Part shown: positions 1 through 64,000 of the stretch, piece after piece | How the letters are laid out: each line of letters starts with the position of its first letter | How positions within the stretch are numbered: the first letter of the stretch is position 1 | NCBI RefSeq assembly: GCF_000982415.1 | Contig: NZ_LANI01000025.1 | Span: 1 to 64,000 of the forward strand | Direction of reading: 5' to 3' | DNA from: Kiloniella litopenaei | GTDB taxonomy: Bacteria; Pseudomonadota; Alphaproteobacteria; Kiloniellales; Kiloniellaceae | Length of the DNA: 64,000 bases | Translations under genes and position numbers: made by a program | Notes under the pieces: model-generated | The model's input: the letters and a program-made list of their open reading frames with translations, nothing else | The model's database searches: none | What the model was told of the DNA's origin: nothing

Positions 1-1
1 C

Positions 2-34
2 GCAAATTGCGAGGACTTTGTCAGCAGTCTGTAA
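2..34 (+). CDS. C-terminal tail of an upstream gene (partial)
   Basis: An open frame entering from the left edge reads ten codons (ending DFVSSL) and stops with TAA at 32-34, exactly where a terminator hairpin begins. Stop followed at once by a terminator is what the end of a gene looks like, but ten residues are too few to name the family. Confidence 0.35.
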   Translation, partial: ANCEDFVSSL

Positions 35-54
35 GGGGCATTGCCCCTTTCTTT
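33..54 (+). terminator. Rho-independent terminator
   Basis: AAGGGGC (33-39), loop ATT, GCCCCTT (43-49), followed by a T-rich tail. It would end the transcript of the gene entering from the left. Confidence 0.6.
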
Positions 55-102
55 GTTGGAGCGGGTTGAAACAGATAAATTTAAAAGCCAAACTGATATC
101 AA

Positions 103-208
103 CCAAATCAAATCCTTGATTTGGCAAACCCGCCAGAAACTATAAAGTGGGCGCCCGAGTTAATACGAGGAGAAGCATGCGCGGTGTTTGAGCGCAATAC
201 GTCCTCTT
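103..208 (+). repeat. Structured interspersed repeat, copy 1
   Basis: A 9 bp hairpin (103-111 with 116-124, 4 nt loop) followed by a conserved core at 145-208. The core matches 2770-2833 over 64 bases with only three differences, in the same orientation. The hairpin stem differs between copies but stays fully paired in both. Reading the opposite strand as protein gives a short Ala/Arg/Leu-rich frame that I regard as spurious. The copy sits in the leader of the isochorismatase-like gene at 264. It could be a REP-like repeat, or part of a transcribed structured RNA. Confidence 0.7.
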
Positions 209-263
209 AAGGGACGGTACAAATCTTCTCAGTGGCGCTTGAACGATTATAAAAGGCCTTTTA

Positions 264-827
264 ATGAATCTCCCCACAAACACGGCACTTGTTGTCATTG
301 ATGTACAACGGGCTATTGATGAAGCTTTCTGGTCTCGGCATGGGCCTAGAAACAATCCTGCTGCGGAACAGGCGATGGCGGCTGTGTTGAAACACTGGCG
401 CGATACCAAGCGTCCTATTTTTCATATTCGACACGATAGCGTAAATGCTGATTCTACCTATGCACCGGGAGCAGAAACTCATGTTTTTAAGCCCGAAGTT
501 ATGCCTCTATCCGGTGAAGTGGTCATTGGAAAGGCCGCGAACTCTGCTTTTATCAACACCTCGCTTGAACAAATACTCCGGGATCAGGGGATAGATAATC
601 TGGTGATGATGGGGGTGATTACCAACAATTCTGTGGAAGCAACGGTACGTCATGCTGGTAATCTCGGTTTTACGACCTATCTCATAGAAGACGCCTGTTT
701 TACCTTTGCCTTTCCCGACTATAGCGGCATCCTGCGATCTGCGCAGGATGTACATGATATGTCACTTGCCAACGTGGATGGTGAGTACTGTCAGGTTATC
801 AAGGCAGCGCAGGTATTGGGCGTCTAG
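264..827 (+). CDS. Isochorismatase-family hydrolase-like protein, catalytic Cys replaced by Ser
   Basis: The 187 aa protein has the Rossmann-like fold pattern of cysteine hydrolases of the isochorismatase/nicotinamidase family. Asp13 lies in the first strand (VVIDVQ) and Lys90 in GKAANSAF, both at the places expected for the catalytic triad. In the third motif, GVITNNSVEAT at about 117-127, the residue normally Cys is Ser123. Family members with this change exist; whether they hydrolyse amides, use Ser or bind ligand only is not known to me. Length is normal. It opens a short plus-strand group with a cupin, a WYL regulator and a SnoaL-like gene. The structured repeat at 103-208 lies in its leader. 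Confidence 0.85.
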   Translation: MNLPTNTALVVIDVQRAIDEAFWSRHGPRNNPAAEQAMAAVLKHWRDTKRPIFHIRHDSVNADSTYAPGAETHVFKPEVMPLSGEVVIGKAANSAFINTSLEQILRDQGIDNLVMMGVITNNSVEATVRHAGNLGFTTYLIEDACFTFAFPDYSGILRSAQDVHDMSLANVDGEYCQVIKAAQVLGV

Positions 828-866
828 ACACAGGCCTTGAATGCAAAAAAACAAAGCGGGGGAGCT

Positions 867-1352
867 ATGAAAAACTATCTGATTAAAAAGCATGAAATTG
901 AACAGATGGAGGGAACCGCCAAGACGCATTTCCTCAATCCCAATGCAATACGTACCAACAAATCCCTTGGTGATCTCACGGATTTGACGGGTCTTGGTTT
1001 TCATATCATAGAGGTCGAACCGGGCCGGGACACAACGGAATACCACGTGCACTATCACGAAGATGAATGCGTCTATGTGCTCTCCGGTACGGCAACGGCC
1101 TATATCGGCGATGAAGAATACCAGATCAGTGAAGGTGATTTTGTTGGCTACCGTGCAGGCGGAGAAGCTCACGGTATTACGAACACAGGCACAGAAACCT
1201 TTAAATGCATTGTCGTCGGTCAACGGCTCGCTTTTGACATGGCTGATTATCCGCACAAGGACAAACGTATCTTCCGCGAAGACGGCAAACCATGGCAACT
1301 GGTGGACAAAGAAAACATCGAAACGCCCACCGGTCCCCTGGGCAAAAAATAA
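867..1352 (+). CDS. Single-domain cupin protein
   Basis: This start is chosen because ATG 867 follows GGGGGAG at 857-864; a TTG ten codons upstream has no such site. The 161 aa protein carries the cupin metal-site pattern: His60, His62 and Glu67 in the first motif, and His102 in the second motif. This implies a metal-binding beta barrel, but cupins cover dioxygenases, isomerases and sensors and no substrate can be read from sequence. It is cytoplasmic, with no signal peptide. It lies 39 bp after the isochorismatase-like gene and directly before the WYL regulator, so a small co-transcribed unit is likely. Confidence 0.8.
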   Translation: MKNYLIKKHEIEQMEGTAKTHFLNPNAIRTNKSLGDLTDLTGLGFHIIEVEPGRDTTEYHVHYHEDECVYVLSGTATAYIGDEEYQISEGDFVGYRAGGEAHGITNTGTETFKCIVVGQRLAFDMADYPHKDKRIFREDGKPWQLVDKENIETPTGPLGKK

Positions 1353-1366
1353 AGGGGGAAGTCAGT

Positions 1367-2062
1367 ATTTCACGCGCAGAACGACTTTTGAGCTTGATAG
1401 AGGAATTCAGACGCCATCGCCGCCCCGTTTCCGGAAATGATCTTGCGCAGGCATTGGATATCTCGATCCGAACCCTCTATCGAGATATCGCATCACTGCG
1501 TGCGTTAGGGGCTGGTATTGAGGGCGAACCCGGTGTGGGGTATGTGTTGCGTCCGGGTTTTCTATTGCCGCCGGTGATGTTTACGGCAGAAGAGGTGGAC
1601 GCACTGGTTCTCGGGTCGCTCTGGGTGGCGGATAAGGCCGAAGCCCCTATGGCTGAAGCTGCGCGAAAGGCGATGGCAAGATTGACGGCGGTTATGCCGA
1701 TCGAACTTGTTGATCGGGTGGAGGCCCAATATGCCGTTGTGGGGCAGAGTGAGCCATCCCATCAAGAGACAATCGATATGACGGTGGTGAGGAAAGCAAT
1801 CCAAAACGAACGGAAGCTGCTTGTTCACTATCGCGATGGGGCAGGTAAAAGTTCCGAACGTGTTATATGGCCATTTTTCTTGATCTATTTTAATGGCGGA
1901 CGTCTTATTTCGGCATGGTGCGAGCTCAGGGAAGATATCCGCCACTTTCGGACGGATCGTATTGAAACTCTCTCTGAAATATCCGCGCGATATCCCCGAC
2001 GCCGACACGATCTTATAAAGCTTTGGCGCGAAGCTGAATCCTGTGAAAATTCCCCAAAATGA
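1367..2062 (+). CDS. YafY-type HTH/WYL transcriptional regulator, probable ATT start
   Basis: An N-terminal winged HTH of the HTH_11 type (DLAQALDISIRTLYRDIASL) is followed by a C-terminal WYL-type ligand domain (WPFFLIYFNGGRLISAWCEL). Homologues usually begin MSRAERLL; here the matching residues are encoded as ISRAERLL with ATT at 1367, preceded by GGGGGA at 1354-1359, seven bases away. An ATG at 1292 in the same frame would put 60 bases inside the cupin gene and lacks a good ribosome site. I therefore favour the rare ATT start (231 aa) but cannot exclude 1292. WYL proteins of this group often control neighbouring catabolic genes, here perhaps the two genes upstream. Confidence 0.75.
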   Translation: MSRAERLLSLIEEFRRHRRPVSGNDLAQALDISIRTLYRDIASLRALGAGIEGEPGVGYVLRPGFLLPPVMFTAEEVDALVLGSLWVADKAEAPMAEAARKAMARLTAVMPIELVDRVEAQYAVVGQSEPSHQETIDMTVVRKAIQNERKLLVHYRDGAGKSSERVIWPFFLIYFNGGRLISAWCELREDIRHFRTDRIETLSEISARYPRRRHDLIKLWREAESCENSPK

Positions 2063-2122
2063 CTACTGCCATTTTCTGACATGCCAGCGGGTTAGTGTTC
2101 TTTCGTAACCAGAGGAACGGAC

Positions 2123-2614
2123 ATGAAACCATTTGCATTTCAACGATTATTCTGCCTCGCGGCTTTACTGCTTGGCACTCAACCAATCTATGCGCAATCG
2201 CAAGATAGCCAGGAAAATAAAATTATGGAACACAATCAAATTCACACGATAATTGAAACCAATAACGCGGCTGTAGCGTCGGGTGACATCGAGGGAGTGC
2301 TTGTCACTTTCGAGCCAGATGGTGTTCTGGTGGGGGAACCAGGCATGATCGCAAAGGGCACACCTGCATTACGAGAAGCTTTCAAGCAGTTTATTGCCAT
2401 AAACCCTAAAATAACCATTACCAACCATGAGGTCATTCAGGCTGACGATATTGCGCTTCATTCTTCGACCTGGACGCTGTCTGGACTGGCACCAGATGGT
2501 TCGCCCATTGAACAAAGTGGGTTTTCTGTTGTCGTACTTCGTAAACAGCCAGATGGAAGGTGGTTGATGGTGATCGACAATCCATTTGCAAATCATCTTT
2601 TGTCCAGAAATTAA
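2123..2614 (+). CDS. Secreted SnoaL/DUF4440-like (NTF2-fold) protein
   Basis: The 163 aa protein begins with a Sec signal peptide (positive start, hydrophobic LFCLAALLLG, likely cleavage after PIYA near residue 24). The rest reads as an NTF2-like cone barrel: a helix with NNAAVASGDIEGVLVTFEPDG, then GTPALREAFKQFI and a final strand with DGRWLMVIDNPF. Such proteins are isomerases, hydrolases or small-ligand binders, and no catalytic residue assigns a reaction here. AGAGGAACGGAC precedes the ATG. It ends the small module and is followed by the second repeat copy. Confidence 0.75.
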   Translation: MKPFAFQRLFCLAALLLGTQPIYAQSQDSQENKIMEHNQIHTIIETNNAAVASGDIEGVLVTFEPDGVLVGEPGMIAKGTPALREAFKQFIAINPKITITNHEVIQADDIALHSSTWTLSGLAPDGSPIEQSGFSVVVLRKQPDGRWLMVIDNPFANHLLSRN

Positions 2615-2740
2615 CGTTCTGAACTTTTTTGTTCAAGCGCTACTGAGGCTGGTCCTCACTTCGTTCCGGGCGCCCGGTCGGACTGGCCAGACCCTTTATA
2701 GGATCTGGTTGACGCAAGATTAGACAAATAAGAGCTACCA

Positions 2741-2833
2741 CCAAATTGCTGGTGCAATTTGGCAAGCCCAAGTGGGCGCCCGAGTTAATACGAGGACAAG
2801 CATGCGCGGCGTTTGAGCGCAATACGCCCTCTT
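2741..2833 (+). repeat. Structured interspersed repeat, copy 2
   Basis: A hairpin at 2741-2749/2754-2762 (9 bp, 4 nt loop) is followed by the core at 2770-2833 that matches copy 1. The lower half of the stem is identical in both copies; the upper half is changed on both sides (TCAA/TTGA in copy 1, TTGC/GCAA here), keeping pairing. Within the core, GGCGT/ACGCC can form a second stem that in copy 1 is kept by G-U pairs. The rest of 2615-2897 has further small hairpins but no gene. Confidence 0.7.
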
Positions 2834-2897
2834 GAAGGGTGGAAATAAATCCAAATTATTTTCTAATGGCGGGAATAAAACGCGCTCTGCGTTGTAA

Positions 2898-2945
2898 CCC
2901 TGACAGGACAAGGATTTCCAATGTCCTGTCAGGGTTTTTATTTTT
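2898..2945 (+). terminator. Strong rho-independent terminator
   Basis: A perfect 13 bp stem (2898-2910 with 2922-2934, 11 nt loop) is followed by a long T-rich run. It lies after repeat copy 2 and just before the secreted-protein gene at 2969, so it either ends the SnoaL/repeat transcript or acts as an attenuator in the leader of the next gene. Confidence 0.85.
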
Positions 2946-2968
2946 ACCGCATAAGGAACAGTCGGGTT

Positions 2969-3889
2969 ATGTATTATCATCACACGCTCAAGGCATCATC
3001 ACTTGCTAAAAAAAGCCTTTCAAGAAGCACATTTTTAAGCACATTACTTTTGGTAGGTGCGCTTGGGGTTTCAGAAACAGCACAGGCAGGGAGCAGTCTT
3101 TTCCAGAAGCTAAAGAACAATCTGGAAAACGAAGCTACTCAAGAGGTTACACAAGAAGCTGACAAAGCACTTCAGGCCGGGAAAAAAGAAGTGATTACGG
3201 GTGTTACGCAAACTGGGGCACCACAAAAGAGCACGACCCAGACATCCACATCATCTGCGACAGAAGTTGCGGCGACAAACCAGACACCCCAGTTGGGCGC
3301 GCCGTCTCAGGATCTGGTTAGCATGACCAAATGTGCTGCTTTAAAGCCCGAGAATATTACCATTGGAACACTGGGAGACTATACGTTTCAACAGGGCTTT
3401 AGCAATGAAAAGCGGTCTGGTTTGATCAACCGCCGTGCGGGGGCTTTGAGCAATGGGTGTATTCTGCCGTCCCTTAATTCTCGTGAAATTGCCTATATGG
3501 AAGTTGATGAAAAAAAGCTTAAGGCCTTGGGCAGTTCCAATGATTGGGAAATGCAGTGTATAAAATCGGGTAATCCGGGCGCTGGTGTTGTCGGGGCGAG
3601 TGAGCCAAAAAGCGAATATTCCTACACCGTAAATGTGCTAAGCGGCAAAGACATGATGCTGCACTGTGGTAATTCTGAAAATGTTGCGGAATGCGCCGAA
3701 GGCAGTAACAGCAGCCGTAGTTCTGCCTGGAAGAAAAAACTCGATGCAAGTGGCAAAACCATGCTGAGTGTCTTGGCCAATACCAGTACGCTAGCCCCTG
3801 CACAGGGTGAAAAACTCTATTGCCAGTACTACAACAAAAAATCCGGCAACAGTCTCTTTGCTTTTGAATACCTGAGGTTACAAAACTAA
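2969..3889 (+). CDS. Secreted protein of unknown function with six cysteines
   Basis: The start is placed at ATG 2969, preceded by AAGGAA, because an upstream in-frame ATG at 2921 falls inside a terminator hairpin. The product (306 aa) has a Sec signal peptide ending near ETAQA-GSS. It continues with a charged helix, a low-complexity Thr/Ser/Gln linker (about residues 60-110 of the mature form) and a C-terminal domain with cysteines in KCAAL, NGCIL, MQCIK, LHCGN, AECAE and LYCQY. An even number of cysteines in an exported protein suggests disulfides. I do not recognise a family. It stands alone, closed by a terminator at 3917. Confidence 0.7.
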   Translation: MYYHHTLKASSLAKKSLSRSTFLSTLLLVGALGVSETAQAGSSLFQKLKNNLENEATQEVTQEADKALQAGKKEVITGVTQTGAPQKSTTQTSTSSATEVAATNQTPQLGAPSQDLVSMTKCAALKPENITIGTLGDYTFQQGFSNEKRSGLINRRAGALSNGCILPSLNSREIAYMEVDEKKLKALGSSNDWEMQCIKSGNPGAGVVGASEPKSEYSYTVNVLSGKDMMLHCGNSENVAECAEGSNSSRSSAWKKKLDASGKTMLSVLANTSTLAPAQGEKLYCQYYNKKSGNSLFAFEYLRLQN

Positions 3890-3916
3890 AGCTGGCTAGC
3901 TGATTTTCTGTACATG

Positions 3917-3953
3917 AAAAGGGCTCTGATATTTTTTATCAGGGCCCTTTTTG
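3917..3953. terminator. Bidirectional terminator
   Basis: AAAAGGGCTCTGATA pairs with TATCAGGGCCCTTTT across a T-rich loop with a single G-T. A and T runs on both sides let it serve both the plus-strand secreted protein and the minus-strand LysE gene. Confidence 0.8.
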
Positions 3954-3958
3954 AATAA

Positions 3959-4597
3959 TTATCTGCTGATCGTAACACCGATCATCTTGAGACCGGCAAA
4001 AACCAGTGCAGCGCCTGCACATTTATTCAGGGCGCTGGCAAACCATGTTTTTATACCGCCTTTCTCTCCGCTGCGGGTAATGCGTTCGCCCATATAGGCA
4101 TAGGCGCTATAGATGGGAAGTTGCAGGGCAAAGGTTGTTGCCCCCATGATCAGAATTTGAGGGGCAATGGGGCGATCCAGATCGATAAACTGCGGTAGAA
4201 TCGCGATAAAGAACAACATGGCTTTGGGGTTGGATGCCATGATGAACAGGCCTTGTAGGAACAAAGCTATGCGCGTTTTCTGTCCTCTTGCAGGGGCGAT
4301 GTTTATAAGGGCTGATTTGCTGAATAAGGCTCTGAGACCAAGATAGAGTAGAAAAGCAACGCCGATCCATTTAATGGTCGAAAAGACAAAGGTGGATGGG
4401 AGAATAAGGGATGCTATCCCCGTGGCTGACAGGGTGAAATAGATCATGCCGCCAACGGCAATTCCAAGAATACCAAATATTGCCCGCCCCAATCCGTAGC
4501 TTGCCCCTTGAGAGATAACAAGTATAGCCGAAGGCCCCGGGGAGGAAATTACGATAGCCGTCGTCGTGGCAAAGAGGAGGAAAAGATGGAAGTCCAT
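3959..4597 (-). CDS. LysE/RhtB-family amino-acid exporter
   Basis: The 212 aa membrane protein has about six hydrophobic segments and the family hallmark SSPGPSAILVISQGASYG near residue 18, followed by a Gly-rich second helix. LysE/RhtB proteins export amino acids or related small metabolites across the inner membrane; the substrate cannot be told from sequence. It lies 107 bp downstream of an AraC-type regulator on the same strand, a common pairing in which the regulator controls the exporter. Confidence 0.88.
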   Translation of the reverse strand: MDFHLFLLFATTTAIVISSPGPSAILVISQGASYGLGRAIFGILGIAVGGMIYFTLSATGIASLILPSTFVFSTIKWIGVAFLLYLGLRALFSKSALINIAPARGQKTRIALFLQGLFIMASNPKAMLFFIAILPQFIDLDRPIAPQILIMGATTFALQLPIYSAYAYMGERITRSGEKGGIKTWFASALNKCAGAALVFAGLKMIGVTISR

Positions 4598-4704
4598 AAT
4601 GTGGCGCCTGTCTGGAAGAACCCTATGAGAGGGCCTTGATGGAAAAATAACGTAATGAGTAACGGCCGTAATTTAACAGGTAACAAGAACGAGGATGCAA
4701 GTTT

Positions 4705-5586
4705 TTAGCTGTTACAATAGCTTGCCCATTGTCCGGGACTAATACCATAGGCTTTTTTGAAATGGCGATTGAGGTGGCTTTGATCCGCAAAACCAACCGT
4801 AAAAGCTATGTCGGCAAGGGGGTGTTTTTCTTCGATCATTCTGCGGGCAAATTCTAAACGTCGCATAATCAAAAAGCGATGGGGGCTGGTGCCAAAAGCT
4901 TTTCTGAAATGCCGAGACAGAGTAAAGCGATCCATACCCGTTATCTGTTCCAATTCTTCAGAATGTACATTGCGACAAGCATTCTCATAGAGAAAGTCTT
5001 TTGCTCTATCAACGGCAGAGGAATGGGTCTTGCGTACAGAGGGCTTAGAACTTTTGGCATGGGAACCTTTGGCATGGCGCACAAGGCAATGGGCTATTTG
5101 ACTGATCGTATCGTCTCTTGCCAAATCGCTCAGGTTACATTCAAGTTCACCCAAAGCCGCAATCATCGCGGTTTGTAGTTCTGGATCATCAAGAACAGGC
5201 GTCTCGACAAAGGGGAGTGACACATATTTCTCCCCCAAGGCATCACGAATCAAAGATGGCTCAAGATAAAGCATACGGTATAGCAACCCTTCGTCGGTCC
5301 CGGATCCACCATCATGCAATTCATCAGGGTGCAGAACGATAATCTGCCCTGGCTGGCTGTACCGTCGATCTCCGCGATACCCAAAGGCTTGAATGCCCTG
5401 CATTGTCAAACCCAAGGCATAGGTGTCATGACGATGCGGTTCAAAAAAATCACCAATAAAACGTGCCTGTATCCGGGATAAACCTGAAACCGATGGAGAC
5501 GAGATGATTTGCGCAGATGCAGAAGATTTGCACGAACGTTCAAGACGTAGATTTATGCTTTCGTTTATCTGGTTGTTTTTGTGCAC
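4705..5586 (-). CDS. AraC-family transcriptional regulator
   Basis: The 293 aa protein has an N-terminal cupin-like effector domain (GDFFEPHRHDTYALGL, then PGQIIVLHPDELHDGG) and a C-terminal double HTH (LEQITGMDRFTLSRHFRKAF; DIAFTVGFADQSHLNRHFKK). The GTG at 5586 gives a slightly long N-terminus and later starts are possible. It is transcribed toward the LysE exporter and away from the DUF2000 gene (29 bp gap to 5616), so it probably controls both sides. Confidence 0.88.
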   Translation of the reverse strand: MHKNNQINESINLRLERSCKSSASAQIISSPSVSGLSRIQARFIGDFFEPHRHDTYALGLTMQGIQAFGYRGDRRYSQPGQIIVLHPDELHDGGSGTDEGLLYRMLYLEPSLIRDALGEKYVSLPFVETPVLDDPELQTAMIAALGELECNLSDLARDDTISQIAHCLVRHAKGSHAKSSKPSVRKTHSSAVDRAKDFLYENACRNVHSEELEQITGMDRFTLSRHFRKAFGTSPHRFLIMRRLEFARRMIEEKHPLADIAFTVGFADQSHLNRHFKKAYGISPGQWASYCNS

Positions 5587-5615
5587 ATCAAGAACCCTGA
5601 AACAGAAAGATCATT

Positions 5616-6023
5616 ATGTTTGATACAAAAATTGCCATTGTTTTGCGAGATAATTTACAGCCTTGGCAGGCCTTGAACGTTACCGCCTTTCTAAGTGGTG
5701 GGCTTGCGGGTGAAAACCAGACTATCATGGGTGAAGGGTATCGTGATCGGGTGGGGAATAACTACAATGCTCTGATCCGTCAGCCGATTATAGTTCTGTC
5801 TGCCTGTGAAAGCACCATACAAAAAATTCACCAACGATCCCTTACACGTGGCGTAAAGTCTTCGCTCTATATCGAAGAGATGTTCTCGACAGGTCATGAT
5901 GCAGCAAACCGCGCTGTTTTTGCAAAATATGATCCTGATGATGCCAAAGTCGTGGGCATTGCCCTGCACAGTGATAAAAAGATCGTCGATAAAATTACTA
6001 AAGGCGCAAAAATGTACGGGTAG
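5616..6023 (+). CDS. DUF2000 domain protein
   Basis: The 135 aa single-domain protein starts MFDTKIAIVLRDNLQPWQALN and contains the family-like stretch LSGGLAGENQTIMGEGYRD. DUF2000 has a fold related to peptidyl-tRNA hydrolase II, with no assigned reaction. It is divergent from the AraC regulator at 4705-5586, and DUF2000 genes are often found next to AraC/LysE pairs, which suggests one regulated set. Confidence 0.8.
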   Translation: MFDTKIAIVLRDNLQPWQALNVTAFLSGGLAGENQTIMGEGYRDRVGNNYNALIRQPIIVLSACESTIQKIHQRSLTRGVKSSLYIEEMFSTGHDAANRAVFAKYDPDDAKVVGIALHSDKKIVDKITKGAKMYG

Positions 6024-6142
6024 AAGCTGGTTTTGGGTAATCATCTGTAGATCAGTTATTGCTTGGTATCTGTCAGTTCTTCGTCAGCTTAAAACGATAG
6101 TGTCCTCTTTAATTAATACTCAAAAGCAGAGGATGTTAAAGA

Positions 6143-6526
6143 ATGAAGGGTATGAACCGTTGGACTGGCCTGATCTCTTTGGGTGGGCTGGTCGTTCTTT
6201 TGGGCGGATGCAGTAATACCGGGGCGGATTATCGGCCGATTGTTGATGGTGGTGAAAGTGCGGCCTATGAAAGTGATTTAAGCGAGTGTGCCAAAGTGGC
6301 CGATCAACGTGGCTATCTGAATGGTGATGTTCAAAATGCAGCCTTACTCGGCACGGGCCTTGGCGCCATTGTTGGAGGGCTGAGCGATGGTTGGGGCGGT
6401 GCTTTGGTTGGCGGTGTTATCGGCGCTGCCGGTGGTGCAGGTGCAGAAGCCTGGGATACCCAAGATGAACGCAAGCAAATTGTGAAGAACTGTATGAAGG
6501 GGCGTGGCCACAACGTTGTGGGCTAA
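6143..6526 (+). CDS. Glycine-zipper lipoprotein
   Basis: The 127 aa product has a lipoprotein signal with lipobox LLGGC (Cys23), so it should be lipid-anchored after signal peptidase II. The mature part carries a Gly-rich hydrophobic pair of segments (LGTGLGAIVGGLSDGWGGA, VGGVIGAAGGAGAEAW), like OmpA-associated or Rick-17kDa-type glycine zippers that pack in membranes. Two cysteines remain in the mature domain. It appears to be a single-gene unit with no clear partner. Confidence 0.75.
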   Translation: MKGMNRWTGLISLGGLVVLLGGCSNTGADYRPIVDGGESAAYESDLSECAKVADQRGYLNGDVQNAALLGTGLGAIVGGLSDGWGGALVGGVIGAAGGAGAEAWDTQDERKQIVKNCMKGRGHNVVG

Positions 6527-6607
6527 ACCTTCCTCACTTTCGGGCTCTTTTGGAAACGCTGAATTACCTCGAACAGTGAATTACTGGCTGGCTAATAGTC
6601 GAATGTT

Positions 6608-7501
6608 TCAGTTTTCCCCCTGAAACAGCTGTCGATCTCCCATAGCTGCTTTTGCCAGATGATCCAGAAGGGCCCGAACCCGGGCATTTTTTTGTAAGTC
6701 TCTATGGGTTACCAGCCAAAGTTCTCCTTCTACATCTGCTAGGGGCGAAAAGACGGGCACTAATCCATGCCAATTTTGTCCTGTTAAGCAGGGCAAGAGA
6801 ATAAGATCGCGACTGTTGATCGCGAGTTGGGCATTGGTCAGCATACTACTGCTTTCATAGGCAATATGAACAGCTGGGATATTTTTACGTAGCCAGTCGG
6901 TTGTTTGTTGTGCAAGTGGGCCGCCTGACCAAGCAATAAAGGATTTTCCCTCAAGGTTTTTCAGGTCAGGTATTTGATAGGGCTGATAGTGAGTTGTTGA
7001 TCCGTATATCCCCCATTTCAGGGTTGATAGCTTTCGGCCTATTAAACTCTCTTCTGTCGGGCGTGTGGGGCGGAGGGCGATATCTGCTTCGCGTTCAGTC
7101 AGGCTCAGACGCTGATTATCACTGATAATTTCTATATAGAGTCCCGGGTATTCTTCTGTGAAGGATGGGATGTGCCGACTCAGAAAAGAAGCGGCGAGAC
7201 TTTCTGTCGATGTGATTCGCAACCTTCCGGTAAGTTTTTGATCTTTCCCTGTTAAAGCGCGCTCGGCACTGAAAGCTTCCTGTTCAATTCGTTCCGCTGC
7301 CGAAATGATTTCCTGCCCTGCTTCGGTGGGGATATAGCCGTGACGATGTCGTTCAAACAGCTTCAGCTTGTATGCCGTTTCTATTTTTTCCAATCGTCTG
7401 AAAACTGTAGAGGTGTTTACCTTTAGCTGCTTTGCGGCGCTGGAAATGTTACCTGCGCGAGAGATTGTTAGTACGTATTGATAGTCGTTCCAGGAAATCA
7501 T
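6608..7501 (-). CDS. LysR-family transcriptional regulator
   Basis: The 297 aa protein has an N-terminal HTH (ISRAGNISSAAKQLKVNTST) and a LysR substrate domain from about residue 90. It is of the subgroup that acts on adjacent single targets (LRITSTESLAASFLSRHIPSF). It faces away from the NDH-2-like gene at 7669 across a 167 bp gap and probably controls it. Confidence 0.9.
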   Translation of the reverse strand: MISWNDYQYVLTISRAGNISSAAKQLKVNTSTVFRRLEKIETAYKLKLFERHRHGYIPTEAGQEIISAAERIEQEAFSAERALTGKDQKLTGRLRITSTESLAASFLSRHIPSFTEEYPGLYIEIISDNQRLSLTEREADIALRPTRPTEESLIGRKLSTLKWGIYGSTTHYQPYQIPDLKNLEGKSFIAWSGGPLAQQTTDWLRKNIPAVHIAYESSSMLTNAQLAINSRDLILLPCLTGQNWHGLVPVFSPLADVEGELWLVTHRDLQKNARVRALLDHLAKAAMGDRQLFQGEN

Positions 7502-7668
7502 GGTTGCTTTTTCGCAAATTAAAACCGCAAACTAACAACTTTTATCTCATAATTGCATGTGATTTCCTAGCGATAAATGAAGATTAAAGACGTGGTATTT
7601 GACGGCGATAAAAACCACGAAAACTTTATCTCTCAGCAGGCTTTTAACGGTTGTAAGGAATCTGAAAA

Positions 7669-8931
7669 ATGAAACACTTGGTTATTCTTGGCGGTGGTTT
7701 TGCTGGTCTCTGGGCGGCAATGTCTGCTGCGGGTGCACGGGCTGATAACAATGAAGTAAAGGTTGATATTACCCTGATCTCTAATGATGCACATTTGGTG
7801 ATCAGGCCCCGCCTTTACGAAGGAGCGGGTGAAGACAAACGCGTTCCGCTAAAGCCACTGTTGGATAAGATTGGTGTTCGGTTTATTCAAGCAAAAATAG
7901 GGTCCATTGATCCTCGGCATAAACAGGTTTTTCTTTCAGATTATACCTTAGGCAAAGTATCATATGATGCGGTTATTCTTGCAACTGGTAGCCATCTTAA
8001 ACGGTTAAATATCCCGGGTGTTGAACAGTACGGATTTTCAGCGGATACCTATGAAGATACTGAAAGGCTGGATCACCAACTAAACCGGATAGTTACAGCA
8101 CAGGAAGAAGCCGCAAAAACACTTATTGTAATCGGTGCTGGCTTCACAGGTCTGGAACTTGCCACCGAACTGCGGAGCCGCTTGAAGAAAAAATCAGACA
8201 AAAAGTTCCGTATTATTCTGGTTGATAAAGAAGAGATCGCCGGGGCAGAGCTTGGGGTTAACCCGAAACCCTATATTGATGAAGCTCTACGATTACACGA
8301 CATTGAGCTTCGCCTGGGAACATCAATTAAAGAGCTGACAGAAAACAGTGTTACTCTTGCTGATGATCAGGTGATAGCAACCCAGACAGTTGTTTTCGCC
8401 AATGGAATGGAAGCAAATAAGCTGGCGGCAAGTTTTGGTGATCCAGATGCTGAGGCACAAGGACGATTGGCTGTTGCGCAAGATCTCAGCATTTCGGGTT
8501 ATGATAACGCCTATGGCGCTGGGGATGTCGTCTGGGCCTATACCGAACCCCAGCCATCTTCAGATAAGAGTAATCAGACGGCCTCTCTTACCGAAAATTT
8601 AACCTACGATTCTGATCGGCCGCGGACACTTTTTTCCTGTCAGCATGCGATCCAGCTTGGTCGTTTTGCAGGCTATAATGCCATAAGAAAGTTATCGGGA
8701 CAGCCGGGAAAAAATTATGAACAGGCCTTTTATGCGACCTGTCTTGATCTCGGCGACTGGGGCGCGCTTTTTACCACAGGTTGGGATCGCACAGCCGATA
8801 AAACAGGTGTTGAAGGTAAGGAAATGAAAAAGATGATCAATACCCAGTGGATCTATCCACCTTCGCCTGAATTGTCTCTGGAAGAAATCCACGCCTTTGT
8901 TGCTTTTGAGGTTGAAGATACTGCAGCGTAA
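7669..8931 (+). CDS. FAD-dependent pyridine nucleotide oxidoreductase, NDH-2-like
   Basis: The 420 aa protein has two dinucleotide-binding sites: GGGFAGLWAA near residue 8 for FAD and GAGFTGLELATEL near 160 for NAD(P)H. A third motif, GAGDVVWA near 283, contacts FAD. This is the layout of type II NADH dehydrogenases, which pass electrons from NADH to quinone at the inner face of the membrane without pumping protons. No clear C-terminal membrane helix is seen, so a soluble relative is possible. AAGGAATCTGAAAA precedes the ATG. The divergent LysR gene at 6608-7501 is the likely regulator. Confidence 0.82.
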   Translation: MKHLVILGGGFAGLWAAMSAAGARADNNEVKVDITLISNDAHLVIRPRLYEGAGEDKRVPLKPLLDKIGVRFIQAKIGSIDPRHKQVFLSDYTLGKVSYDAVILATGSHLKRLNIPGVEQYGFSADTYEDTERLDHQLNRIVTAQEEAAKTLIVIGAGFTGLELATELRSRLKKKSDKKFRIILVDKEEIAGAELGVNPKPYIDEALRLHDIELRLGTSIKELTENSVTLADDQVIATQTVVFANGMEANKLAASFGDPDAEAQGRLAVAQDLSISGYDNAYGAGDVVWAYTEPQPSSDKSNQTASLTENLTYDSDRPRTLFSCQHAIQLGRFAGYNAIRKLSGQPGKNYEQAFYATCLDLGDWGALFTTGWDRTADKTGVEGKEMKKMINTQWIYPPSPELSLEEIHAFVAFEVEDTAA

Positions 8932-8954
8932 TAAAGGTCGGGTCACTGATATAT

Positions 8955-8988
8955 AAAAAGGCTACCAGAACAAACTGGTAGCCTTTTT
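8955..8988. terminator. Bidirectional terminator
   Basis: A perfect 14 bp stem, AAAAAGGCTACCAG with CTGGTAGCCTTTTT and a six-base loop, lies between the convergent NDH-2-like gene and purH and can serve both. Confidence 0.9.
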
Positions 8989-9012
8989 GTCTCGTTGGAA
9001 AGCGAGATTCGT

Positions 9013-10587
9013 CTAGTGACGGAAGTGACGCATGCCCGTATAGACCATGGCAAGTCCTGCTTCGTCGGCGGCGGCAATGACTTCGTCATCACGCATGGAA
9101 CCGCCCGGTTGGATCACTGCGGTTGCCCCGGCTTCGGCGGCGGCAAGCAAACCATCAGCGAAGGGGAAGAAGGCATCGGATGACACCACAGAACCTATGG
9201 TTCCGGCCTGGCTCAAACCTGCTGTCTCGGCAGCTTCTTTGCTTTTCCAGGCGGCAATTCGGGATGAATCAACCCGGCTCATCTGTCCGGCACCAATGCC
9301 AACAATTGCGCCGTTTTTCGCATAGACGATCGCGTTGGATTTTACATGCTTGCCAACTCTGAATGCGAAAATCATATCGGCGATTTCCTGCTCGGTTGGC
9401 TGGCGTTTCGTGACAACTTTCAGATCGTCAGCCGTAATGCGGCCATTATCCCGCCCTTGCAACAGGAAGCCACCGGATATGGTTTTCATTGTCATGCCTG
9501 CATCGGTCGGGTTTGGCATCTCGCCTGTCACAAGAACCCGCAGGTTTTTCTTAGCAGCGAAGATCGCTTTGGCGTCGTCATCAATTGCCGGGGCGATAAC
9601 CACTTCCGCAAAAAGATCGGCAACTTGTGTCGCTGTGGCTGCGTCCATAGTTTTGTTGGTGGCGATGATGCCACCAAAGGCACTTGTTGGATCACAGGCG
9701 AGGGCAGCTTTGTAGGCGTCACTCAGATTGTCTGCTGTTGCCACACCACAGGGATTGGCGTGTTTGATAATGGCGATTGTCGGGGCATCGAATTCTGACA
9801 CCAGCTCAAAAGCTGCATCAGTGTCGTTCAAGTTGTTATAGCTTAGTTCTTTGCCCTGTAGCTGTTGTGCTGTGACAACGCCAGGACGGGCATCAATGGA
9901 CTTGTAGACTGCGGCTACCTGATGCGGGTTCTCACCATAGCGCAATGACTGTTTGAGCTTGCCACCCAAAGAAGTCTCACGAGGGAAGTCAACACCACAT
10001 TCCCCTTGAAGCCAATTTGAAATCATAGAATCATAACGTGCAGTATGGCTGTAAGCTGTCGCAGCAAGCTTGCGACGGGTTTCATTGGTTGTCGCACCTG
10101 CGTTGGCAGTCATTTCTTCTTGAACAAGGGTGTAATCATCGGGGTCAGTTACGATTGTTACAAAGCCGTGGTTCTTTGCCGCAGCACGCACCATTCCGGG
10201 GCCGCCGATATCAATATTTTCTACACAGGTATCATAATCGGCACCTGATGTGAGCGTGGCTTCGAAGGGATAGAGATTCACAACAACCAGATCAATCGGG
10301 GCGATGTCATGTTCTGCCATGGCATCAGTATGTGTCTTGAGGTCCCGCCGGGCCAGAATACCGCCGTGGATTTTCGGGTGCAGCGTTTTAACGCGCCCAT
10401 CCATAATTTCCGGAAAACCAGTGTGGCTGGAAACCTCTTTAACTGGAACGCCAGCGTCACTTAATGCGCGTGCAGAGCCCCCTGTTGAGAGAATTTCTAC
10501 GCCTTTATCAGCGAGAAACTTACCAAATTCAACAAGACCTGTTTTATCAGAAACAGAAACGAGAGCACGACGGATGGTGTCAGACAT
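9013..10587 (-). CDS. purH: Bifunctional AICAR formyltransferase/IMP cyclohydrolase
   Basis: PurH carries out the last two steps of purine synthesis: formylation of AICAR with 10-formyl-tetrahydrofolate, then ring closure to IMP. The 524 aa length is normal. The N-terminal MGS-like cyclohydrolase domain begins [20 protein letters not shown] and contains STGGSARAL. The transformylase half contains KHANPCGVA and [12 protein letters not shown] near the end. AAGGAA lies seven bases before the ATG. The leader has a 6 bp GC hairpin at 10613-10631. Confidence 0.97.
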
Positions 10588-10612
10588 AGCAATTCCTTGC
10601 AGCTATCTTCTA

Positions 10613-10631
10613 CCCCGGTTGCCCGCCGGGG
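10613..10631 (-). promoter_or_regulatory. GC hairpin in the purH leader
   Basis: CCCCGG and CCGGGG (10613-10618 with 10626-10631) form a short hairpin 15 bases upstream of the purH ribosome site. No riboswitch class is recognised; it may only be a leader structure. The rest of 10640-10839 shows nothing I can name. Confidence 0.3.
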
Positions 10632-10839
10632 CGGGAAGTATGGATCATTTTTGTACGCTTTTACGTCAAGAACGATCAGTGTTGGCCGAAATTTTCTTAG
10701 GCAGGGCACTAATAAACCGAAGGGTCATATGATGCAATGTATATCGTGTGGTATAACCAATGACGCACGAATTTGTTGTGGTGTTCGGTTTTATAATCTG
10801 GTGATATGTTCTGAATTCAATCTGATTGGCCGAGAGTGT

Positions 10840-12798
10840 TTACTGAGAAAGAGCTTCGCCAAACTGTTGGGGAGGATGTTCTGCCCGCTTAACATCAGGT
10901 TTGAGTCGCCCGTTATATTCAGGGACAAGGTGACATAGCTGTTCAATTACCTTTTCACGGTCCCGTTGGTCGATAAGACTGGATAGATAATCCAGATCCC
11001 GGTTGAGTACATCACGGTCTGTTATTCTCGGCGTTGCCAACTTCAAGCTGTTATGAGTTGTGGGAAGAAGAGGCTCAGTTTCATGAAATAATTCTTCGTA
11101 TAGCTTTTCGCCAGGGCGAAGGCCTGTGTACTGAATTTTGATATCCTTTTCAGGTTCAAATCCGCCTAATCTGATAACTTGCCGGGCGAGATCTGCAATT
11201 TTCACCGGGTCCCCCATGTCGAGCACATAAATCTTGCCTGCGTCTTCGCGTGCCATTGCGGCACCTAAGGTCATGGTTTGTAATACCAGCTCGACAGCTT
11301 CTTTTATGGTCATGAAATAGCGTGTGATATCCGGGTGGGTCACTGTCAGAGGTCCGCCAGCTTTCAATTGGCGTTCAAACAGTGGAACCACTGATCCCGT
11401 TGAGCCAAGGACGTTACCGAATCTGACCGTCACAAACCGGGTTTTATTTTCTTGTTTACCAACAAGGTCCATGGTCTGGCAGTAACTTTCGGCCAAACGT
11501 TTACTGGCGCCCATAATGTTAGGGGGGTTAATTGCTTTGTCTGTAGAGATCAGAACCATCGTTTTAACACCAACCCGTCGACAGGCATCGGCGGTGTTTT
11601 TGGTACCAAGAACGTTGGTATGAATACCTTCGATGGGGTTCGCTTCGACAAGGGGAACATGTTTCAACGCGGCGGCATGGAAAACAAGTTCGGGTTTGAA
11701 GCGGTCAAATATTTGATTCAGACGAGATTTATCCCGAACATCACCAAGAACAGCATCCCGTTTCAATTCCGGATAGTCTTCGGATAGTTCCATATCAATG
11801 GAGTAGAGATTGAATTCTGAACTATCTAATAGAATTACATGTGAGGGGGTAAAAGAAGCAATCTGTCGTGACAGCTCAGAACCGATTGATCCACCACACC
11901 CTGTGATAAGAACGCGTTTCCCCGATATCAGCTTTGCCATAGCCGGACGGTCCAGCTTGGCTTGTTGGCGGCCGAGCAAATCTTCAATAGCAATGGGTTT
12001 AACCTCTATTTCGCTACCAATATTGCTTTTGAATTCTGTGGGGTTGGGTAAACGCTCAATAAGTAAATTGTTTTGGGCTGCAACATCATTGATGTGTTGC
12101 ATGCTGTCTCTGTCGATTACTTTTGAAATTATAATCCTTTGAGGGCGCCTGTTGCTAACAGCTACTTTGTCGAGAGCATCCTGAAGTTTTTCCAAGGGCC
12201 CCATAATGGGTAAATCGTGCATACGTCGGCCTGCTTCCTGGCCTGTCGGGTCAAGAATACCGACAACTTCATAGGCACTTGTGGGGTCCCTTGTAATATG
12301 TCTGAGAAAAGCTTCGGCAATATCATCAAAGCCGATCAAAAAAACTGGTACCCTTAGGTGACTGTCTTTTTCCATCAGCCTTCGCACGCCCTGATCTTTC
12401 CAGATGCGGTAGATCATACGGGGACCACCAAGAAGGAAGATGAGCACAAACCAGTTTATAATCAGAGAGCTTCTGGGAATGTCTTCGAGGCGATTCCAGA
12501 AAAAGAGAATGGGGAGGAACAATAACATAACAAGGCTTGAAGCCTTTATGATGTTGAGCAAATCATTCATCGAGGCATAACGCCAAGTGCCTCGGTAGAA
12601 ATCGAGCATCCAGAATGTGCCAATTCCGATCAGGATAAAAAGAGCCCATGCAGGAAATAGACTGAGGGGCGGAATTGCAGCGGCGTCATTTACATCCATA
12701 CGCAGTGCCAGGGAGATGGCAAACGAAATCGCCAACATGAACAGGTCATGCGAAAAAGCGACCAATGATTTGCTACGTGAAGTTACAATAAACTTCAT
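10840..12798 (-). CDS. FlaA1/CapD-type nucleotide-sugar 4,6-dehydratase, membrane-bound
   Basis: The 652 aa protein has about four transmembrane helices in the first 120 residues, then a nucleotide-binding module (VFLIGFDDIAEAF), then an extended-SDR domain starting ITGCGGSIGSELSRQ near 296. The active-site stretch STDKAINPPNIMGASKRLAE is typical of UDP-GlcNAc 4,6-dehydratases of the PglF/WbpM/CapD group. These make UDP-4-keto-6-deoxy sugars for capsule, O-antigen or protein glycosylation. The WecA-like transferase gene directly upstream would put the first sugar phosphate on the lipid carrier, so the pair fits surface polysaccharide initiation. Confidence 0.92.
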   Translation of the reverse strand: MKFIVTSRSKSLVAFSHDLFMLAISFAISLALRMDVNDAAAIPPLSLFPAWALFILIGIGTFWMLDFYRGTWRYASMNDLLNIIKASSLVMLLFLPILFFWNRLEDIPRSSLIINWFVLIFLLGGPRMIYRIWKDQGVRRLMEKDSHLRVPVFLIGFDDIAEAFLRHITRDPTSAYEVVGILDPTGQEAGRRMHDLPIMGPLEKLQDALDKVAVSNRRPQRIIISKVIDRDSMQHINDVAAQNNLLIERLPNPTEFKSNIGSEIEVKPIAIEDLLGRQQAKLDRPAMAKLISGKRVLITGCGGSIGSELSRQIASFTPSHVILLDSSEFNLYSIDMELSEDYPELKRDAVLGDVRDKSRLNQIFDRFKPELVFHAAALKHVPLVEANPIEGIHTNVLGTKNTADACRRVGVKTMVLISTDKAINPPNIMGASKRLAESYCQTMDLVGKQENKTRFVTVRFGNVLGSTGSVVPLFERQLKAGGPLTVTHPDITRYFMTIKEAVELVLQTMTLGAAMAREDAGKIYVLDMGDPVKIADLARQVIRLGGFEPEKDIKIQYTGLRPGEKLYEELFHETEPLLPTTHNSLKLATPRITDRDVLNRDLDYLSSLIDQRDREKVIEQLCHLVPEYNGRLKPDVKRAEHPPQQFGEALSQ

Positions 12799-12922
12799 TT
12801 AATATTTTTCCCAACGGCAATGTAGTGAATAGAATGACTTACTTAATTAGCTTTTACTTTACTGGCAATGACTAAGGTTGACCAGAAAGCTTTCATGTCG
12901 ATGTGTTGATACTTTCTGGTTC

Positions 12923-13942
12923 TTATTTTTGATGTTTCTTTTTCAGTAACTTCATTGTGCTGAACACAAGAATAAAAGATATTGTCAGGCTGTACCATGG
13001 ATAATCAGCACTGAGGAAGAGCGCCAGCGCTATTAAGACAATGTTGCATACCAGAATTGTTAGGGAAACGGCTTTGTGGCTCATTCCGTTTTGAACGCCA
13101 ACCTGGTAATAGTGCTCCTTATGCGCTTCCCAAATTTTCTGTTTTCTTATTGCGCGCTTCAATAATGTAATAGTTGCATCACACAAATAATAGAGCGGCA
13201 GGATAAAGGCCGCGGCCCACATTCCTTTGGTTATTAAGAAAATCATAAACCACCCGAGAATATACCCAAGTGGAATTGAGCCGACATCGCCCAGGAATAT
13301 GGCTGCGGGTTCCCAGTTCCAAATTAGGAAACCCGATGTCGCTGCAAGGATAAACAGGGGCAGGTAAAGAGCATCTGTTTGCCAGGAAAAATATGCGGCC
13401 ATGAGAACAAGCCCTAGGGAAATTGAGGACGTTTCAACACCAGTGATGCCGTCAATGCCATCCATAAAGTTATAGAGATTGATAAACCACACCCATGAAA
13501 GGCCGATAAAAACATAATCAACCCACTGTGGGATGATTTCAGGAAACAATTTAATTGTTTGGCCGTCATGGTTAATTCCCCACAGGCTTGTGGCAACAAC
13601 AATAATTTGTACCAGCAAACGAAATTTGGGGGACAGGTTTTTTAAATCGTCCAACCACGAGATGGCCATTAACGCTATCGCTCCGGCAAAGATAAACCAA
13701 AAACCGGGTAATGGTGTTAATGATGCTGCTCCATGTCCTACCCAGCCAAGCAGGACAATCCCCATAAGGGCAAGTCCCCCGCCCCGGGGTGTTGGAATTG
13801 TGTGACTACTTCGTTCGTTCGGATTATCAAGAATACTCTTTTTGACAAGGATTTTTCGAAGCATTGCCGTCGCCACGCAAGAGGCAAGCAGGAAAATTGC
13901 GAATATCGTCAGGATATGGAGAAGCTCTGTCATTGATCCCAT
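12923..13942 (-). CDS. WecA/WbpL-like undecaprenyl-phosphate sugar-1-phosphate transferase
   Basis: The 339 aa polytopic protein has the MraY/WecA family landmarks: NERSSHTIPTPRGGG near residue 42, NFMDGIDGITGVE near 160 and FLGDVGSIPLGY near 216. Enzymes of this family move a HexNAc-1-phosphate from a UDP-sugar to undecaprenyl phosphate at the inner membrane, starting O-antigen or exopolysaccharide repeat units. A downstream ATG three codons in is equally possible as start. The start overlaps the end of the heparinase gene by 13 bases, so translation is probably coupled. Confidence 0.9.
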   Translation of the reverse strand: MGSMTELLHILTIFAIFLLASCVATAMLRKILVKKSILDNPNERSSHTIPTPRGGGLALMGIVLLGWVGHGAASLTPLPGFWFIFAGAIALMAISWLDDLKNLSPKFRLLVQIIVVATSLWGINHDGQTIKLFPEIIPQWVDYVFIGLSWVWFINLYNFMDGIDGITGVETSSISLGLVLMAAYFSWQTDALYLPLFILAATSGFLIWNWEPAAIFLGDVGSIPLGYILGWFMIFLITKGMWAAAFILPLYYLCDATITLLKRAIRKQKIWEAHKEHYYQVGVQNGMSHKAVSLTILVCNIVLIALALFLSADYPWYSLTISFILVFSTMKLLKKKHQK

Positions 13943-15729
13943 AGATTAGATTGGTTATTTTTTTGTGCTGCTTTTTTTGTGTTTACTCTGACCAGTGACC
14001 AGTTGATTTCCGTGTTGTTTGTGCTTGTTGTTATGCCAGACAGAACAATTTGCTGACTGCGGCGAATCTCACCTGCTTTTCCCAGATAAATGCTTGGTTC
14101 CAGAGACAGGTTCGCCCCTTCGCAGGAAAACTGCCACCCCCCGCCTTTTTGCAGGCTTAATAGCACAGCATCGCCACCGTTTATAAGGGATGCTTTGACG
14201 TCGGAATGTAGATGGAAACGGGCTGCAAATTCTTGCCGTATTCTTTCTTCTAAATGATCAGAGAAACTTAAAACATCGCAACCTTCGATCCCTTCACCTT
14301 TTGCAAGGGCAATCAAGGTTCGATGATGAACAAGGCCCAATTTGTCTAGATAGCCATCGTGTGACATTTCCAGGCGAGCTTGACCGTTTTTATCTTCTTC
14401 TCTTCGGCACGTAACATTATCCGGACGCTTGGCAAGGCCGCCGTTTGGTGTCAGGTGGGCAGAATTTGTTTCTGCTAGTGTCATTGTTGTGTGTGCAGCT
14501 GTTGCCCGGGGTATCCAGCGCCATTGCGGATGATTTCTGTGAACGCCACAGTTTGTTATAAGCCGTTCTCGACCTACGGACACTTCAAAGCTGAGGGTTC
14601 CGGCATGAGCGGTAAGATCATAACCCGGGGGTGGAGGTGCCCCCGCATCAACGATAACTGTAATACGGCCGGATTGTAATCGTTGAAAACCACTTTGTGG
14701 GGCAGCAAGCAAAGGTTGTTTTCTGCCTTCTGCCCGGCGTAAAACCATATCAATCTGCCAACCGTGATCTTCGTTTGAATCGTTAAAAAGACAAAGCCCA
14801 CCATCCCCGTGAAGAAACATTCTCAAGACAGGTGACATGGATTCAATCGCAGATATTATTGAACCGGGAACGTCTTTTTTTCCGGCGTGTAATGTTGCCC
14901 TTATGTCAATAAGATGCCTTAACACTTCCAAATGGATGTGAGGGCTTCTTTGTATATGGCCACCATCGGGCAAAATTTGCAGGGAAAGCTCTTTACCCAG
15001 CAGGTTTAATGCACGTTTCAGCCAAGCGGTTCCTTCGGGTAAGCAAACCCCCGCATAAAGAAGCCCCTTAATGGCACGAATAAGTTCTACGCCTGTAAGT
15101 CCTGCAGGCAAACAGGCAGACAGATATCGTGCTTGTTTGGCAAGGCTGTCGTGAATGCGTTGGCGAAGATCAATATCAGCAGAACTGCCAATAAATTCAT
15201 AATGACCAAGCCAGTTATAGAGCCGACACCCCGTTATGGATGGCTCCCAGGTCAAAGGCCGCCATTGATTGTTATCCTGAATCCAAAGATTGAGCATTTC
15301 GCGGGCTGTTCGCCGGGCTTGGTCCCCAGCAGCAGCGCGCAAAGATCTTAGCCAGCTAAAGGAGTGAAATTCCCTAATCCAATCCGGTTCTGCCCCTATG
15401 GGATTCCAAAGCGGTGCAGGGTTGTTAATGACGTGCCCAGCAAGCTCGATTTGTCCTGCCAGAATTGCCCGGCCTTTGTTGGCGTCCCCCAGCCATGGAT
15501 CGGTGGGGGTAAAAGCTAAATTGGGAATCGCTTTGCCACTGACGATCCAATCATGAACGGGACTTATAAGCAGGGGGTATTTTAATTTGTACCTGATTTT
15601 TCCCAAAATAACCGGATTGGGGAGCCTAAAGAACGAAGCCATACGTTCGGAAATATTGCTCTGGCCATTTATCCAACGGCCAGAGCTTTTTGGGGTATCC
15701 GATTTCTGAGTTTGGCTTTGGCCTTCCAT
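13930..15729 (-). CDS. Heparinase II/III-family protein
   Basis: The 599 aa protein has the alpha/alpha-toroid N-terminal half and the beta-sandwich heparinase II/III-like C-terminal half (LTAHAGTLSFEVSVG, GVHRNHPQWRW). The fold belongs to polysaccharide lyases acting on uronic-acid polymers. No signal peptide is visible, so a cytoplasmic or envelope-remodelling role is more likely than scavenging. In many alphaproteobacteria this gene sits between rsmB and purH, so it is probably a conserved chromosomal gene. Here it lies 12 bp downstream of rpe. Confidence 0.88.
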   Translation of the reverse strand: MEGQSQTQKSDTPKSSGRWINGQSNISERMASFFRLPNPVILGKIRYKLKYPLLISPVHDWIVSGKAIPNLAFTPTDPWLGDANKGRAILAGQIELAGHVINNPAPLWNPIGAEPDWIREFHSFSWLRSLRAAAGDQARRTAREMLNLWIQDNNQWRPLTWEPSITGCRLYNWLGHYEFIGSSADIDLRQRIHDSLAKQARYLSACLPAGLTGVELIRAIKGLLYAGVCLPEGTAWLKRALNLLGKELSLQILPDGGHIQRSPHIHLEVLRHLIDIRATLHAGKKDVPGSIISAIESMSPVLRMFLHGDGGLCLFNDSNEDHGWQIDMVLRRAEGRKQPLLAAPQSGFQRLQSGRITVIVDAGAPPPPGYDLTAHAGTLSFEVSVGRERLITNCGVHRNHPQWRWIPRATAAHTTMTLAETNSAHLTPNGGLAKRPDNVTCRREEDKNGQARLEMSHDGYLDKLGLVHHRTLIALAKGEGIEGCDVLSFSDHLEERIRQEFAARFHLHSDVKASLINGGDAVLLSLQKGGGWQFSCEGANLSLEPSIYLGKAGEIRRSQQIVLSGITTSTNNTEINWSLVRVNTKKAAQKNNQSNLWDQ

Positions 15730-15741
15730 AGGCTGATGCTC

Positions 15742-16404
15742 TTACTGCCCTTTTAATTTTTTGATGTTGTTTGCATAATTGTCTGGTCCCCCGCGAAAGG
15801 TTGCTGTACCCGCGACAAGAAGATCTGCGCCAGCTTCTACAGCAAGTGGCGCTGTATCAAAATTAATGCCGCCATCAACCTCAAGATCTATGTCTTTGCC
15901 AAGAGCATCAATTTTGTTTCTGAGGGCCGAAATTTTTCCAAGCGCACCAGGAATAAATGATTGTCCACCAAAACCCGGATTTACAGACATGACCAATAGA
16001 AGATCAAGGTCATCAATAACGTGATCCACGATATCTACAGGCGTTCCGGGGTTCAATGCCAAGCCTGCTTTGACGCCCAAAGATTTAATAAGTTGAATTG
16101 TACGATGAAAGTGTGGACCTGCTTCTGGATGAATTGTGATGATATCCGCACCAGCATCAACAAAAGCCTCGATATAGAGGTCAATGGGTGAAATCATCAA
16201 ATGAACATCAAACGGCTTTTTTGTTACGGGGCGAACCGCTTTTGTTATAGAGGGGCCGAATGAAATATTTGGGACAAAATGTCCATCCATAATGTCGACA
16301 TGTATGTAATCTGCACCGGCCTGATCCAGACGTTGAATCTCTTGTCCCAACTGGGAAAAATCAGCGGCAAGGATAGAGGGGGCGATACGTGTAGCTTTTT
16401 GCAT
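15742..16404 (-). CDS. rpe: Ribulose-phosphate 3-epimerase
   Basis: Rpe interconverts ribulose 5-phosphate and xylulose 5-phosphate in the pentose phosphate and Calvin pathways. The 220 aa TIM barrel is full length, with SILAADFSQLG, the metal-site HVDIMDGHFVPN, the second site DVHLMI, MSVNPGFGGQSF and the final DGGIN phosphate loop. It lies just upstream of the heparinase gene and is probably the first gene of a unit with it. Confidence 0.97.
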   Translation of the reverse strand: MQKATRIAPSILAADFSQLGQEIQRLDQAGADYIHVDIMDGHFVPNISFGPSITKAVRPVTKKPFDVHLMISPIDLYIEAFVDAGADIITIHPEAGPHFHRTIQLIKSLGVKAGLALNPGTPVDIVDHVIDDLDLLLVMSVNPGFGGQSFIPGALGKISALRNKIDALGKDIDLEVDGGINFDTAPLAVEAGADLLVAGTATFRGGPDNYANNIKKLKGQ

Positions 16405-16521
16405 TTATCCGGTTCTTTTATCCGAGGAAGCGAGGCTCTGCGAACAGAGATAATTTTCTTCACTTTGGTAGCAGTATAGCCTCATTTTCGCAAGCAATTG
16501 CCAGATAATGTCTGTTGTGGG

Positions 16522-17715
16522 TTAGCCAGAAATAATTTTGTCGTAGAGGGCTTTGTCTGTTGCACCTTCTGATCCGATCAGCAAGATCTGTGAAGTCGTG
16601 TTGATGCCTAGGCTTTTACGTAATCTTTCATCCTGAGAAATTGCAATGGTGGCAGCGAGTCCGGCCACAGCGGATTCCCCGGCGATTATGCCGGGGTCGT
16701 TGCCTATTGGTTTTGCGAGTAGCTTCATTGCAGGTGCAATAAAGATATCCGGTATGGATAGAAAATCAGATGCTTCTTCCCGCAAGATGCTCCAGGCTAG
16801 AGGAGATGGTTCGCCACAGGACAGGCCGGCCATGATAGTTTCTTCGGCTATATGAACGGAGGTTAGTGTGTCTTTTATCGCGCTTTTGTACAGACAGTTG
16901 GCTAGCTCTGGCTCTACAATAATAACCCGTGGAGAGTCTTTTCCCCATTTTTGTCGCAAGGCCGCACAAACAGAAGCTGCTAGTCCCCCAACACCGCCTT
17001 GGAGTAATACATGACTTGGTGGTTGTGAGAGTTCCTGGGTGATTTCGTTTGTCATAACCCCATAACCAGCCATCACATCAGTTGGTGGCTGCGTGTAGTT
17101 TTCCCAAGATGTATCCGAAACAACAAACCAGCCGTTTTCTTCGGCATTGGTTTTTGCAATACGAACCGAATCATCATAATCACCGTCTATGCGAATGACA
17201 TCAGCGCCATAGCTTCTCATTGCTTTGGCGCGTTCCTCACTGACCTCTGCATGGATGTATATTTTGCAATCGGCACCGAATTTTTGCGCCCCCCAAGCCA
17301 AAGAGCGGCCATGATTTCCATCTGTTGCAGAGACAAGTGTGATGGTGTTTGTCAAAGAAGCATACTTGCCAGAGCGCAAATCCGAGAGGGATGCCTTTTC
17401 ATTGAATTTATTTGTCAACTCTCGTTGTAGCACTTTGGCGGCCGCGTAGGCACCGCCAAGGGCTTTGAAAGATCCAAGACCAAACCTTGGTCCTTCGTCT
17501 TTGTAAAAGATATTTTGCAAATTCAGAGATTGAGCCAGGGTCTCTAAACGATAAAGAGGCGTTGGAACATATCCATCCCATGTCATGATTTCACTGGATG
17601 CATCTGCAAAACTTTGCGGTGCTATAACATTGTTAAATGCTTCACCTGTATGGCGATTATAGGAAGTGTGTTGAATGGCAGCAGAAGAAAAAATATCAAA
17701 CATAAATTTATCCAA
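16522..17715 (-). CDS. dpaL: Diaminopropionate ammonia-lyase
   Basis: This PLP enzyme of fold type II cleaves 2,3-diaminopropionate to pyruvate and two ammonia. The signature KDEGPRFGLGSFKALGG around residue 72 includes the PLP lysine Lys84. GGVGGLAASV forms the phosphate-binding loop, and SDTSWENYTQPPTDVMAG is typical of this family against threonine dehydratases. The length (397 aa) is normal. Nineteen bases upstream ends an M20 amidohydrolase gene on the same strand, followed by a divergent Lrp-type regulator. The set looks like an amino-acid catabolic operon in which an acylated precursor is first deacylated. Confidence 0.9.
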   Translation of the reverse strand: MDKFMFDIFSSAAIQHTSYNRHTGEAFNNVIAPQSFADASSEIMTWDGYVPTPLYRLETLAQSLNLQNIFYKDEGPRFGLGSFKALGGAYAAAKVLQRELTNKFNEKASLSDLRSGKYASLTNTITLVSATDGNHGRSLAWGAQKFGADCKIYIHAEVSEERAKAMRSYGADVIRIDGDYDDSVRIAKTNAEENGWFVVSDTSWENYTQPPTDVMAGYGVMTNEITQELSQPPSHVLLQGGVGGLAASVCAALRQKWGKDSPRVIIVEPELANCLYKSAIKDTLTSVHIAEETIMAGLSCGEPSPLAWSILREEASDFLSIPDIFIAPAMKLLAKPIGNDPGIIAGESAVAGLAATIAISQDERLRKSLGINTTSQILLIGSEGATDKALYDKIISG

Positions 17716-17734
17716 GCTAAAGTCGTGTTAGAAG

Positions 17735-18904
17735 TTATTCAGGAAGGCGATTTGCGACAAGCTGTGCCCAAAAGGCTGCTCCGATAGTCAGGGCATCATC
17801 ATTAAAATCATAATCCGACGCATGAAGGGGCTTTCCATGAGCGCCTTCTGTTCCGTTACCCATTAACATAAAGCAGCCTGGCATTTCCTGGGAAAACAGA
17901 GCGAAGTCTTCTGAAAATGACATCGGTTCCCGATCGCCGTTGACGTTATCGCTTATTTTTTTTGCCGCTTGAATCGCAATTTGGGTTGGTTCTGCTGAAT
18001 TAATCGTTTCGATGAATTCTGTGTTGAAGCTGAAATCTGCAGCAACGTCGTGACCTTGTGTTATGCCGTTCAAGAGCCGTTGCATATGGCTTTTAATCTG
18101 CTCTCGGTCATCTGGTGTTCTTGCGCGAACATCACCTTTGAGTATTGCCTTTCCCGGAAGGACATTTCTGCGGCCATTAGTAGTAAATTCAGTGATGGAT
18201 ACGACTGCCCCACACCCGGGATCCATTTTTCGTGCAACGATAGACTGGAAGGCCTGTACTATTTCAGCGCCAACAAGAATGGCATCGACCCCTTTTTGTG
18301 GCATTGCAGAATGACCTCCCCGTGCAGTGATCCTGATTTCGAACAGACTTTCGCTTGAGCAAATTGTACCAGATCTTGTCGAAAACGCGCCGAGAGGGGC
18401 GCCAGGTAAATTATGCAATCCATAGATTTCATCTACTGGAAATTTTTCAAGGAGGTTATCCTTCACCATGGCGGCGGCACCCAATCCATTTTCTTCATTG
18501 GGCTGGAAGATAAATACAACCGTGCCGTCGAAGCTTTTCTTTTCTGACAAGAATTGAGCTGCGCCGAGAAGCATTGCTGTATGACCATCGTGTCCACAAG
18601 CGTGCATTTTCCCGCTTGTTGTTGAACAATATTGATGAGAACTGGTCTCGTGAATGGGGAGTGCGTCCATGTCAGCCCTTAACGCTATGGCTTGATTCCC
18701 TCTACCTTTTCTTAGAATGCCGACAACACCTGTACCTCCAATACCCTCATGGACTTCCAAGCCATAGGATTTGAGTTCAAAAGCAACCTTGCGGGCGGTT
18801 CGATGTTCTTCGAAGCCTAGTTCAGGATTGCGATGCAAATCATGACGGATGTCGATCATTTTTTGTTTTTGATCCAAAAAAGCTTCTGGGGTGACATTGG
18901 TCAT
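17735..18904 (-). CDS. M20 amidohydrolase (N-acyl-amino-acid/hippurate hydrolase type)
   Basis: The 389 aa metallopeptidase-fold protein contains the metal ligands of the M20D group: MHACGHDGHTAMLLGA near residue 98, PNEENGLGAA near 133 and HNLPG near 162. The lid domain follows with TARGGHSAMPQKGVDAI. These cytoplasmic enzymes remove an acyl group from N-acyl amino acids. Usual motif FQPAEE is FQPNEEN here, which keeps both acidic residues. It is the first gene of the unit with dpaL. Confidence 0.9.
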   Translation of the reverse strand: MTNVTPEAFLDQKQKMIDIRHDLHRNPELGFEEHRTARKVAFELKSYGLEVHEGIGGTGVVGILRKGRGNQAIALRADMDALPIHETSSHQYCSTTSGKMHACGHDGHTAMLLGAAQFLSEKKSFDGTVVFIFQPNEENGLGAAAMVKDNLLEKFPVDEIYGLHNLPGAPLGAFSTRSGTICSSESLFEIRITARGGHSAMPQKGVDAILVGAEIVQAFQSIVARKMDPGCGAVVSITEFTTNGRRNVLPGKAILKGDVRARTPDDREQIKSHMQRLLNGITQGHDVAADFSFNTEFIETINSAEPTQIAIQAAKKISDNVNGDREPMSFSEDFALFSQEMPGCFMLMGNGTEGAHGKPLHASDYDFNDDALTIGAAFWAQLVANRLPE

Positions 18905-19026
18905 TGTTCATTTTCCTTTTATTCCTGTACATCAGGGTATAGAGAAAATTTTACTAAATTTATTTAATTGAAAATTTTATAGTATTATTTTCATAATAAA
19001 TTGGCTTCTTTAGGATTAAGATAATA

Positions 19027-19494
19027 ATGGATAGTTTTGATTATAAAATTCTTTCTCTCGTGCAAAAAGATAGTCGTATGACGGCCGAGAAAATCAGCTC
19101 AGAAATTGGCTTGTCACCTGCTGCGGTTCAAAAGCGCCTCAAGCGTTTAAAAGACAGTGGAGTTATCAGGGCAGAGGTGGCGTTATTGGATCCCAAAAAA
19201 ATGGGGCACCCCATGACTGTCATTACAGAAGTTAGCCTAGAGCGAGAAAATTTGAACGTGCTTGATGGTTTCAAGAAACGAATGCGACAGGCCGAAGAAG
19301 TTCAGCAATGTTATTACACAACTGGCGAAGCAGATTTTATTATTGTCCTGCTGGTCAGGGATATCCAGCATTATGAACAATTTACCCGCGAGTATTTTTT
19401 TGGAAATGCTGAGGTAAGTAAGTTTAAAACAAATATTGTAATGGATTCAGTTAAGGTAGGAATGTCTATCCCGATACTTGATGTTAAAAAATAA
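19027..19494 (+). CDS. Lrp/AsnC-family regulator
   Basis: The 155 aa protein begins with an AsnC-type HTH (MTAEKISSEIGLSPAAVQKRLKRL) and ends with a RAM ligand domain (CYYTTGEADFIIVLLVRD). Such proteins bind amino acids and control nearby metabolism. It is divergent from the M20-dpaL unit over a 122 bp AT-rich gap, so it is very likely its regulator. Confidence 0.92.
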   Translation: MDSFDYKILSLVQKDSRMTAEKISSEIGLSPAAVQKRLKRLKDSGVIRAEVALLDPKKMGHPMTVITEVSLERENLNVLDGFKKRMRQAEEVQQCYYTTGEADFIIVLLVRDIQHYEQFTREYFFGNAEVSKFKTNIVMDSVKVGMSIPILDVKK

Positions 19495-19806
19495 TATTCT
19501 TTTTTTTATTTGTGTAATTAAATGATTATATTTTTCTTGAAAATATGTTCGCTTAAAATCTCTCACTTCGTGTACTGGTTTTAACAAAGTATAAACAACA
19601 TTAATGATATATTTTGTTTAACTAATTAATAGATTTAGGGTTTTATCAGTTTATCAGACTTTATTGCAGTTGGTTCTTTTTTTAAGTTCTTTTTAAGATT
19701 TTGTGCATATCATGGTATGCACGGTGATCGTTGAATAGCACATGTTCGATAAATTTGAGAACGGGCGGCTGTTTTAACATAAGGCGATAGGAGGGCCTTC
19801 GAGACG
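19495..19806. other. AT-rich intergenic region before the chemoreceptor
   Basis: This 312 bp gap holds no gene. A perfect 7 bp inverted repeat (GTGCATA at 19703-19709, TATGCAC at 19716-19722) may be an operator or hairpin. AGGAGGG at about 19789-19795 is the ribosome site for the chemoreceptor. Confidence 0.4.
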
Positions 19807-21999
19807 ATGGAAATCTCTAAACTGTTCGATATTCGGATATCGAAAAAACTTCCAATTCTATTCATGGTTATTTCTGCAGTTTCTGTTGTTTCTGTGGGCG
19901 TGTTTAGCGTTTTCAACACATCGGCAAGCCTTATGCACCAAGAAGAACAAACATTGGTTGCGTTGGCTGAGGCTCGTAATTCAGCGTTACAAGATTATGT
20001 GAAATCAATAGAGGAAGACATTCTGATTTCTGCGGGGAATGGATATGTTCAAAATGCAATGTCTAATTTTGCCCTTGGGTTTCGGGATGAAGAGCGTCGC
20101 CATAAGGATCCGTTAAAATCTCTGCATGGTATCTATATCAACGACCCTACTGCCGAAGCGACAAATGCTGAGGGTAACCCGGAAAAAATTGGTGAAAAAC
20201 ATCTCTACAACGGTCCAGAGATTGAAGGATCTTACCATTCAGATCATCGTCGTTTTCACCCTTGGTTTCGTCAGATGCTTGCAGGTCGGGGGTATTATGA
20301 TGTTTTCCTCGTCGATGTTGAGGGAAATGTTGTTTATACGGTTTTTAAAGAACTTGATTATGCAACGAACCTGAATTCAGGAAAGTACAAGGATTCTGGC
20401 TTGGCGCAGGCTTTTAAAGCTGCCATGAATAGTCAAAAATCTGGCTCAATTAGTTTCATTGATTTTGCGCCTTATGCACCGAGCTATGGTGCCCCGGCCA
20501 GTTTTATGTCAACGCCAATTGTTTCGGCAAATGGTCTGCAAGGCGTTTTAATATTCCAGATGCCCATTGATCGTATTAACGGTGTGCTGCAACAGCAAGC
20601 AGGTATGGGTGAAAGTGGTGAGACCTATATTGTTGGGCGGGACTATTTAATGAGAAGCGATTCCCGCTTTTCTGAAACATCAACAATTCTGAAAACTGAA
20701 GTCAAAACAGAAACAGTGACAAAAGCCCTAAACGGTGAGGTGGGTGTCGAAATTGTGCCGGATTACAGAGGCATAAATGTTTTGTCAGCTTATCAGCCAT
20801 TGGATATTCATGGTGTCCGTTGGGCTTTGTTGGCAGAAATTGACGAAGAAGAAGTTCTTATTCCTTCACACAATGCCGCTTTTTACATCCTGATTATTGG
20901 TTTGGGTGTGCTTGTGCTGGTCGCGCTACTTGGGTGGTATTTTGCCCGTTCCATCAGTAATCCTATACGCCAATCTACATCTGAAATGCTGATGCTGGCC
21001 AATGGAGACAAGTCTTTTGATGTTTCGGGTGTTGGGCGCGCTGATGAAATTGGTGATATGGCCACTGCTCTGCAAACTTTTAAAGAAAATGCCATTAAAC
21101 AAGATGAGATGGTCGAGAAAGAAAAAGAGTTGGTTGCTTTGCGTGAGCAGCGTACCAAACGTATCGAGGAACTGGTCGCACAGTTTGAAGCAGACAGTAA
21201 CGAGATTCTGACAGGTGTTAGCGCTGCGGCATCTCAGATGAACACCACATCGGGTGAAATGTCTTCTGTGGCACAGGATACGGCGTTGCGGTCTAATACC
21301 GTTGCTGCTGCGGCAGAGGAGGCATCGGTAAACGTTCAAACTGTTGCGGCAGCTGCAGAGGAACTAAGTTGCTCTATTGAAGAAATTAACCGTCAGGTTA
21401 GTGAATCAAGCCAAATTGCCAGTGATGCTGTCTCTAAAGCGGACGCTAATATCGCTACTATCAAAGGTTTGGAAGAAGCTTCAAACCGGATTGGTGAGGT
21501 CGTCGGGCTTATTTCCGATATCGCTGAGCAAACTAATTTGTTGGCTTTGAATGCAACAATTGAGGCCGCGAGAGCCGGTGAAGCTGGTAAAGGTTTTGCT
21601 GTTGTAGCCAGTGAAGTGAAGAACCTGGCCAACCAGACAGCGAAAGCCACTGAGGATATCAGTGGGCAGGTAGATGAAATGCAAAGCGTTACTAAAACGG
21701 CTGTCGTTGCGATTGAAGCTATCGGGAAAACGATTGAATCCATGAACGAGATTTCAGTGTCTATTTCTACGGCGATTGAGGAGCAGGGCTCTGCAACGCA
21801 GGAAATATCCCGTAATGTTCAGGAAGCATCCGCTGGTACAGCTGAGGTTACATCGAACATGCAAGGTGTGAGTGAAGCCTCAACACAGACAGGCAATTCT
21901 TCACAGCAGGTACTTGAGGCTTCTGAAGGTCTGGCGCGTCAGGCAAATGATATGCGTAAGAGCGTAGAGGCGTTTATTCAGGGTATCAGGGCTGCTTAG
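19807..21999 (+). CDS. Methyl-accepting chemotaxis protein with dCACHE sensor
   Basis: The 730 aa receptor has a first membrane helix at about 15-38, a large periplasmic double-CACHE region to about 355 and a second helix ([17 protein letters not shown]). A HAMP domain follows near 380-435, then the cytoplasmic signalling tip with [20 protein letters not shown]. Such receptors control CheA and flagellar turning; dCACHE domains commonly bind amino acids or carboxylates. It lies right after the Lrp/dpaL group, so the ligand may be related to that pathway, but this is inference from position. Confidence 0.95.
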
Positions 22000-22029
22000 A
22001 GTGATAGGCCTTTAGCCAAGGCAAACCTC

Positions 22030-23409
22030 TTAAGCAATTCTTCGAAGGCGGCAGGCGTAAAACCCGTCCATGCCGCCTTCGTCATGTCTGTGGCATGGTA
22101 AGCATCTTAGATCGCCTTCTTTTGTCAGTAACATTTCTAACCAGTCAGCATTGCCAAGTTCTTGGGGTTTAACCGGAACACGTTCAAAACGGGTTCTGTT
22201 TTTCTTGAGAAAACGTTCGATTTGATACTGACCTTCTTCAGGTTCCAGTGAGCAGGTTGCATAGACTATTGTGCCACCGATCTTCACCATATTCGCACAG
22301 TTTTCAAGCAACTCACGCTGTAAATCAGCCAAAGTTTTAATGTCGTCAGATCTTTTAATGCGTCCAAGTTCAGGGTGTTTGCGCAATGTGCCCGTGGCAG
22401 AGCAGGGTGCATCCAGAAGAATCGCGTCAAATTCTTCTTTGGGTTGCCAGGTTGTGGCATCGGCTTGAATGACTTCAGCGTTTAGTTGAAGACGTTCGAG
22501 ATTTTCGTGAACCCGTGTTAAGCGCTTTGCAGAGGAATCTACCGCTGTTACCTTTGCGCCCGCTGTGACGAGTTCGGCAGTTTTCCCGCCGGGTGCGGCA
22601 CAGATATCCCCAACCTTTTTATCCTTAACGGATCCAAGTAAGAGAGCAGGAAGGCTTGCCGCAAAATCCTGAACCCACCAATGGCCTTCGTCATAACCTT
22701 CCAGGAATACAGGATCACCTGTGCCAGCTGGTAGTCGAATGGAGTTGCCAGAGGTTACAACGCCACCGAGTTTTTCAGCCCATTCTTCAGGAGATTCTTT
22801 TACTGTCAAATCCAAGGGAGCTTCGGAAAGGTGGCTAAGTGAGATCGCCTTGGCTGTTTCTTCGCCATAGGTTTCTACCCATTTTTTCCAGAGCCAGTTT
22901 GGCAGGTTATCCTGACTTTCATCCATTTTTGCCAGCATGTCTTTGCCTTCACGGGAAAGACGGCGCAACACAGCGTTCATAACAGGCTTATTGCCACTGA
23001 GTTTCGGTCCTCTGGCAAGGTCAAGGCTGGTGCTGACGGCAGCATGTGGGGGTGTGTCGAGATAAAGAAGCTGAACGGCACCCAGGCGGATAATATCACG
23101 AACGTCAGCCATTTTGGCTGGCAGGCGCCGTTTCATGCAGGCGTTGATTGCTTTGTCAATTTGGCCAAGGCGACGCATCAGGGTTGAAATCAACAAGCGG
23201 GTAAAAGCTCTGTCACGTCTTTCCATAGATTCAAAATCTGCCTTGTTGTTGTTCAAGGCCTCATCAAGGGTTTGCTGTTCCCGCATGATGTTTTTCAAAA
23301 GGATCAGAACAAGCTTTCTCGGATTAACGGGGCGACCACCTTGAGGTTTGCCGCCTGTCCTGTTTTTTGATCCGGAATCTTTTGTGTGTTTGTTGTTTCT
23401 TTCAGTCAT
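22030..23409 (-). CDS. rsmB: 16S rRNA m5C967 methyltransferase
   Basis: RsmB methylates C967 of 16S rRNA with SAM. The 459 aa protein has an N-terminal NusB-like domain (LNNNKADFESMERRDRAFTR) and a Rossmann methyltransferase domain with DICAAPGGKTAEL. The catalytic cysteine motifs are DAPCSATGTLRKHP and YATCSLEPEEG. A short Lys/Gly-rich head precedes the NusB domain. Length and motifs are normal. Confidence 0.93.
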   Translation of the reverse strand: MTERNNKHTKDSGSKNRTGGKPQGGRPVNPRKLVLILLKNIMREQQTLDEALNNNKADFESMERRDRAFTRLLISTLMRRLGQIDKAINACMKRRLPAKMADVRDIIRLGAVQLLYLDTPPHAAVSTSLDLARGPKLSGNKPVMNAVLRRLSREGKDMLAKMDESQDNLPNWLWKKWVETYGEETAKAISLSHLSEAPLDLTVKESPEEWAEKLGGVVTSGNSIRLPAGTGDPVFLEGYDEGHWWVQDFAASLPALLLGSVKDKKVGDICAAPGGKTAELVTAGAKVTAVDSSAKRLTRVHENLERLQLNAEVIQADATTWQPKEEFDAILLDAPCSATGTLRKHPELGRIKRSDDIKTLADLQRELLENCANMVKIGGTIVYATCSLEPEEGQYQIERFLKKNRTRFERVPVKPQELGNADWLEMLLTKEGDLRCLPCHRHDEGGMDGFYACRLRRIA

Positions 23410-23590
23410 GGGCTAGGGTTTACCATGAAAGCAACGGGAAGAAAGAGCTATTTTTGCGTAGGTGCTATGTTCTTGATGAAATATTGATGGGGTCGGGGCA
23501 GGGTGCTTTTAACGCTGGCGCGACAAGATGCGTAATATCTTTTGGTCTGAAGGCTTGGCATTATCATCGTGACATGCCATATGAATAGCT

Positions 23591-23851
23591 ATGACACGAT
23601 CTTTTACGACACATACACCTCAACAAAAAGCTAGGAAGAATCATTTCCCGGCTCCGGGTGATATTACATCTGGTGCCAAGCGCAAGAAGGTGACGGCTGA
23701 TGACCTTGATAAGGCTATGGAAGCCCGCCTTTTACGTGAAAAGCAATTGATGGAAGGCTTGGATAAAAAGCCTGAAATCGGTGGGCCGAGTGGACCGGAG
23801 CCAACACGCTATGGTGATTGGGAGCGCAAGGGTATCTGTGTCGATTTTTAA
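23591..23851 (+). CDS. DUF1674 / succinate dehydrogenase assembly factor 4 homologue
   Basis: The 86 aa protein ends with the conserved family signature GGPSGPEPTRYGDWERKG. DUF1674 is the bacterial form of SdhAF4/Sdh8, a small chaperone that binds flavinylated SdhA before complex II assembly. It is divergent from rsmB across a 181 bp gap and precedes the chorismate mutase gene by 53 bp. Confidence 0.88.
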   Translation: MTRSFTTHTPQQKARKNHFPAPGDITSGAKRKKVTADDLDKAMEARLLREKQLMEGLDKKPEIGGPSGPEPTRYGDWERKGICVDF

Positions 23852-23904
23852 GCCTGATTTATTTGCATCGTTTTTAATTCTTAAAGTTGGAGTAACGAAT
23901 AGTT

Positions 23905-24186
23905 ATGGAGCTTCTTAGCCCTTATCGTCGGCGCATTGATGATCTTGATGATCAAATTATGGAGCTTTTTTCGCAGCGTTTTGCAATTATTCGCGAAGTT
24001 GCAGAGTTAAAAAACAAACATAATATTCCGGCAGTATTGCAAGACCGCGTTGATGAAGTTCGTGAAAGAAATGCTGCGACTGGTGCTGAAAAGGGTATTG
24101 ATCCAGACTTCGTTCGTAAGCTCTATACCTTGATTATTGATGAATCCTGCGATCTGGAAGATCGTTTGATGGGGCATAAAAAATAA
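23905..24186 (+). CDS. AroQ-type chorismate mutase
   Basis: The 93 aa all-helical protein turns chorismate into prephenate for Phe and Tyr synthesis. It shows the AroQ pattern: RRRIDDLDDQIMELFSQRF in helix 1, VAELKNKHNIPAV and the charged DRVDEVRERN stretch. A free-standing mutase of this size is normal in alphaproteobacteria. AAGTTGGAGTAACGAAT precedes the ATG. Confidence 0.92.
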   Translation: MELLSPYRRRIDDLDDQIMELFSQRFAIIREVAELKNKHNIPAVLQDRVDEVRERNAATGAEKGIDPDFVRKLYTLIIDESCDLEDRLMGHKK

Positions 24187-24194
24187 CTGCCCCC

Positions 24195-25151
24195 TCAGCT
24201 TGGTCTGGTTCTCAAGCCAAGTCTTTTTATTGGCCTTAAATTTACCAAAGCTACACCGAACACGGTCATGGCCATACCGATCAGCGCGGTGGATCTGAAG
24301 GTTTCATCGTAAAGTACCCATGCCATCAGTGCTGCGGTTGGAGGCACAAGAAAGAACATACTTGAGACTTTTGACGCAGCGCCTTTGCGGATCAGGACAT
24401 AGAGTAAGCTTATCGCCCCGACTGATAGAACCACCACTAACCAGAACATGGCAAAGATCATTTCCCCGGTCCAGTTTATGGTCATACTTTCGGTGAAATA
24501 AGCGAGGATGCCGGTGGGAATTGACGCGGCGGTATATTGAATCACTGCGCCCGTGCGCAAGTCCATCTCGCCACAGAAACGTTTCTGGTAGACGGTGCCT
24601 ATTGAAATGCCAAACAAAGCAATAACAGCAATACTGACGCCAAGTGGCGTGCCTAAGCCATTTTCAAGTTTTGCCCAGACGACCAAGATTACGCCGCTGA
24701 CACCAAGGAAAAGGCCTACCCATTGTCTGATCGTGATTTTTTCTTTCAAGAAAATGCCAGCAGTAAAGGCAACCAATAGCGGTTGAATCCCGACGATTAG
24801 TGCTGCGACACCCGCCTGGAGGCCCAATTCAATCGACGCAAAAACACCCCCCAGATAGAGCGCGTGCAGCAAGATGCCTGCCATGGCGATATGCACTGTT
24901 TGCATCAGAGTTTTGGGCCATTTTGCTTTCCAGATAAAAGAAATAAGCAAAAGAAGACCAACTGCGATGAGAAACCGCGTGGCCAAAAGGGTCATTGTTT
25001 CTGCGTAAGGCAGTGCCATTTTGGCGAAGACAAAGCCAGTTGACCAAATTAAAACAAAGGTGCCGGGCGCAAGTATAGCGAGGATGTTGTTATTTTCTTG
25101 CGGAGTTTGTGTCATGAGGCTCGGCTTTGTAGCAGGAAGATAATCTTTCAT
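24195..25151 (-). CDS. EamA/DMT-family transporter
   Basis: The 318 aa protein has about ten hydrophobic helices arranged as two EamA repeats (first repeat ending near residue 155; second repeat from about 170). The FVLIWSTGFVFAKMALPY start of the first repeat is typical. DMT proteins export amino acids or other small metabolites. It is divergent from a MocR-type regulator at 25321 (169 bp gap), which may sense the related amine or amino acid. Confidence 0.88.
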   Translation of the reverse strand: MKDYLPATKPSLMTQTPQENNNILAILAPGTFVLIWSTGFVFAKMALPYAETMTLLATRFLIAVGLLLLISFIWKAKWPKTLMQTVHIAMAGILLHALYLGGVFASIELGLQAGVAALIVGIQPLLVAFTAGIFLKEKITIRQWVGLFLGVSGVILVVWAKLENGLGTPLGVSIAVIALFGISIGTVYQKRFCGEMDLRTGAVIQYTAASIPTGILAYFTESMTINWTGEMIFAMFWLVVVLSVGAISLLYVLIRKGAASKVSSMFFLVPPTAALMAWVLYDETFRSTALIGMAMTVFGVALVNLRPIKRLGLRTRPS

Positions 25152-25320
25152 AGCAAAGATCTATGTCTTCTGCAGTACCGATATTGTCAGGGTTCAATTT
25201 GTCGGGATGCAAGCGGTACACATTCGCTTTGGGCGGTTGAAAAATATGACATTTGAAAATCGGTTCTAATGTTTTAATACTTATGTTTTCAACTATAAGG
25301 GCCAATTTTGAGGGTTAAGA

Positions 25321-26859
25321 ATGGTTGGTAAGCCAATTAATACGCCATTACTAGATTTGGTTTTGGATAGAACCAGTAGTGATTCCCTCCAAAGTCAGCT
25401 TTTTTCTCAACTGAGAGAAATGGTGTTAAGTGGCCGATTGCAATCAGGGGAAAGGTTGCCGTCAACCCGTGCCTTGGCAAAAGAGTTGGCGTGTTCTCGA
25501 AATACAGTATTGGGGGCTTTTGACCAGTTACTTGCCGAGGGATATCTGGAAGGTCAAAGTGGTTCGGGCACTTATATTTCCAATGAGTTACCTGATGACA
25601 TCGGGTTGGTGCCCGCAAAAACATCTTCTTATTCACAAGTACCCCCCAGCATTGGACAACGAGGGCTTTCCAGACGTGGGGAGCACTTGGCCATAATGCA
25701 AAAAGAGAAACGAGCTCATAAAAACTATCCGGCATTTTCTCCGGGGATGACGGATGTTGAATCTTTTCCTTTCCCGCTTTGGGCGCGTTCTCTTTCTCGT
25801 ACCTGGCGTTATCCAAAGGATGACTTGCTTCGGAATCCTGATCCTTGTGGGTACATTCCTCTGCGGAAAGAAATTGCCGATTATTTACGTGTCGCCCGGG
25901 GAATAAAATGTGATTGGCAGCAAGTCATGATCACATCCGGTGCCCGGCAAGCTACTGACTTCATGGCACGGATTTTGTTGGATTCAGGAGATACGGCCTG
26001 GTTTGAAGAGCCTGGTTATCCGGGACTGAAGGGGCCTTTGCATTCCGCCGGAATAGAGATGGCCTTTGTCCCAGTTGATGATGAAGGCTTGTCTGTTCAA
26101 ACGGGGCGTTCGATGGCAAAAAATGCCCGAATGGCAGTTGTTTCGCCATCTCATCAATACCCATTAGGGATCGTGATGTCGCTAAGACGACGGCTAGAGC
26201 TTCTTGACTGGGCCGAAGAAAATGACGCGTGGATATTGGAAGACGATTATGAAAGTGAATTCAGATTTTCCGGTAAGCCGATCTCTTCGTTGCAGGGACT
26301 GGAAGCAGAAAGAAGGGGGCATTTGAAAGGGGCGTCCCGGGTTGTTTATCTCGGTTCATTTTCCAAAGTGCTGTTTCATGTTCTACGTCTGGGGTATCTC
26401 GTTGTGCCTGATCATCTGGTTGATGCTGTCAGGTCTGCGCGGATGCTGATGGATGAACGTTCTTCTTTGTTGGCCCAACCTGCTCTTGCGGATTTCATGG
26501 CCGAAGGTCATTTTTCATCACATATCAGGCGTATGAGAAAGGTTTATGCACAACGTCAAAAAATGCTTGTTGATGGTATAGAAGAATATTTATCTGATTA
26601 TCTGGAAATCAATCCAAATATTGCCGGATTACACATTACTGCCTATTTCACGGATAAGGCAGATAAAAGAACGACAGATCGTGAAGTTGTTGCCGCAGCA
26701 GACAAAATGAACATCTCGGCGTCTCCCCTGTCTCTTTTTTATAATAATAAATCAGTTGCCAGACAGGGACTGTTGATGGGGTATGGTGCATGCCGACAGG
26801 GCGAGATTGAATCCGGCTGTAAGCGATTGGCGTCGGTGTTTAAAAAGCTAACGGAGTAG
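25321..26859 (+). CDS. MocR/PdxR-type regulator (GntR HTH fused to aminotransferase domain)
   Basis: Residues 20-85 form a GntR winged HTH (SGERLPSTRALAKELACSRNTV, ending GQSGSGTYIS). The rest is a fold-type I aminotransferase-like domain with the PLP lysine Lys349 in GSFSKVLF and EPGYPG near 230. MocR proteins use PLP as effector rather than for transamination. The divergent EamA transporter is the likely target. FSKVLFHVLRLGY differs from the more usual FSKTLFPALRLGY but keeps the lysine. Confidence 0.92.
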   Translation: MVGKPINTPLLDLVLDRTSSDSLQSQLFSQLREMVLSGRLQSGERLPSTRALAKELACSRNTVLGAFDQLLAEGYLEGQSGSGTYISNELPDDIGLVPAKTSSYSQVPPSIGQRGLSRRGEHLAIMQKEKRAHKNYPAFSPGMTDVESFPFPLWARSLSRTWRYPKDDLLRNPDPCGYIPLRKEIADYLRVARGIKCDWQQVMITSGARQATDFMARILLDSGDTAWFEEPGYPGLKGPLHSAGIEMAFVPVDDEGLSVQTGRSMAKNARMAVVSPSHQYPLGIVMSLRRRLELLDWAEENDAWILEDDYESEFRFSGKPISSLQGLEAERRGHLKGASRVVYLGSFSKVLFHVLRLGYLVVPDHLVDAVRSARMLMDERSSLLAQPALADFMAEGHFSSHIRRMRKVYAQRQKMLVDGIEEYLSDYLEINPNIAGLHITAYFTDKADKRTTDREVVAAADKMNISASPLSLFYNNKSVARQGLLMGYGACRQGEIESGCKRLASVFKKLTE

Positions 26860-27011
26860 GTTGAACATTTTATCGTTTTGATCATTTTGGCAATACTGTG
26901 GACCTATGCTTTTCTTTTTTTATTTCCCGCTGTACACATAAATGCCGACATAAATGTATTGGTATATTCTGGGGCGTGATTGGCAATCTTAGCCCTATCA
27001 ATGGTGAACAG

Positions 27012-27800
27012 ATGAAACCCTTAAGTGATTTTCCTCAGGCTGAAAAAAGCCAAATTCGTTACGTTCTGACAGACATTGACGATACAGTGACGACCGATGG
27101 TTTGCTGCGTGCAGAAAGTTACGCCGCTTTGGAGAGCTTGAACAAAGCGGGGTTTAAAGTTGTTCCTATTACGGGTCGGCCAGCTGGATGGTGTGATCAT
27201 TTTGCCCGAATGTGGCCTGTGGATGCGATTGTTGGTGAGAATGGCGCATTTTACTTTCGCTATGACCATCATGCCAAAAAAATGACCTGTCGCTTTTGGA
27301 AAGAAGAAAAAGAGCGAGCAGAAGATCGCAAGCGTATTAATCAGTTGCGTCAGTCAATTCCCCTCAAAGTTCCAGGGGCTGGGATCGCATCCGATCAAGA
27401 CTATCGGGTCGCCGACCTTGCGGTGGATTTTTGTGAAGATGTTGTTCCCTTGGGACAGGAATCAATTGATAAAATTGTCTCTCTGTTTGAAGAGGCGGGC
27501 GCGAAAGCCAAAGTTAGCTCAATTCATGTGAATGGGTGGTTTGGGAATTATGATAAACTGTCCATGACAGAAGTCTTGTTTCAAGAGGCTTATGGCCAGA
27601 AGCTGGATCAGGTTTTGGATCAGGTTATTTTTTCTGGCGATTCACCAAATGATTCCCCCATGTTTGCCCGATTCCCGCATTCGGTTGGTGTTGCGAATGT
27701 GCAAGATTTTGTTGGCAGGATGTCACATAACCCGACATGGATTACACGCGAACGAAGCGGTAAAGGCTTTGTCGAGCTGGCGAACATGTTGTTGGGTTGA
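27012..27800 (+). CDS. HAD-IIB family phosphatase
   Basis: The start is taken at ATG 27012, which begins MKPLSDFPQ, because the frame upstream is AT-rich, cysteine-rich and not protein-like. The 262 aa protein has HAD motif I (LTDIDDTVTTDG), a type IIB cap and motif IV (FSGDSPNDSPMFARF). Enzymes with this build are sugar- or phosphoglycerate-phosphate phosphatases such as sucrose-phosphate or mannosyl-3-phosphoglycerate phosphatases. The substrate cannot be fixed here. Its stop overlaps the start of the LysR gene, so they are co-transcribed. Confidence 0.8.
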   Translation: MKPLSDFPQAEKSQIRYVLTDIDDTVTTDGLLRAESYAALESLNKAGFKVVPITGRPAGWCDHFARMWPVDAIVGENGAFYFRYDHHAKKMTCRFWKEEKERAEDRKRINQLRQSIPLKVPGAGIASDQDYRVADLAVDFCEDVVPLGQESIDKIVSLFEEAGAKAKVSSIHVNGWFGNYDKLSMTEVLFQEAYGQKLDQVLDQVIFSGDSPNDSPMFARFPHSVGVANVQDFVGRMSHNPTWITRERSGKGFVELANMLLG

Positions 27801-28759
27801 TGTCTGATTTTGATCTTGATCTTCGTGCGCTGGATATTTTTGTCACTGTTGTAGAAACGGGTGGAATGACAGCCGCCTCAGAGCACAAGGAGATTTCTCA
27901 GTCTGCTGTTTCCCAAGCTGTGGGTGCTCTTGAGCGAAAAATGGCCGTGCAGCTTATGGATCGCTCGGTGCGTCCTCCGGCCTTGACCCCGGCTGGGCGA
28001 ACTTTGTTTGAACGCGCCAAATCCTTGTTGGACACAGCGCGGGAAACATCTTTCCTTGTCAGGGCATATCAACAAAGATCGCTACCAAGACTTAATATTG
28101 GAATGGTTGATTCCTTCGGGACGACGGTTGGCCCTCATCTTGTCAGGGGGCTTATGGATGAAGCAGTGGAATGGTCCGTTTGGTCGGGGCTGACAAAGCT
28201 TCATTTCAAGCGGCTTTTTACGCGCGAAGTTGATGTGGTCATAACCGAAGGTAGCATTCCATCAGATGAACGCATTATTTCGCACCGCTTGTTACAAGAA
28301 CCGTTTGTTTTGGCGTTACCCGGGAATTATCAAAAGCCCGTTGAAAGTCTGAATCAATTGAATTTGGATTTACCATTGGTACGATATAGTTCTCGGTCAT
28401 TGACCGGGATTAATATTGAGAATCATCTGAGGTCACTTGATATAATTGCACGGCGACGTTTTGAATTTGATACGGCAGATACGACCCTGGCGATGGTTGC
28501 CGTAGGCATTGGTTGGGCTATTACGACGCCCTTGTGTCTGTTACAGGCTAAAACGCACCTGAACAATATCCGTTGTGAACCACTGCCAGGTCCTGCTTTT
28601 TCGCGCAGCTTGATGCTGGCCACGCGTCGTCATGAACTTGAATCGCTGCAAAAGATGATAAGCGATATATCTCGCGATACTCTCACACAAAAGTGCATGC
28701 CGGAAATCGCGCAGTTTGCACCGTGGGTCATAGACGACATTGAAATAGGCGAAGCGTAA
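27800..28759 (+). CDS. LysR-family transcriptional regulator
   Basis: The 319 aa protein has a LysR HTH (MTAASEHKEISQSAVSQAVG) and a substrate domain from about residue 95. ATG at 27800 overlaps the stop codon of the HAD gene and is chosen over the TTG one codon earlier. The overlap ties it to the phosphatase gene, unlike most LysR genes, which are divergent from their target. Confidence 0.9.
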   Translation: MSDFDLDLRALDIFVTVVETGGMTAASEHKEISQSAVSQAVGALERKMAVQLMDRSVRPPALTPAGRTLFERAKSLLDTARETSFLVRAYQQRSLPRLNIGMVDSFGTTVGPHLVRGLMDEAVEWSVWSGLTKLHFKRLFTREVDVVITEGSIPSDERIISHRLLQEPFVLALPGNYQKPVESLNQLNLDLPLVRYSSRSLTGINIENHLRSLDIIARRRFEFDTADTTLAMVAVGIGWAITTPLCLLQAKTHLNNIRCEPLPGPAFSRSLMLATRRHELESLQKMISDISRDTLTQKCMPEIAQFAPWVIDDIEIGEA

Positions 28760-28774
28760 CAACGCGAGAATCTT

Positions 28775-28796
28775 CAGGCTGACGCCTGGTTTTTAT
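28775..28796 (+). terminator. Rho-independent terminator
   Basis: CAGGC (28775-28779), loop TGAC, GCCTG (28784-28788), then a T run. It ends the HAD-LysR transcript. Confidence 0.55.
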
Positions 28797-28836
28797 AAAG
28801 ATACTCACAAACAGATAATAAGTCAGCGCAGGTGCT

Positions 28837-29394
28837 CTAGCCGGCTTCCCGCATGGATTTGATATAGCCAAGGGCGTAGTCAATACCGGACCATGCTGTC
28901 ACAGCCGTTGCAATTGCCAATAGCCAGAACGATACCTGAACCGTATCCATATACTGGCTGAAAAAACCGCTTAGGGCATAGAGACCGACGGTCCAGACCT
29001 GTGCACAGGCCTGTACGATGGCTTTTATCTTGCCGCTGGACCTTGCGGCCATGGTAAAACCTTGCTGCTGGGCAAAGATTCGCAAATAAGAAACAACGAT
29101 GTCACGGGTGATGATAATGGCGACGAACCATACTGGAATCCAGCCGATACCCAGAAAGCCGATAAAGACCATAGCACGATAGAGGCTGTCGCTCATGGGA
29201 TCGATGATCATGCCAAGTTTGGTGACCTGACCATAACGACGGGCGATATGACCGTCTGCCATGTCTGAAATCTCTGCAATCATCATGACAACAATCGCTG
29301 CAAGTAAATATGCCTGCGTTCCCTGAAGGAGAAGATAAATGACGATAAAACCTGCGCCACTTCTAAACACACTAAGCCAATTGGGAAGATTCAT
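28837..29394 (-). CDS. pgsA: CDP-diacylglycerol-glycerol-3-phosphate 3-phosphatidyltransferase-type enzyme
   Basis: The 185 aa inner-membrane protein carries the CDP-alcohol phosphatidyltransferase motif with Asp44, Asp47, Gly48, Ala51, Arg52, Gly61, Asp65 and Asp69, all at the expected spacing. PgsA makes phosphatidylglycerol phosphate from CDP-diacylglycerol. Other CDP-alcohol transferases share the motif; the length and the NLPNWLSVFR start, close to PgsA NIPNxLTxxR, support PgsA. Confidence 0.88.
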   Translation of the reverse strand: MNLPNWLSVFRSGAGFIVIYLLLQGTQAYLLAAIVVMMIAEISDMADGHIARRYGQVTKLGMIIDPMSDSLYRAMVFIGFLGIGWIPVWFVAIIITRDIVVSYLRIFAQQQGFTMAARSSGKIKAIVQACAQVWTVGLYALSGFFSQYMDTVQVSFWLLAIATAVTAWSGIDYALGYIKSMREAG

Positions 29395-29592
29395 GCTGTT
29401 GCTGCCCTTTGCATGAGATAGTTTTAAGGTCCTCTGGTTTCCGCTATCTCGCGAAAGGCGGATTTTTGTCCGTGGACTATAGATAATTTTGGTTTATAAC
29501 AGTCGCTAAGAGCGGTCACAAGGACCATAAAAAAAGATCGTTAAAAAACGATACGAAAAAGGTGGTAACAGAGGGCGTTTGTAAAAAACTAA

Positions 29593-30213
29593 ATGAGATT
29601 CTGGTTTAAGAAGAAAATTCACGCCCGAAATAAGAAGGAAACCATTGCTGGTTTGCTTCGTCTTCTCTATTTCCGTCTCGTAATCCCCGTTTTACGATCT
29701 GTTGACCAGCCCGAAATCGTTGCCCGAGGCGTTATGATGGGCTTGGCACTTGGCATGACACCAACGGTTGGTATTCAGCTTTATAGTGTTTTTATTGTCT
29801 GGTGGCTTTGCCGATATGTCGTCAAATGGCAATTTAGTCTGATTATTGCGATGGCCTGGTCCTGGCTTTCTAATCCCATTACCATGATACCGCTGTATTA
29901 TCTTTATTATATAACAGGGCGCTTGATGCTGCTCGATTTTGATGGTGAGCAGGATTTTGAGAGCTTTTCGCGTATGATGGGGGAACATCTAACGCTGGAA
30001 GGTGGTATATGGGAAACTATTGTCGAGGTTTCTCACTTTATGCTGGAACAGGTCGGAACCTCAATTTTAGTTGGGTTTATACCCTATAGCTTGGGGTTAG
30101 GTGCTTTGGGCTATTGGATATCTTTTAAATTAGCGACACGCTATGCCGAGGCTCGTAAGAGGCGTCTTGCAGGATCCCGCGAAAAGCTTAAAAACTCTGA
30201 ACAAGAGAACTAA
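29593..30213 (+). CDS. DUF2062 membrane protein
   Basis: The 206 aa protein has the family core ARGVMMGLALGMTPTVGIQ followed by hydrophobic segments and WLSNPITMIPLYYLYY. DUF2062 proteins are small inner-membrane proteins without an assigned role. A basic N-terminus and a basic tail lie outside the membrane region. It is divergent from pgsA. Confidence 0.82.
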   Translation: MRFWFKKKIHARNKKETIAGLLRLLYFRLVIPVLRSVDQPEIVARGVMMGLALGMTPTVGIQLYSVFIVWWLCRYVVKWQFSLIIAMAWSWLSNPITMIPLYYLYYITGRLMLLDFDGEQDFESFSRMMGEHLTLEGGIWETIVEVSHFMLEQVGTSILVGFIPYSLGLGALGYWISFKLATRYAEARKRRLAGSREKLKNSEQEN

Positions 30214-30258
30214 ACTTCATTCAAAAATGCCTGAAAAGAATAAGCCAACCCAGAAATG

Positions 30259-30312
30259 AATAAACCGATAAGGGGCGAATGGGGTTTGGTTTCGCTGACT
30301 TATCGGCTTATT
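30259..30312. terminator. Possible terminator between convergent genes
   Basis: AATAAACCGATAAG (30259-30272) pairs with CTTATCGGCTTATT (30299-30312), 13 of 14 positions, over a 26-base loop. It sits between the convergent DUF2062 and DUF1344 genes. The loop is long and no T run follows, so this is a weak call. Confidence 0.4.
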
Positions 30313-30353
30313 CAGGTAACGATGTGTGCTTGTTTGCTCAACAAGCTGATAGA

Positions 30354-30608
30354 TTAAGAAGCTGGTGCAATGTTTGTTACCAGATTTTTGCCTTCTTTCT
30401 CATCATAAGTCAGAACAACTTCTGTACCTGGCTCCAGACCTTCTACTGTCAGGCCGTTGACAAGCTCCATCACAGTACCGTTTTCAAGAATAATTGTGTT
30501 TGTTGCCGGATCTGCGGTCATTACACGACCTGTCATTTCAGCAGCACTTGCGATTGATGCAGATGCGATAAGACCAAGAGCAATAACACTGGAAATTAAT
30601 TTTTTCAT
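30354..30608 (-). CDS. Secreted DUF1344 protein
   Basis: The start is set at ATG 30608, preceded by AAAGGAACAGACA; an upstream in-frame start lacks a ribosome site. The 84 aa product has a clear signal peptide (MKKLISSVIALGLIASA, cleavage after ASA near residue 22) and a small beta domain, GRVMTADPATNTIILENG. DUF1344 proteins are short periplasmic proteins of unknown role, common in alphaproteobacteria. Confidence 0.82.
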   Translation of the reverse strand: MKKLISSVIALGLIASASIASAAEMTGRVMTADPATNTIILENGTVMELVNGLTVEGLEPGTEVVLTYDEKEGKNLVTNIAPAS

Positions 30609-30900
30609 TGTCTGTTCCTTTGTTGACAAATTGATTGCGTCGATAAGCAAAAGTTAAGTTCTCGCCGGGCATTTGAGAAGGAACAAGAAGAGGACAAAGT
30701 TGGGTACATCTTTCGAGCATTCCTGTGTCAGAAAAGGGGTAAGTGTCTGAAATATGGCAACTATCGTCTATTGTCGCCACGATCTCTTCTGAAACAAGGC
30801 AGCGGGATGACATTCCATTAATTACTTGCCATAATTAAGTCACTTTTATTTTGCAAGTTAGTTGGGTATTTGATCAAAACCACACTAAAAGGAAATTTGA

Positions 30901-31326
30901 ATGACTGAAAAAATCGAAGGTGGGTGTCTGTGTGGCCAGGTCCGATATCAGGCGAATTGTACAAAGCCGCTTTTTAAAGTGAATTGCCATTGTCGCGATT
31001 GTCAAAGATTGAGCGGGAGCCCTTATGTGGCGTTGGTGGGGGTGAAGGAAACCAGCTTTACTGTCACAGGGGATTTGAATTGCTTTGAGCATCAGGGCGG
31101 AAGTGGTGGTGCGATGAAAAGCTATTGCTGTTCGAAATGTAACAGCCGAATCTACGGGACCCCGGAAATTGCGAAAGGGATGGTTTTGATTATAGCAATG
31201 AGCCTGGATAAACCTGAATCCTATTCAGCTGACGCAGATATGTTTGTTAAACAGGCTGTGTCTTGGGATATAATGAATAGTGAAATTCCAAAGTTTGACG
31301 GCAGCATGTTTAAACGAGGGGGATAA
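30901..31326 (+). CDS. GFA (glutathione-dependent formaldehyde-activating)-like protein
   Basis: The 141 aa zinc protein has the CENP-V/GFA pattern: Cys9 and Cys11 in GGCLCGQVRY, Cys29, Cys31 and Cys34 in NCHCRDC, then YCCSKCNSRIY. Members were first described as adding formaldehyde to glutathione, but most paralogues have no proven activity. Its stop is three bases before the next ATG, so it is in one operon with the DUF2461 gene. Confidence 0.88.
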   Translation: MTEKIEGGCLCGQVRYQANCTKPLFKVNCHCRDCQRLSGSPYVALVGVKETSFTVTGDLNCFEHQGGSGGAMKSYCCSKCNSRIYGTPEIAKGMVLIIAMSLDKPESYSADADMFVKQAVSWDIMNSEIPKFDGSMFKRGG

Positions 31327-31329
31327 AAA

Positions 31330-32025
31330 ATGAGCACTGACTTTCCCGGCTTTCCCAAAGCAGGGTTTGAGTTTCTGGAAGATCTAAAAGAAAACAACAC
31401 TCGGGATTGGTTCGCTGAAAACAAAGCGCGCTATCGGGAAACGTTACAGGATCATTTACTGGATTTTATTCAGGCAATGGTCGAGCCTTTAGCCGAAATT
31501 ACCCCTCATTTTGTGGCCGATGCCCGTCGTAATGGCGGGTCGATGTTCAGAATTCATCGTGATATCAGATTTTCGAAAGACAAGCGGCCCTATAAAGAGC
31601 ATGCGGCGTGTCATTTCCGTCATTCGTTGGGCCGGGATGCCCATGCACCGGGTTTCTATGTTCATCTGGCAACGGATGAAGTGCTGTATGGCGGCGGAAT
31701 CTGGATGCCGCCAAGTGATGCGCTTTATATGATCAGGCGGGCAATCGTTGATCGTCCGAAAGAATGGGACAAGGTTTTATCAGATCCGGCGATCCGCGAT
31801 GTTTTTGGCGAAATCGGTGGCGATGGGCTCAAGCGTCCGCCAAAAGGTTTTTCAGCTGACGAGCTACATATTGAGGATCTCAAACGCAAAACCTTTTTCC
31901 TGATGCACCGGACAACACCCAAAGCAGCTCAACGTCCCGAGTTTTTAAACGAAGTTGTTGAAGGCTTTAAAACGGCCGCGCCGCTGATGAGATTTCTGTG
32001 TAAGGCCGTTGACGTTCCTTTTTAG
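31330..32025 (+). CDS. DUF2461 (TIGR02453) protein
   Basis: The 231 aa protein starts with the family signature FPGFPKAGFEFLEDLKENN TRDWF and holds FRIHRDIRFSKDKRPYK near residue 77. Function is not assigned in the family. It is the last gene before the AT-rich island, three bases after the GFA gene. Confidence 0.88.
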   Translation: MSTDFPGFPKAGFEFLEDLKENNTRDWFAENKARYRETLQDHLLDFIQAMVEPLAEITPHFVADARRNGGSMFRIHRDIRFSKDKRPYKEHAACHFRHSLGRDAHAPGFYVHLATDEVLYGGGIWMPPSDALYMIRRAIVDRPKEWDKVLSDPAIRDVFGEIGGDGLKRPPKGFSADELHIEDLKRKTFFLMHRTTPKAAQRPEFLNEVVEGFKTAAPLMRFLCKAVDVPF

Positions 32026-32210
32026 GTGGTATCAATCAGAATAGCTAGGTCTAACGAAATGCAATCATCTGTCTCAAACCATAATACTTGCGACTAATAA
32101 ATCAGACCATGATTTATAGCTACTTAGTTCCATTAGCCGACGTTCGGCTATTGAATATTAATACCATAATTAGGGGGAATTTTTAATTTTATAAACTGAT
32201 TATTTATTTT

Positions 32211-32259
32211 AAAGGGAGGACCAGTTATGTTGAATTATTATTATAAATCATTGAGTTAA
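32211..32259 (+). pseudogene. Orphan ribosome site with ten-codon reading frame at the island edge
   Basis: AAAGGGAGGA at 32211-32220 is an excellent ribosome site, with ATG at 32227 seven bases further. The frame then encodes only ten residues (MLNYYYKSLS) and stops at 32257-32259, overlapping the 3' end of the convergent DUF2779 gene. This looks like the start of a gene whose body was cut off, or a leader peptide. Between 32026 and 32210 there is only a small hairpin (AGCCGA/TCGGCT near 32136). Confidence 0.3.
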
Positions 32260-33668
32260 AGCTGTATCAAAAAGCGGTAAATCTCGACCATAGCAAAGGT
32301 ATCCATCTCACAGTATGAAAGAAGCGCTTTCGCTTGAATTTTAGTTTCTATTTCTGGAAAAGCAATCATTTTCTCCCATGCGTCCATAGCAGAAGTGCCA
32401 TCTTGTATATTTAACTCCTTAAAATCAAGATGAGGACAAATAATAGGTAATACTTTCTTGATCGATGTCGAGCCGTCAAAATGTGCATCAACATAAGCTA
32501 ATTTAAACACATCCTCCAGATTAACCAGCCGGGAATTTATGTCATTTAGGAAGTTACGTTTTTCGGGATACCATTTTGCCATTTCCTGATTTTGCTTTCT
32601 TTCGAATGATGCATGCCAAGAAACAATGCTTCCAGTTTCTCCAAAATCCTCTTCCATCTGCTCAATTAAATTTAATGGTAATTTTGCTTCATGTTGCAAA
32701 AAATCCTTATGAGTTAAAGTTCCATCTTTTTCTAGAATATGAAGTGAGTATTGGATTGGAAAATGTTTGTGTGGTGAAACTCCATCAATCAAGGGAACTG
32801 CGGAGGCATATGTTTCGTAGTCAAAAAAATACAGTGGATATTGATATTCCTTCAGGGTGTCCGATATTTCGGTTCTATCAATTTGAGGCTCCCCTGATTG
32901 TGCAGATCTTAATACGCGGGTTTGTATTTCCGACAGTAAATAATTAACTGGTACATCCTGTAAATTCATTATCCCTGCCATTAAAAATTCTTTCCGTTTT
33001 TTCGGGCTTAGCCTTGGCAAGTTATATATGGATTGATTTGATATATCCGGATTGAAATACTCAAAGGTATCACAGTGATGAGCTTTTGACTTGTAGATAC
33101 AGCTACACCTTTTCAGGTCAATTTTAGCCTTAGCCAAAAGATGTAAAGCTTGATTTATTTCTGTAGAAGTTTCTGCGTAGATTTTACGCACCTCATCAGT
33201 TACATCTTCGAAGATGAGTAAAGATTTTGGATTTATAGCTCCTTTACGTACATATTTTCCATTTAAATAAATGAGAATTATCTTATCTATTTTTTGGCCA
33301 CTTCTTTCAGCTGTAATAGTTTGGAAACAGGCGTCTTTTATATGATTATTATTTCCACTTTTCTTTATGCTAGTAGAGGACTTAACTTCATATAAACAAG
33401 TTTGACTCTTGGCATTAACCTCAAAACAGTCGATTTTTGTTAACAGGCCGTCATTCGACCGAAAGGTTTTATGATAACTTATAGTGCTATTTCTTGAGGC
33501 TTCGAAAAGAGTGTGTACGTACTCCATAACTTCGTCACTCTCGCGAGTCAGCTTTTGCATAAAAGCAGTGAAATTACCGTCTGGATAATTTTCATTATCT
33601 TTCTTGTACACCCAAAAGGATTTTGGACAGCTCAAGTAATGAATGAAATTTGTCTTCGTAAGTTCCAT
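32256..33668 (-). CDS. DUF2779 protein: Cas4/RecB-like nuclease fused to DnaQ-like exonuclease
   Basis: The N-terminal half looks like a PD-(D/E)XK nuclease of the Cas4/RecB type: Asp80 in LTKIDCFE, Glu94 and Lys96 in YEVKSS, and cysteines 14, 188, 190 and 199 placed like the Fe-S ligands of Cas4. The C-terminal half reads as a DEDDy 3'-5' exonuclease: FFDYETY (Asp283, Glu285), WHASFE near 351, and YCEMDTFAM with Tyr452 and Asp456. DUF2779 has this two-domain build; its function is unproven. Together they predict a DNA-processing enzyme. It lies on the same strand downstream of the two reverse transcriptases, in the same AT-rich block, and may serve with them. Confidence 0.8.
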   Translation of the reverse strand: MELTKTNFIHYLSCPKSFWVYKKDNENYPDGNFTAFMQKLTRESDEVMEYVHTLFEASRNSTISYHKTFRSNDGLLTKIDCFEVNAKSQTCLYEVKSSTSIKKSGNNNHIKDACFQTITAERSGQKIDKIILIYLNGKYVRKGAINPKSLLIFEDVTDEVRKIYAETSTEINQALHLLAKAKIDLKRCSCIYKSKAHHCDTFEYFNPDISNQSIYNLPRLSPKKRKEFLMAGIMNLQDVPVNYLLSEIQTRVLRSAQSGEPQIDRTEISDTLKEYQYPLYFFDYETYASAVPLIDGVSPHKHFPIQYSLHILEKDGTLTHKDFLQHEAKLPLNLIEQMEEDFGETGSIVSWHASFERKQNQEMAKWYPEKRNFLNDINSRLVNLEDVFKLAYVDAHFDGSTSIKKVLPIICPHLDFKELNIQDGTSAMDAWEKMIAFPEIETKIQAKALLSYCEMDTFAMVEIYRFLIQL

Positions 33669-33779
33669 ATTTTTGCTATCATTCGAATTAACATAAATCA
33701 GGCCACCCAGAATTTCTTAATTCTCCCTATTTTTAGTTAGGTAATGATTAGGCCCTTGTAAAATCAAAGCTGGGAAACT

Positions 33780-33912
33780 GCAAAAAAGGGAGTAAATATG
33801 CTTAAAGCGGCTCACCATGGCCGCTTTAATTGGTTATGCTGTTTTAATCCAGCAATACCATACGCATGTGTGTGAACTGTCTAGGACAATCCGTAAGTTA
33901 GGTGATTGCGTA
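33780..33912 (-). ncRNA. Candidate DRT3 non-coding RNA with CACACACA template tract
   Basis: The gap after drt3b folds, read on the minus strand, into three hairpins: 33904-33909 with 33886-33891 (6 bp); 33857-33859 plus 33850-33854 with 33832-33834 plus 33837-33841 (8 pairs and a small internal loop); and 33820-33829 with 33802-33811 (perfect 10 bp). The unpaired linker between the first two holds CACACACA at 33874-33867. A U-rich stretch follows hairpin three. DRT3 is reported to use an RNA with an ACACAC template for poly(GT) synthesis, so sequence, strand and position fit. The ends are guesses, and the RNA could share the drt3 transcript. Confidence 0.6.
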
Positions 33913-33915
33913 AAT

Positions 33916-36033
33916 TTAATATACCTCTTGGCTTTGCTTAGCGTCTAGCTCTTTTCCAAAATTGAAATTATCCCAATTGGTAAACCATAATTGTCGACGT
34001 CCAGATTTTGATTTGAAATTAATAATATCGTTTTGAGTAGAGAGTTCTGTAACATTGAAACTACTCAAAATTTTTTGTTTGGTTGATTTACTAACATATG
34101 GACATGAAATTATATCAAGAGCTAACATAGTCATTTCAGCCTCTTTGAAGCGTGTTTTCTTTTTTGTTTCGACTTTAAATAAAGCGATTTTCTCGATTTT
34201 CTTTCTTAAATGATCATATCTCTTTTTATTTCTCATATAAAATAATGATACTGTTATAGAGAAATAATCAAAGTTCCTTTCTACCTCTTCAATTTTTTCA
34301 GGTTCAAGGCCTAAATATTCAATTAATGCAGATTCCTCTAGCCAGAAATCTTTGCCTAATTGTGTTAAAGCAATAAGGAGGTAAAGAGTTTCAATTTGAG
34401 AATAGCCGATTTTGTTGTTCTTCTTTATAACGAAGGATATTTCATCAAAAATTAATTTGTGAATTTGATTACTATATTCTCTATTCTTCATTCCCAGGAG
34501 AAATTCACAAATTGATCTAATTACCCGGCATAACCTGATGGTTGTATTAACCTTTGGGGAAACTGTATAAATGAAAAAGACGAACTCAAGTATATGTAAT
34601 AATGCATTAACTAACTGACGTTCACTATGCGTGGTTTTTTCTACAAAATGATAGTTATATAGTATTTTTTCAATTTTTTTCTCAATCACTGCAAATGTGT
34701 AATTGAGCATATCTTTGTAATCTACATTATTAGTTTTTATAATGGTTTTAAAGGTGGTTATAAGGCGGTTAGCATTAACAGATATTGAACCTACTGTTTT
34801 TATTTCACCGCAATCATCACTCACCTCTTCACATTTATATTGTAGACTTTTACTTAAAAATTTCGAGATTTGATTTTTAGCAATAGTGATGTCAGTAATA
34901 ATTGGCTTATTAAAATCTTCTGCTTTATTTGAATTTAATGAAAGTTTATACTCTTTAAGGGCGATTTGTAGTTCATTGACTATTAAAGTCTTATCTTCAG
35001 CATTATTATAGAAAATGAAATAATCATCAACATAACGATATATTTCATAATCGTGTTTAAATTTTAATTTATTGGGTGTTTTCTTAAGTCTTTCTTCTAG
35101 ATTACGGTCAACTCTTTGAAGAATGATTTCTGCAAAAACTCTCGAGAATTCAGGCCCGATAACTATGCCATTAGTTTCACCATAATGTAGGCGTTGCATT
35201 AGTTTATCGAAGCGACCACTAAAGCTATTATTGGCCTTAGTGATAAATTCCTTAGAAGCGCTTTTACCAATAACAGCCCAAACTATTGAGTGGGTATAAA
35301 TACTATCAAAACACTTTGATACATCCAATTTTTCTAAGTTATCGTATCGCTTTTCACATTTGTGATATAAAAATGATTCATAAAACTTATAAATATTACT
35401 GATTTCTTTGTACGAAAAGAACGATTTTAAATTTTCGTGTTCTTTATTGTGCTCTTCAATAATACTATCGATTTCAGTATTCGCTAATCGGCTAAAATGA
35501 AGTCGATCTTTCAAAAATTTATATGTTGAAATTTTATTGGGTCTTCTTAAAGAAAAATTGCTAAGTGAGGTATAGTATAAAATTGTTTCTTTATGGCGAT
35601 CATAAAACTCGATCACAGACATTTGGCTTCGCGGATGCGGTATGGTCAATTCTCTAAATTCAGACTTTTTGTGATTTATTTTGAAGCTAAACGGGGTTAG
35701 ATTTGTATGTGCACTATCCCCTTTCCCAGGTGCACCATTATTGAATACCTCAAATGTGGTCTCAAAACCTTTAATTTCAATTTTTTTGTCAGCAACTTTC
35801 TTAGGATTCAAAGGTAAAGAAAAAAGAATATGCATCAATGAGTTAAGTGCTTTACTGCCTTTCTTCCAGCGAAGTGAAATGTTATTGTCAGCATTGATAC
35901 ATTCAATCTTGTTTTCTAAGACAAAGCTATAAAAATGGCGGTTTGAAAATGAAAGAGGCACTTCATAGGGTAATACATCTGACAGAAGTGTCCGTTCTTT
36001 CTTATATTTAATATTCAATTTTCTAGCGGACAT
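33916..36033 (-). CDS. drt3b: Second DRT3-type reverse transcriptase (Drt3b/UG8-like)
   Basis: The 705 aa protein has the palm motifs of a reverse transcriptase: motif A with Asp237 in LDVSKCFDSI, motif B NGIVIGPEFSRVFAEIIL (288-305) and motif C YVDD (334-337). A long N-terminal region (1-160) includes LPYEVPLSFSN near residue 21, and a helical extension of about 300 residues follows the palm. No maturase, HNH or integrase part is present, which argues against a group II intron. Pairing with an upstream 467 aa RT and the order short-then-long match DRT3. In DRT3 the second enzyme is reported to make the AC strand without a nucleic-acid template. ATG 36033 overlaps the upstream gene by 11 bases. 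Confidence 0.8.
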   Translation of the reverse strand: MSARKLNIKYKKERTLLSDVLPYEVPLSFSNRHFYSFVLENKIECINADNNISLRWKKGSKALNSLMHILFSLPLNPKKVADKKIEIKGFETTFEVFNNGAPGKGDSAHTNLTPFSFKINHKKSEFRELTIPHPRSQMSVIEFYDRHKETILYYTSLSNFSLRRPNKISTYKFLKDRLHFSRLANTEIDSIIEEHNKEHENLKSFFSYKEISNIYKFYESFLYHKCEKRYDNLEKLDVSKCFDSIYTHSIVWAVIGKSASKEFITKANNSFSGRFDKLMQRLHYGETNGIVIGPEFSRVFAEIILQRVDRNLEERLKKTPNKLKFKHDYEIYRYVDDYFIFYNNAEDKTLIVNELQIALKEYKLSLNSNKAEDFNKPIITDITIAKNQISKFLSKSLQYKCEEVSDDCGEIKTVGSISVNANRLITTFKTIIKTNNVDYKDMLNYTFAVIEKKIEKILYNYHFVEKTTHSERQLVNALLHILEFVFFIYTVSPKVNTTIRLCRVIRSICEFLLGMKNREYSNQIHKLIFDEISFVIKKNNKIGYSQIETLYLLIALTQLGKDFWLEESALIEYLGLEPEKIEEVERNFDYFSITVSLFYMRNKKRYDHLRKKIEKIALFKVETKKKTRFKEAEMTMLALDIISCPYVSKSTKQKILSSFNVTELSTQNDIINFKSKSGRRQLWFTNWDNFNFGKELDAKQSQEVY

Positions 36034-37375
36034 ATTTCCATACCTCCACTATTTGTTCTAATTCACTGGGCTTAAATTTATAGAATCTTATTTTTTCAAA
36101 TCCTTCTATGAAAGATTGCTTAAAAATCGTTGATTTTAAATATTTAGACTGAAGCACTGAAGTCTTAGATTTGAGATGATCATCAAGTTCCTTTAAATCC
36201 TGAATTCCTTTTTTACAAATAAGAGGATTGGAGAAATATATCCCTGAAACTACATTTTTTTTGTTGTTTACAAGGCGGGTATTCGCAGCAAGAAATTTCA
36301 ATCGATTAACTAGTAATTTTCGGGATTGTCGTTCTGAATTTTTTCGACTGTATAAATAATCACTAAAAGCTAAATTAATTCTAGTTTTGTATCGAGTTTT
36401 CTTCTTCTCACTTAACCCAATGGACACATTTCCTGCATCAACCTGAATTTTATACCCAAGATATTCAAAAAAAAATTCATTTGATGGATGCGATCTAATT
36501 AATCGTGTTTTTGCACTATTATATTCTAATTTAAGCGAAGAAATTTGAGTTTGGAAAAATCGCCCAACGTCAATTGGATTTCCATTAGCTGGTGGACAAA
36601 AAATGAAAATAATATCGTCGACATACCGCGCGTAATAAATGACGCCAGGAAAGCGATAAATCTCCATATCCAACTTTCTCATGTATAGCTCAGATAAATA
36701 AGCACTTAATCCTATACCTCGGGGTATTCCTTTTGGGCTTCCGGATAATTTACCGTATTCATACAGAACCTTTTTTATTATCTTCTTAGTACTAATCGAT
36801 AGATATGGGTCACCATTTATTTTACTTATAAGCTGGTCTCTAGGTATGTTTTCATAAAATCCAACTATGTCTGTTTTTACAATATACTTTGGGAATTTAT
36901 CGCTTAACAATTCACGTAATTGGCAAATTATATGATGGCGATTACTTTGTTTTACCTTATAGATTCTGCGAATATTGTATTGAACTTGCCTTAATGTAAA
37001 ATATGAAACAGCTTTATCTTCTATTGTATAAGCGGCCTTCCCCATTCCAATATCAATTTCTTTTATTTTGATATCGAGATCAGAGTGAAGTGCTTCATCA
37101 GAAATTTTTTCTAGCTCTTCACCAATCTTTGCCTCTCTCTGTTCTTTAAGTTGCCTTAATTCTTCACCTAAAGCTTCAAGATCTTCGATATACTCTTCAG
37201 CTGTAAGTTCATTTTTTTTAGATTTGTGATTTTCATATTCGTTTTTTTTCCTTTGAACCTCTTGAGTAATCTCAAGCAATTCAGGAAAAAACCTTTTCTC
37301 CAAATAGTTACCTTTTCGGTTCTCTATATCGAATATTTTTCGAAAATTCTTTGGTGAAAATGATTGGTCAAGCAT
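36023..37375 (-). CDS. drt3a: First DRT3-type reverse transcriptase (Drt3a/UG3-like)
   Basis: The start is set at ATG 37375 (MLDQSFSPKNFRKIFDIENR), the likely family-like start; in-frame starts up to GTG 37426 would add 17 residues, and none has a strong ribosome site. Numbering below uses the long form. A Lys/Glu-rich coiled-coil region (54-110) precedes the palm. Motif A is KTDIVGFYENI (Asp186), motif B GIPRGIGLSAYLSELY (233-248), motif C YVDD (268-271). Similar two-RT operons are the antiphage DRT3 systems, in which this enzyme copies an RNA template into poly(GT). Strongly AT-rich, like its neighbours, and unlike the flanking genes, which suggests horizontal transfer. Confidence 0.8.
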   Translation of the reverse strand: MLDQSFSPKNFRKIFDIENRKGNYLEKRFFPELLEITQEVQRKKNEYENHKSKKNELTAEEYIEDLEALGEELRQLKEQREAKIGEELEKISDEALHSDLDIKIKEIDIGMGKAAYTIEDKAVSYFTLRQVQYNIRRIYKVKQSNRHHIICQLRELLSDKFPKYIVKTDIVGFYENIPRDQLISKINGDPYLSISTKKIIKKVLYEYGKLSGSPKGIPRGIGLSAYLSELYMRKLDMEIYRFPGVIYYARYVDDIIFIFCPPANGNPIDVGRFFQTQISSLKLEYNSAKTRLIRSHPSNEFFFEYLGYKIQVDAGNVSIGLSEKKKTRYKTRINLAFSDYLYSRKNSERQSRKLLVNRLKFLAANTRLVNNKKNVVSGIYFSNPLICKKGIQDLKELDDHLKSKTSVLQSKYLKSTIFKQSFIEGFEKIRFYKFKPSELEQIVEVWKYVR

Positions 37376-37426
37376 GAGTAACCCTGATCCTGTGCTCACA
37401 CTTAACTGGCAAGAAGTATTCATCAC

Positions 37427-37747
37427 TGTGAAAATTATTGTTCGAGTACAAGGTATCTACGCGACCCCACAAACATTTCTCTGTTACTGCAATATTCTCT
37501 ACCTGCGCCATATGCTGTTAAATTCTTTCTCTTCGATCTATTTTTAAATCGGGCAATATGTCCGCTTTGGGTTGGTTGCGGAAGTTCGGTAATAATTCAA
37601 ACATTATATAAAATTGACTGATGCACAACCTTTGGTGTTATTGCGTTTGTAAATTAATCGGACGTTTTCTTGACGCTGTAGTAGTTTCAAAAGCCCGATA
37701 AGTGCGGTTTGAAGCTCTGATGATTGCAGTTCATTCAAACTAGTTGA
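37427..37747 (-). promoter_or_regulatory. Leader and possible promoter of the drt3 operon
   Basis: This 321 bp region has no gene. On the minus strand a TATAAT box (37603-37608) lies about 180 bases before the drt3a start, with a weak GGTTGT at -35 distance (16 bp). The long leader shows no CA-repeat tract. The island edge is somewhere here before the HxlR gene end at 37748. Confidence 0.3.
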
Positions 37748-38113
37748 TCAACCAGATGTTTCGTTCTCGGAAGTCTCTTTGTTCAACGCATCCAATGGTA
37801 TCTTGGTGCCCTCAATATATTCCAGCCCCCAGGTTGTTACTTCGCGGATAAGGGGGCGAAGTGCCTGTCCCTTTGGGGTGAGGCGATATGCGTAGCGCGG
37901 CGGATTATCCTGATAGGACTTTTTCTCAACAATACCTGACTGTTCGAGGCGCTTGAGACGATCCGCAAGGATGTTGGTGGAAATTTTCTCGGGAGAACTC
38001 AAAAGTTCTTTGTATTGGCTTTTGCCAAAATGCATCAGATCGCGAATGATCAGAAGCGTCCAGCGATCACCCAGGATTTCCAGTGTTTGGGAAATGGGAC
38101 AGCTTGATCGCAT
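37748..38113 (-). CDS. HxlR-family transcriptional regulator
   Basis: The 121 aa winged-helix protein has the HxlR signature: Cys5 in MRSSCPISQ, LEILGDRWTLLIIRDLMHFG, and ISTNILADRLKRLEQSGIV. Such proteins often respond to thiol or aldehyde stress through the early cysteine. It is divergent from the NmrA-like gene at 38314 and probably regulates it. Confidence 0.92.
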   Translation of the reverse strand: MRSSCPISQTLEILGDRWTLLIIRDLMHFGKSQYKELLSSPEKISTNILADRLKRLEQSGIVEKKSYQDNPPRYAYRLTPKGQALRPLIREVTTWGLEYIEGTKIPLDALNKETSENETSG

Positions 38114-38313
38114 TGGTCACCTTCTGGTTGGTTATCTGGTGTGTTGGCAGAGAGAAAATCGCCACATTGATAGTCTATCATTTTATTGGATTCAAAATAA
38201 AAACAATATGCTCAGCAGCCTGTTCCAAAAGAAACCGTCTGCGTCTTTTTGTTTCTTGATTGACCTGAACAAGAAAGAGATAAGGGAGGTCTAATCTAAA
38301 GGGAGTTTTTGGA

Positions 38314-39258
38314 ATGTACCTTGTGGCAGATGCAAGTGGCCCCATTGGACGCGCGGTAACAGAACAGTTGGTCGGACAGGGGCAACTGGTTCGGGTTTTG
38401 ACTGCGGATGCAGCCTGTCGCGATTTGTGGCGTGGCCGCGGGGTTGATGTGAACGAAGGTGATCCCAAACATGCATCCAGTTGGGCAAAGGCGCTTTCCG
38501 GTGTGCAGACACTGATTGCTATCTTGCCGCCTTTTTTGAGTGAAGAAGGTTTGCTTGGGGCGGCGGATGGCTATCGTTCTGCTTTGGTTGAGGCACTTTC
38601 TTCCGGCGGTTCAGATTTTCGGGCTGATCATGCGCAAAAGATAAAAATCGTGCTGTTGTCAGCTATGGGGGCAGAGAAAAAAATTGGCTGGGCCAAAATA
38701 CTTGGACAGTTGGAAAGCGAGCTTAAAAGCTGTTGCAAAAATCTGACGATCATCCGGACGGCTTTTATCATGGAAAATCTGGCGTCTGGTATGGCGATGG
38801 CCAAACACCATTCGGTATTCCCCAGCTTTTTTATTGAAAAGCAAAACTATGCCATGGTGGCACGAAACGATCTTGTCTCCGTTCTGGTTTCAGCAGCCCT
38901 TGATCCGCTTGATGGCTATAGCCTGTTAGAGCTTCACGGGCCGGAAGCTTACAATCTGGACGACATTGTTGAAGCCGGGCGGAATGTTCTCAACAAGCAT
39001 ATTGCATCTCTGTCATTACCCCAGAATGACTGGCTTCAGATTATGATTGATCAGGGGTTGGATGAAAATGCTGCGTTGATGTGGCGCGATTACTACACGC
39101 AGATGAATCTCGGAAACATTACAAGCGATCCAAGCGCAACCCCGATTGCCGGGGAAAGCAAGCTTTCGGATGCTCTTTTTCAGGTCTGGAAGTTGATGCG
39201 ACAAAAAGAGCGTGCGGCAATCGACCCGGAAAAGAAAATATATGAAGGTTTGGTCTAG
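38314..39258 (+). CDS. NmrA-like NAD(P)-binding protein
   Basis: The 314 aa atypical short-chain dehydrogenase starts MYLVADASGPIGRAVTEQL, a variant of the GASGxxG dinucleotide loop in which the first glycine is Ala-Asp. Later stretches (LLSAMGAEK, LTIIRTAFIMENLA) are typical of NmrA/quinone-reductase-like proteins. Members sense or use NAD(P)H; no catalytic Tyr-Lys pair is seen. It faces away from the HxlR gene, a common pairing in redox-responsive units. Confidence 0.82.
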   Translation: MYLVADASGPIGRAVTEQLVGQGQLVRVLTADAACRDLWRGRGVDVNEGDPKHASSWAKALSGVQTLIAILPPFLSEEGLLGAADGYRSALVEALSSGGSDFRADHAQKIKIVLLSAMGAEKKIGWAKILGQLESELKSCCKNLTIIRTAFIMENLASGMAMAKHHSVFPSFFIEKQNYAMVARNDLVSVLVSAALDPLDGYSLLELHGPEAYNLDDIVEAGRNVLNKHIASLSLPQNDWLQIMIDQGLDENAALMWRDYYTQMNLGNITSDPSATPIAGESKLSDALFQVWKLMRQKERAAIDPEKKIYEGLV

Positions 39259-39270
39259 AAAGACCAGAGA

Positions 39271-39306
39271 AAAAAAAATGGTATGCCGATTGGTGGCATA
39301 CCATTT
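39271..39306. terminator. Bidirectional terminator
   Basis: A run of A, then ATGGTATGCC paired with GGCATACCAT over a 7-base loop, then TTTTG. It serves the NmrA-like gene and the convergent ABM-like gene. Confidence 0.85.
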
Positions 39307-39332
39307 TGTAATTTATAGTCGCTAAAAGTTCT

Positions 39333-39650
39333 CTAGCGAGTGAAACTTATGTGGCATGACTCTTGGTGCGGTGCCAAAACATCTATCTTCAAGCTGCTCA
39401 TATCAATAAGGGCGATGAGGTTTTGCAAAGACTGTTTGTTTGCCATCAAGTCGTTTGATTTGTGGGCATCTTCTTTGGTGTCCCAATAGTAAATATCTAT
39501 CCATAGGCCGGCATCATCTTTTAAGAGAGACTGATACCTAAATCCGGGTAGTTTTTCGAGGTCGGGAACCATTGCCTGAACAGCATCGATCATCTGTTGA
39601 TCTGTCACGTTTGGCGCGGATTTCCAGCTCACAATCTCTACAACATACAT
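39333..39650 (-). CDS. ABM-like dimeric alpha/beta-barrel protein
   Basis: The 105 aa protein looks like an antibiotic biosynthesis monooxygenase-type ferredoxin fold: VVEIVSWKSAP, LEKLPGFRYQSLLKD and DIYYWDTKEDAHKSN. Many such proteins are cofactor-free oxygenases or heme-degrading enzymes; no active-site residue decides here. It is divergent from the LysR gene at 39756, which probably regulates it. Confidence 0.7.
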   Translation of the reverse strand: MYVVEIVSWKSAPNVTDQQMIDAVQAMVPDLEKLPGFRYQSLLKDDAGLWIDIYYWDTKEDAHKSNDLMANKQSLQNLIALIDMSSLKIDVLAPHQESCHISFTR

Positions 39651-39755
39651 CGTCTTGTCCTTTTGGCTTTTATGAATGACGGGGCATCATATTGCCTAAA
39701 TAAACAAGAACAATTAGCATAATTGGTAATTGTTTATTCTCATTTTGGAACGAAT

Positions 39756-40652
39756 ATGGATTCCTTTCAACGCGCCTTGATTTTTAAAACGGTCGTGGAA
39801 AACAAGACAATGGCAGCAGCGGCTCGCATTATGAGCGTCAGTCCATCGGTTATCAGCAAGCGGATTACCGAACTGGAAACGGCGATGGGGGTACAGCTGT
39901 TAAGGCGAACTACTCGACGTATTACCTTGACCGAAGCGGGAAGTAATTTTTATCACCGTATGGTTTCTCTGCATGGTCAGTGGCAGACCCTTTTGGATGA
40001 AACACAGGATTTGGGGAAAAGTCCGCGAGGTCGTCTTACCCTTGCGGCACCGTCCCCTTTATTGAACAGAGTTTTGTTGCCCAAGTTGGGAGCATTTTTA
40101 AATCAAAACCCTGATATAGATGTTGAGTTTAAATCTGCTGCGTATGAGACTTTGCCTTTAGCCGGAGTTGATCTTTCGTTGGCGCGGCAGATTGATGACC
40201 TAGATTCCATGGCTTACGTTGGTCAGCGATTGTGTCGCTATTATAACCAGCTTTTTGCCAGTCCGGATTATCTGGCCGCGAGCAAACCTCTGTCTGAAAG
40301 CAATGATTTGCGATCACATGCATGTTTATTGTACGGAGAAAACACAAAGGCGACGACTTGGCATTTTCGATGTGATGATACTCAAGATGCCTCTGTTGAC
40401 GTTTCCGGGCGGATTTCCAGTAATAATACAGAAGCTTTGATTGCCGCAGCTTGTCAGGGGCAGGGCATTGCCTATATCCCGGAATTGATTATCCAGGACG
40501 AAGTTAAAAGGGGTGGCCTTGTTCCGGTATTACCGCATTTAAGAAGTAAAACTTTTGAAATGTGGTTCTATTATCAGAAGCTTGATTTTGTCCCTTTGAA
40601 ACTGCGTGTGTTACTAGATTTTTTGAAGCAACAATGGAAAGACCCAGCATGA
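39756..40652 (+). CDS. LysR-family transcriptional regulator
   Basis: ATG 39756 (MDSFQRALIFKTVVE), preceded by GGAACGA, is chosen over an upstream TTG without a site. The 298 aa protein has the LysR HTH (MAAAARIMSVSPSVISKRI) and the substrate domain beginning SPRGRLTLAAPSPLLNRV, of the CrgA/TsaR-like subgroup. Divergent from the ABM-like gene. Confidence 0.92.
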   Translation: MDSFQRALIFKTVVENKTMAAAARIMSVSPSVISKRITELETAMGVQLLRRTTRRITLTEAGSNFYHRMVSLHGQWQTLLDETQDLGKSPRGRLTLAAPSPLLNRVLLPKLGAFLNQNPDIDVEFKSAAYETLPLAGVDLSLARQIDDLDSMAYVGQRLCRYYNQLFASPDYLAASKPLSESNDLRSHACLLYGENTKATTWHFRCDDTQDASVDVSGRISSNNTEALIAAACQGQGIAYIPELIIQDEVKRGGLVPVLPHLRSKTFEMWFYYQKLDFVPLKLRVLLDFLKQQWKDPA

Positions 40653-40670
40653 TAAAGGCGGCCCAAAGAA

Positions 40671-40700
40671 AAAGGCAGCTCTGGTAGAAGCTGCCTTTGA
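40671..40700. terminator. Terminator between convergent genes
   Basis: AAAGGCAGCT pairs with AGCTGCCTTT over an eight-base loop, flanked by A and T runs. It lies between the LysR gene and acs. Confidence 0.75.
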
Positions 40701-40716
40701 TAAAGCGAAGAATGAT

Positions 40717-42657
40717 TTATTTATTCATTCTGTTTTCAATCAGGTCATCAACGACCGACGGGTCAGCCAAGGTAGAGGTATCCCCCAAGCTGCCATAATC
40801 GTTCTCGGCAATTTTACGCAAAATACGGCGCATGATCTTGCCAGAACGGGTTTTTGGCAGTCCCGGTGCCCATTGCAGCATATCAGGTGTCGCAATCGGA
40901 CCGATTTCTTTTCTGACCCAGGTCACAAGCTCTTTACGCAACTCATCACTAGGTTCTTCACCCGCATTCAGCGTTACATAGGCGTAAATGCCCTGGCCTT
41001 TGATGTCATGCGGATAACCAACCACAGCTGATTCAGCGACTTTAGCATGGGCCACAAGGGCTGATTCAACTTCGGCTGTTCCCATGCGGTGGCCGGAAAC
41101 GTTGATCACATCGTCAACGCGTCCGGTAATCCAGTAATAGCCGTCTTCATCGCGGCGACAGCCGTCCCCGGTGAAATAAAGACCGTCATAGGTCGAGAAA
41201 TAGGTCTGAACAAAGCGTTCGTGATCTCCGTAGAGTGTCCGCATCTGTCCGGGCCAAGAGTCAGAAATGCAAAGGTTGCCTTCGGTCGCGCCTTCCAATG
41301 GTTTCCCGTCGTTATCAACCAATAGCGGCTTCACGCCAAAGAAGGGCCGTGTTGCTGATCCCGGTTTCAGCGGTGTTGCCCCCGGTAAAGGTGTAATCAG
41401 AATACCGCCGGTTTCTGTTTGCCACCAAGTATCAACAATCTGACAGCGACCTTCACCAACAACCTGATGATACCACATCCATGCTTCTGGATTGATCGGC
41501 TCACCAACCGTACCAAGAAGACGGATTGTTGATCTGGATGTTCGTTTAACGGCTTCCAAGCCCTCACGCATCAAGGCACGGATCGCGGTTGGCGCAGTAT
41601 AGAAGATATTAACCTTGTGTTTGTCACAGACTTCCCAGAAGCGCGAAGCTGTTGGGTAGTTTGGAACACCTTCAAAAACAAGTGTTGTTGCACCGTTGGT
41701 CAGTGGGCCGTAAACGATGTAGCTGTGGCCGGTAATCCAGCCGACATCAGCCGTACACCAGTAAATATCGCCGTCATGATAATCAAAGACGTATTTGTGA
41801 GTCATTGATGCATAGACGAGATAGCCGCCAGTTGTATGAAGAACGCCTTTGGGTTTTCCGGTTGAGCCGGATGTAAAAAGAATGAAAAGCGGGTCTTCGG
41901 CCTTCATTTCTTCCGCAGGGCACTCTTTGTCAGCTGCAGCACAGGCTTCATCCCACCAGACGTCGCGTTTGTCGTTCCAGTCGATATCACCACCAGTGCG
42001 TTTAACAACAAAAACGGTATCGACATCAGGACAGGACTCTAGTGCTTTATCGGTATTGGCCTTAAGGGGCACTTTGCGCCCACCGCGCAAACCTTCGTCA
42101 GCGGTGATCACACAGTTGGATTCACAGCCTTGAATTCGACCGGCCAGCGCATCTGGTGAAAAGCCACCAAATACAACGGAATGAACGGCACCAATTCGGG
42201 CACAGGCCAGCATCGCATAAGTGGCTTCGGGGATCATCGGCATGTAGATGGTGACACGATCACCTTTCTTCACGCCGCGGGCTTTCATGGCATTGGCGAA
42301 ACGGCTTACGTTATCGTGAAGCTGTCCATAAGTGATGTACTCATGCTCGCTGGGATCATCACCTTCCCAGATAATTGCCGTGTCATCTTTTTTTGTCGGC
42401 AGGTGGCGATCAATGGCGTTATAGCAAACGTTTGTTGTGCCATCTTCATACCAGCGAATGTGCACATCGCCGGGGCCATAGTTGACATCTTTGACTTTGG
42501 TAAAGGGCTTAAACCAGTGAATGCGTTTACCATGTTCAGCCCAAAATGCTTCGGGATCTTCGATGGATTGCTGGTACATTTCAAGGTAGCGGGGTTCATC
42601 AACCCAGGCATTCTGGGCGAGGTCTTCCGGAACGGGGAAAACAGTGGCGTCCGACAT
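40717..42657 (-). CDS. acs: Acetate-CoA ligase (acetyl-CoA synthetase)
   Basis: Acs turns acetate, ATP and CoA into acetyl-CoA through an acetyl-AMP intermediate. At 646 aa it is full length. Motifs include the P-loop-like [16 protein letters not shown], the WWQTETGG signature, [20 protein letters not shown] and the C-terminal [13 protein letters not shown], whose lysine is the usual acetylation site. It is common in alphaproteobacteria next to EAL/GGDEF and EVE-gpsA blocks. A 293 bp leader gap upstream (42658-42949) shows nothing else I can name. Confidence 0.97.
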
Positions 42658-42949
42658 TTTTCGGTCTCCCTATTATTATTTATTGTTGCGCTGCTTTATT
42701 TTTATCAGCGGTTTTTTGTTCGCAGGGATTATTTACGGAATTTCCTGATTTCTCAAGGGTAATTTGGAAATAATCGATAAGGTGTTGTCCTGTTAATGAA
42801 AATTATGTTGCGATGCAGCAACTGTTGTTGTTCACATCGGCCTTTGTTGTTGGACAGGGGCCAAGCCTGAGTAACAGAAAAAGGATTAAATTAAGTAAGG
42901 GGGGCAGGGAAAACCAAGATTATGATAGCAACAGATTTGAAGGCGGGTT

Positions 42950-44635
42950 TCAGGACCAACTCTCTGTTGTTTCACCACGACGCACAACAGTGCGTGGTTT
43001 ATCGGGTTCTTCAAAAATACTGATATCGTTACAGGGACGGCCGAAATAATAACCTTGTCCGAAATCAACGTTGCAGTTGATCAATAATTTTGTGGTTTCT
43101 TCGTCCTCTACCATCTCGGCTACAGTTTCTGTTTTTAACTTTCGGCACAGATCAGCTATGGCTTTGAGTATGTGAGCCGATGTTTCATCTTCTAGGGCAT
43201 CGCGGACATAGCTACCGTCAATTTTGAGTACATCAACCTGAAACTGACGAAGATATTGGAGAGAGGCCTCACCGACTCCAAAATCATCAAGGCAGACTTT
43301 ATGACCGAGTTTGCGAAGGGTCTGCATTGCTTCATTGGCAATAAGCGGGTCCGGTATTCTTGTTGATTCGGTGATTTCGAATAACAGGGACTCTGGAGAG
43401 TCTTTCAGAGGAGTTAATAATGGTGTGAGCTGATTGATGAAATCAGCATCCCCGATAGAGGCTGCAGACAAGTTTATTGCGATTGATCTATTGAATTGCG
43501 TGCTGGGATTGTTCTGTATCCACTTGATTGCTTTGCGGCAAATCGCGAGGTCAAAACCTTTGATAAGATTCAAATCCTCTGCAGATCTTATAAATTCTTG
43601 TGGTGATCCCGTTTCGTCGTTTATACGCGCCAGAACTTCATAGTGATGAATTGCACGGGTCTTTAAATCTACAATTGGTTGGAAGACAATCATGAAGTCT
43701 TCACCCTCGGTGACCCTGATAATACGCTCTGCTGTTTTTTTGATGCGCGCTAAAATCTCTGGTAACGAATGCGCAAGATCTTCCAAACTAAAGCTTTCAC
43801 TTTGATCGTGGGCAAATTGCTGAATCATAAAGCTTAGCGCCTGGGCTGCGTTGCCACCCGAAATACCGCTATCAGCAAGGGCAATACTGGCCTGTTCAAC
43901 TTTTAGTCCAATTCCCTTAGGGTCAGCCGCTTTGACTTGTTTAGAAATTTCGTCAGTTAATTTGTCAATGTCCAGATCCGGGCGACTGATCAGCCCGTAC
44001 TTACCGTTTCCGAATGATGCTGCCGAATTTGCCTCTGTAGAACTGGCTCGCAAATAGCTGTTGATTGTCTCAGATAACTCTTCTCGGGTATCCTTATCCA
44101 GCTTCTTTGCAAACTCATCGTAGTTTTCCAACTCGATAAATGTGAGTTTATCATCGGGATTGGTTTTTAGATGTTCTGTTGCTGCCTTGCCAAAACTCAC
44201 CCTGTCATGAACAACGGTCCCCCCTGCTTCCCGTTTTGTTTTGGGGGATGTTGCAGATACGACAGTCGGTAGCTTACAAGACAGAAAGTAATGTTTTTCA
44301 AGGTCTTCAACATAATAACCCGTTAGCGAAAGCGGCTGGGATTTTCCTAATTTATTTTTAAAATCAATATTCATGGGGTTGGGTCTGACACCACCAACCA
44401 TGCCGGAAAGAAGGTTCTTTAGCACAGGTTCTTCATGGGGCAGGACAAGGTCGTCAATAGACATGCCGATAAGCTCTTCTACTGCGTGCCCGAAAATGGC
44501 TTGGGTCGCCCCGCTGACAAAAACGATTTCCCGTTTTTCCGAGAGCTCAAGCAACAGATCCGCTCGGCAAAAAGCAAAAGCGAGAAAACGATCCCGTTCC
44601 TGTCGCAAGGAACTTATCAAACTGTCATTGCCCAT
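42950..44635 (-). CDS. PAS-degenerate GGDEF-EAL c-di-GMP phosphodiesterase
   Basis: The 561 aa protein has an N-terminal PAS domain (VSGATQAIFGHAVEELIG), a middle segment with GGDEF-like spacing but no GGDEF motif (about 165-290), and a C-terminal EAL domain. In the EAL domain the signature is EVLAR (Glu, Leu and Arg kept), followed by NLSAASIGD, FEITEST, CLDDFGVGEASLQYL, KIDGSY and VDFGQGYYFGRP. The key acidic residues are present, so it probably hydrolyses c-di-GMP to pGpG, with PAS and the degenerate domain as sensors. No membrane helix is seen. Confidence 0.88.
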   Translation of the reverse strand: MGNDSLISSLRQERDRFLAFAFCRADLLLELSEKREIVFVSGATQAIFGHAVEELIGMSIDDLVLPHEEPVLKNLLSGMVGGVRPNPMNIDFKNKLGKSQPLSLTGYYVEDLEKHYFLSCKLPTVVSATSPKTKREAGGTVVHDRVSFGKAATEHLKTNPDDKLTFIELENYDEFAKKLDKDTREELSETINSYLRASSTEANSAASFGNGKYGLISRPDLDIDKLTDEISKQVKAADPKGIGLKVEQASIALADSGISGGNAAQALSFMIQQFAHDQSESFSLEDLAHSLPEILARIKKTAERIIRVTEGEDFMIVFQPIVDLKTRAIHHYEVLARINDETGSPQEFIRSAEDLNLIKGFDLAICRKAIKWIQNNPSTQFNRSIAINLSAASIGDADFINQLTPLLTPLKDSPESLLFEITESTRIPDPLIANEAMQTLRKLGHKVCLDDFGVGEASLQYLRQFQVDVLKIDGSYVRDALEDETSAHILKAIADLCRKLKTETVAEMVEDEETTKLLINCNVDFGQGYYFGRPCNDISIFEEPDKPRTVVRRGETTESWS

Positions 44636-44861
44636 TTGGCCCCCAGGTTTCGATGACTCTCTTATTTTGAGAGCGCAGTAGTAATTGTTTAGGGTAATGC
44701 CAAGAAGTTAAAGCAAGGTGAAAACAATTTTGCTTCGGGTATAGTTTATATCCTAATGTGAAGAGAAATTATAGCTCGCCTTAGATGTATTATAAAATCT
44801 AAGGCAAGGGATTAATTTGATTCAATTGGTGATTTGAATAACCACGAGTATAGTATTCATT

Positions 44862-45008
44862 ATGAGTTCTGTTAAACGACATCTATTGGCATTGCTCGCT
44901 ATTATAATCTTTTGCTTATTGATTATGATTGTGTTTCCCGGATCTTTAGAGGCTTTTGGTACTAAGTTCTGGGATGCAGCTTTGTGGATTGGTGGCTGTT
45001 TTTCATAG
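44862..45008 (+). CDS. Possible 48-residue single-helix membrane peptide
   Basis: An ATG at 44862 opens a frame of 48 codons with a basic start (MSSVKRH), one hydrophobic stretch (LLALLAIIIFCLLIMIVF) and a polar tail. There is no clear ribosome site. It lies just upstream of, and on the same strand as, the MFS gene. It could be a real small membrane protein or chance. The rest of 44636-44861 is AT-rich and shows nothing else. Confidence 0.35.
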   Translation: MSSVKRHLLALLAIIIFCLLIMIVFPGSLEAFGTKFWDAALWIGGCFS

Positions 45009-45058
45009 GTAATGGTTCAAATTTTTATCTCCCCCCTCAGTTGATAGAGCTAACTTTT

Positions 45059-46297
45059 ATGGCTATTTCTGAAAAAAATATACCTTCCTCACGACCTATC
45101 TGGGTGGTTCTCCTGTCTGGTTGTGTTGTCCTTTGTCTGGCCTTTGGAATTCGGTCTAGCTATGGCCTTTTTGTGAAACCGATTTCTGACGAGTTGAATT
45201 GGGGTCGTGAAGTTCTTGCCTTTTCTCTTGCCATTCAAAATTTGCTTTGGGGTGCAGCACAGCCTTTTGCGGGCATGATTGCTGACCGTTATGGTGCTGG
45301 GCGCGTCTTGGCATTAAGTGCCTTGATTTATGCTGGTGGTATTATTCTAGGGGTGATGGATTATTCGCCAATAGCATCACATATGGGGCCGGGTTTTTTT
45401 GTTGGTATTGGTCTGAGTGGCACGACTTTTGGCGTTGTTCTGGCTGTTATTGGTCGCTCGGTTGCTGAAGAAAAACGGTCCTTGGCACTGGGTATTGCAA
45501 CGGCATCTGCTTCTTTGGGGCAATTCCTTATTATTCCCCTTGGCAGTAGTTTGTTACAGAGCTTTGGGTGGCAGGATGCCCTGTTAATTCTTGCTGGGTT
45601 GTTGATGTTGATTATTCCCGCCGCTTATTTTTTGCGCGGCGTGTCATCTGCTCCGCAAGGCTTGGCGGACTCCGGGCTTAAAAATTCTGACTCTATGGTT
45701 GATACCTTAAAAGAAGCTGCTCGACATCGAGGGTATTGGTTGCTTATTGCGGGTTTCTTTGTTTGTGGTTTTCATTTGGCTTTTATAACAGTTCACTTTC
45801 CCTCTTATGCGATTGATAAAGGATTGGCTCCGGAAGTAGGGGCCTGGACGCTGGCTCTTGTTGGGTTGGCGAATATTTTTGGCTCTTATGCAGCGGGGGC
45901 GTTAGGCGGTGCCTATCGTAAAAAATATTTACTTTCCGGAATTTACCTAGCACGATCTGCGGCCATTCTTGCGTTTATTTTCATGCCAGCCACAACAGTG
46001 TCCTTTTTAATTTTTGGCTTTGTTATGGGGCTTTTATGGCTGAGCACTGTTCCTTTGACATCGGGTCTGGTTGCGCAAATTTTTGGCCCTAAATATATGG
46101 GAACTTTGTTTGGTTTTGTCTTTTTTAGCCACCAGGTCGGCAGTTTTATAGGGGTTTGGTTAGGGGGAATTTTGTATGATTCTACTCAATCCTATGATCT
46201 GGTATGGTGGATTTCAATTTTTCTGGGTGTTTTTGCTGCGGTAGTTCACTGGCCAATAGCTGATCAACCTTTACGCCGGTTTTCACAAGCTACTTGA
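45059..46297 (+). CDS. MFS transporter, oxalate/formate-antiporter-like
   Basis: ATG 45059 (MAISEKNIPSSRP) is preferred to the upstream frame start at 44984, which would put polar residues before the first helix. The 412 aa protein has 12 hydrophobic segments and resembles the OFA/monocarboxylate group (SSYGLFVKPISDELNWGREVLAFSLA, GMIADRYGAGRVLA). The transported compound is probably an organic anion. No clear regulator is adjacent. Confidence 0.85.
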   Translation: MAISEKNIPSSRPIWVVLLSGCVVLCLAFGIRSSYGLFVKPISDELNWGREVLAFSLAIQNLLWGAAQPFAGMIADRYGAGRVLALSALIYAGGIILGVMDYSPIASHMGPGFFVGIGLSGTTFGVVLAVIGRSVAEEKRSLALGIATASASLGQFLIIPLGSSLLQSFGWQDALLILAGLLMLIIPAAYFLRGVSSAPQGLADSGLKNSDSMVDTLKEAARHRGYWLLIAGFFVCGFHLAFITVHFPSYAIDKGLAPEVGAWTLALVGLANIFGSYAAGALGGAYRKKYLLSGIYLARSAAILAFIFMPATTVSFLIFGFVMGLLWLSTVPLTSGLVAQIFGPKYMGTLFGFVFFSHQVGSFIGVWLGGILYDSTQSYDLVWWISIFLGVFAAVVHWPIADQPLRRFSQAT

Positions 46298-46454
46298 TCA
46301 AGGCTCTCAGAGTTAAGATCATCGTTATTTTAACCTTTAGATTGAATCTCTGAGCAGGATATTTTTCTTTGTACTTGATTAAGGTTTTATCCTGTAAACT
46401 TGGTGCTAGTATAGCCGAAACCTTAATCGTTTCGGAAATATACAGGAAGTAAAA

Positions 46455-46934
46455 GTGGAAGTGAAATTGCATATGCCGACGAACAATCTGAAGCCAAAGG
46501 TGCCGTCAGAAGGCGGTCCTGAACTTGAGGATATCGTTGAAAAAGCCGAAAATGCACTTTCAGAGATGGAGGGTGATTACGAGGTTCTTGTTGCGGATGA
46601 AATCGCCAACATTAATGAATTTCTTCTACAGGCAAAAAGCAATCACGATGAATGCGCAGATCGCATAATTGAAATCCATCGTATCAGTCATAATATCAAA
46701 GGTCAGGCAGCAACATTCAGCTATCCTCTTTTATCATTAGCTGCAAAATCACTGTGTCATTTTATTCAGGAAAATGCTGAAAGGGCAGGCGAACGACTTG
46801 ATCTGATTGAAGCCCACGTGAACACGATGCGGATTATTCTGACGCAAAAGCTAAAGGGTGACGGAGGACAAGAAGGCCAAGGGCTGATAACCGCTTTGGA
46901 ACAGGCCGTGGGGAAAATTCTGGCGAAAGACTGA
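46455..46934 (+). CDS. Hpt-domain phosphotransfer protein
   Basis: The 159 aa protein starts at GTG 46455, which follows AGGAAG by five bases; an ATG six codons on is an alternative. An acidic N-terminal 40 residues precede an Hpt-like four-helix bundle with the phospho-acceptor His79 in HRISHNIKGQAATF. Free Hpt proteins relay phosphate between a histidine kinase and a response regulator. No kinase or regulator lies nearby, so its partner is elsewhere. Confidence 0.75.
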   Translation: MEVKLHMPTNNLKPKVPSEGGPELEDIVEKAENALSEMEGDYEVLVADEIANINEFLLQAKSNHDECADRIIEIHRISHNIKGQAATFSYPLLSLAAKSLCHFIQENAERAGERLDLIEAHVNTMRIILTQKLKGDGGQEGQGLITALEQAVGKILAKD

Positions 46935-47001
46935 ATCGTGTATTGTTTTGGTCTGGGTATCTTGCGCTGTATTTAGCGAACCGATCTTAAGGGTATCTTG
47001 T

Positions 47002-47418
47002 TTAATAAGGTTTGGTATCGCCCATCTCACAAATAATCTGCCATTCATCATTACTTACTGGCATCACAGAAAGCCGTGATTGTTTTATTAGTGCCATATC
47101 TTGTAAATCGGGATGTGCTTTGATTTCTTCCAAGCTGACTGGTGATGTCATGGGGTAAAGCGTTTTGACATCGACCATGCCAAAGCGCCCGGATTTATCT
47201 GTATGATCGGGGTAGTACTCTTTGCATACCTCAACGATGCCAACAATCTTCTTTTCTTTTACTGAGTGATAGAAGAATACCCGATCTCCGATCTGCATCG
47301 CTTTCATATTATTTGATGCCTGATAGTTGCGGACACCGTCCCAGTGCTCAACGCCTTTGGCAACTTGATCGTCCCAAGACCAGCTACCGGGTTCCGTCTT
47401 CATCAACCAATATGCCAA
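47002..47418 (-). CDS. EVE (PUA-like) domain protein
   Basis: The 138 aa protein has the EVE signatures MAYWLMKTEPGSWSWDD and HWDGVRNYQASNNMKAM, ending ALIKQSRLSVMPVSNDEW. EVE domains have a PUA-like pocket that binds modified bases in DNA or RNA. In alphaproteobacteria this gene commonly sits beside YciI, gpsA and tsaD, as here, so it is a chromosomal housekeeping member rather than a defence gene. Confidence 0.92.
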   Translation of the reverse strand: MAYWLMKTEPGSWSWDDQVAKGVEHWDGVRNYQASNNMKAMQIGDRVFFYHSVKEKKIVGIVEVCKEYYPDHTDKSGRFGMVDVKTLYPMTSPVSLEEIKAHPDLQDMALIKQSRLSVMPVSNDEWQIICEMGDTKPY

Positions 47419-47547
47419 CGTGACCTCCTTTTATTCTGGGAATTCCTTGGTAGGAGAATAGCACTGCTCACCCAGTAAACAAGCAGTGCTATTGATATTT
47501 GGTAAGATGAGGAAGTTCCCCAATAGAGATTTCCATTGGTTTTGTTC

Positions 47548-47829
47548 TTATTTCGGCAGGGCCTGTTTCCAAGGTGTGATTGTGACCTGCTCGAAGAGGC
47601 CAGCTTTGTTGTAGGGATCGTTTAGGGCAAATTCTTGTGCAGCAGTGTCGTCATCAAATTCAAGGATCAGCAGGCTGCCTGTCATGCTTTCGTAATCAGC
47701 GCCCAGTGTTGGACCTGCGACGACGATATGATCAATAAACTGGTTGAGGTATTCCAAATGCGCAGGACGATTTTCGGCACGGACGTGCGCGTGATCTTTT
47801 TTATCTACACATGAAAAGATGAATTTCAT
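47548..47829 (-). CDS. YciI-family protein
   Basis: The 93 aa ferredoxin-like fold protein contains the usual His-Asp pattern (RPAHLEYLNQFIDHIVVAGP, ILEFDDDTAAQEF). The YciI family has no settled activity. Its place between EVE and gpsA is conserved in relatives. Confidence 0.9.
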   Translation of the reverse strand: MKFIFSCVDKKDHAHVRAENRPAHLEYLNQFIDHIVVAGPTLGADYESMTGSLLILEFDDDTAAQEFALNDPYNKAGLFEQVTITPWKQALPK

Positions 47830-47869
47830 TGGATGTATCCTAATCTAAGTGAAACATAGTTTTGAATGG

Positions 47870-48874
47870 TTATATCTCTGCCTTTTGAGGGCGGGCGAGA
47901 AGTTGGGCGATCGTTTCGTTAATATCTGCGTCGTTGTGCAGTATGTTACATACCGCATGACAGATCGGCATATCGATAGAGAGCTTTTGTGCAAGCTCTG
48001 TTACTGATTTGCTAGAGCTTAACCCTTCCGCAACGGTAATTCGCCCCTTGAGGTAATCCTGAATCGCGATACCTTGGCCCAAAGCTTTGCCAAGCGCATA
48101 GTTTCTCGATTGTGTGGCTGTGCAGGTGAGGGTGAGGTCCCCCATACCCGAAAGACCCATAAGGGTTTCTCGCCGCCCACCTTTTGCAAGGCCCAGTTTT
48201 ACGATTTCTGACAGACCGCGGGTGATCAATGCGGCACGGGCATTGTCGCCTAGTCTTTTTCCCTCGACGATGCCACAGGCAATCGCGATTACATTCTTTA
48301 CCGCTCCGCCAATCTCGGCCCCGATTGGATCCAGGGATTGGTAGATTCTAAAGGAACGGTTATTGAGCGTGTTTGATAGTTTTTTACCTAACACTTCGTC
48401 TGCACAGGCTAGGGTTACCGCAGTGGGTAGTTTGTTGGCCACTTCAATGGCAAAGGTTGGTCCTGAAAGGACTGCAATCGGGTTGTGCGGGAGTATTCTT
48501 GCGATCATTTCTGTCATCAGGAGCCCGCTTTTGATTTCGACCCCTTTGGTGCAGAGAACAAGCGGTGTTTCCGGGTTAATTTGATCTTTACAGGTTTCTA
48601 GAACGGCGCCTAGGTGTTGAGAGGGGACAACGAGAAGGAGGGCATCACAATCTTGTACAGCAGATATTTCCGTTGTCGCTATGATTCTAGGGTCAAGGTT
48701 TGCGCCTTTTAGATAGAGCTTGTTTTCATGGGCATGATTGATATCTGCAACAACGTTTTCGTTACGTGACCAGAGAATAACATCATTTCCAGCCTCTGCG
48801 GCAACGGCAGCAAGGGCGGTCCCCCAAGCACCAGCCCCGAGAACCCCGATTGTTTTAACGGGCGGTTTTGTCAT
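47870..48874 (-). CDS. gpsA: NAD(P)-dependent glycerol-3-phosphate dehydrogenase
   Basis: GpsA reduces dihydroxyacetone phosphate to glycerol 3-phosphate for phospholipid synthesis. The 334 aa protein has [15 protein letters not shown] for the nucleotide, [18 protein letters not shown] and the catalytic-lysine stretch [11 protein letters not shown]. Its ATG overlaps the tsaD stop by four bases (ATGA), so the two are co-translated. Product supply links it to pgsA at 28837. Confidence 0.97.
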
Positions 48875-49971
48875 GTCTTTACTGCCTCAACGCCCGTCAG
48901 TTGATCAAGTGGCCAACGTGGACGCGGAGCGAAATCCAGAGAGTCTGTTAACCCCAGACGGAGGCGTTCCAATCCGGCCCAGGCAATCATCACGCCGTTA
49001 TCGGTGCAAAGCTTGACCGGCGGGGCCAGTAGGCTTGTATTATAGGTATCTGTCAGTTCCGTAAGACGAGCGCGTAGCGTCAGGTTTGCGGCAACACCGC
49101 CAGCAACGACCAATGGCCCCGGTTGGCCATAGGTATCCTGAAAAATATCCATTGCTTTTTTACAGCGATCAACAAGAACATCGCCAACAGCCAATTGGAA
49201 TGAGGCTGCAAGATCCGCTTTATCCTGCGCGCTCAGGTTCGCAATATCGACTTCTGTGCTTTTCCCCTTGCTGGCACATTCAAGGATTTGTTTGCGTATG
49301 GCCGTTTTTAAACCCGAAAAAGAAAAATCACAGCCCGGACGCCCTTTCATGGGGCGCGGTAGATCAAAGCGTTTGGGGTCGCCGCTTTTGGCAATTTGTT
49401 CGATCATTGGACCGCCGGGATAGGGGAGTCCCATCATCTTGGCGGTTTTATCAAAAGCTTCACCGACAGCATCATCAATCGTGCCGCCCAATCGGGTGTA
49501 ACGGCCCACATCTTCGACTGCGAGGAGCTGGCAGTGCCCACCGGATACGAGGAGGAGGAGATAAGGAAAACCCGCAGCGTTTTTTTCGGTGAGACGCGCA
49601 GTTAAAGCATGTCCTTCGAGATGATTCACAGCTAGAAAAGGGAGCTTTCGTGCAGCTGCGATTGCCTTGGCTGTCATAACCCCAACAAAAACACCACCGA
49701 TCAGGCCCGGGCCAGCAGTTGCGGCGATGCCATCCAGTTGATCAAAGTCCAGATTGGCTTCTTCCAGTGCAGATCTTATCAGGCGATCAAGATGATTCAT
49801 ATGGCTGCGGGCGGCAATTTCGGGAACAACTCCACCATAGGGTTTATGCTCTTCCAATTGGGTAAGAACTTTGTTGGCGAGAATGTTGTGATCACTATCC
49901 ACAATGGCCGCTGCAGTTTCGTCGCAGCTGGTTTCTATACCAAGTACCTTCATGCTTTTTAAATCGGCCAT
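48871..49971 (-). CDS. tsaD: tRNA N6-adenosine threonylcarbamoyltransferase
   Basis: TsaD transfers threonylcarbamoyl to A37 of ANN-decoding tRNAs, with TsaB and TsaE. Motifs are [15 protein letters not shown], the metal-site HLEGHALTA and [15 protein letters not shown] 49971 has GGA upstream and is favoured over a TTG at 49995; ATG 49953 (MKVLGIET) is also possible. It overlaps gpsA by four bases. In relatives it is divergent from hemC, but here about 7 kb of other genes lie between. Confidence 0.96.
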
Positions 49972-50275
49972 GTTTTCCAATTTGGCGTTTTCCAATTCAG
50001 CAGAGTTATGAGAACTGGGTTATGAGAGAGGCTGCACTTCATTTAACAGCCTTTCCCCAATATTTAAAATCTTGTCGTAGAAAATACCATTCACGGCATT
50101 TCGGCAAGGTTTCGCTATAGAAAACTTAGTTAATCAGCTTTTTGAAGGGTAAAAGCTATATCCCTTTTGAGGTTCATAACCAAAAGTTGTTTTTATGTGA
50201 GGTGGAAAAATTGTGAAGGTTGGCTACCTAGTAATCAATACTCTTTGTTCTGCTACTGTCGTAATCGGGGATTTT

Positions 50276-51118
50276 ATGAGACGAATTGAAGCCCTTGTCG
50301 TTATTGTATTGTTGATAGGCGGTTTATTTCTCGCTTCTTTATCGCAAGCCGTGAATTTGAAAGAAGAACCGGGTTCTCCGGATTCTAATGTCAATGAAAT
50401 CGTTTTGGACAGTGGACGCTATGTAATAGTGACGCCTGGGGCTCAAACAGGTGAAGAGCCTTATCCAACGTTATTTTATTATCATGGCTATGGGCAAAGT
50501 GCTGATCTTGTCCTGAAAAATAAAGCTTTGTTGAATCTTGCGTCTTCACGGGGTGTTATGCTGGTTATTCCTGATGGTCTCAATCGCAGCTGGTCCAATG
50601 TTGGTGCACCAAGTGAACGTAGGGATGAAATTGCCTTTACCCGTGATATCCTGAGGGATGTGAAATCTCGGCATGAGGTTGATGAGGAACGTTCGTGGGT
50701 TTCGGGTTTTTCCCAGGGCGGATCAATGGCCTGGGATGTTGCCTGCTATATGGGCGAAGAATTTTCAGCCTTTTTCCCGATCGCGGGTTCGTTTTGGCGC
50801 CCTCATCCCGTTGCCTGTGATGAACCGGTAAACATGCGCCATATTCACGGACTGTCAGACCGGGTCGTTCCCATGACTGGACGGCCTATTGGTGAGCGTT
50901 GGCATCAGGGGGATGTGAAAATAGGTGTTGGTATCTGGAAAGAAAGGAACCGTTGCGAAGCTAATCCTGAAACTGTCATTCTTCCCGATATGACCTGTGA
51001 GGTATGGCGTGGATGTGCGACGGGCAAAGAGTTGGAGTTATGCCTCCACAAAGGGGGACATAACATTAAAATGAATTGGTTAGCTCAAGGAATGGATTGG
51101 GCAGAAGGCTTAATCTAA
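50276..51118 (+). CDS. Secreted PHB-depolymerase/feruloyl-esterase-like alpha/beta hydrolase
   Basis: ATG 50276 (MRRIEALVVIVLLIGGLF) gives a proper signal peptide, so it is preferred over 50213. The product (280 aa) is an LpqC-type esterase with the nucleophile motif GFSQGG, the acid in LSDRVVP and the histidine in GGHNI. The oxyanion loop is YYHGYGQSAD. It should act outside the cytoplasm on esters of aromatic acids or polyhydroxyalkanoates. It lies at the left edge of the segment inserted between tsaD and hemC. Confidence 0.85.
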   Translation: MRRIEALVVIVLLIGGLFLASLSQAVNLKEEPGSPDSNVNEIVLDSGRYVIVTPGAQTGEEPYPTLFYYHGYGQSADLVLKNKALLNLASSRGVMLVIPDGLNRSWSNVGAPSERRDEIAFTRDILRDVKSRHEVDEERSWVSGFSQGGSMAWDVACYMGEEFSAFFPIAGSFWRPHPVACDEPVNMRHIHGLSDRVVPMTGRPIGERWHQGDVKIGVGIWKERNRCEANPETVILPDMTCEVWRGCATGKELELCLHKGGHNIKMNWLAQGMDWAEGLI

Positions 51119-51138
51119 ACTATTAAATCATGTACTGA

Positions 51139-52386
51139 TTACCTGTAAGTTTTCGGTCCTTCCGTGATTTTTGTCAGGTGGATAAAGCTGATGCAGGTTA
51201 TCAAACTAAATGATGTTGCGATAAAATAAAAATTGCTATAGCCGATTAGATTGACAAGATAACCACTAATAATACCTGCTATAACGGCAATTGCTGTATC
51301 AGCGGATTGAAAAAGCGTAAAATCCACTCCAGCTTGGTGTTTAGAGCTAAGGCTCATCAAAATGGCGTAAATGATTACAAACCCCATAGCTGATGTATAT
51401 GATAGCAACAATGTTGAAATAAGGATCCAGAGCTTAGGAGCTTCAGGAGTAAGGCAAATAAGGGTAATACCGCCTACAGTGATTAATTTACAAAAAGTTA
51501 TAAATAATAAAGAGGTCCGTTTGGTCTGATTCTGAAGTAGTACACTCCCTGCTAAAGCTCCTGCCAGGCCGAGTAATGCTCCTCCAATCCCATTTACGAG
51601 GCCGATATAATAAAGACTAATTTTGCTGTCGACGAGTAGCGGCCCTATCATGCTAAGAGATAATCGATTACCAATGGCATAAATAGATATCATTATGAGG
51701 CCATAAATTACTTCTTTTCTCTTTAGGGCATAAATTAGGCTCGGGGTATGTTTTGTTTGGGCTGCTTTTGCATGTTCTTCTTTGATAAAACAAAGAGGAA
51801 CCGAGAGTATTCCTAGCAGTAATCCAATAATTATAAAGGATTTCTCTGGATTAAAATAACTGACAAGGGTTACGAATAATCCGCCTCCAATTAAGATACC
51901 GATATAACTACTGCCCGTTTGTGCAAAACTCCCCCAATTTTGATTATTTCTCGGGACTTGTTCTATGGTTAGGGCATCGGCAGCGATATCTATTGTTGAT
52001 GCTATAACCGCAATAAATATAAGAGCACATAATATCCATTTGAAATCATTGAGTTGGGAAATAAGGAACAAACAAAGTATTAAGATAAACTGCCCAATTA
52101 AAATTATGGCCTTGCTTCGTTTGGAGCCGTCATTTTTTATACGGTATTTTTCAACATAGGGTGCCCATAAGAATTTAAGTGACCAAGGTGCCATAGCAAG
52201 GAAAACCATGCCGATAAGATGATGATCATATCCCTCTGATCTCAAAATCGCAGGTAAACCAATAAATGTTAGACCACCGATCGCGCTTTGCAGTGCATAG
52301 ATACTTGATATTGCTATAAGTAATTTAATAGTGGGCCAACGTTTCAAAGAATTGGTGTTCATTTGTGAAAGTGTCATGTTAATCAA
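51139..52386 (-). CDS. RhtX/FptX-like siderophore permease (MFS)
   Basis: The 415 aa protein has about 12 helices and an AmpG-like start (YALQSAIGGLTFIGLPAILR, PWSLKFLWAPYVEKYRI), the build of RhtX/FptX inner-membrane permeases. These bring ferric siderophores such as rhizobactin or pyochelin into the cytoplasm without an ABC system. Its ATG overlaps the stop of the monooxygenase gene (ATGA). With the upstream TonB receptor it forms an outer-plus-inner uptake path. Confidence 0.85.
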   Translation of the reverse strand: MINMTLSQMNTNSLKRWPTIKLLIAISSIYALQSAIGGLTFIGLPAILRSEGYDHHLIGMVFLAMAPWSLKFLWAPYVEKYRIKNDGSKRSKAIILIGQFILILCLFLISQLNDFKWILCALIFIAVIASTIDIAADALTIEQVPRNNQNWGSFAQTGSSYIGILIGGGLFVTLVSYFNPEKSFIIIGLLLGILSVPLCFIKEEHAKAAQTKHTPSLIYALKRKEVIYGLIMISIYAIGNRLSLSMIGPLLVDSKISLYYIGLVNGIGGALLGLAGALAGSVLLQNQTKRTSLLFITFCKLITVGGITLICLTPEAPKLWILISTLLLSYTSAMGFVIIYAILMSLSSKHQAGVDFTLFQSADTAIAVIAGIISGYLVNLIGYSNFYFIATSFSLITCISFIHLTKITEGPKTYR

Positions 52387-53567
52387 TTTTTTTCCTGAAT
52401 ACCGTTTTCAGAATCCATAATCTCAGATTGGATGTTTTTGAGGAAATAACGACCTAGAAGGTTTTCAGGTATGAGCTTCATGCTTAAATTTCTCAACCAG
52501 AAGCCGTAATGGGTTTTGGGTATAAAAATAGATGCAATTTTTCGACTTCTTTTTTGCAGGCGCAAAATTGATTTCCTTAGCTGATTTTCGTAATAAACCA
52601 TACCATTTGGGAGACCATGCCTTTTAATACCTTCGGATAAAAGATATGCACCCGTTAAAGCCATGCCGGCGCCTTGGCCAGATAATAAAGACATGCAGTA
52701 TGCTGCATCACCAATTACAACTTTGTTGCCTTGACTCCATTGAGGCATTTCTATCATTGCCATATTATCGAGATAGATATGAGCTTGTTGGGACTTGGCT
52801 AATTCGATCCTCTCAAGGCATATAGGATTGGCTCCCGAGAAGATATTTTTCAAATATTCAGCGCGGCTATTTTGTGGAATAGAAGATATATTGTTGTTTT
52901 GCCAACAGAGAATTGCCACTAATTGTTTTTCGTTGAGAGCATAATATTGACTTTGTCTACTAGGTTCTACATATGAGACAAACTCTGTTTGTAGAGTATT
53001 GGGGATATCAACTGTAAAGGCTGCTACGCTATATCCCATATGATGTATGAATTGGCTTTCATTTCCAAAAAATTTCGATCTCAAATCTGAATGAATTCCA
53101 TCCGCTCCGATTATTAAATCGTACGATTTCCTCGACCCAGATTGAAATATGACTTCTGTCTGACCATGCGCATGGTCGCTGAATGATATTGCTTTTTCAC
53201 CAAAGGTTATGGGGAGGTCATCCTTTGTGTGATTATAGATGGTTCGTACAAGATTAGTTCTTGGAAAGCTTAAAAACTCTAATTCTTCAAGTATTTTAGA
53301 GTAGTTGAGTCTATGCAGATGTTTTCCGGTTTTGCTTATGTATAAATTTTCTCCTATTGAGATATTTTGCTGTAGGAGGTCATTTTTTAAACCCATTTTT
53401 TCGGCAATATTAAGTCCTGGCCCTGAAAGGCCGATCATATATCCATTTTGCTTAAAATCTGGATATTTTTCGACAACTTCAACGTCCAAATTTTGTCGGT
53501 TTAGCCACCAAGCTGTAGCTAAACCGGCAACGCCAGCGCCACAAATTAAAACTTTCTTTTTTTGCAT
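52383..53567 (-). CDS. FAD-dependent monooxygenase (PHBH-like) in an iron-uptake operon
   Basis: The 394 aa protein has the FAD fold GAGVAGLATAWWLNRQ near residue 10, the middle DG motif LIIGADGIHSDLRSKF and VIGDAAYCMSLLSGQGAGMA for the FAD phosphate. It belongs to the group A aromatic-ring hydroxylases. Between a siderophore receptor and its permease it may oxidise the incoming siderophore to free iron or catabolise it; this is inference. It is tied to the permease by a four-base overlap and lies 17 bp after the receptor. Confidence 0.85.
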   Translation of the reverse strand: MQKKKVLICGAGVAGLATAWWLNRQNLDVEVVEKYPDFKQNGYMIGLSGPGLNIAEKMGLKNDLLQQNISIGENLYISKTGKHLHRLNYSKILEELEFLSFPRTNLVRTIYNHTKDDLPITFGEKAISFSDHAHGQTEVIFQSGSRKSYDLIIGADGIHSDLRSKFFGNESQFIHHMGYSVAAFTVDIPNTLQTEFVSYVEPSRQSQYYALNEKQLVAILCWQNNNISSIPQNSRAEYLKNIFSGANPICLERIELAKSQQAHIYLDNMAMIEMPQWSQGNKVVIGDAAYCMSLLSGQGAGMALTGAYLLSEGIKRHGLPNGMVYYENQLRKSILRLQKRSRKIASIFIPKTHYGFWLRNLSMKLIPENLLGRYFLKNIQSEIMDSENGIQEKN

Positions 53568-53583
53568 AAATTTTTTCCCTAAC

Positions 53584-55608
53584 CTAGAAGCGACTGGTTA
53601 GAGATAAGCCTAAAAACCGTCCTTCACCCAGTTGGCTTTTGGTGCCTCCTGGCCCAAAATCAAAGGCACTAACCCTGTAATTTTTATCTGTAAGGTTTTC
53701 CCCAAATACTTTAAGAGACACATTTTCTGTTACGTCCCAAGTCGCAGAGGCATCAAAAAGCATATAACCGCTTTGAGTTATAGTATTGGCTTCGTCAAAG
53801 TATGTTTTCCCAATATAACGTCCACCGGCTTGTATAGAAAGTTCACCCGGTATGGATGAGATAGGCAAAAGATAATCAGCAGATAAATTGTATGTTTGAT
53901 CTGGCGCGTAAGGAACCCGATTGCCACTATAATCACTTGTAGCTGTGGGGTCATTATAATCCTCGAATGTAGATTTTCCTATATGAGCGCTGCCTAAAAG
54001 CGTTAGATTATCACCGAGGTAGGCGCGAGCAGATAGCTCAATACCTTTACTTTCTGCAGTACCTACATTTTTTAAAACGCGAAATGGCTGAGTACCGACA
54101 TAGATTTGTTTGTCATCTGTTTTGATGAAATAAGCTGCCGTGTTGAGTTCCAGATTATTATTGAAGAATGATGTTTTTGCTCCAACTTCAAAATTATCCG
54201 ATATTTCAGAGTTGTAAGCGATGCTGTCATTAATACTGCTAACGGCTTTGTTAAAGCCTCCAGGCTTATAACCTTGGCTGTAAAGGCCGTATACCCGAAC
54301 ATTATTGAGCAGGTCGTAGCCAATGGCTAACTTTGGTGAGATATTGGTAAAACTTTTTTCACTGTTAAAGTTAAAATTGGTTGGAGATGTTTGCTCGAAA
54401 TTTACTTCTGCTAAGTCGTAAGAAAAACGGGCGCCTGCTGTTAAGTCGAGCTTGTCCGTTAAAGAGTATGTTCCTTCACCAAAAACGGCATAGCTATCAA
54501 TTTGATGTTTTCCTATGTTTGTGCCAGATGCCGAAACTGGTTTTCGTTCAAAATTTGTTCGTTGAGCATATATGCCGGCAACGCCATTCAAATTATCGCT
54601 GGGTTCAAAGGCTATTCTAATTTCTTCAGAATAAGATGTCTGGGTTTCTGGTAATTCGCTTCCAAATATATTCCTTTCTAGACCTCTGTCTTGAAAGGAT
54701 GTAATCGACTGTAATTCTATTTTATCCCAGTTATAGCTTAAATCTAGGGATGCAGATGTTGTTTTTCTCTCTAATTCTGGTTTTGTGCCACCCTGTGCCA
54801 CAATTGTGACTTCCCGGTTTTTCTCGTCGGAAGCGTTAACGTAGAATTCTTCGTGAGATTTGTAATCCTCATGTGTGAGGGATAACTCTGCCTCAAAAGG
54901 GTTGTCTTTTTCTGCGTAACGAAGCTTGCCTCTAAAATATTTGGTCTGGTTATCATCTACTTTATTATCACTGATATCTGTCGCAGTTAGCTCACCAGAT
55001 TCATGCGATTTTTTGATGGAAAACTCTCCAAACAGTTTATCTTCAAAAAGAGGACCTGAAACGAGAGCCTGTCCGTATTGTTCTTTACCATCAATAGAGA
55101 GTTTACTCTCGAGTCTGAATTCGTCATCTGGTTTTCTTGTGATTATGTTTATGACACCGCCCTGAGCGTTTCTGCCATATAGCGTGCCTTGTGGACCTTT
55201 CAGAATTTCAACGTGATCGAGATTGAGTAGCTCTTGTGAGAAGACGGCCTGATCTTGAGGGCTACCATCTACATAAATACTGACTGAGGGGTTATAAAAA
55301 TCTGAAGAGGAGAGACCGCGGATACTGATATTACTGTATGCTTTATTTCCTCGACTACGAATTTGAAGACTACTATCCAGTCGATCAAGGTCCTTGACGC
55401 TATCGATTCTGGATTTTTCTAGCTCTTCAGAATCATATACTTGTATTGAAGAATTAATTTCTTCAATGGTCTGGTCTCGTTTAGTAGCGGTTATGACGAT
55501 TTCGTCTAATAAGATATCTGATGCATATGACCTTTCTATGGATAAAGTGCTCATTATTGTTATTGATGTTTTTAATATTTTACTTATTTGCATTGCCCCA
55601 AGTCTCAT
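53584..55608 (-). CDS. TonB-dependent siderophore receptor, FyuA-like
   Basis: The 674 aa outer-membrane protein has a signal peptide, a TonB box region (DEIVITATKRDQ), a plug domain with LKGPQGTLYGRNAQGGVIN and a C-terminal barrel ending in Phe (LSLTSRF). The plug and barrel style resembles the pesticin/yersiniabactin receptor group. Transport is driven by TonB-ExbBD elsewhere in the genome. It heads the receptor-monooxygenase-permease operon and shares the Fur-type palindrome at 55733-55763 with the divergent AraC gene. Confidence 0.92.
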   Translation of the reverse strand: MRLGAMQISKILKTSITIMSTLSIERSYASDILLDEIVITATKRDQTIEEINSSIQVYDSEELEKSRIDSVKDLDRLDSSLQIRSRGNKAYSNISIRGLSSSDFYNPSVSIYVDGSPQDQAVFSQELLNLDHVEILKGPQGTLYGRNAQGGVINIITRKPDDEFRLESKLSIDGKEQYGQALVSGPLFEDKLFGEFSIKKSHESGELTATDISDNKVDDNQTKYFRGKLRYAEKDNPFEAELSLTHEDYKSHEEFYVNASDEKNREVTIVAQGGTKPELERKTTSASLDLSYNWDKIELQSITSFQDRGLERNIFGSELPETQTSYSEEIRIAFEPSDNLNGVAGIYAQRTNFERKPVSASGTNIGKHQIDSYAVFGEGTYSLTDKLDLTAGARFSYDLAEVNFEQTSPTNFNFNSEKSFTNISPKLAIGYDLLNNVRVYGLYSQGYKPGGFNKAVSSINDSIAYNSEISDNFEVGAKTSFFNNNLELNTAAYFIKTDDKQIYVGTQPFRVLKNVGTAESKGIELSARAYLGDNLTLLGSAHIGKSTFEDYNDPTATSDYSGNRVPYAPDQTYNLSADYLLPISSIPGELSIQAGGRYIGKTYFDEANTITQSGYMLFDASATWDVTENVSLKVFGENLTDKNYRVSAFDFGPGGTKSQLGEGRFLGLSLTSRF

Positions 55609-55732
55609 AGTTTATAGCGTTGCTTTTTAAGCATTTGATGTCACGCCGTTAATTTTTCATTTGGGCACACTTTATTGACATATAATTTTGAAACCACCGT
55701 GATCAGGGTGAAAATTGTTGCAATCGGAACTA

Positions 55733-55763
55733 ATAATTAATAATGATTATCATTATTAATTAT
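55733..55763. promoter_or_regulatory. 31 bp Fur-type palindrome between receptor and AraC genes
   Basis: Two 14 bp arms (55733-55746 and 55750-55763) pair perfectly around a TTA centre and contain AATGATTATCATT, very close to the Fur box GATAATGATAATCATTATC. It covers the region just before the AraC start and upstream of the receptor. Iron repression of both directions is the likely role; alphaproteobacteria may use Fur/Mur or another iron regulator. Confidence 0.75.
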
Positions 55764-55776
55764 AGAGGGTATTTTG

Positions 55777-56754
55777 TTGACGAAAAATAGAAAATTTTCT
55801 GAGCAAAAATTACTTTTAAAAGTATTAGAGAATCATGAAATCCGTGCAGTTAATGAACCATCTGATGGTGGATTGGATTTTACTGATTGGATCCGGCGAG
55901 AAGATCTCGAAAGAGGGCTAAGTATTAATCGTATTGATAAGATTGTTGATAAACCAGTAATTATGGAAGCTGAAGGACCTCCTGTATTTTCACTGGTAAC
56001 ATTCTTTTCAGGGGAAGGTTACTTATCTATAACAGATGGTAAAAAGCTAAAATTAATACCTAACACATTGGTTTTATTTTACTCTAAAGCAATAGCTAAT
56101 GGTCGAAATGAGTTCTATCCACCAAGTCCATTAAAATTTATTGAAGTAAGATTTAATATTGAATTTTTACAGAAAATAATTCCACGTGAATTGAATAAAT
56201 TCACAGAACTGTTTGTTTCTGATTATTCTGTTCCCTCTAAAAATGCTTGGTTAAAATCAGTTCTAACGCCACCAGAAATTTTGCCAATTATGCAAGATTT
56301 ATGGGATTTGAATTTACCTGATAGTGCTCTGAAGACGCTTTATTTAAAAGGGAAAGCATTGGAGGTTCTCTCGTTGGTTATACAATTTTTTGAAAAACAG
56401 AATAATTCAAAGAATAACGTATCTTTGTCACCATCTGACAAACGAAAAATATATCAGGCACGAGAGCTTCTAGAAAAAAAGCCTGATAAAGAATGGCAAA
56501 TAGCTGAAATATCTCGGACAGTTGGTATTAATGAAAGAAAATTAAAATTTGGTTTTAGAAGTATTTTGGGGGCATCAGTGTATGCCTCTCTTCAACAGAT
56601 ACGAATGGAGTTAGCAATAAATTTACTTCTGGAAACTGAAGAAAGTATTACTGATATAGCCCTTACCGTTGGTTATTCAAATCCAAGCCATTTCTCGCAA
56701 CTTTTTAAGCGTTATTACAAATGTACGCCAAAACAATATAGGTATAAGGCGTAG
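55777..56754 (+). CDS. PchR/YbtA-like AraC-family regulator
   Basis: The start is TTG 55777, seven bases after GAGGG; TTG 55774 leaves only four. The 325 aa product has an N-terminal sensing domain and a C-terminal AraC HTH pair (EISRTVGINERKLKFGF; DIALTVGYSNPSHFSQLFKR) typical of regulators of siderophore uptake that respond to the ferric siderophore. Divergent from the receptor operon. AT-rich, as are the three genes beside it. Confidence 0.9.
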   Translation: MTKNRKFSEQKLLLKVLENHEIRAVNEPSDGGLDFTDWIRREDLERGLSINRIDKIVDKPVIMEAEGPPVFSLVTFFSGEGYLSITDGKKLKLIPNTLVLFYSKAIANGRNEFYPPSPLKFIEVRFNIEFLQKIIPRELNKFTELFVSDYSVPSKNAWLKSVLTPPEILPIMQDLWDLNLPDSALKTLYLKGKALEVLSLVIQFFEKQNNSKNNVSLSPSDKRKIYQARELLEKKPDKEWQIAEISRTVGINERKLKFGFRSILGASVYASLQQIRMELAINLLLETEESITDIALTVGYSNPSHFSQLFKRYYKCTPKQYRYKA

Positions 56755-56930
56755 CAGTTCTCCTCGTTGTAAATATCCTCGATGCTTTCCCAAAATATAC
56801 TTGTGAAGTGATAGACATCGAACTGCGTCGGTTCGTCGCGCGATTTATCAGCAGCATAGGAATTGTCGAAAGGTAACTGAAAGAGTAAGGTGCGATTGAT
56901 TGAACACTCTCTGGATAAATTTATGCATCC
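56755..56930 (-). pseudogene. Possible gene remnant between the iron cassette and hemC
   Basis: The minus strand reads open through this gap with a protein-like composition (for example DNSYAADKSRDEPTQFD and FTSIFWESIEDIY), with no clear start codon and ending inside the AraC gene. Parts are more GC-rich than the iron cassette, as if left from a chromosomal gene broken when the cassette arrived. No family recognised. Confidence 0.25.
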
Positions 56931-56959
56931 AGACTTACAGGAACCTATGGCAATAATCT

Positions 56960-57910
56960 ATGACTGATACTCCAATTCTTCGTCTCGGTACCCGGGGAAG
57001 TCCCCTTGCGCTCGCACAAGCTTTTGAAGTTAAGCGGTTGTTGCAAGAAGCACATTCTGATTTGAAAGATGAAGAGTCTGTCGAGATTGTTGTGATTAAA
57101 ACCACAGGCGATAAGATTCAGGATCGGGCGCTATCTGCAATCGGCGGTAAAGGGCTTTTTACCAAAGAAATTGAAGACGGTTTGCAGGACGGTAGCATTG
57201 ATATTGCCGTACATTCGATGAAGGATGTACCGACGTGGCTGCCTGACGGGTTGGAAATCTCTACTGTTCTAGAGCGGGAAGATCCGCGTGATGCGCTTTT
57301 CTCATCCAAAGCAAATTCGCTGGCAGACCTTCCCAAAGGTGCTGTTGTTGGTTCCGCATCGTTGCGCAGGCAAGCGCAGATCAAGGCTAAACGCCCGGAC
57401 CTGGAAGTCATTACCTTTCGTGGATCAGTCCAGACCAGACTGCGTAAACTGGAAGAGGGGCAGGTAGATGCTACCTTGCTCGCCGTTGCAGGCTTGAACA
57501 GACTGAAACAGTCCGATTTGATTACGGCGGCTCTTTCAACCGAAGAAATGTTACCCGCACCTGCCCAGGGTGCCGTGGGGCTAGAGGTTCGAATTGGGGA
57601 TGACCGGGTGCGTGCATACGTTGATGCCATTCATCATGAACCAACGATGCAACGTATTACCGCGGAACGGGCCTGCCTTGCGGAACTGGATGGATCTTGC
57701 CGGACACCTATTGCCGCACTTGCTGAAATTGAAGGGGACGAGCTTTATCTTCGTACAATGTTGGCAGCAACAGATGGTAGTAAAATTTTTACGACAGAAA
57801 GACGTGGCCCGATATCCTCGGCCGAGGAGATGGGACGATCTGCAGGTCGGGAATTAAAGGAACAGGCCGGAGAAGCGTTTTTCAAAACTTTGGAAGACCA
57901 GCAATCCTGA
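56960..57910 (+). CDS. hemC: Hydroxymethylbilane synthase (porphobilinogen deaminase)
   Basis: HemC joins four porphobilinogens into hydroxymethylbilane. The 316 aa protein has RLGTRGSPLALAQA, GKGLFTKEIEDGL, SMKDVPTWLPDGL and the cofactor-cysteine stretch DGSCRTPIAALA. It heads the hemC-hemD-mitofilin-hemY group. Confidence 0.97.
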   Translation: MTDTPILRLGTRGSPLALAQAFEVKRLLQEAHSDLKDEESVEIVVIKTTGDKIQDRALSAIGGKGLFTKEIEDGLQDGSIDIAVHSMKDVPTWLPDGLEISTVLEREDPRDALFSSKANSLADLPKGAVVGSASLRRQAQIKAKRPDLEVITFRGSVQTRLRKLEEGQVDATLLAVAGLNRLKQSDLITAALSTEEMLPAPAQGAVGLEVRIGDDRVRAYVDAIHHEPTMQRITAERACLAELDGSCRTPIAALAEIEGDELYLRTMLAATDGSKIFTTERRGPISSAEEMGRSAGRELKEQAGEAFFKTLEDQQS

Positions 57911-57929
57911 TTTAACCTAGAGGTCAGTA

Positions 57930-58643
57930 ATGATCACACACCTTGTCACGCGTCCCCAAGCGGATCAGGAGCCCTTTGCTTCGGAGCTTCGTCAATTGGG
58001 GCGCGAGGTGTTTTTGGATCCGGTTTTTGATATCGTGTTCCGGAATTCAGTTGGACTTGATCTTTCTGGTGTACAGGCTGTTATTTTTACCTCTGCCAAT
58101 GGTGTACGTGCCTATCAGCTAAATAGTAAAGACTGTTCTCTGCCAGCGCTTTGTGTAGGGGAAAATTCTGCCATTGCGGCTCGTGAGAGTGGATTCGAAC
58201 AGGTTTATTCTGCCAATGGTGACGTAGGCGATTTAGCTGAACTGGTTCGTAGAAAACTGAAGCCGGGATCTGGCACTCTATTGCATCCCGCGGCATCAAA
58301 AGTAGCCGGAGATTTACAGGCTGATCTTGGCCAGTGCGGCTATGCCTATCGTCGTGAAATTTTGTACGAGGCAACAGCGTCCAAAACATTGCTTCCGCAA
58401 ACAAAAAAAATATTAAAAGAAAATAAAATCAAAGAGATAAGTTTTTTTTCGCCTCGCTCTTCCAAGGTGTTTTTGTCATTGTTGTCCCAAGAAAATCTAT
58501 TGTCCAATCTGCAAGGTACAGCCATCTATTGTTTGAGCAAGGCAGTTGCCGATTGTTTTGGGCAAATGCCGGGGCTCAAGCTATTGGTTTCAGAGCTGCC
58601 GAACAGGGCAGATATGATAAAGTTAATTGCATCAAACAAATAA
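57930..58643 (+). CDS. hemD: Uroporphyrinogen-III synthase
   Basis: HemD closes and inverts hydroxymethylbilane to uroporphyrinogen III. The family is poorly conserved; VTRPQADQEPFASELRQLG at the start, IFTSANGVRAY near 51, and FFSPRSSKVF near 171 are the usual landmarks. It follows hemC by 19 bp, which confirms the call. Confidence 0.92.
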   Translation: MITHLVTRPQADQEPFASELRQLGREVFLDPVFDIVFRNSVGLDLSGVQAVIFTSANGVRAYQLNSKDCSLPALCVGENSAIAARESGFEQVYSANGDVGDLAELVRRKLKPGSGTLLHPAASKVAGDLQADLGQCGYAYRREILYEATASKTLLPQTKKILKENKIKEISFFSPRSSKVFLSLLSQENLLSNLQGTAIYCLSKAVADCFGQMPGLKLLVSELPNRADMIKLIASNK

Positions 58644-58731
58644 GTGTACGTACGTACTGGATTTTGCCTTAACTCTGGCGCATAGTTTCCTTAATGACGT
58701 GTTTTAATCATATGGATTAAACGCAATCTGG

Positions 58732-60414
58732 ATGACCGAGGATACGATGGCCAGCAAACAGAGCGACAAATCAAAGCAACCGACAACGGGTTCTTCTGTA
58801 CAGGACGAGAATAAATCGCTTGATAAAGAAACGATTGGCGAAAGCCCGACACAGGAAATTATTAACGCCTTTGGTGGTTTGAGGCCGCTGGCCAGTAAGT
58901 TGGGTATCGCTGTGAGCACTGTGCAGGGGTGGAAAGAACGCGATTCAATTCCCTCTGCCCGTCACGAAGATATTCTCAAGGCTGCCGCGAAAGCGAACAT
59001 TACGCTTAATGTGGCGCGGGTTCGTGAAAGTGATCTTCTATTGTCAGACGAAGCTGATCAAGGTGCTTCAAATGACAAGTCTGATATAAAATCTACCCTG
59101 AAAGCAACAAGCTCAATCCCTGTCTCCGGATCAAAGGCGACGGTGGGTGACAAAGCGGTGCCAGAAAAAACTGATGCTGCAAAAAATAACGCTGATACAA
59201 AAAGTAAGGGTGTTAAACAGGCTCGTGATGTTGGCCATGACCAAAGCAAGGTCAATGAAGAACCGTCTGCTACGCAAACAGTAGCTGTTGTTAAAAGGGG
59301 CAGTAGCCTGAATAGCTTCTTTTACGGGGTCGGGTTCTGTGCGCTGGCAATGGCAGCGGCTGTTTTCTTTCGAAGCGAGTGGCTGCCTCTTGTCGAGAAG
59401 ATCCCGACATTCGGTGCCGAGGGCGAGACAACAAGTGTTAGTGCGCTTGAAGAACGGATTGCAGGGTTGGAGCGGGATGTCCTTAATACGCAAAGCAGAG
59501 GTGTTGATCAGAATCGTTTTCTGTCGCTGGCCGAAACTGTGCGAACGCTAAAATTACAGCAATCCGAGCTTGAGCGGCAACTGAACGGCTTGACCAGTGG
59601 TGGTGTGGTTGTCACCTCAAGTGATGCTGATAAAGATCTGGTGGATGCCCTGCGAACTGAATTGGAACAAACCCGTCAACGTCTGGATGTTATCGAGAGT
59701 ACAGGGCTTGCTTCCTCATCTGTTGGGGACAGTTTCAATGCAACTTCTGTTCAGCAGTTGGCAGCTATCCGTTCGCAAATGAATGCGCTGGTATCTGAAG
59801 TCGAGGGCTTGAAAGCCAACGCACCAGTTTCTTCCCCGACAGTAATCTCGGGAATTCCGAGTCCTGCTACGGGTGATGTTTATCTTGCTCTTGGTGTTTT
59901 ACAGCTACGCGACGCCTTACGCGGGTCTGGTCCTTTTGTGAAGGAACTGGATCTTGTTCGAGCCGTTGCACCTGAAAACAGCACGATTCGCGAACTTGTC
60001 TCTCCGCTTTCATCCTTTGCTGCTGTTGGCTTGCCCAGTTTGACTGATTTACGGGCAAGTTTCCCGGCTGCAGCACGCGAGGCATTATCGGCTGATAAGA
60101 TAGCGGGTGGACAGACCTGGGTCGACAAGGCCATTGGCCGTGTTACGGATGTGGTATCTATTCGCCCAATTGATATTCTTGATGGACAGGGCACATCAAG
60201 TGTTTTGGCACGGGCTGAAAACTATCTGAAGGATGGTGATCTATCGGGCGCTTTGCAGGAGCTTGAAAAATTGACCTCTGCGGCGACTTCCGGAATGGAA
60301 GATTGGCTTTTGCTGGCCAAACAACGTCAGGAAGGTGAGCAAATCAGTCAGCAACTTGCTTTGCTGCTGATTGGTGTCACGGCACAGGGTAGCGGTGCCG
60401 GAGGGATTGAATAA
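58732..60414 (+). CDS. Mitofilin (Mic60)-like inner-membrane protein with N-terminal HTH-like domain
   Basis: The 560 aa protein has a small HTH-like region (residues 40-85, with FGGLRPLASKLGIAVSTVQGW), a charged linker, one membrane helix at about 195-213 and a long coiled coil (230-350). A C-terminal helical mitofilin domain follows. COG4223-type mitofilin proteins lie between hemD and hemY in alphaproteobacteria and shape intracytoplasmic membranes. The HTH-like head would be cytoplasmic. Its stop overlaps the next ATG (TAATG), so hemY is co-translated. Confidence 0.85.
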   Translation: MTEDTMASKQSDKSKQPTTGSSVQDENKSLDKETIGESPTQEIINAFGGLRPLASKLGIAVSTVQGWKERDSIPSARHEDILKAAAKANITLNVARVRESDLLLSDEADQGASNDKSDIKSTLKATSSIPVSGSKATVGDKAVPEKTDAAKNNADTKSKGVKQARDVGHDQSKVNEEPSATQTVAVVKRGSSLNSFFYGVGFCALAMAAAVFFRSEWLPLVEKIPTFGAEGETTSVSALEERIAGLERDVLNTQSRGVDQNRFLSLAETVRTLKLQQSELERQLNGLTSGGVVVTSSDADKDLVDALRTELEQTRQRLDVIESTGLASSSVGDSFNATSVQQLAAIRSQMNALVSEVEGLKANAPVSSPTVISGIPSPATGDVYLALGVLQLRDALRGSGPFVKELDLVRAVAPENSTIRELVSPLSSFAAVGLPSLTDLRASFPAAAREALSADKIAGGQTWVDKAIGRVTDVVSIRPIDILDGQGTSSVLARAENYLKDGDLSGALQELEKLTSAATSGMEDWLLLAKQRQEGEQISQQLALLLIGVTAQGSGAGGIE

Positions 60415-61850
60415 TGAAACGGACGCTGATTTATTTTCTCAAGCTGGCGATTGTTCTGACGATTGTTATATGGATTGCGAACCGCCCGGGTCTGGTTTCT
60501 GTGGACTGGATTGGCTATCGCCTGGAAACAACGGTTGGGGTTCTCTTCCTTGCTGCGGTGGCATTGGCAATATCTGCGGCATTTCTTTACCGCTTTTGGC
60601 GCAGTCTCATCAACGCACCTGCTCTTTTTGGGCAAGCCCGGCAAGATAACCGCAAGAAGCGTGGCTATAAAGCCTTGACCCATGGCATGGTTGCCGTGGC
60701 CGCGGGTGAAGCCGATACAGCCCTTGCCATGGCCCGTAAGGCAGAAAATCTGCTTTCCGATGAGCCGCCACTCACTATGCTGTTATCTGCTCAGGCAGCA
60801 CAGCTTCAGGGAAATGAAGAGGCCGCGACAAACTATTTCAAGGCCATGTTGGAAGACAAGGAAACCCGTTTTCTTGGGTTACGGGGGCTTTTGATGCAGG
60901 CCCAACGCCGCGGTGATTTTGCCGAGGCGCTGGAGTTGGCAAAGCAGGCCCATACCCTGAGCCCGAAAACACCGTGGGTTCAGGAAAGTTTGTTTGAGCT
61001 TTCTGAAGCAACGGGGCAATTCGCGATTGCGGATCAGGCTTTGAAAGAGGGGGCCAAGACAAAAAATCTTACCCCCGCAGAAGCGGCGCGGAAGCGGGCT
61101 GTGGTTAAACTTCAACAGGCTTTGAAAGCGAATGATCAGGGCGACGTTCAAGCCTCATTGGCCTTTGCCAAGGAAGCTTACAAACTGGCGCCTGATCTGG
61201 TGCCTGCCGTGGCTTTCCTCGCAGAGGCCTATAATCGTGCCGGGCGTATTAAGGATGCTGAAAAAACGTTGAAAAAAGCATGGGGTAAACAGCCCCATCG
61301 AGACCTTGCCCGCGTGTTTCTGACGCTATGGCCTTCTGAAAGCAATGTTGAACGCGCCAAACGTCTGGGGCAGATGGTTGCCCAGAACAAAGATCACTAC
61401 GAAAGCCATATTGCACTGGCAGAGGCTAATTTGGCCGCAAAGCTTTGGGGTGAGGCGCGTCGTCATCTGAAACAGGCATCCGAGCAAGGGGGACCCAGTC
61501 GTTTGGTGTGCCGTTTGATGGGACGGCTGGAACAGGAAGAGCATGGTGACAACCGTGCTGCGGCTGAATGGTTTGAGAAATCAGAAACCGCGCTTATTGC
61601 CCATAACTGGGTGTGTGAGTCCTGTGGTGCGATTGCGGAAAGCTGGCAGGCCCATTGCGGGGATTGTGGCTCTTTTGACTCACTGGCGTGGAAGCGTCCG
61701 ACAATTCTGACGGAAGAAAATGTTATCGGGTCAAAGACATTGGAGACCGTGGCAGGAACCGCACTTGTGTTGGAGAATAGTGAGAAGAACGAGATTGTCA
61801 TCGCCAAGCCGACAGAGATTGAAGGCGCCGCAAGAGAAACAGGTGCGTGA
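60414..61850 (+). CDS. hemY: HemY-like TPR membrane protein with C-terminal zinc ribbon
   Basis: The 478 aa protein has two N-terminal membrane helices (about 5-22 and 38-62), the HemY-N region, then TPR repeats to about residue 390. The end holds a zinc ribbon with two pairs of cysteines (WVCESCGAIAESWQAHCGDC at about 399-418) followed by FDSLAW. It is the alphaproteobacterial HemY-type protein of heme operons, a scaffold rather than protoporphyrinogen oxidase. It overlaps the mitofilin gene by one base. Confidence 0.9.
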   Translation: MKRTLIYFLKLAIVLTIVIWIANRPGLVSVDWIGYRLETTVGVLFLAAVALAISAAFLYRFWRSLINAPALFGQARQDNRKKRGYKALTHGMVAVAAGEADTALAMARKAENLLSDEPPLTMLLSAQAAQLQGNEEAATNYFKAMLEDKETRFLGLRGLLMQAQRRGDFAEALELAKQAHTLSPKTPWVQESLFELSEATGQFAIADQALKEGAKTKNLTPAEAARKRAVVKLQQALKANDQGDVQASLAFAKEAYKLAPDLVPAVAFLAEAYNRAGRIKDAEKTLKKAWGKQPHRDLARVFLTLWPSESNVERAKRLGQMVAQNKDHYESHIALAEANLAAKLWGEARRHLKQASEQGGPSRLVCRLMGRLEQEEHGDNRAAAEWFEKSETALIAHNWVCESCGAIAESWQAHCGDCGSFDSLAWKRPTILTEENVIGSKTLETVAGTALVLENSEKNEIVIAKPTEIEGAARETGA

Positions 61851-61933
61851 CGACATGGTTTCGTGAGGCTTTAATAAGTGCTCTAAAGCGCTTGTTTTTC
61901 AGGTGATATCGTATTTGAATTAAACATAAGAAG

Positions 61934-62134
61934 TTATTGCTGGGGGCGTAAGTCCAATGCAATGACTTCTTTTTTTGCCTCTTCATCGTCAATGCCAGAC
62001 ATGGCAGCCAGTAACATTGCCGCTGCTGTTACGCCTTCCTTGTGTGCCGTTAGTAGTGATTCACTTCTTGATAAGGCTTCTGTGACGGTTTCATAATAAG
62101 CCTCTTCGATCATTTCTTTTGTTGCTGAATCCAA
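61934..62134 (-). CDS. Small helical protein of unknown function
   Basis: The frame of 66 codons starts at TTG 62134, which has AGAGG at 62143-62147 at good spacing. The product is acidic and helical (MDSATKEMIEEAYYETVTEAL, then AAAMLLAAMSGIDDEEAKKE). No family recognised. It is convergent with hemY. Confidence 0.5.
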   Translation of the reverse strand: MDSATKEMIEEAYYETVTEALSRSESLLTAHKEGVTAAAMLLAAMSGIDDEEAKKEVIALDLRPQQ

Positions 62135-62434
62135 CGAAATTTACCTCTTACACGTCCCTAAAATGAAAGAGTTGTCGGCAATCTGTGTCTTTTTTCATTT
62201 TATAAAGTATCGTTTCACTAACTCTGAGAGTTACAGCTCGTTCATGTACCCCTTATAGCCGCTATATTAGTAATGAATGGGTTATATTTTATTAAATAGC
62301 GCCCTTTTCTTGAAATGAATCCAGAGCACTTGCGATAATCAATAGTGCGGTATGTGGGGGGTGATATGAGTGACCCGCCGCATGAGGCAGCGGGCCGCAT
62401 ACATCAAGACGGTATTATGATTCCGGGCAAGTCG
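62135..62434. other. Gap with no supported gene
   Basis: Apart from the short gene's promoter at its left and the decayed dehydrogenase tail at its right, nothing was recognised in this stretch. Confidence 0.5.
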
Positions 62435-62551
62435 TTTACCAGCATGAAGCAAGTCGAAAGCTGTGTTAATTTGTTCATGAGTCATGCTGTGAGTAATATA
62501 GGGGTCGACATCAAAGTCGCCTCGCAACCATTTGCTGAGTTGATAACAGAA
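62435..62551 (-). pseudogene. Decayed C-terminal fragment of a class III alcohol dehydrogenase (FrmA-like)
   Basis: The minus strand encodes YQLSKWLRGDFDVDPY followed by ITHSMTHEQINTAFDLLHAGK, which matches the C-terminal end of S-(hydroxymethyl)glutathione dehydrogenases (DPxITHxM, INxAFDLMHxGKSIR). The rest of the enzyme is absent upstream and the usual SIRTVV end is scrambled. It is a truncated remnant. Confidence 0.65.
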
Positions 62552-62652
62552 GGAATGGTCACGATGCTGTCACTTTGTTGGGAGTGTCTTATCATCGGGC
62601 ATATGATGCCCCATGTCTGAATGGTAGTGAGTGCCCATAACGATCACAGGAA

Positions 62653-63288
62653 TCAATTATAAACAATCTCTGGCTTGTAGTCTGAGCCCGGATCAATCGC
62701 GAGCAACAGACGTGTTTCCCCGGTTCCGGCGATTGGTGGAGAGCGGTGCTGTATCGTGGTCTCTTCTTTTCCAGGCCAACGAGCACCACGCAATAATGTC
62801 GCATCCCCAGCAGACACTGTAACTGGTGAGCTTTCCGCACCCCGTTGCGCTATCTGGGTGCCTCTGCCGAGATAGGTGCAAAGCATGCGCGCCGTCATAT
62901 TGTCGACATGGAATTTACGGCAAGCGTCTGTATTCACAACCTCCAGCCGAACATGAAGTAAAGGGCTTCCCATGATTTCGCTCATAATGAAGCCCAAAGC
63001 AGCGATATCTCCGGCCAACATGTCACGATGCTTCCCAGCAGGTGTATGTGACAAATCACAAGCTGCATGGACGCTATTTTCAAGTGCGTCTACGGTCACC
63101 AAGCTCCGGAATTGAGGTAAATTTTCCGGACTCAGTCCTTTGATCCAGTTCGAAAAATCAACTGATAGATCCCGTTGCCAAACAGTCGCAGCAACTCCAG
63201 GTTTCAGGATATGTGATAGTATTGATACGTCGCTCCCTTGCGCCATAACATCAGCTTCGGGGTAGACAGGGGATTCATTCAACTGCAT
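62653..63288 (-). CDS. DUF1826 protein
   Basis: The 211 aa protein contains the family block RLEVVNTDACRKFHVDN followed by ARMLCTYLGRGTQ and the later HRSPPIAGTGETRLLL. The spacing of HVDN and the final His-Arg resembles an iron or zinc enzyme of the oxygenase-fold type but this is not proven. DUF1826 genes are often found with zinc-responsive genes. AGAGG precedes the ATG. A Zur-like motif lies upstream. Confidence 0.8.
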   Translation of the reverse strand: MQLNESPVYPEADVMAQGSDVSILSHILKPGVAATVWQRDLSVDFSNWIKGLSPENLPQFRSLVTVDALENSVHAACDLSHTPAGKHRDMLAGDIAALGFIMSEIMGSPLLHVRLEVVNTDACRKFHVDNMTARMLCTYLGRGTQIAQRGAESSPVTVSAGDATLLRGARWPGKEETTIQHRSPPIAGTGETRLLLAIDPGSDYKPEIVYN

Positions 63289-63335
63289 TTACATGCCTCT
63301 CGCTCTGGCCCTTCAAGTGGCCGCGTCTTTCATTA

Positions 63336-63372
63336 ATACTCATTATATAACGATATAACATAACATAATTTT
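63336..63372 (-). promoter_or_regulatory. Possible Zur operator upstream of the DUF1826 gene
   Basis: The minus strand holds TGTTATATCGTTATATAA, similar to the alphaproteobacterial Zur consensus of TGTTATA-ATATAACA type, about 60 bases upstream of the start. The region is AT-rich, so chance similarity is possible. The rest of 63289-63513 shows nothing else. Confidence 0.35.
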
Positions 63373-63513
63373 TAAGCAAGATATCTAAATCGGCAAAATT
63401 TATCAAAATAATGTTGGTTCATCGGGGGCATTTAATGAAAGGAAATGAGTTAGATATTTTATTAATTATTAATATTTATCATTTGGTTATTAGGTGAAAT
63501 ATCTTCGAAAGTT

Positions 63514-64000
63514 ATGACTGTGGCCAAGTCTCTTGTTTTATCTGTTCTCATTTTTGTGGGCGCATTTTTGAGTGTGTTTATAAATGCCTATGCAGATACA
63601 AATCTTGTCGTTCCTTTTACACAAAAGCTTGAGACTTCTATCAGTAACAAACGTGTGCTTTTGGTTAAGAGTGGAGAAGCGGTCACAAAATTTCGAGTTA
63701 AAGATCTTGAGCAGTTATCTCTGTATGAAGCCTCTGTCCCCCCCATTTGGGTAAATGAAGCTGGCAAGTATCAGGGTGTGCTTTTATTGGATATTTTAAA
63801 GGCCGCAGATATGGATGGTGTGAAGCGGGTTAAATTGGTTGCGTTAAATGGTTACGCAATTGATTTGGCACTTTCGAAGTGGCCTGGCAAATGTCTATTT
63901 ATAGCAACAAGGCATCTGATGCGTGAAATCAGGGTTGAGATGAAGGGGCCAACGCGCCTTCTTATCCCTTGTATGATAGATCCGGACGGCAAAAATTACG
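63514..64000 (+). CDS. Secreted molybdopterin-binding-like (YedY/SUOX-fold) protein, partial
   Basis: The gene starts at ATG 63514 and runs off the right edge. The product has a signal peptide (VLSVLIFVGAFLSVF, cleavage near AYA-DT) and a domain with KYQGVLLLDILKAADMDG, LVALNGYAIDLAL, FIATRHLMREIRV and KGPTRLLIP. This is the pattern of small periplasmic proteins with a molybdopterin-binding fold (ATRxxGxxM, RDKGPLWLIYP). Such proteins often lie next to PAS sensor kinases; none is visible within the window. Confidence 0.7.
   Translation, partial: MTVAKSLVLSVLIFVGAFLSVFINAYADTNLVVPFTQKLETSISNKRVLLVKSGEAVTKFRVKDLEQLSLYEASVPPIWVNEAGKYQGVLLLDILKAADMDGVKRVKLVALNGYAIDLALSKWPGKCLFIATRHLMREIRVEMKGPTRLLIPCMIDPDGKNY

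Follow-up and report, generated by a model that had tools for sequence, protein, structure and literature searches.

A 64,000-nucleotide stretch of the Kiloniella litopenaei genome (hereafter, the window) carries on its minus strand a complete-looking and, judging from its sequence, apparently intact operon of a known class, namely, a type 3 defence-associated reverse transcriptase (DRT3) system. Its two genes, its RNA with the template, its catalytic, gating and priming residues, and its placement in a defence hotspot are all found in the window (Table 1). Taken as a whole, we consider it highly probable that this operon is a DRT3 system with synthesis and defence of the published type; its restraint would then fall to the AddAB exonuclease or, possibly, to a neighbouring DUF2779 nuclease.

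Table 1. Features of the DRT3 system and of its surroundings, in window coordinates.
Feature	Position	Strand	Description and evidence
drt3a	36023..37375	-	UG3-type (Class 2) reverse transcriptase, 450 aa from likely ATG; NF041747, PADLOC, PDB 9z6y
drt3b	33916..36033	-	UG8-type (Class 1) reverse transcriptase, 705 aa; NF041748, PDB 26cz and 9z6y
DRT3 ncRNA, compact form, about 125 nt	33798..33920	-	Covariance model R1; ends approximate
Template CACACACA	33867..33874	-	Contains ACACAC at 33868-33873; sequence and position within covariance model
G+C-rich hairpin, 3' end of ncRNA, probable terminator	33804..33827	-	Helix 3 of model
DUF2779 gene, 470 aa	32256..33668	-	PF11074, 117.5 bits, cut-off 23.3
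Variable block, about 5.4 kb, holding the DRT3 system	32145..37557	.	Approximate extent; flank alignment to congeners

The initial annotation had described two overlapping minus-strand reading frames, and these were recovered as a 705-aa frame (33916-36033) and a 467-aa frame (36023-37426, GTG start) that overlap by 11 nt. The start of drt3a is probably the ATG at 37375 rather than the GTG at 37426, because the Drt3a proteins of relatives begin at that residue. Alignments bore out the motif A aspartate and the YVDD motif C claimed for both enzymes, so that the two active sites appear intact. RVT_1 was the sole Pfam family found in each protein at E up to 0.1, and therefore, again as annotated, neither a maturase nor an endonuclease domain was seen.

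Both proteins scored well above the NCBI curated cut-offs when searched with UG3 and UG8 profiles, the check that had been proposed as able to refute a DRT3 assignment. First, Drt3a reached 384 bits against NF041747 (cut-off 200), and Drt3b reached 753 bits against NF041748 (cut-off 350), with the profile covered from 1 to 647 of 647, that is, to its C-terminal end. Second, PADLOC concurred, with Drt3a as the best family for the 467-aa frame (381 bits; next other family, 101 bits) and Drt3b for the 705-aa frame (673 bits; next, 153 bits). Third, the best matches of Drt3b among solved structures were DRT3 chains, namely, 26cz (E 4.6e-86) and 9z6y (E 5.3e-73, query 113-705), and that of Drt3a was the Drt3a chain of 9z6y (query 127-466). 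We take the entries 9z6y and 9z6z, which hold Drt3a and Drt3b chains, to be those of Deng et al. 2026.

Functional residues were mapped using as reference the E. coli Drt3b protein of locus L155, which includes both 26cz stretches tested and agrees with 26cz in length and residue numbers. Residues E22, R71, D182, F187, R241, Y276-V277-D278 and Y666 of this reference correspond to E24, R127, D237, F242, R298, Y334-V335-D336 and Y705 of the window enzyme. The nucleotide-gating residues E24 and R298 are kept, as are R127 and the catalytic pair D237/D336, and the candidate priming tyrosine, Y705, is the very last residue of the protein. Across 90 aligned Drt3b sequences, R298, D237 and D336 are invariant (90/90), R127 and Y705 are each conserved in 89, and E24 is a glutamate in 88, the other two having gaps. 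The idea that some relatives carry dead Drt3a enzymes was discarded: a string search had missed Y.DD in many of them, but the alignment shows YVDD, FVDD or YADD in 84 of 84.

The candidate RNA proposed to follow the operon is a real structured RNA. Since Rfam gave no match across 32000-38500 at E up to 1, a custom covariance model (R1) was needed, which was built from 20 relatives with the window sequence left out and the variable third hairpin omitted. R1 recovered the window RNA with 47.2 bits (E 1.7e-10 under a rough calibration), a score lower than that of most loci it detects, and matched nowhere else in the 64 kb up to E 10. The layout comprises a closing helix, a hairpin directly 5' of the template and then two more hairpins, the first variable in length and the second resembling a terminator. 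The three modelled helices covary in the 20 relatives, with 92.7% of 357 cells paired, compared with 30-52% in slid controls, and with changes on both sides in 14 of 18 pairs; helix 3 alone accounts for eight pairs, seven of them with both-side changes among relatives.

The template motif is persistent, too: of the 92 loci, 90 have ACACAC downstream of drt3b and the remaining two (L058 and L062) have CACACA. A template other than (AC)n, paired with an altered Drt3b gate, was looked for and none was seen among these 92 loci. This set consists of the best 80 of 462 relatives, eight of 11 plasmid matches, the window and three class matches; three Lactobacillales plasmid matches covering 55%, nine weak matches in phage records and the most distant relatives were left out of it.

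The operon had also been placed in an AT-rich block between ordinary chromosomal genes. The composition holds, as the G+C content is 0.29-0.40 over 32-38 kb and most 1-kb steps elsewhere in the window have 0.42-0.54, but the downstream neighbour is not ordinary, the DUF2779 nuclease gene being part of the block. Outside the block, the sequence up to 32144 and that from 37558 onwards can be aligned at 84-89% with three congeners, which hold different cargo in between. Out of eight congeners searched, three have other cargo at the site and three lack an insert of such size; the cargo includes CBASS, a dGTPase and a methyltransferase. By these alignments, the operon sits in a defence hotspot. A defined mobile element was considered and rejected: the block-edge sequences (32060-32144 and 37558-37691) are also found at other places in congeners (L129, L134 and L135), and in L129, the one congener locus of these with genes listed, they flank ordinary-looking genes; the right-hand one has a single weak further match in its own genome. 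We read these edges, from their distribution, as dispersed intergenic repeats.

The mechanism that we propose is taken from E. coli DRT3 (EcoDRT3), where each strand of a repetitive DNA has its own enzyme: one copies a small RNA, and the other is guided by its own amino acids (PMC13174585). Further traits of DRT3 are a helical-repeat C-terminal domain in Drt3b and trimer/hexamer assembly; for the window Drt3b, the observation at hand is the family profile covered to its end. Synthesis, products and defence are thus carried over by analogy. Drt3a, bound to the small RNA encoded immediately downstream, would copy the CACACACA template repeatedly into poly(dTdG). Drt3b would prime from its own last residue, Y705, and add dC and dA alternately, with R298 and E24 controlling the alternation, and would so make poly(dCdA) without copying any nucleic acid. 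The two products would then anneal into double-stranded (TG/CA)n DNA, to be kept low in the uninfected cell by a host double-strand exonuclease; when a phage blocks this exonuclease, the DNA would accumulate and growth would stop before the phage spreads. In the present host, the restraining enzyme would be AddAB or, possibly, the neighbouring DUF2779 nuclease.

This last expectation, which departs from RecBCD, follows from the host genome, where AddA was found and a RecC profile gave no match (one profile, with a positive E. coli control). The same profile search gave no RecC match in 36 of 50 DRT3 genomes (50 of the 80 genomes, completeness not stated), although RecC absence is confounded with taxonomy. 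If DRT3 works in hosts without RecC, RecBCD would not be its general brake. How DRT3 is restrained in the many RecC-negative hosts, and whether the recurrent DUF2779 nuclease has any part in it, thereby become testable questions.

The DUF2779 protein matches Cas4 profiles (best E 7.4e-8) and no solved structure at E up to 1. It joins a Cas4-like PD-(D/E)XK part to an RNase H-like part, the latter presumably a 3'-5' exonuclease, and may be an accessory nuclease of DRT3. A stronger reading, which we regard as rather unlikely, is that of a three-component DRT3 variant of hosts without RecBCD, where this nuclease trims or destroys (TG/CA)n DNA, either as brake or as effector. In its favour, no large gene besides the operon and the DUF2779 gene lies between the hotspot edges, and such a gene adjoins DRT3 in eight of the 92 loci in several arrangements, namely, on the same strand after the ncRNA in the window, L031, L033, L034, L043 and L093, and on the opposite strand flanking DRT3 in L032 and L057. 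The proteins of the six relatives scanned are all above the Pfam cut-off (L034, a near-twin of L033, was outside the scan). The domain is also rare: only 12 genomes have it among the 372 from the class, and the only copy of the host is the one beside DRT3.

Against this, no DUF2779 gene lies in the available flank at 84 of the 92 loci, several of these flanks being short or cut by contig ends, and the published E. coli DRT3 is described without one (PMC13174585). Relatives of the protein at 56-57% identity occur without DRT3 in L151 and L152, whose genomes (G138 and G300) are outside the 20 with a Drt3b match, and defence genes cluster in any case. The DUF2779 tree points both ways: its starred branches require the DRT3-linked label to have changed at least three times, suggesting that the association arose repeatedly, but the label is no more clustered than when shuffled (111 of 500 shuffles as low). 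It is tempting to speculate that a DRT3 branch in hosts without RecBCD repeatedly recruited its own DUF2779 nuclease, a third component policing or executing on (TG/CA)n DNA, yet we hold this to be unlikely. If true, the guard, a housekeeping enzyme in E. coli, would here be encoded inside the defence cassette.

We retain the apparently intact two-enzyme DRT3 operon, and two further alternatives are weaker. The first, a DRT3 remnant that has decayed or fallen silent and persists in a variable island by hitch-hiking, would have precedent in damaged copies elsewhere, such as L023, with drt3b annotated as two pieces, and L034, with an interrupted drt3a; however, both window frames stay open across the full length of the family, the functional residues tested are intact and the RNA pairing is retained, which makes decay very improbable. 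That the operon is a different two-enzyme system resembling DRT3, of another UG family or derived from a group II intron or retron, is hardly credible. The profiles of UG17, UG4, Drt6 and Drt4 and a group II reverse transcriptase model do match, but with about one quarter of the Drt3a and Drt3b scores or less, and below the curated NCBIfam cut-offs where such exist (group II reverse transcriptase, Drt2, Drt4 and Drt5); the DRT3 RNA and its template, moreover, are present. A group II intron maturase was rejected at 73 and 43 bits for TIGR04416 (cut-off 300), with RVT_1 only and no maturase domain. As for retrons, RT_Ec107-like (37.9 bits) was the only such family for Drt3a among the best 25 of 36 families listed, none appeared for Drt3b among the best 25 of 30, and an Rfam search, used alone, gave no retron RNA match. 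The DRT3 interpretation of the initial annotation is hence upheld, with curated family scores and PADLOC in agreement and with the RNA, its template, the gating residues and the tyrosine for priming all in place.

The closest known systems include compact-RNA loci such as those of Robiginitomaculum (L031) and Henriciella (L033), both among the 20 sequences of R1, whose Drt3b proteins are 59% and 52% identical to that of the window, respectively, and which share the adjoining same-strand DUF2779 gene. In L031 drt3a is partial, as the available DNA starts 729 bases before drt3b, and the drt3a of L034, the near-twin of L033, is the interrupted copy mentioned above. With respect to the solved Drt3a of 9z6y, the E value is only 3.7e-30 and the match begins at residue 127, which means that the window enzyme differs in its N-terminal part. 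The Drt3b of the E. coli locus L155 is only 36.7% identical to that of the window. The template run of L155 starts 128 nt past the stop codon, compared with 41 nt in the window. The window RNA, of the compact type and with CACACACA, also differs from that of the E. coli system whose products were studied, as R1 gives no match to L155-L157 at E up to 10. The L155 genes adjoin an integrase, in surroundings that look like a phage satellite. RecBCD restraint sets the E. coli context apart from that of our host, as far as the RecC profile indicates, but is not a defining part of DRT3. Despite these differences, the window operon and EcoDRT3 have their genes in the same order, drt3a-drt3b-ncRNA, and share the YVDD motif of the two enzymes, the gating glutamate and arginine, the C-terminal tyrosine and the ACACAC template (PMC13174585). 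A Drt3b only 37% identical to the E. coli enzyme that nonetheless keeps the gating and priming residues, together with the template, provides an independent test of the rules established for DRT3.

The initial annotation had read two overlapping minus-strand genes of 467 and 705 aa, in an AT-rich setting, as a type 3 defence-associated reverse transcriptase system (DRT3). Both frames and their setting (G+C of 0.29-0.40) were recovered, and they are the only matches of a reverse transcriptase domain search across the host genome (85 contigs). The 467-aa length is probably an overestimate, since relatives of the first protein start at the residue matching M18 of the window protein (MLDQSF...): among 84 aligned proteins, this column has M in 63, and another 15 have V or L, consistent with GTG or TTG starts. 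The likely Drt3a start is thus the ATG at 37375.

Coordinates of the features discussed.
Feature	Position	Strand	Remark
drt3a frame	36023-37426	-	467 aa, GTG start
drt3b frame	33916-36033	-	705 aa
ncRNA match	33798-33920	-	47.2 bits, E 1.7e-10
DUF2779 gene	32256-33668	-	
Left block-edge sequence	32060-32144		
Right block-edge sequence	37558-37691		
Second AT-rich block	51139-56754		G+C about 0.35-0.40

The family assignment was borne out by the proposed profile searches for UG3- and UG8-type enzymes, which both proteins match. Under NCBIfam the first is Drt3a, scoring 384 bits against a cut-off of 200, and the second is Drt3b, scoring 753 bits against 350 and covering profile positions 1-647 of 647. 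The best PADLOC families agree; the runner-up families reach 101 and 153 bits. Both proteins fall far below the cut-off of the group II intron model, and RVT_1 is their sole Pfam family. The closest solved chains by sequence are 26cz (E 4.6e-86) and then 9z6y/9z6z (E 5.3e-73) for Drt3b, and 9z6y (E 3.7e-30) for Drt3a. We regard the pair as a genuine, complete-looking DRT3 system, of a kind already known.

In the published mechanism (PMC13174585), Drt3a makes poly(dTdG) from an ACACAC RNA template; Drt3b, primed by Y666 and gated by E22 and R241, synthesises poly(dCdA), and the two strands anneal. This paper and PMC13314766 both cite Deng et al. 2026. The Drt3b of E. coli AR_0019 (L155, 667 aa) includes both tested stretches of 26cz and has E22, R71, D182, R241 and YVDD at the numbers given in PMC13174585. 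At an overall identity of 36.7% to this protein, window Drt3b carries E24, R127, D237, F242, R298, Y334-V335-D336 and Y705 at the corresponding sites. Conservation was counted in 90 Drt3b proteins (92 loci, leaving out L023, which is split, and L087, which is partial); these rows are non-independent, since L004 and L037 are one and the same contig and many rows are closely related. The R298, D237 and D336 columns are invariant (90/90); the second Asp of YVDD (N in L006, genome G290), R127 (N in L030) and Y705 are each found in 89, the exception to Y705 being L059, which is misaligned here although its tail does end in Y. For E24 the count is 88, the gaps in L028 and L029 being an artefact of the chosen start; another alignment shows D and E there.

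The candidate RNA following the operon was also recovered. Within 450 nt downstream of drt3b, 90 of the 92 loci contain ACACAC, and L058 and L062 contain CACACA instead. For most members of the branch to which the window belongs, the template run begins 36-46 nt past the drt3b stop codon. Three helices, namely, one closing the template region, a hairpin just 5' of the template and a terminal hairpin, were noticed in a 32-locus alignment that included the window, and were then evaluated in 20 relatives without it. Here, 92.7% of 357 cells are paired and 14 of 18 pairs show changes on both sides; the covariation score of 0.538 (shuffle mean 0.287) was reached by none of 500 shuffles, and the number of further pair types by 9 of 500. 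Partners slid by 1-3 columns are 30-52% paired, a control that leans towards the proposed structure because the structure was read off the same sequences.

R1, a covariance model built from these 20 relatives and giving rough E-values, finds the window RNA as its sole match in the 64 kb at E up to 10. L023 is also matched (54.6 bits), L024 weakly (21.7 bits) and L025 doubtfully (12.9 bits); beside drt3b in L026-L030 and L006 there is no match. In 62 further loci it matches beside drt3b in 54 at E up to 0.01, several being close kin of model members, and in L059, L089, L092 and L093 at E 0.02-0.9; L058, L062, L097 and L108 give no match at E up to 1. A different E. coli type, L158, is matched by R1, but the E. 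coli loci L155-L157 are not at E up to 10; in these three, the stop codon and the start of the template run are separated by 128 nt (L155, L157) or 234 nt (L156). Judged by these distances and matches, the window RNA is of a compact type. In L155 and L157 a tyrosine integrase immediately precedes the DRT3 copy, a tRNA-Thr gene is close by, and ogr-like and polarity-suppression genes lie downstream; we take these to be probably P4-like phage satellites.

The site of the roughly 5.4-kb block is a defence hotspot, as shown by different cargo between the same edges in congeners, eight of which were searched besides the host. First, L126, L127 and L128 align at 84-89% to both flanks (up to 32144 and from 37558) and carry between them, respectively, a DNA methyltransferase with an HSP90-like ATPase protein, a dGTPase with an RmrA-like protein, and CBASS genes (cyclase, E2 and SAVED-HNH effector). 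Second, L130, L131 and L132 lack such an insert, with about 70 to 180 bp between the flanks. Third, a contig edge ends the locus in L133, and one congener gave no match. The block-edge sequences recur elsewhere in congeners, both in L129 and the right-hand one in L134 and L135, as dispersed repeats that may be recombination sites for the hotspot. In L128 the 3' part of the left-hand gene (window 31681-32140) occurs twice (5875-6332 and 8803-9942) and has different cargo on either side, which looks like stacking of cargo where the gene ends; between the copies lies a presumably transposase-like frame. The window's second AT-rich block, just before a hemC-like gene, is possibly an acquired iron-uptake island, with genes that we take to encode a TonB-dependent receptor, an FAD monooxygenase, a transporter and an AraC-type regulator.

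The DUF2779 gene next to the RNA (PF11074, 117.5 bits, cut-off 23.3; weak match to Cas4 profiles) belongs to a family placed in PMC3985635 among presumed 3'-5' exonucleases of RNase H-like fold, with a PD-(D/E)XK-like part. Of the 92 DRT3 loci, 8 including the window carry a DUF2779 gene in the flanks covered. DUF2779 is the largest family of first downstream genes (among the 14 largest neighbour families listed), and it follows the RNA on the same strand in the window, L031, L033, L034, L043 and L093. It also occurs on the opposite strand, upstream in L032 and downstream in L057. Pfam confirms the domain in the six relatives scanned; the seventh, that of L034, is 97% identical to that of L033. 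Evidence against a fixed partnership is that 84 of the 92 loci show no such gene, some flanks being short, and that relatives at 56-57% identity in L151 and L152 have no DRT3 genes among the frames listed, their genomes lying outside the 20 with a Drt3b match. The domain occurs in 12 of 372 genomes of the class, including one copy in the host. On a 19-protein DUF2779 tree, the DRT3-linked label must change at least three times given the starred branches; it is not clustered there (111 of 500 shuffles as low), a further point against a fixed partnership. On a 31-protein Drt3b tree it must change at least four times and does show clustering (1 of 500). DUF2779 is better described as a recurrent neighbour; in the open-licence library searched, none of the six papers that mention DUF2779 is among those listed for DRT3. 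The near-twin loci L033 and L034 differ in drt3a: it is unbroken in L033, but in L034 its place just before drt3b (4698-5845) is taken by two frames that look to us like IS3-type transposase genes.

Regarding control, PMC13174585 has the DRT3 product held low by RecBCD and the response triggered by lambda Gam, via RecBCD block. An AddA of alphaproteobacterial type is present in the host (1241 bits, cut-off 861), and the RecC profile, positive in an E. coli control, found no match in its genome. Among the 50 DRT3 genomes covered (of 80), RecC was found in 14 and not matched in 36. If DRT3 works in these 36, its restraint there should be something other than RecBCD; AddAB would be the plain guess, and the open-licence library searched yielded no paper on DRT3 together with AddAB. 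Compared with the known kind, then, the interest of this system would lie, as far as sequence can tell, in its compact RNA, in hosts without RecC and in a recurrent nuclease neighbour.
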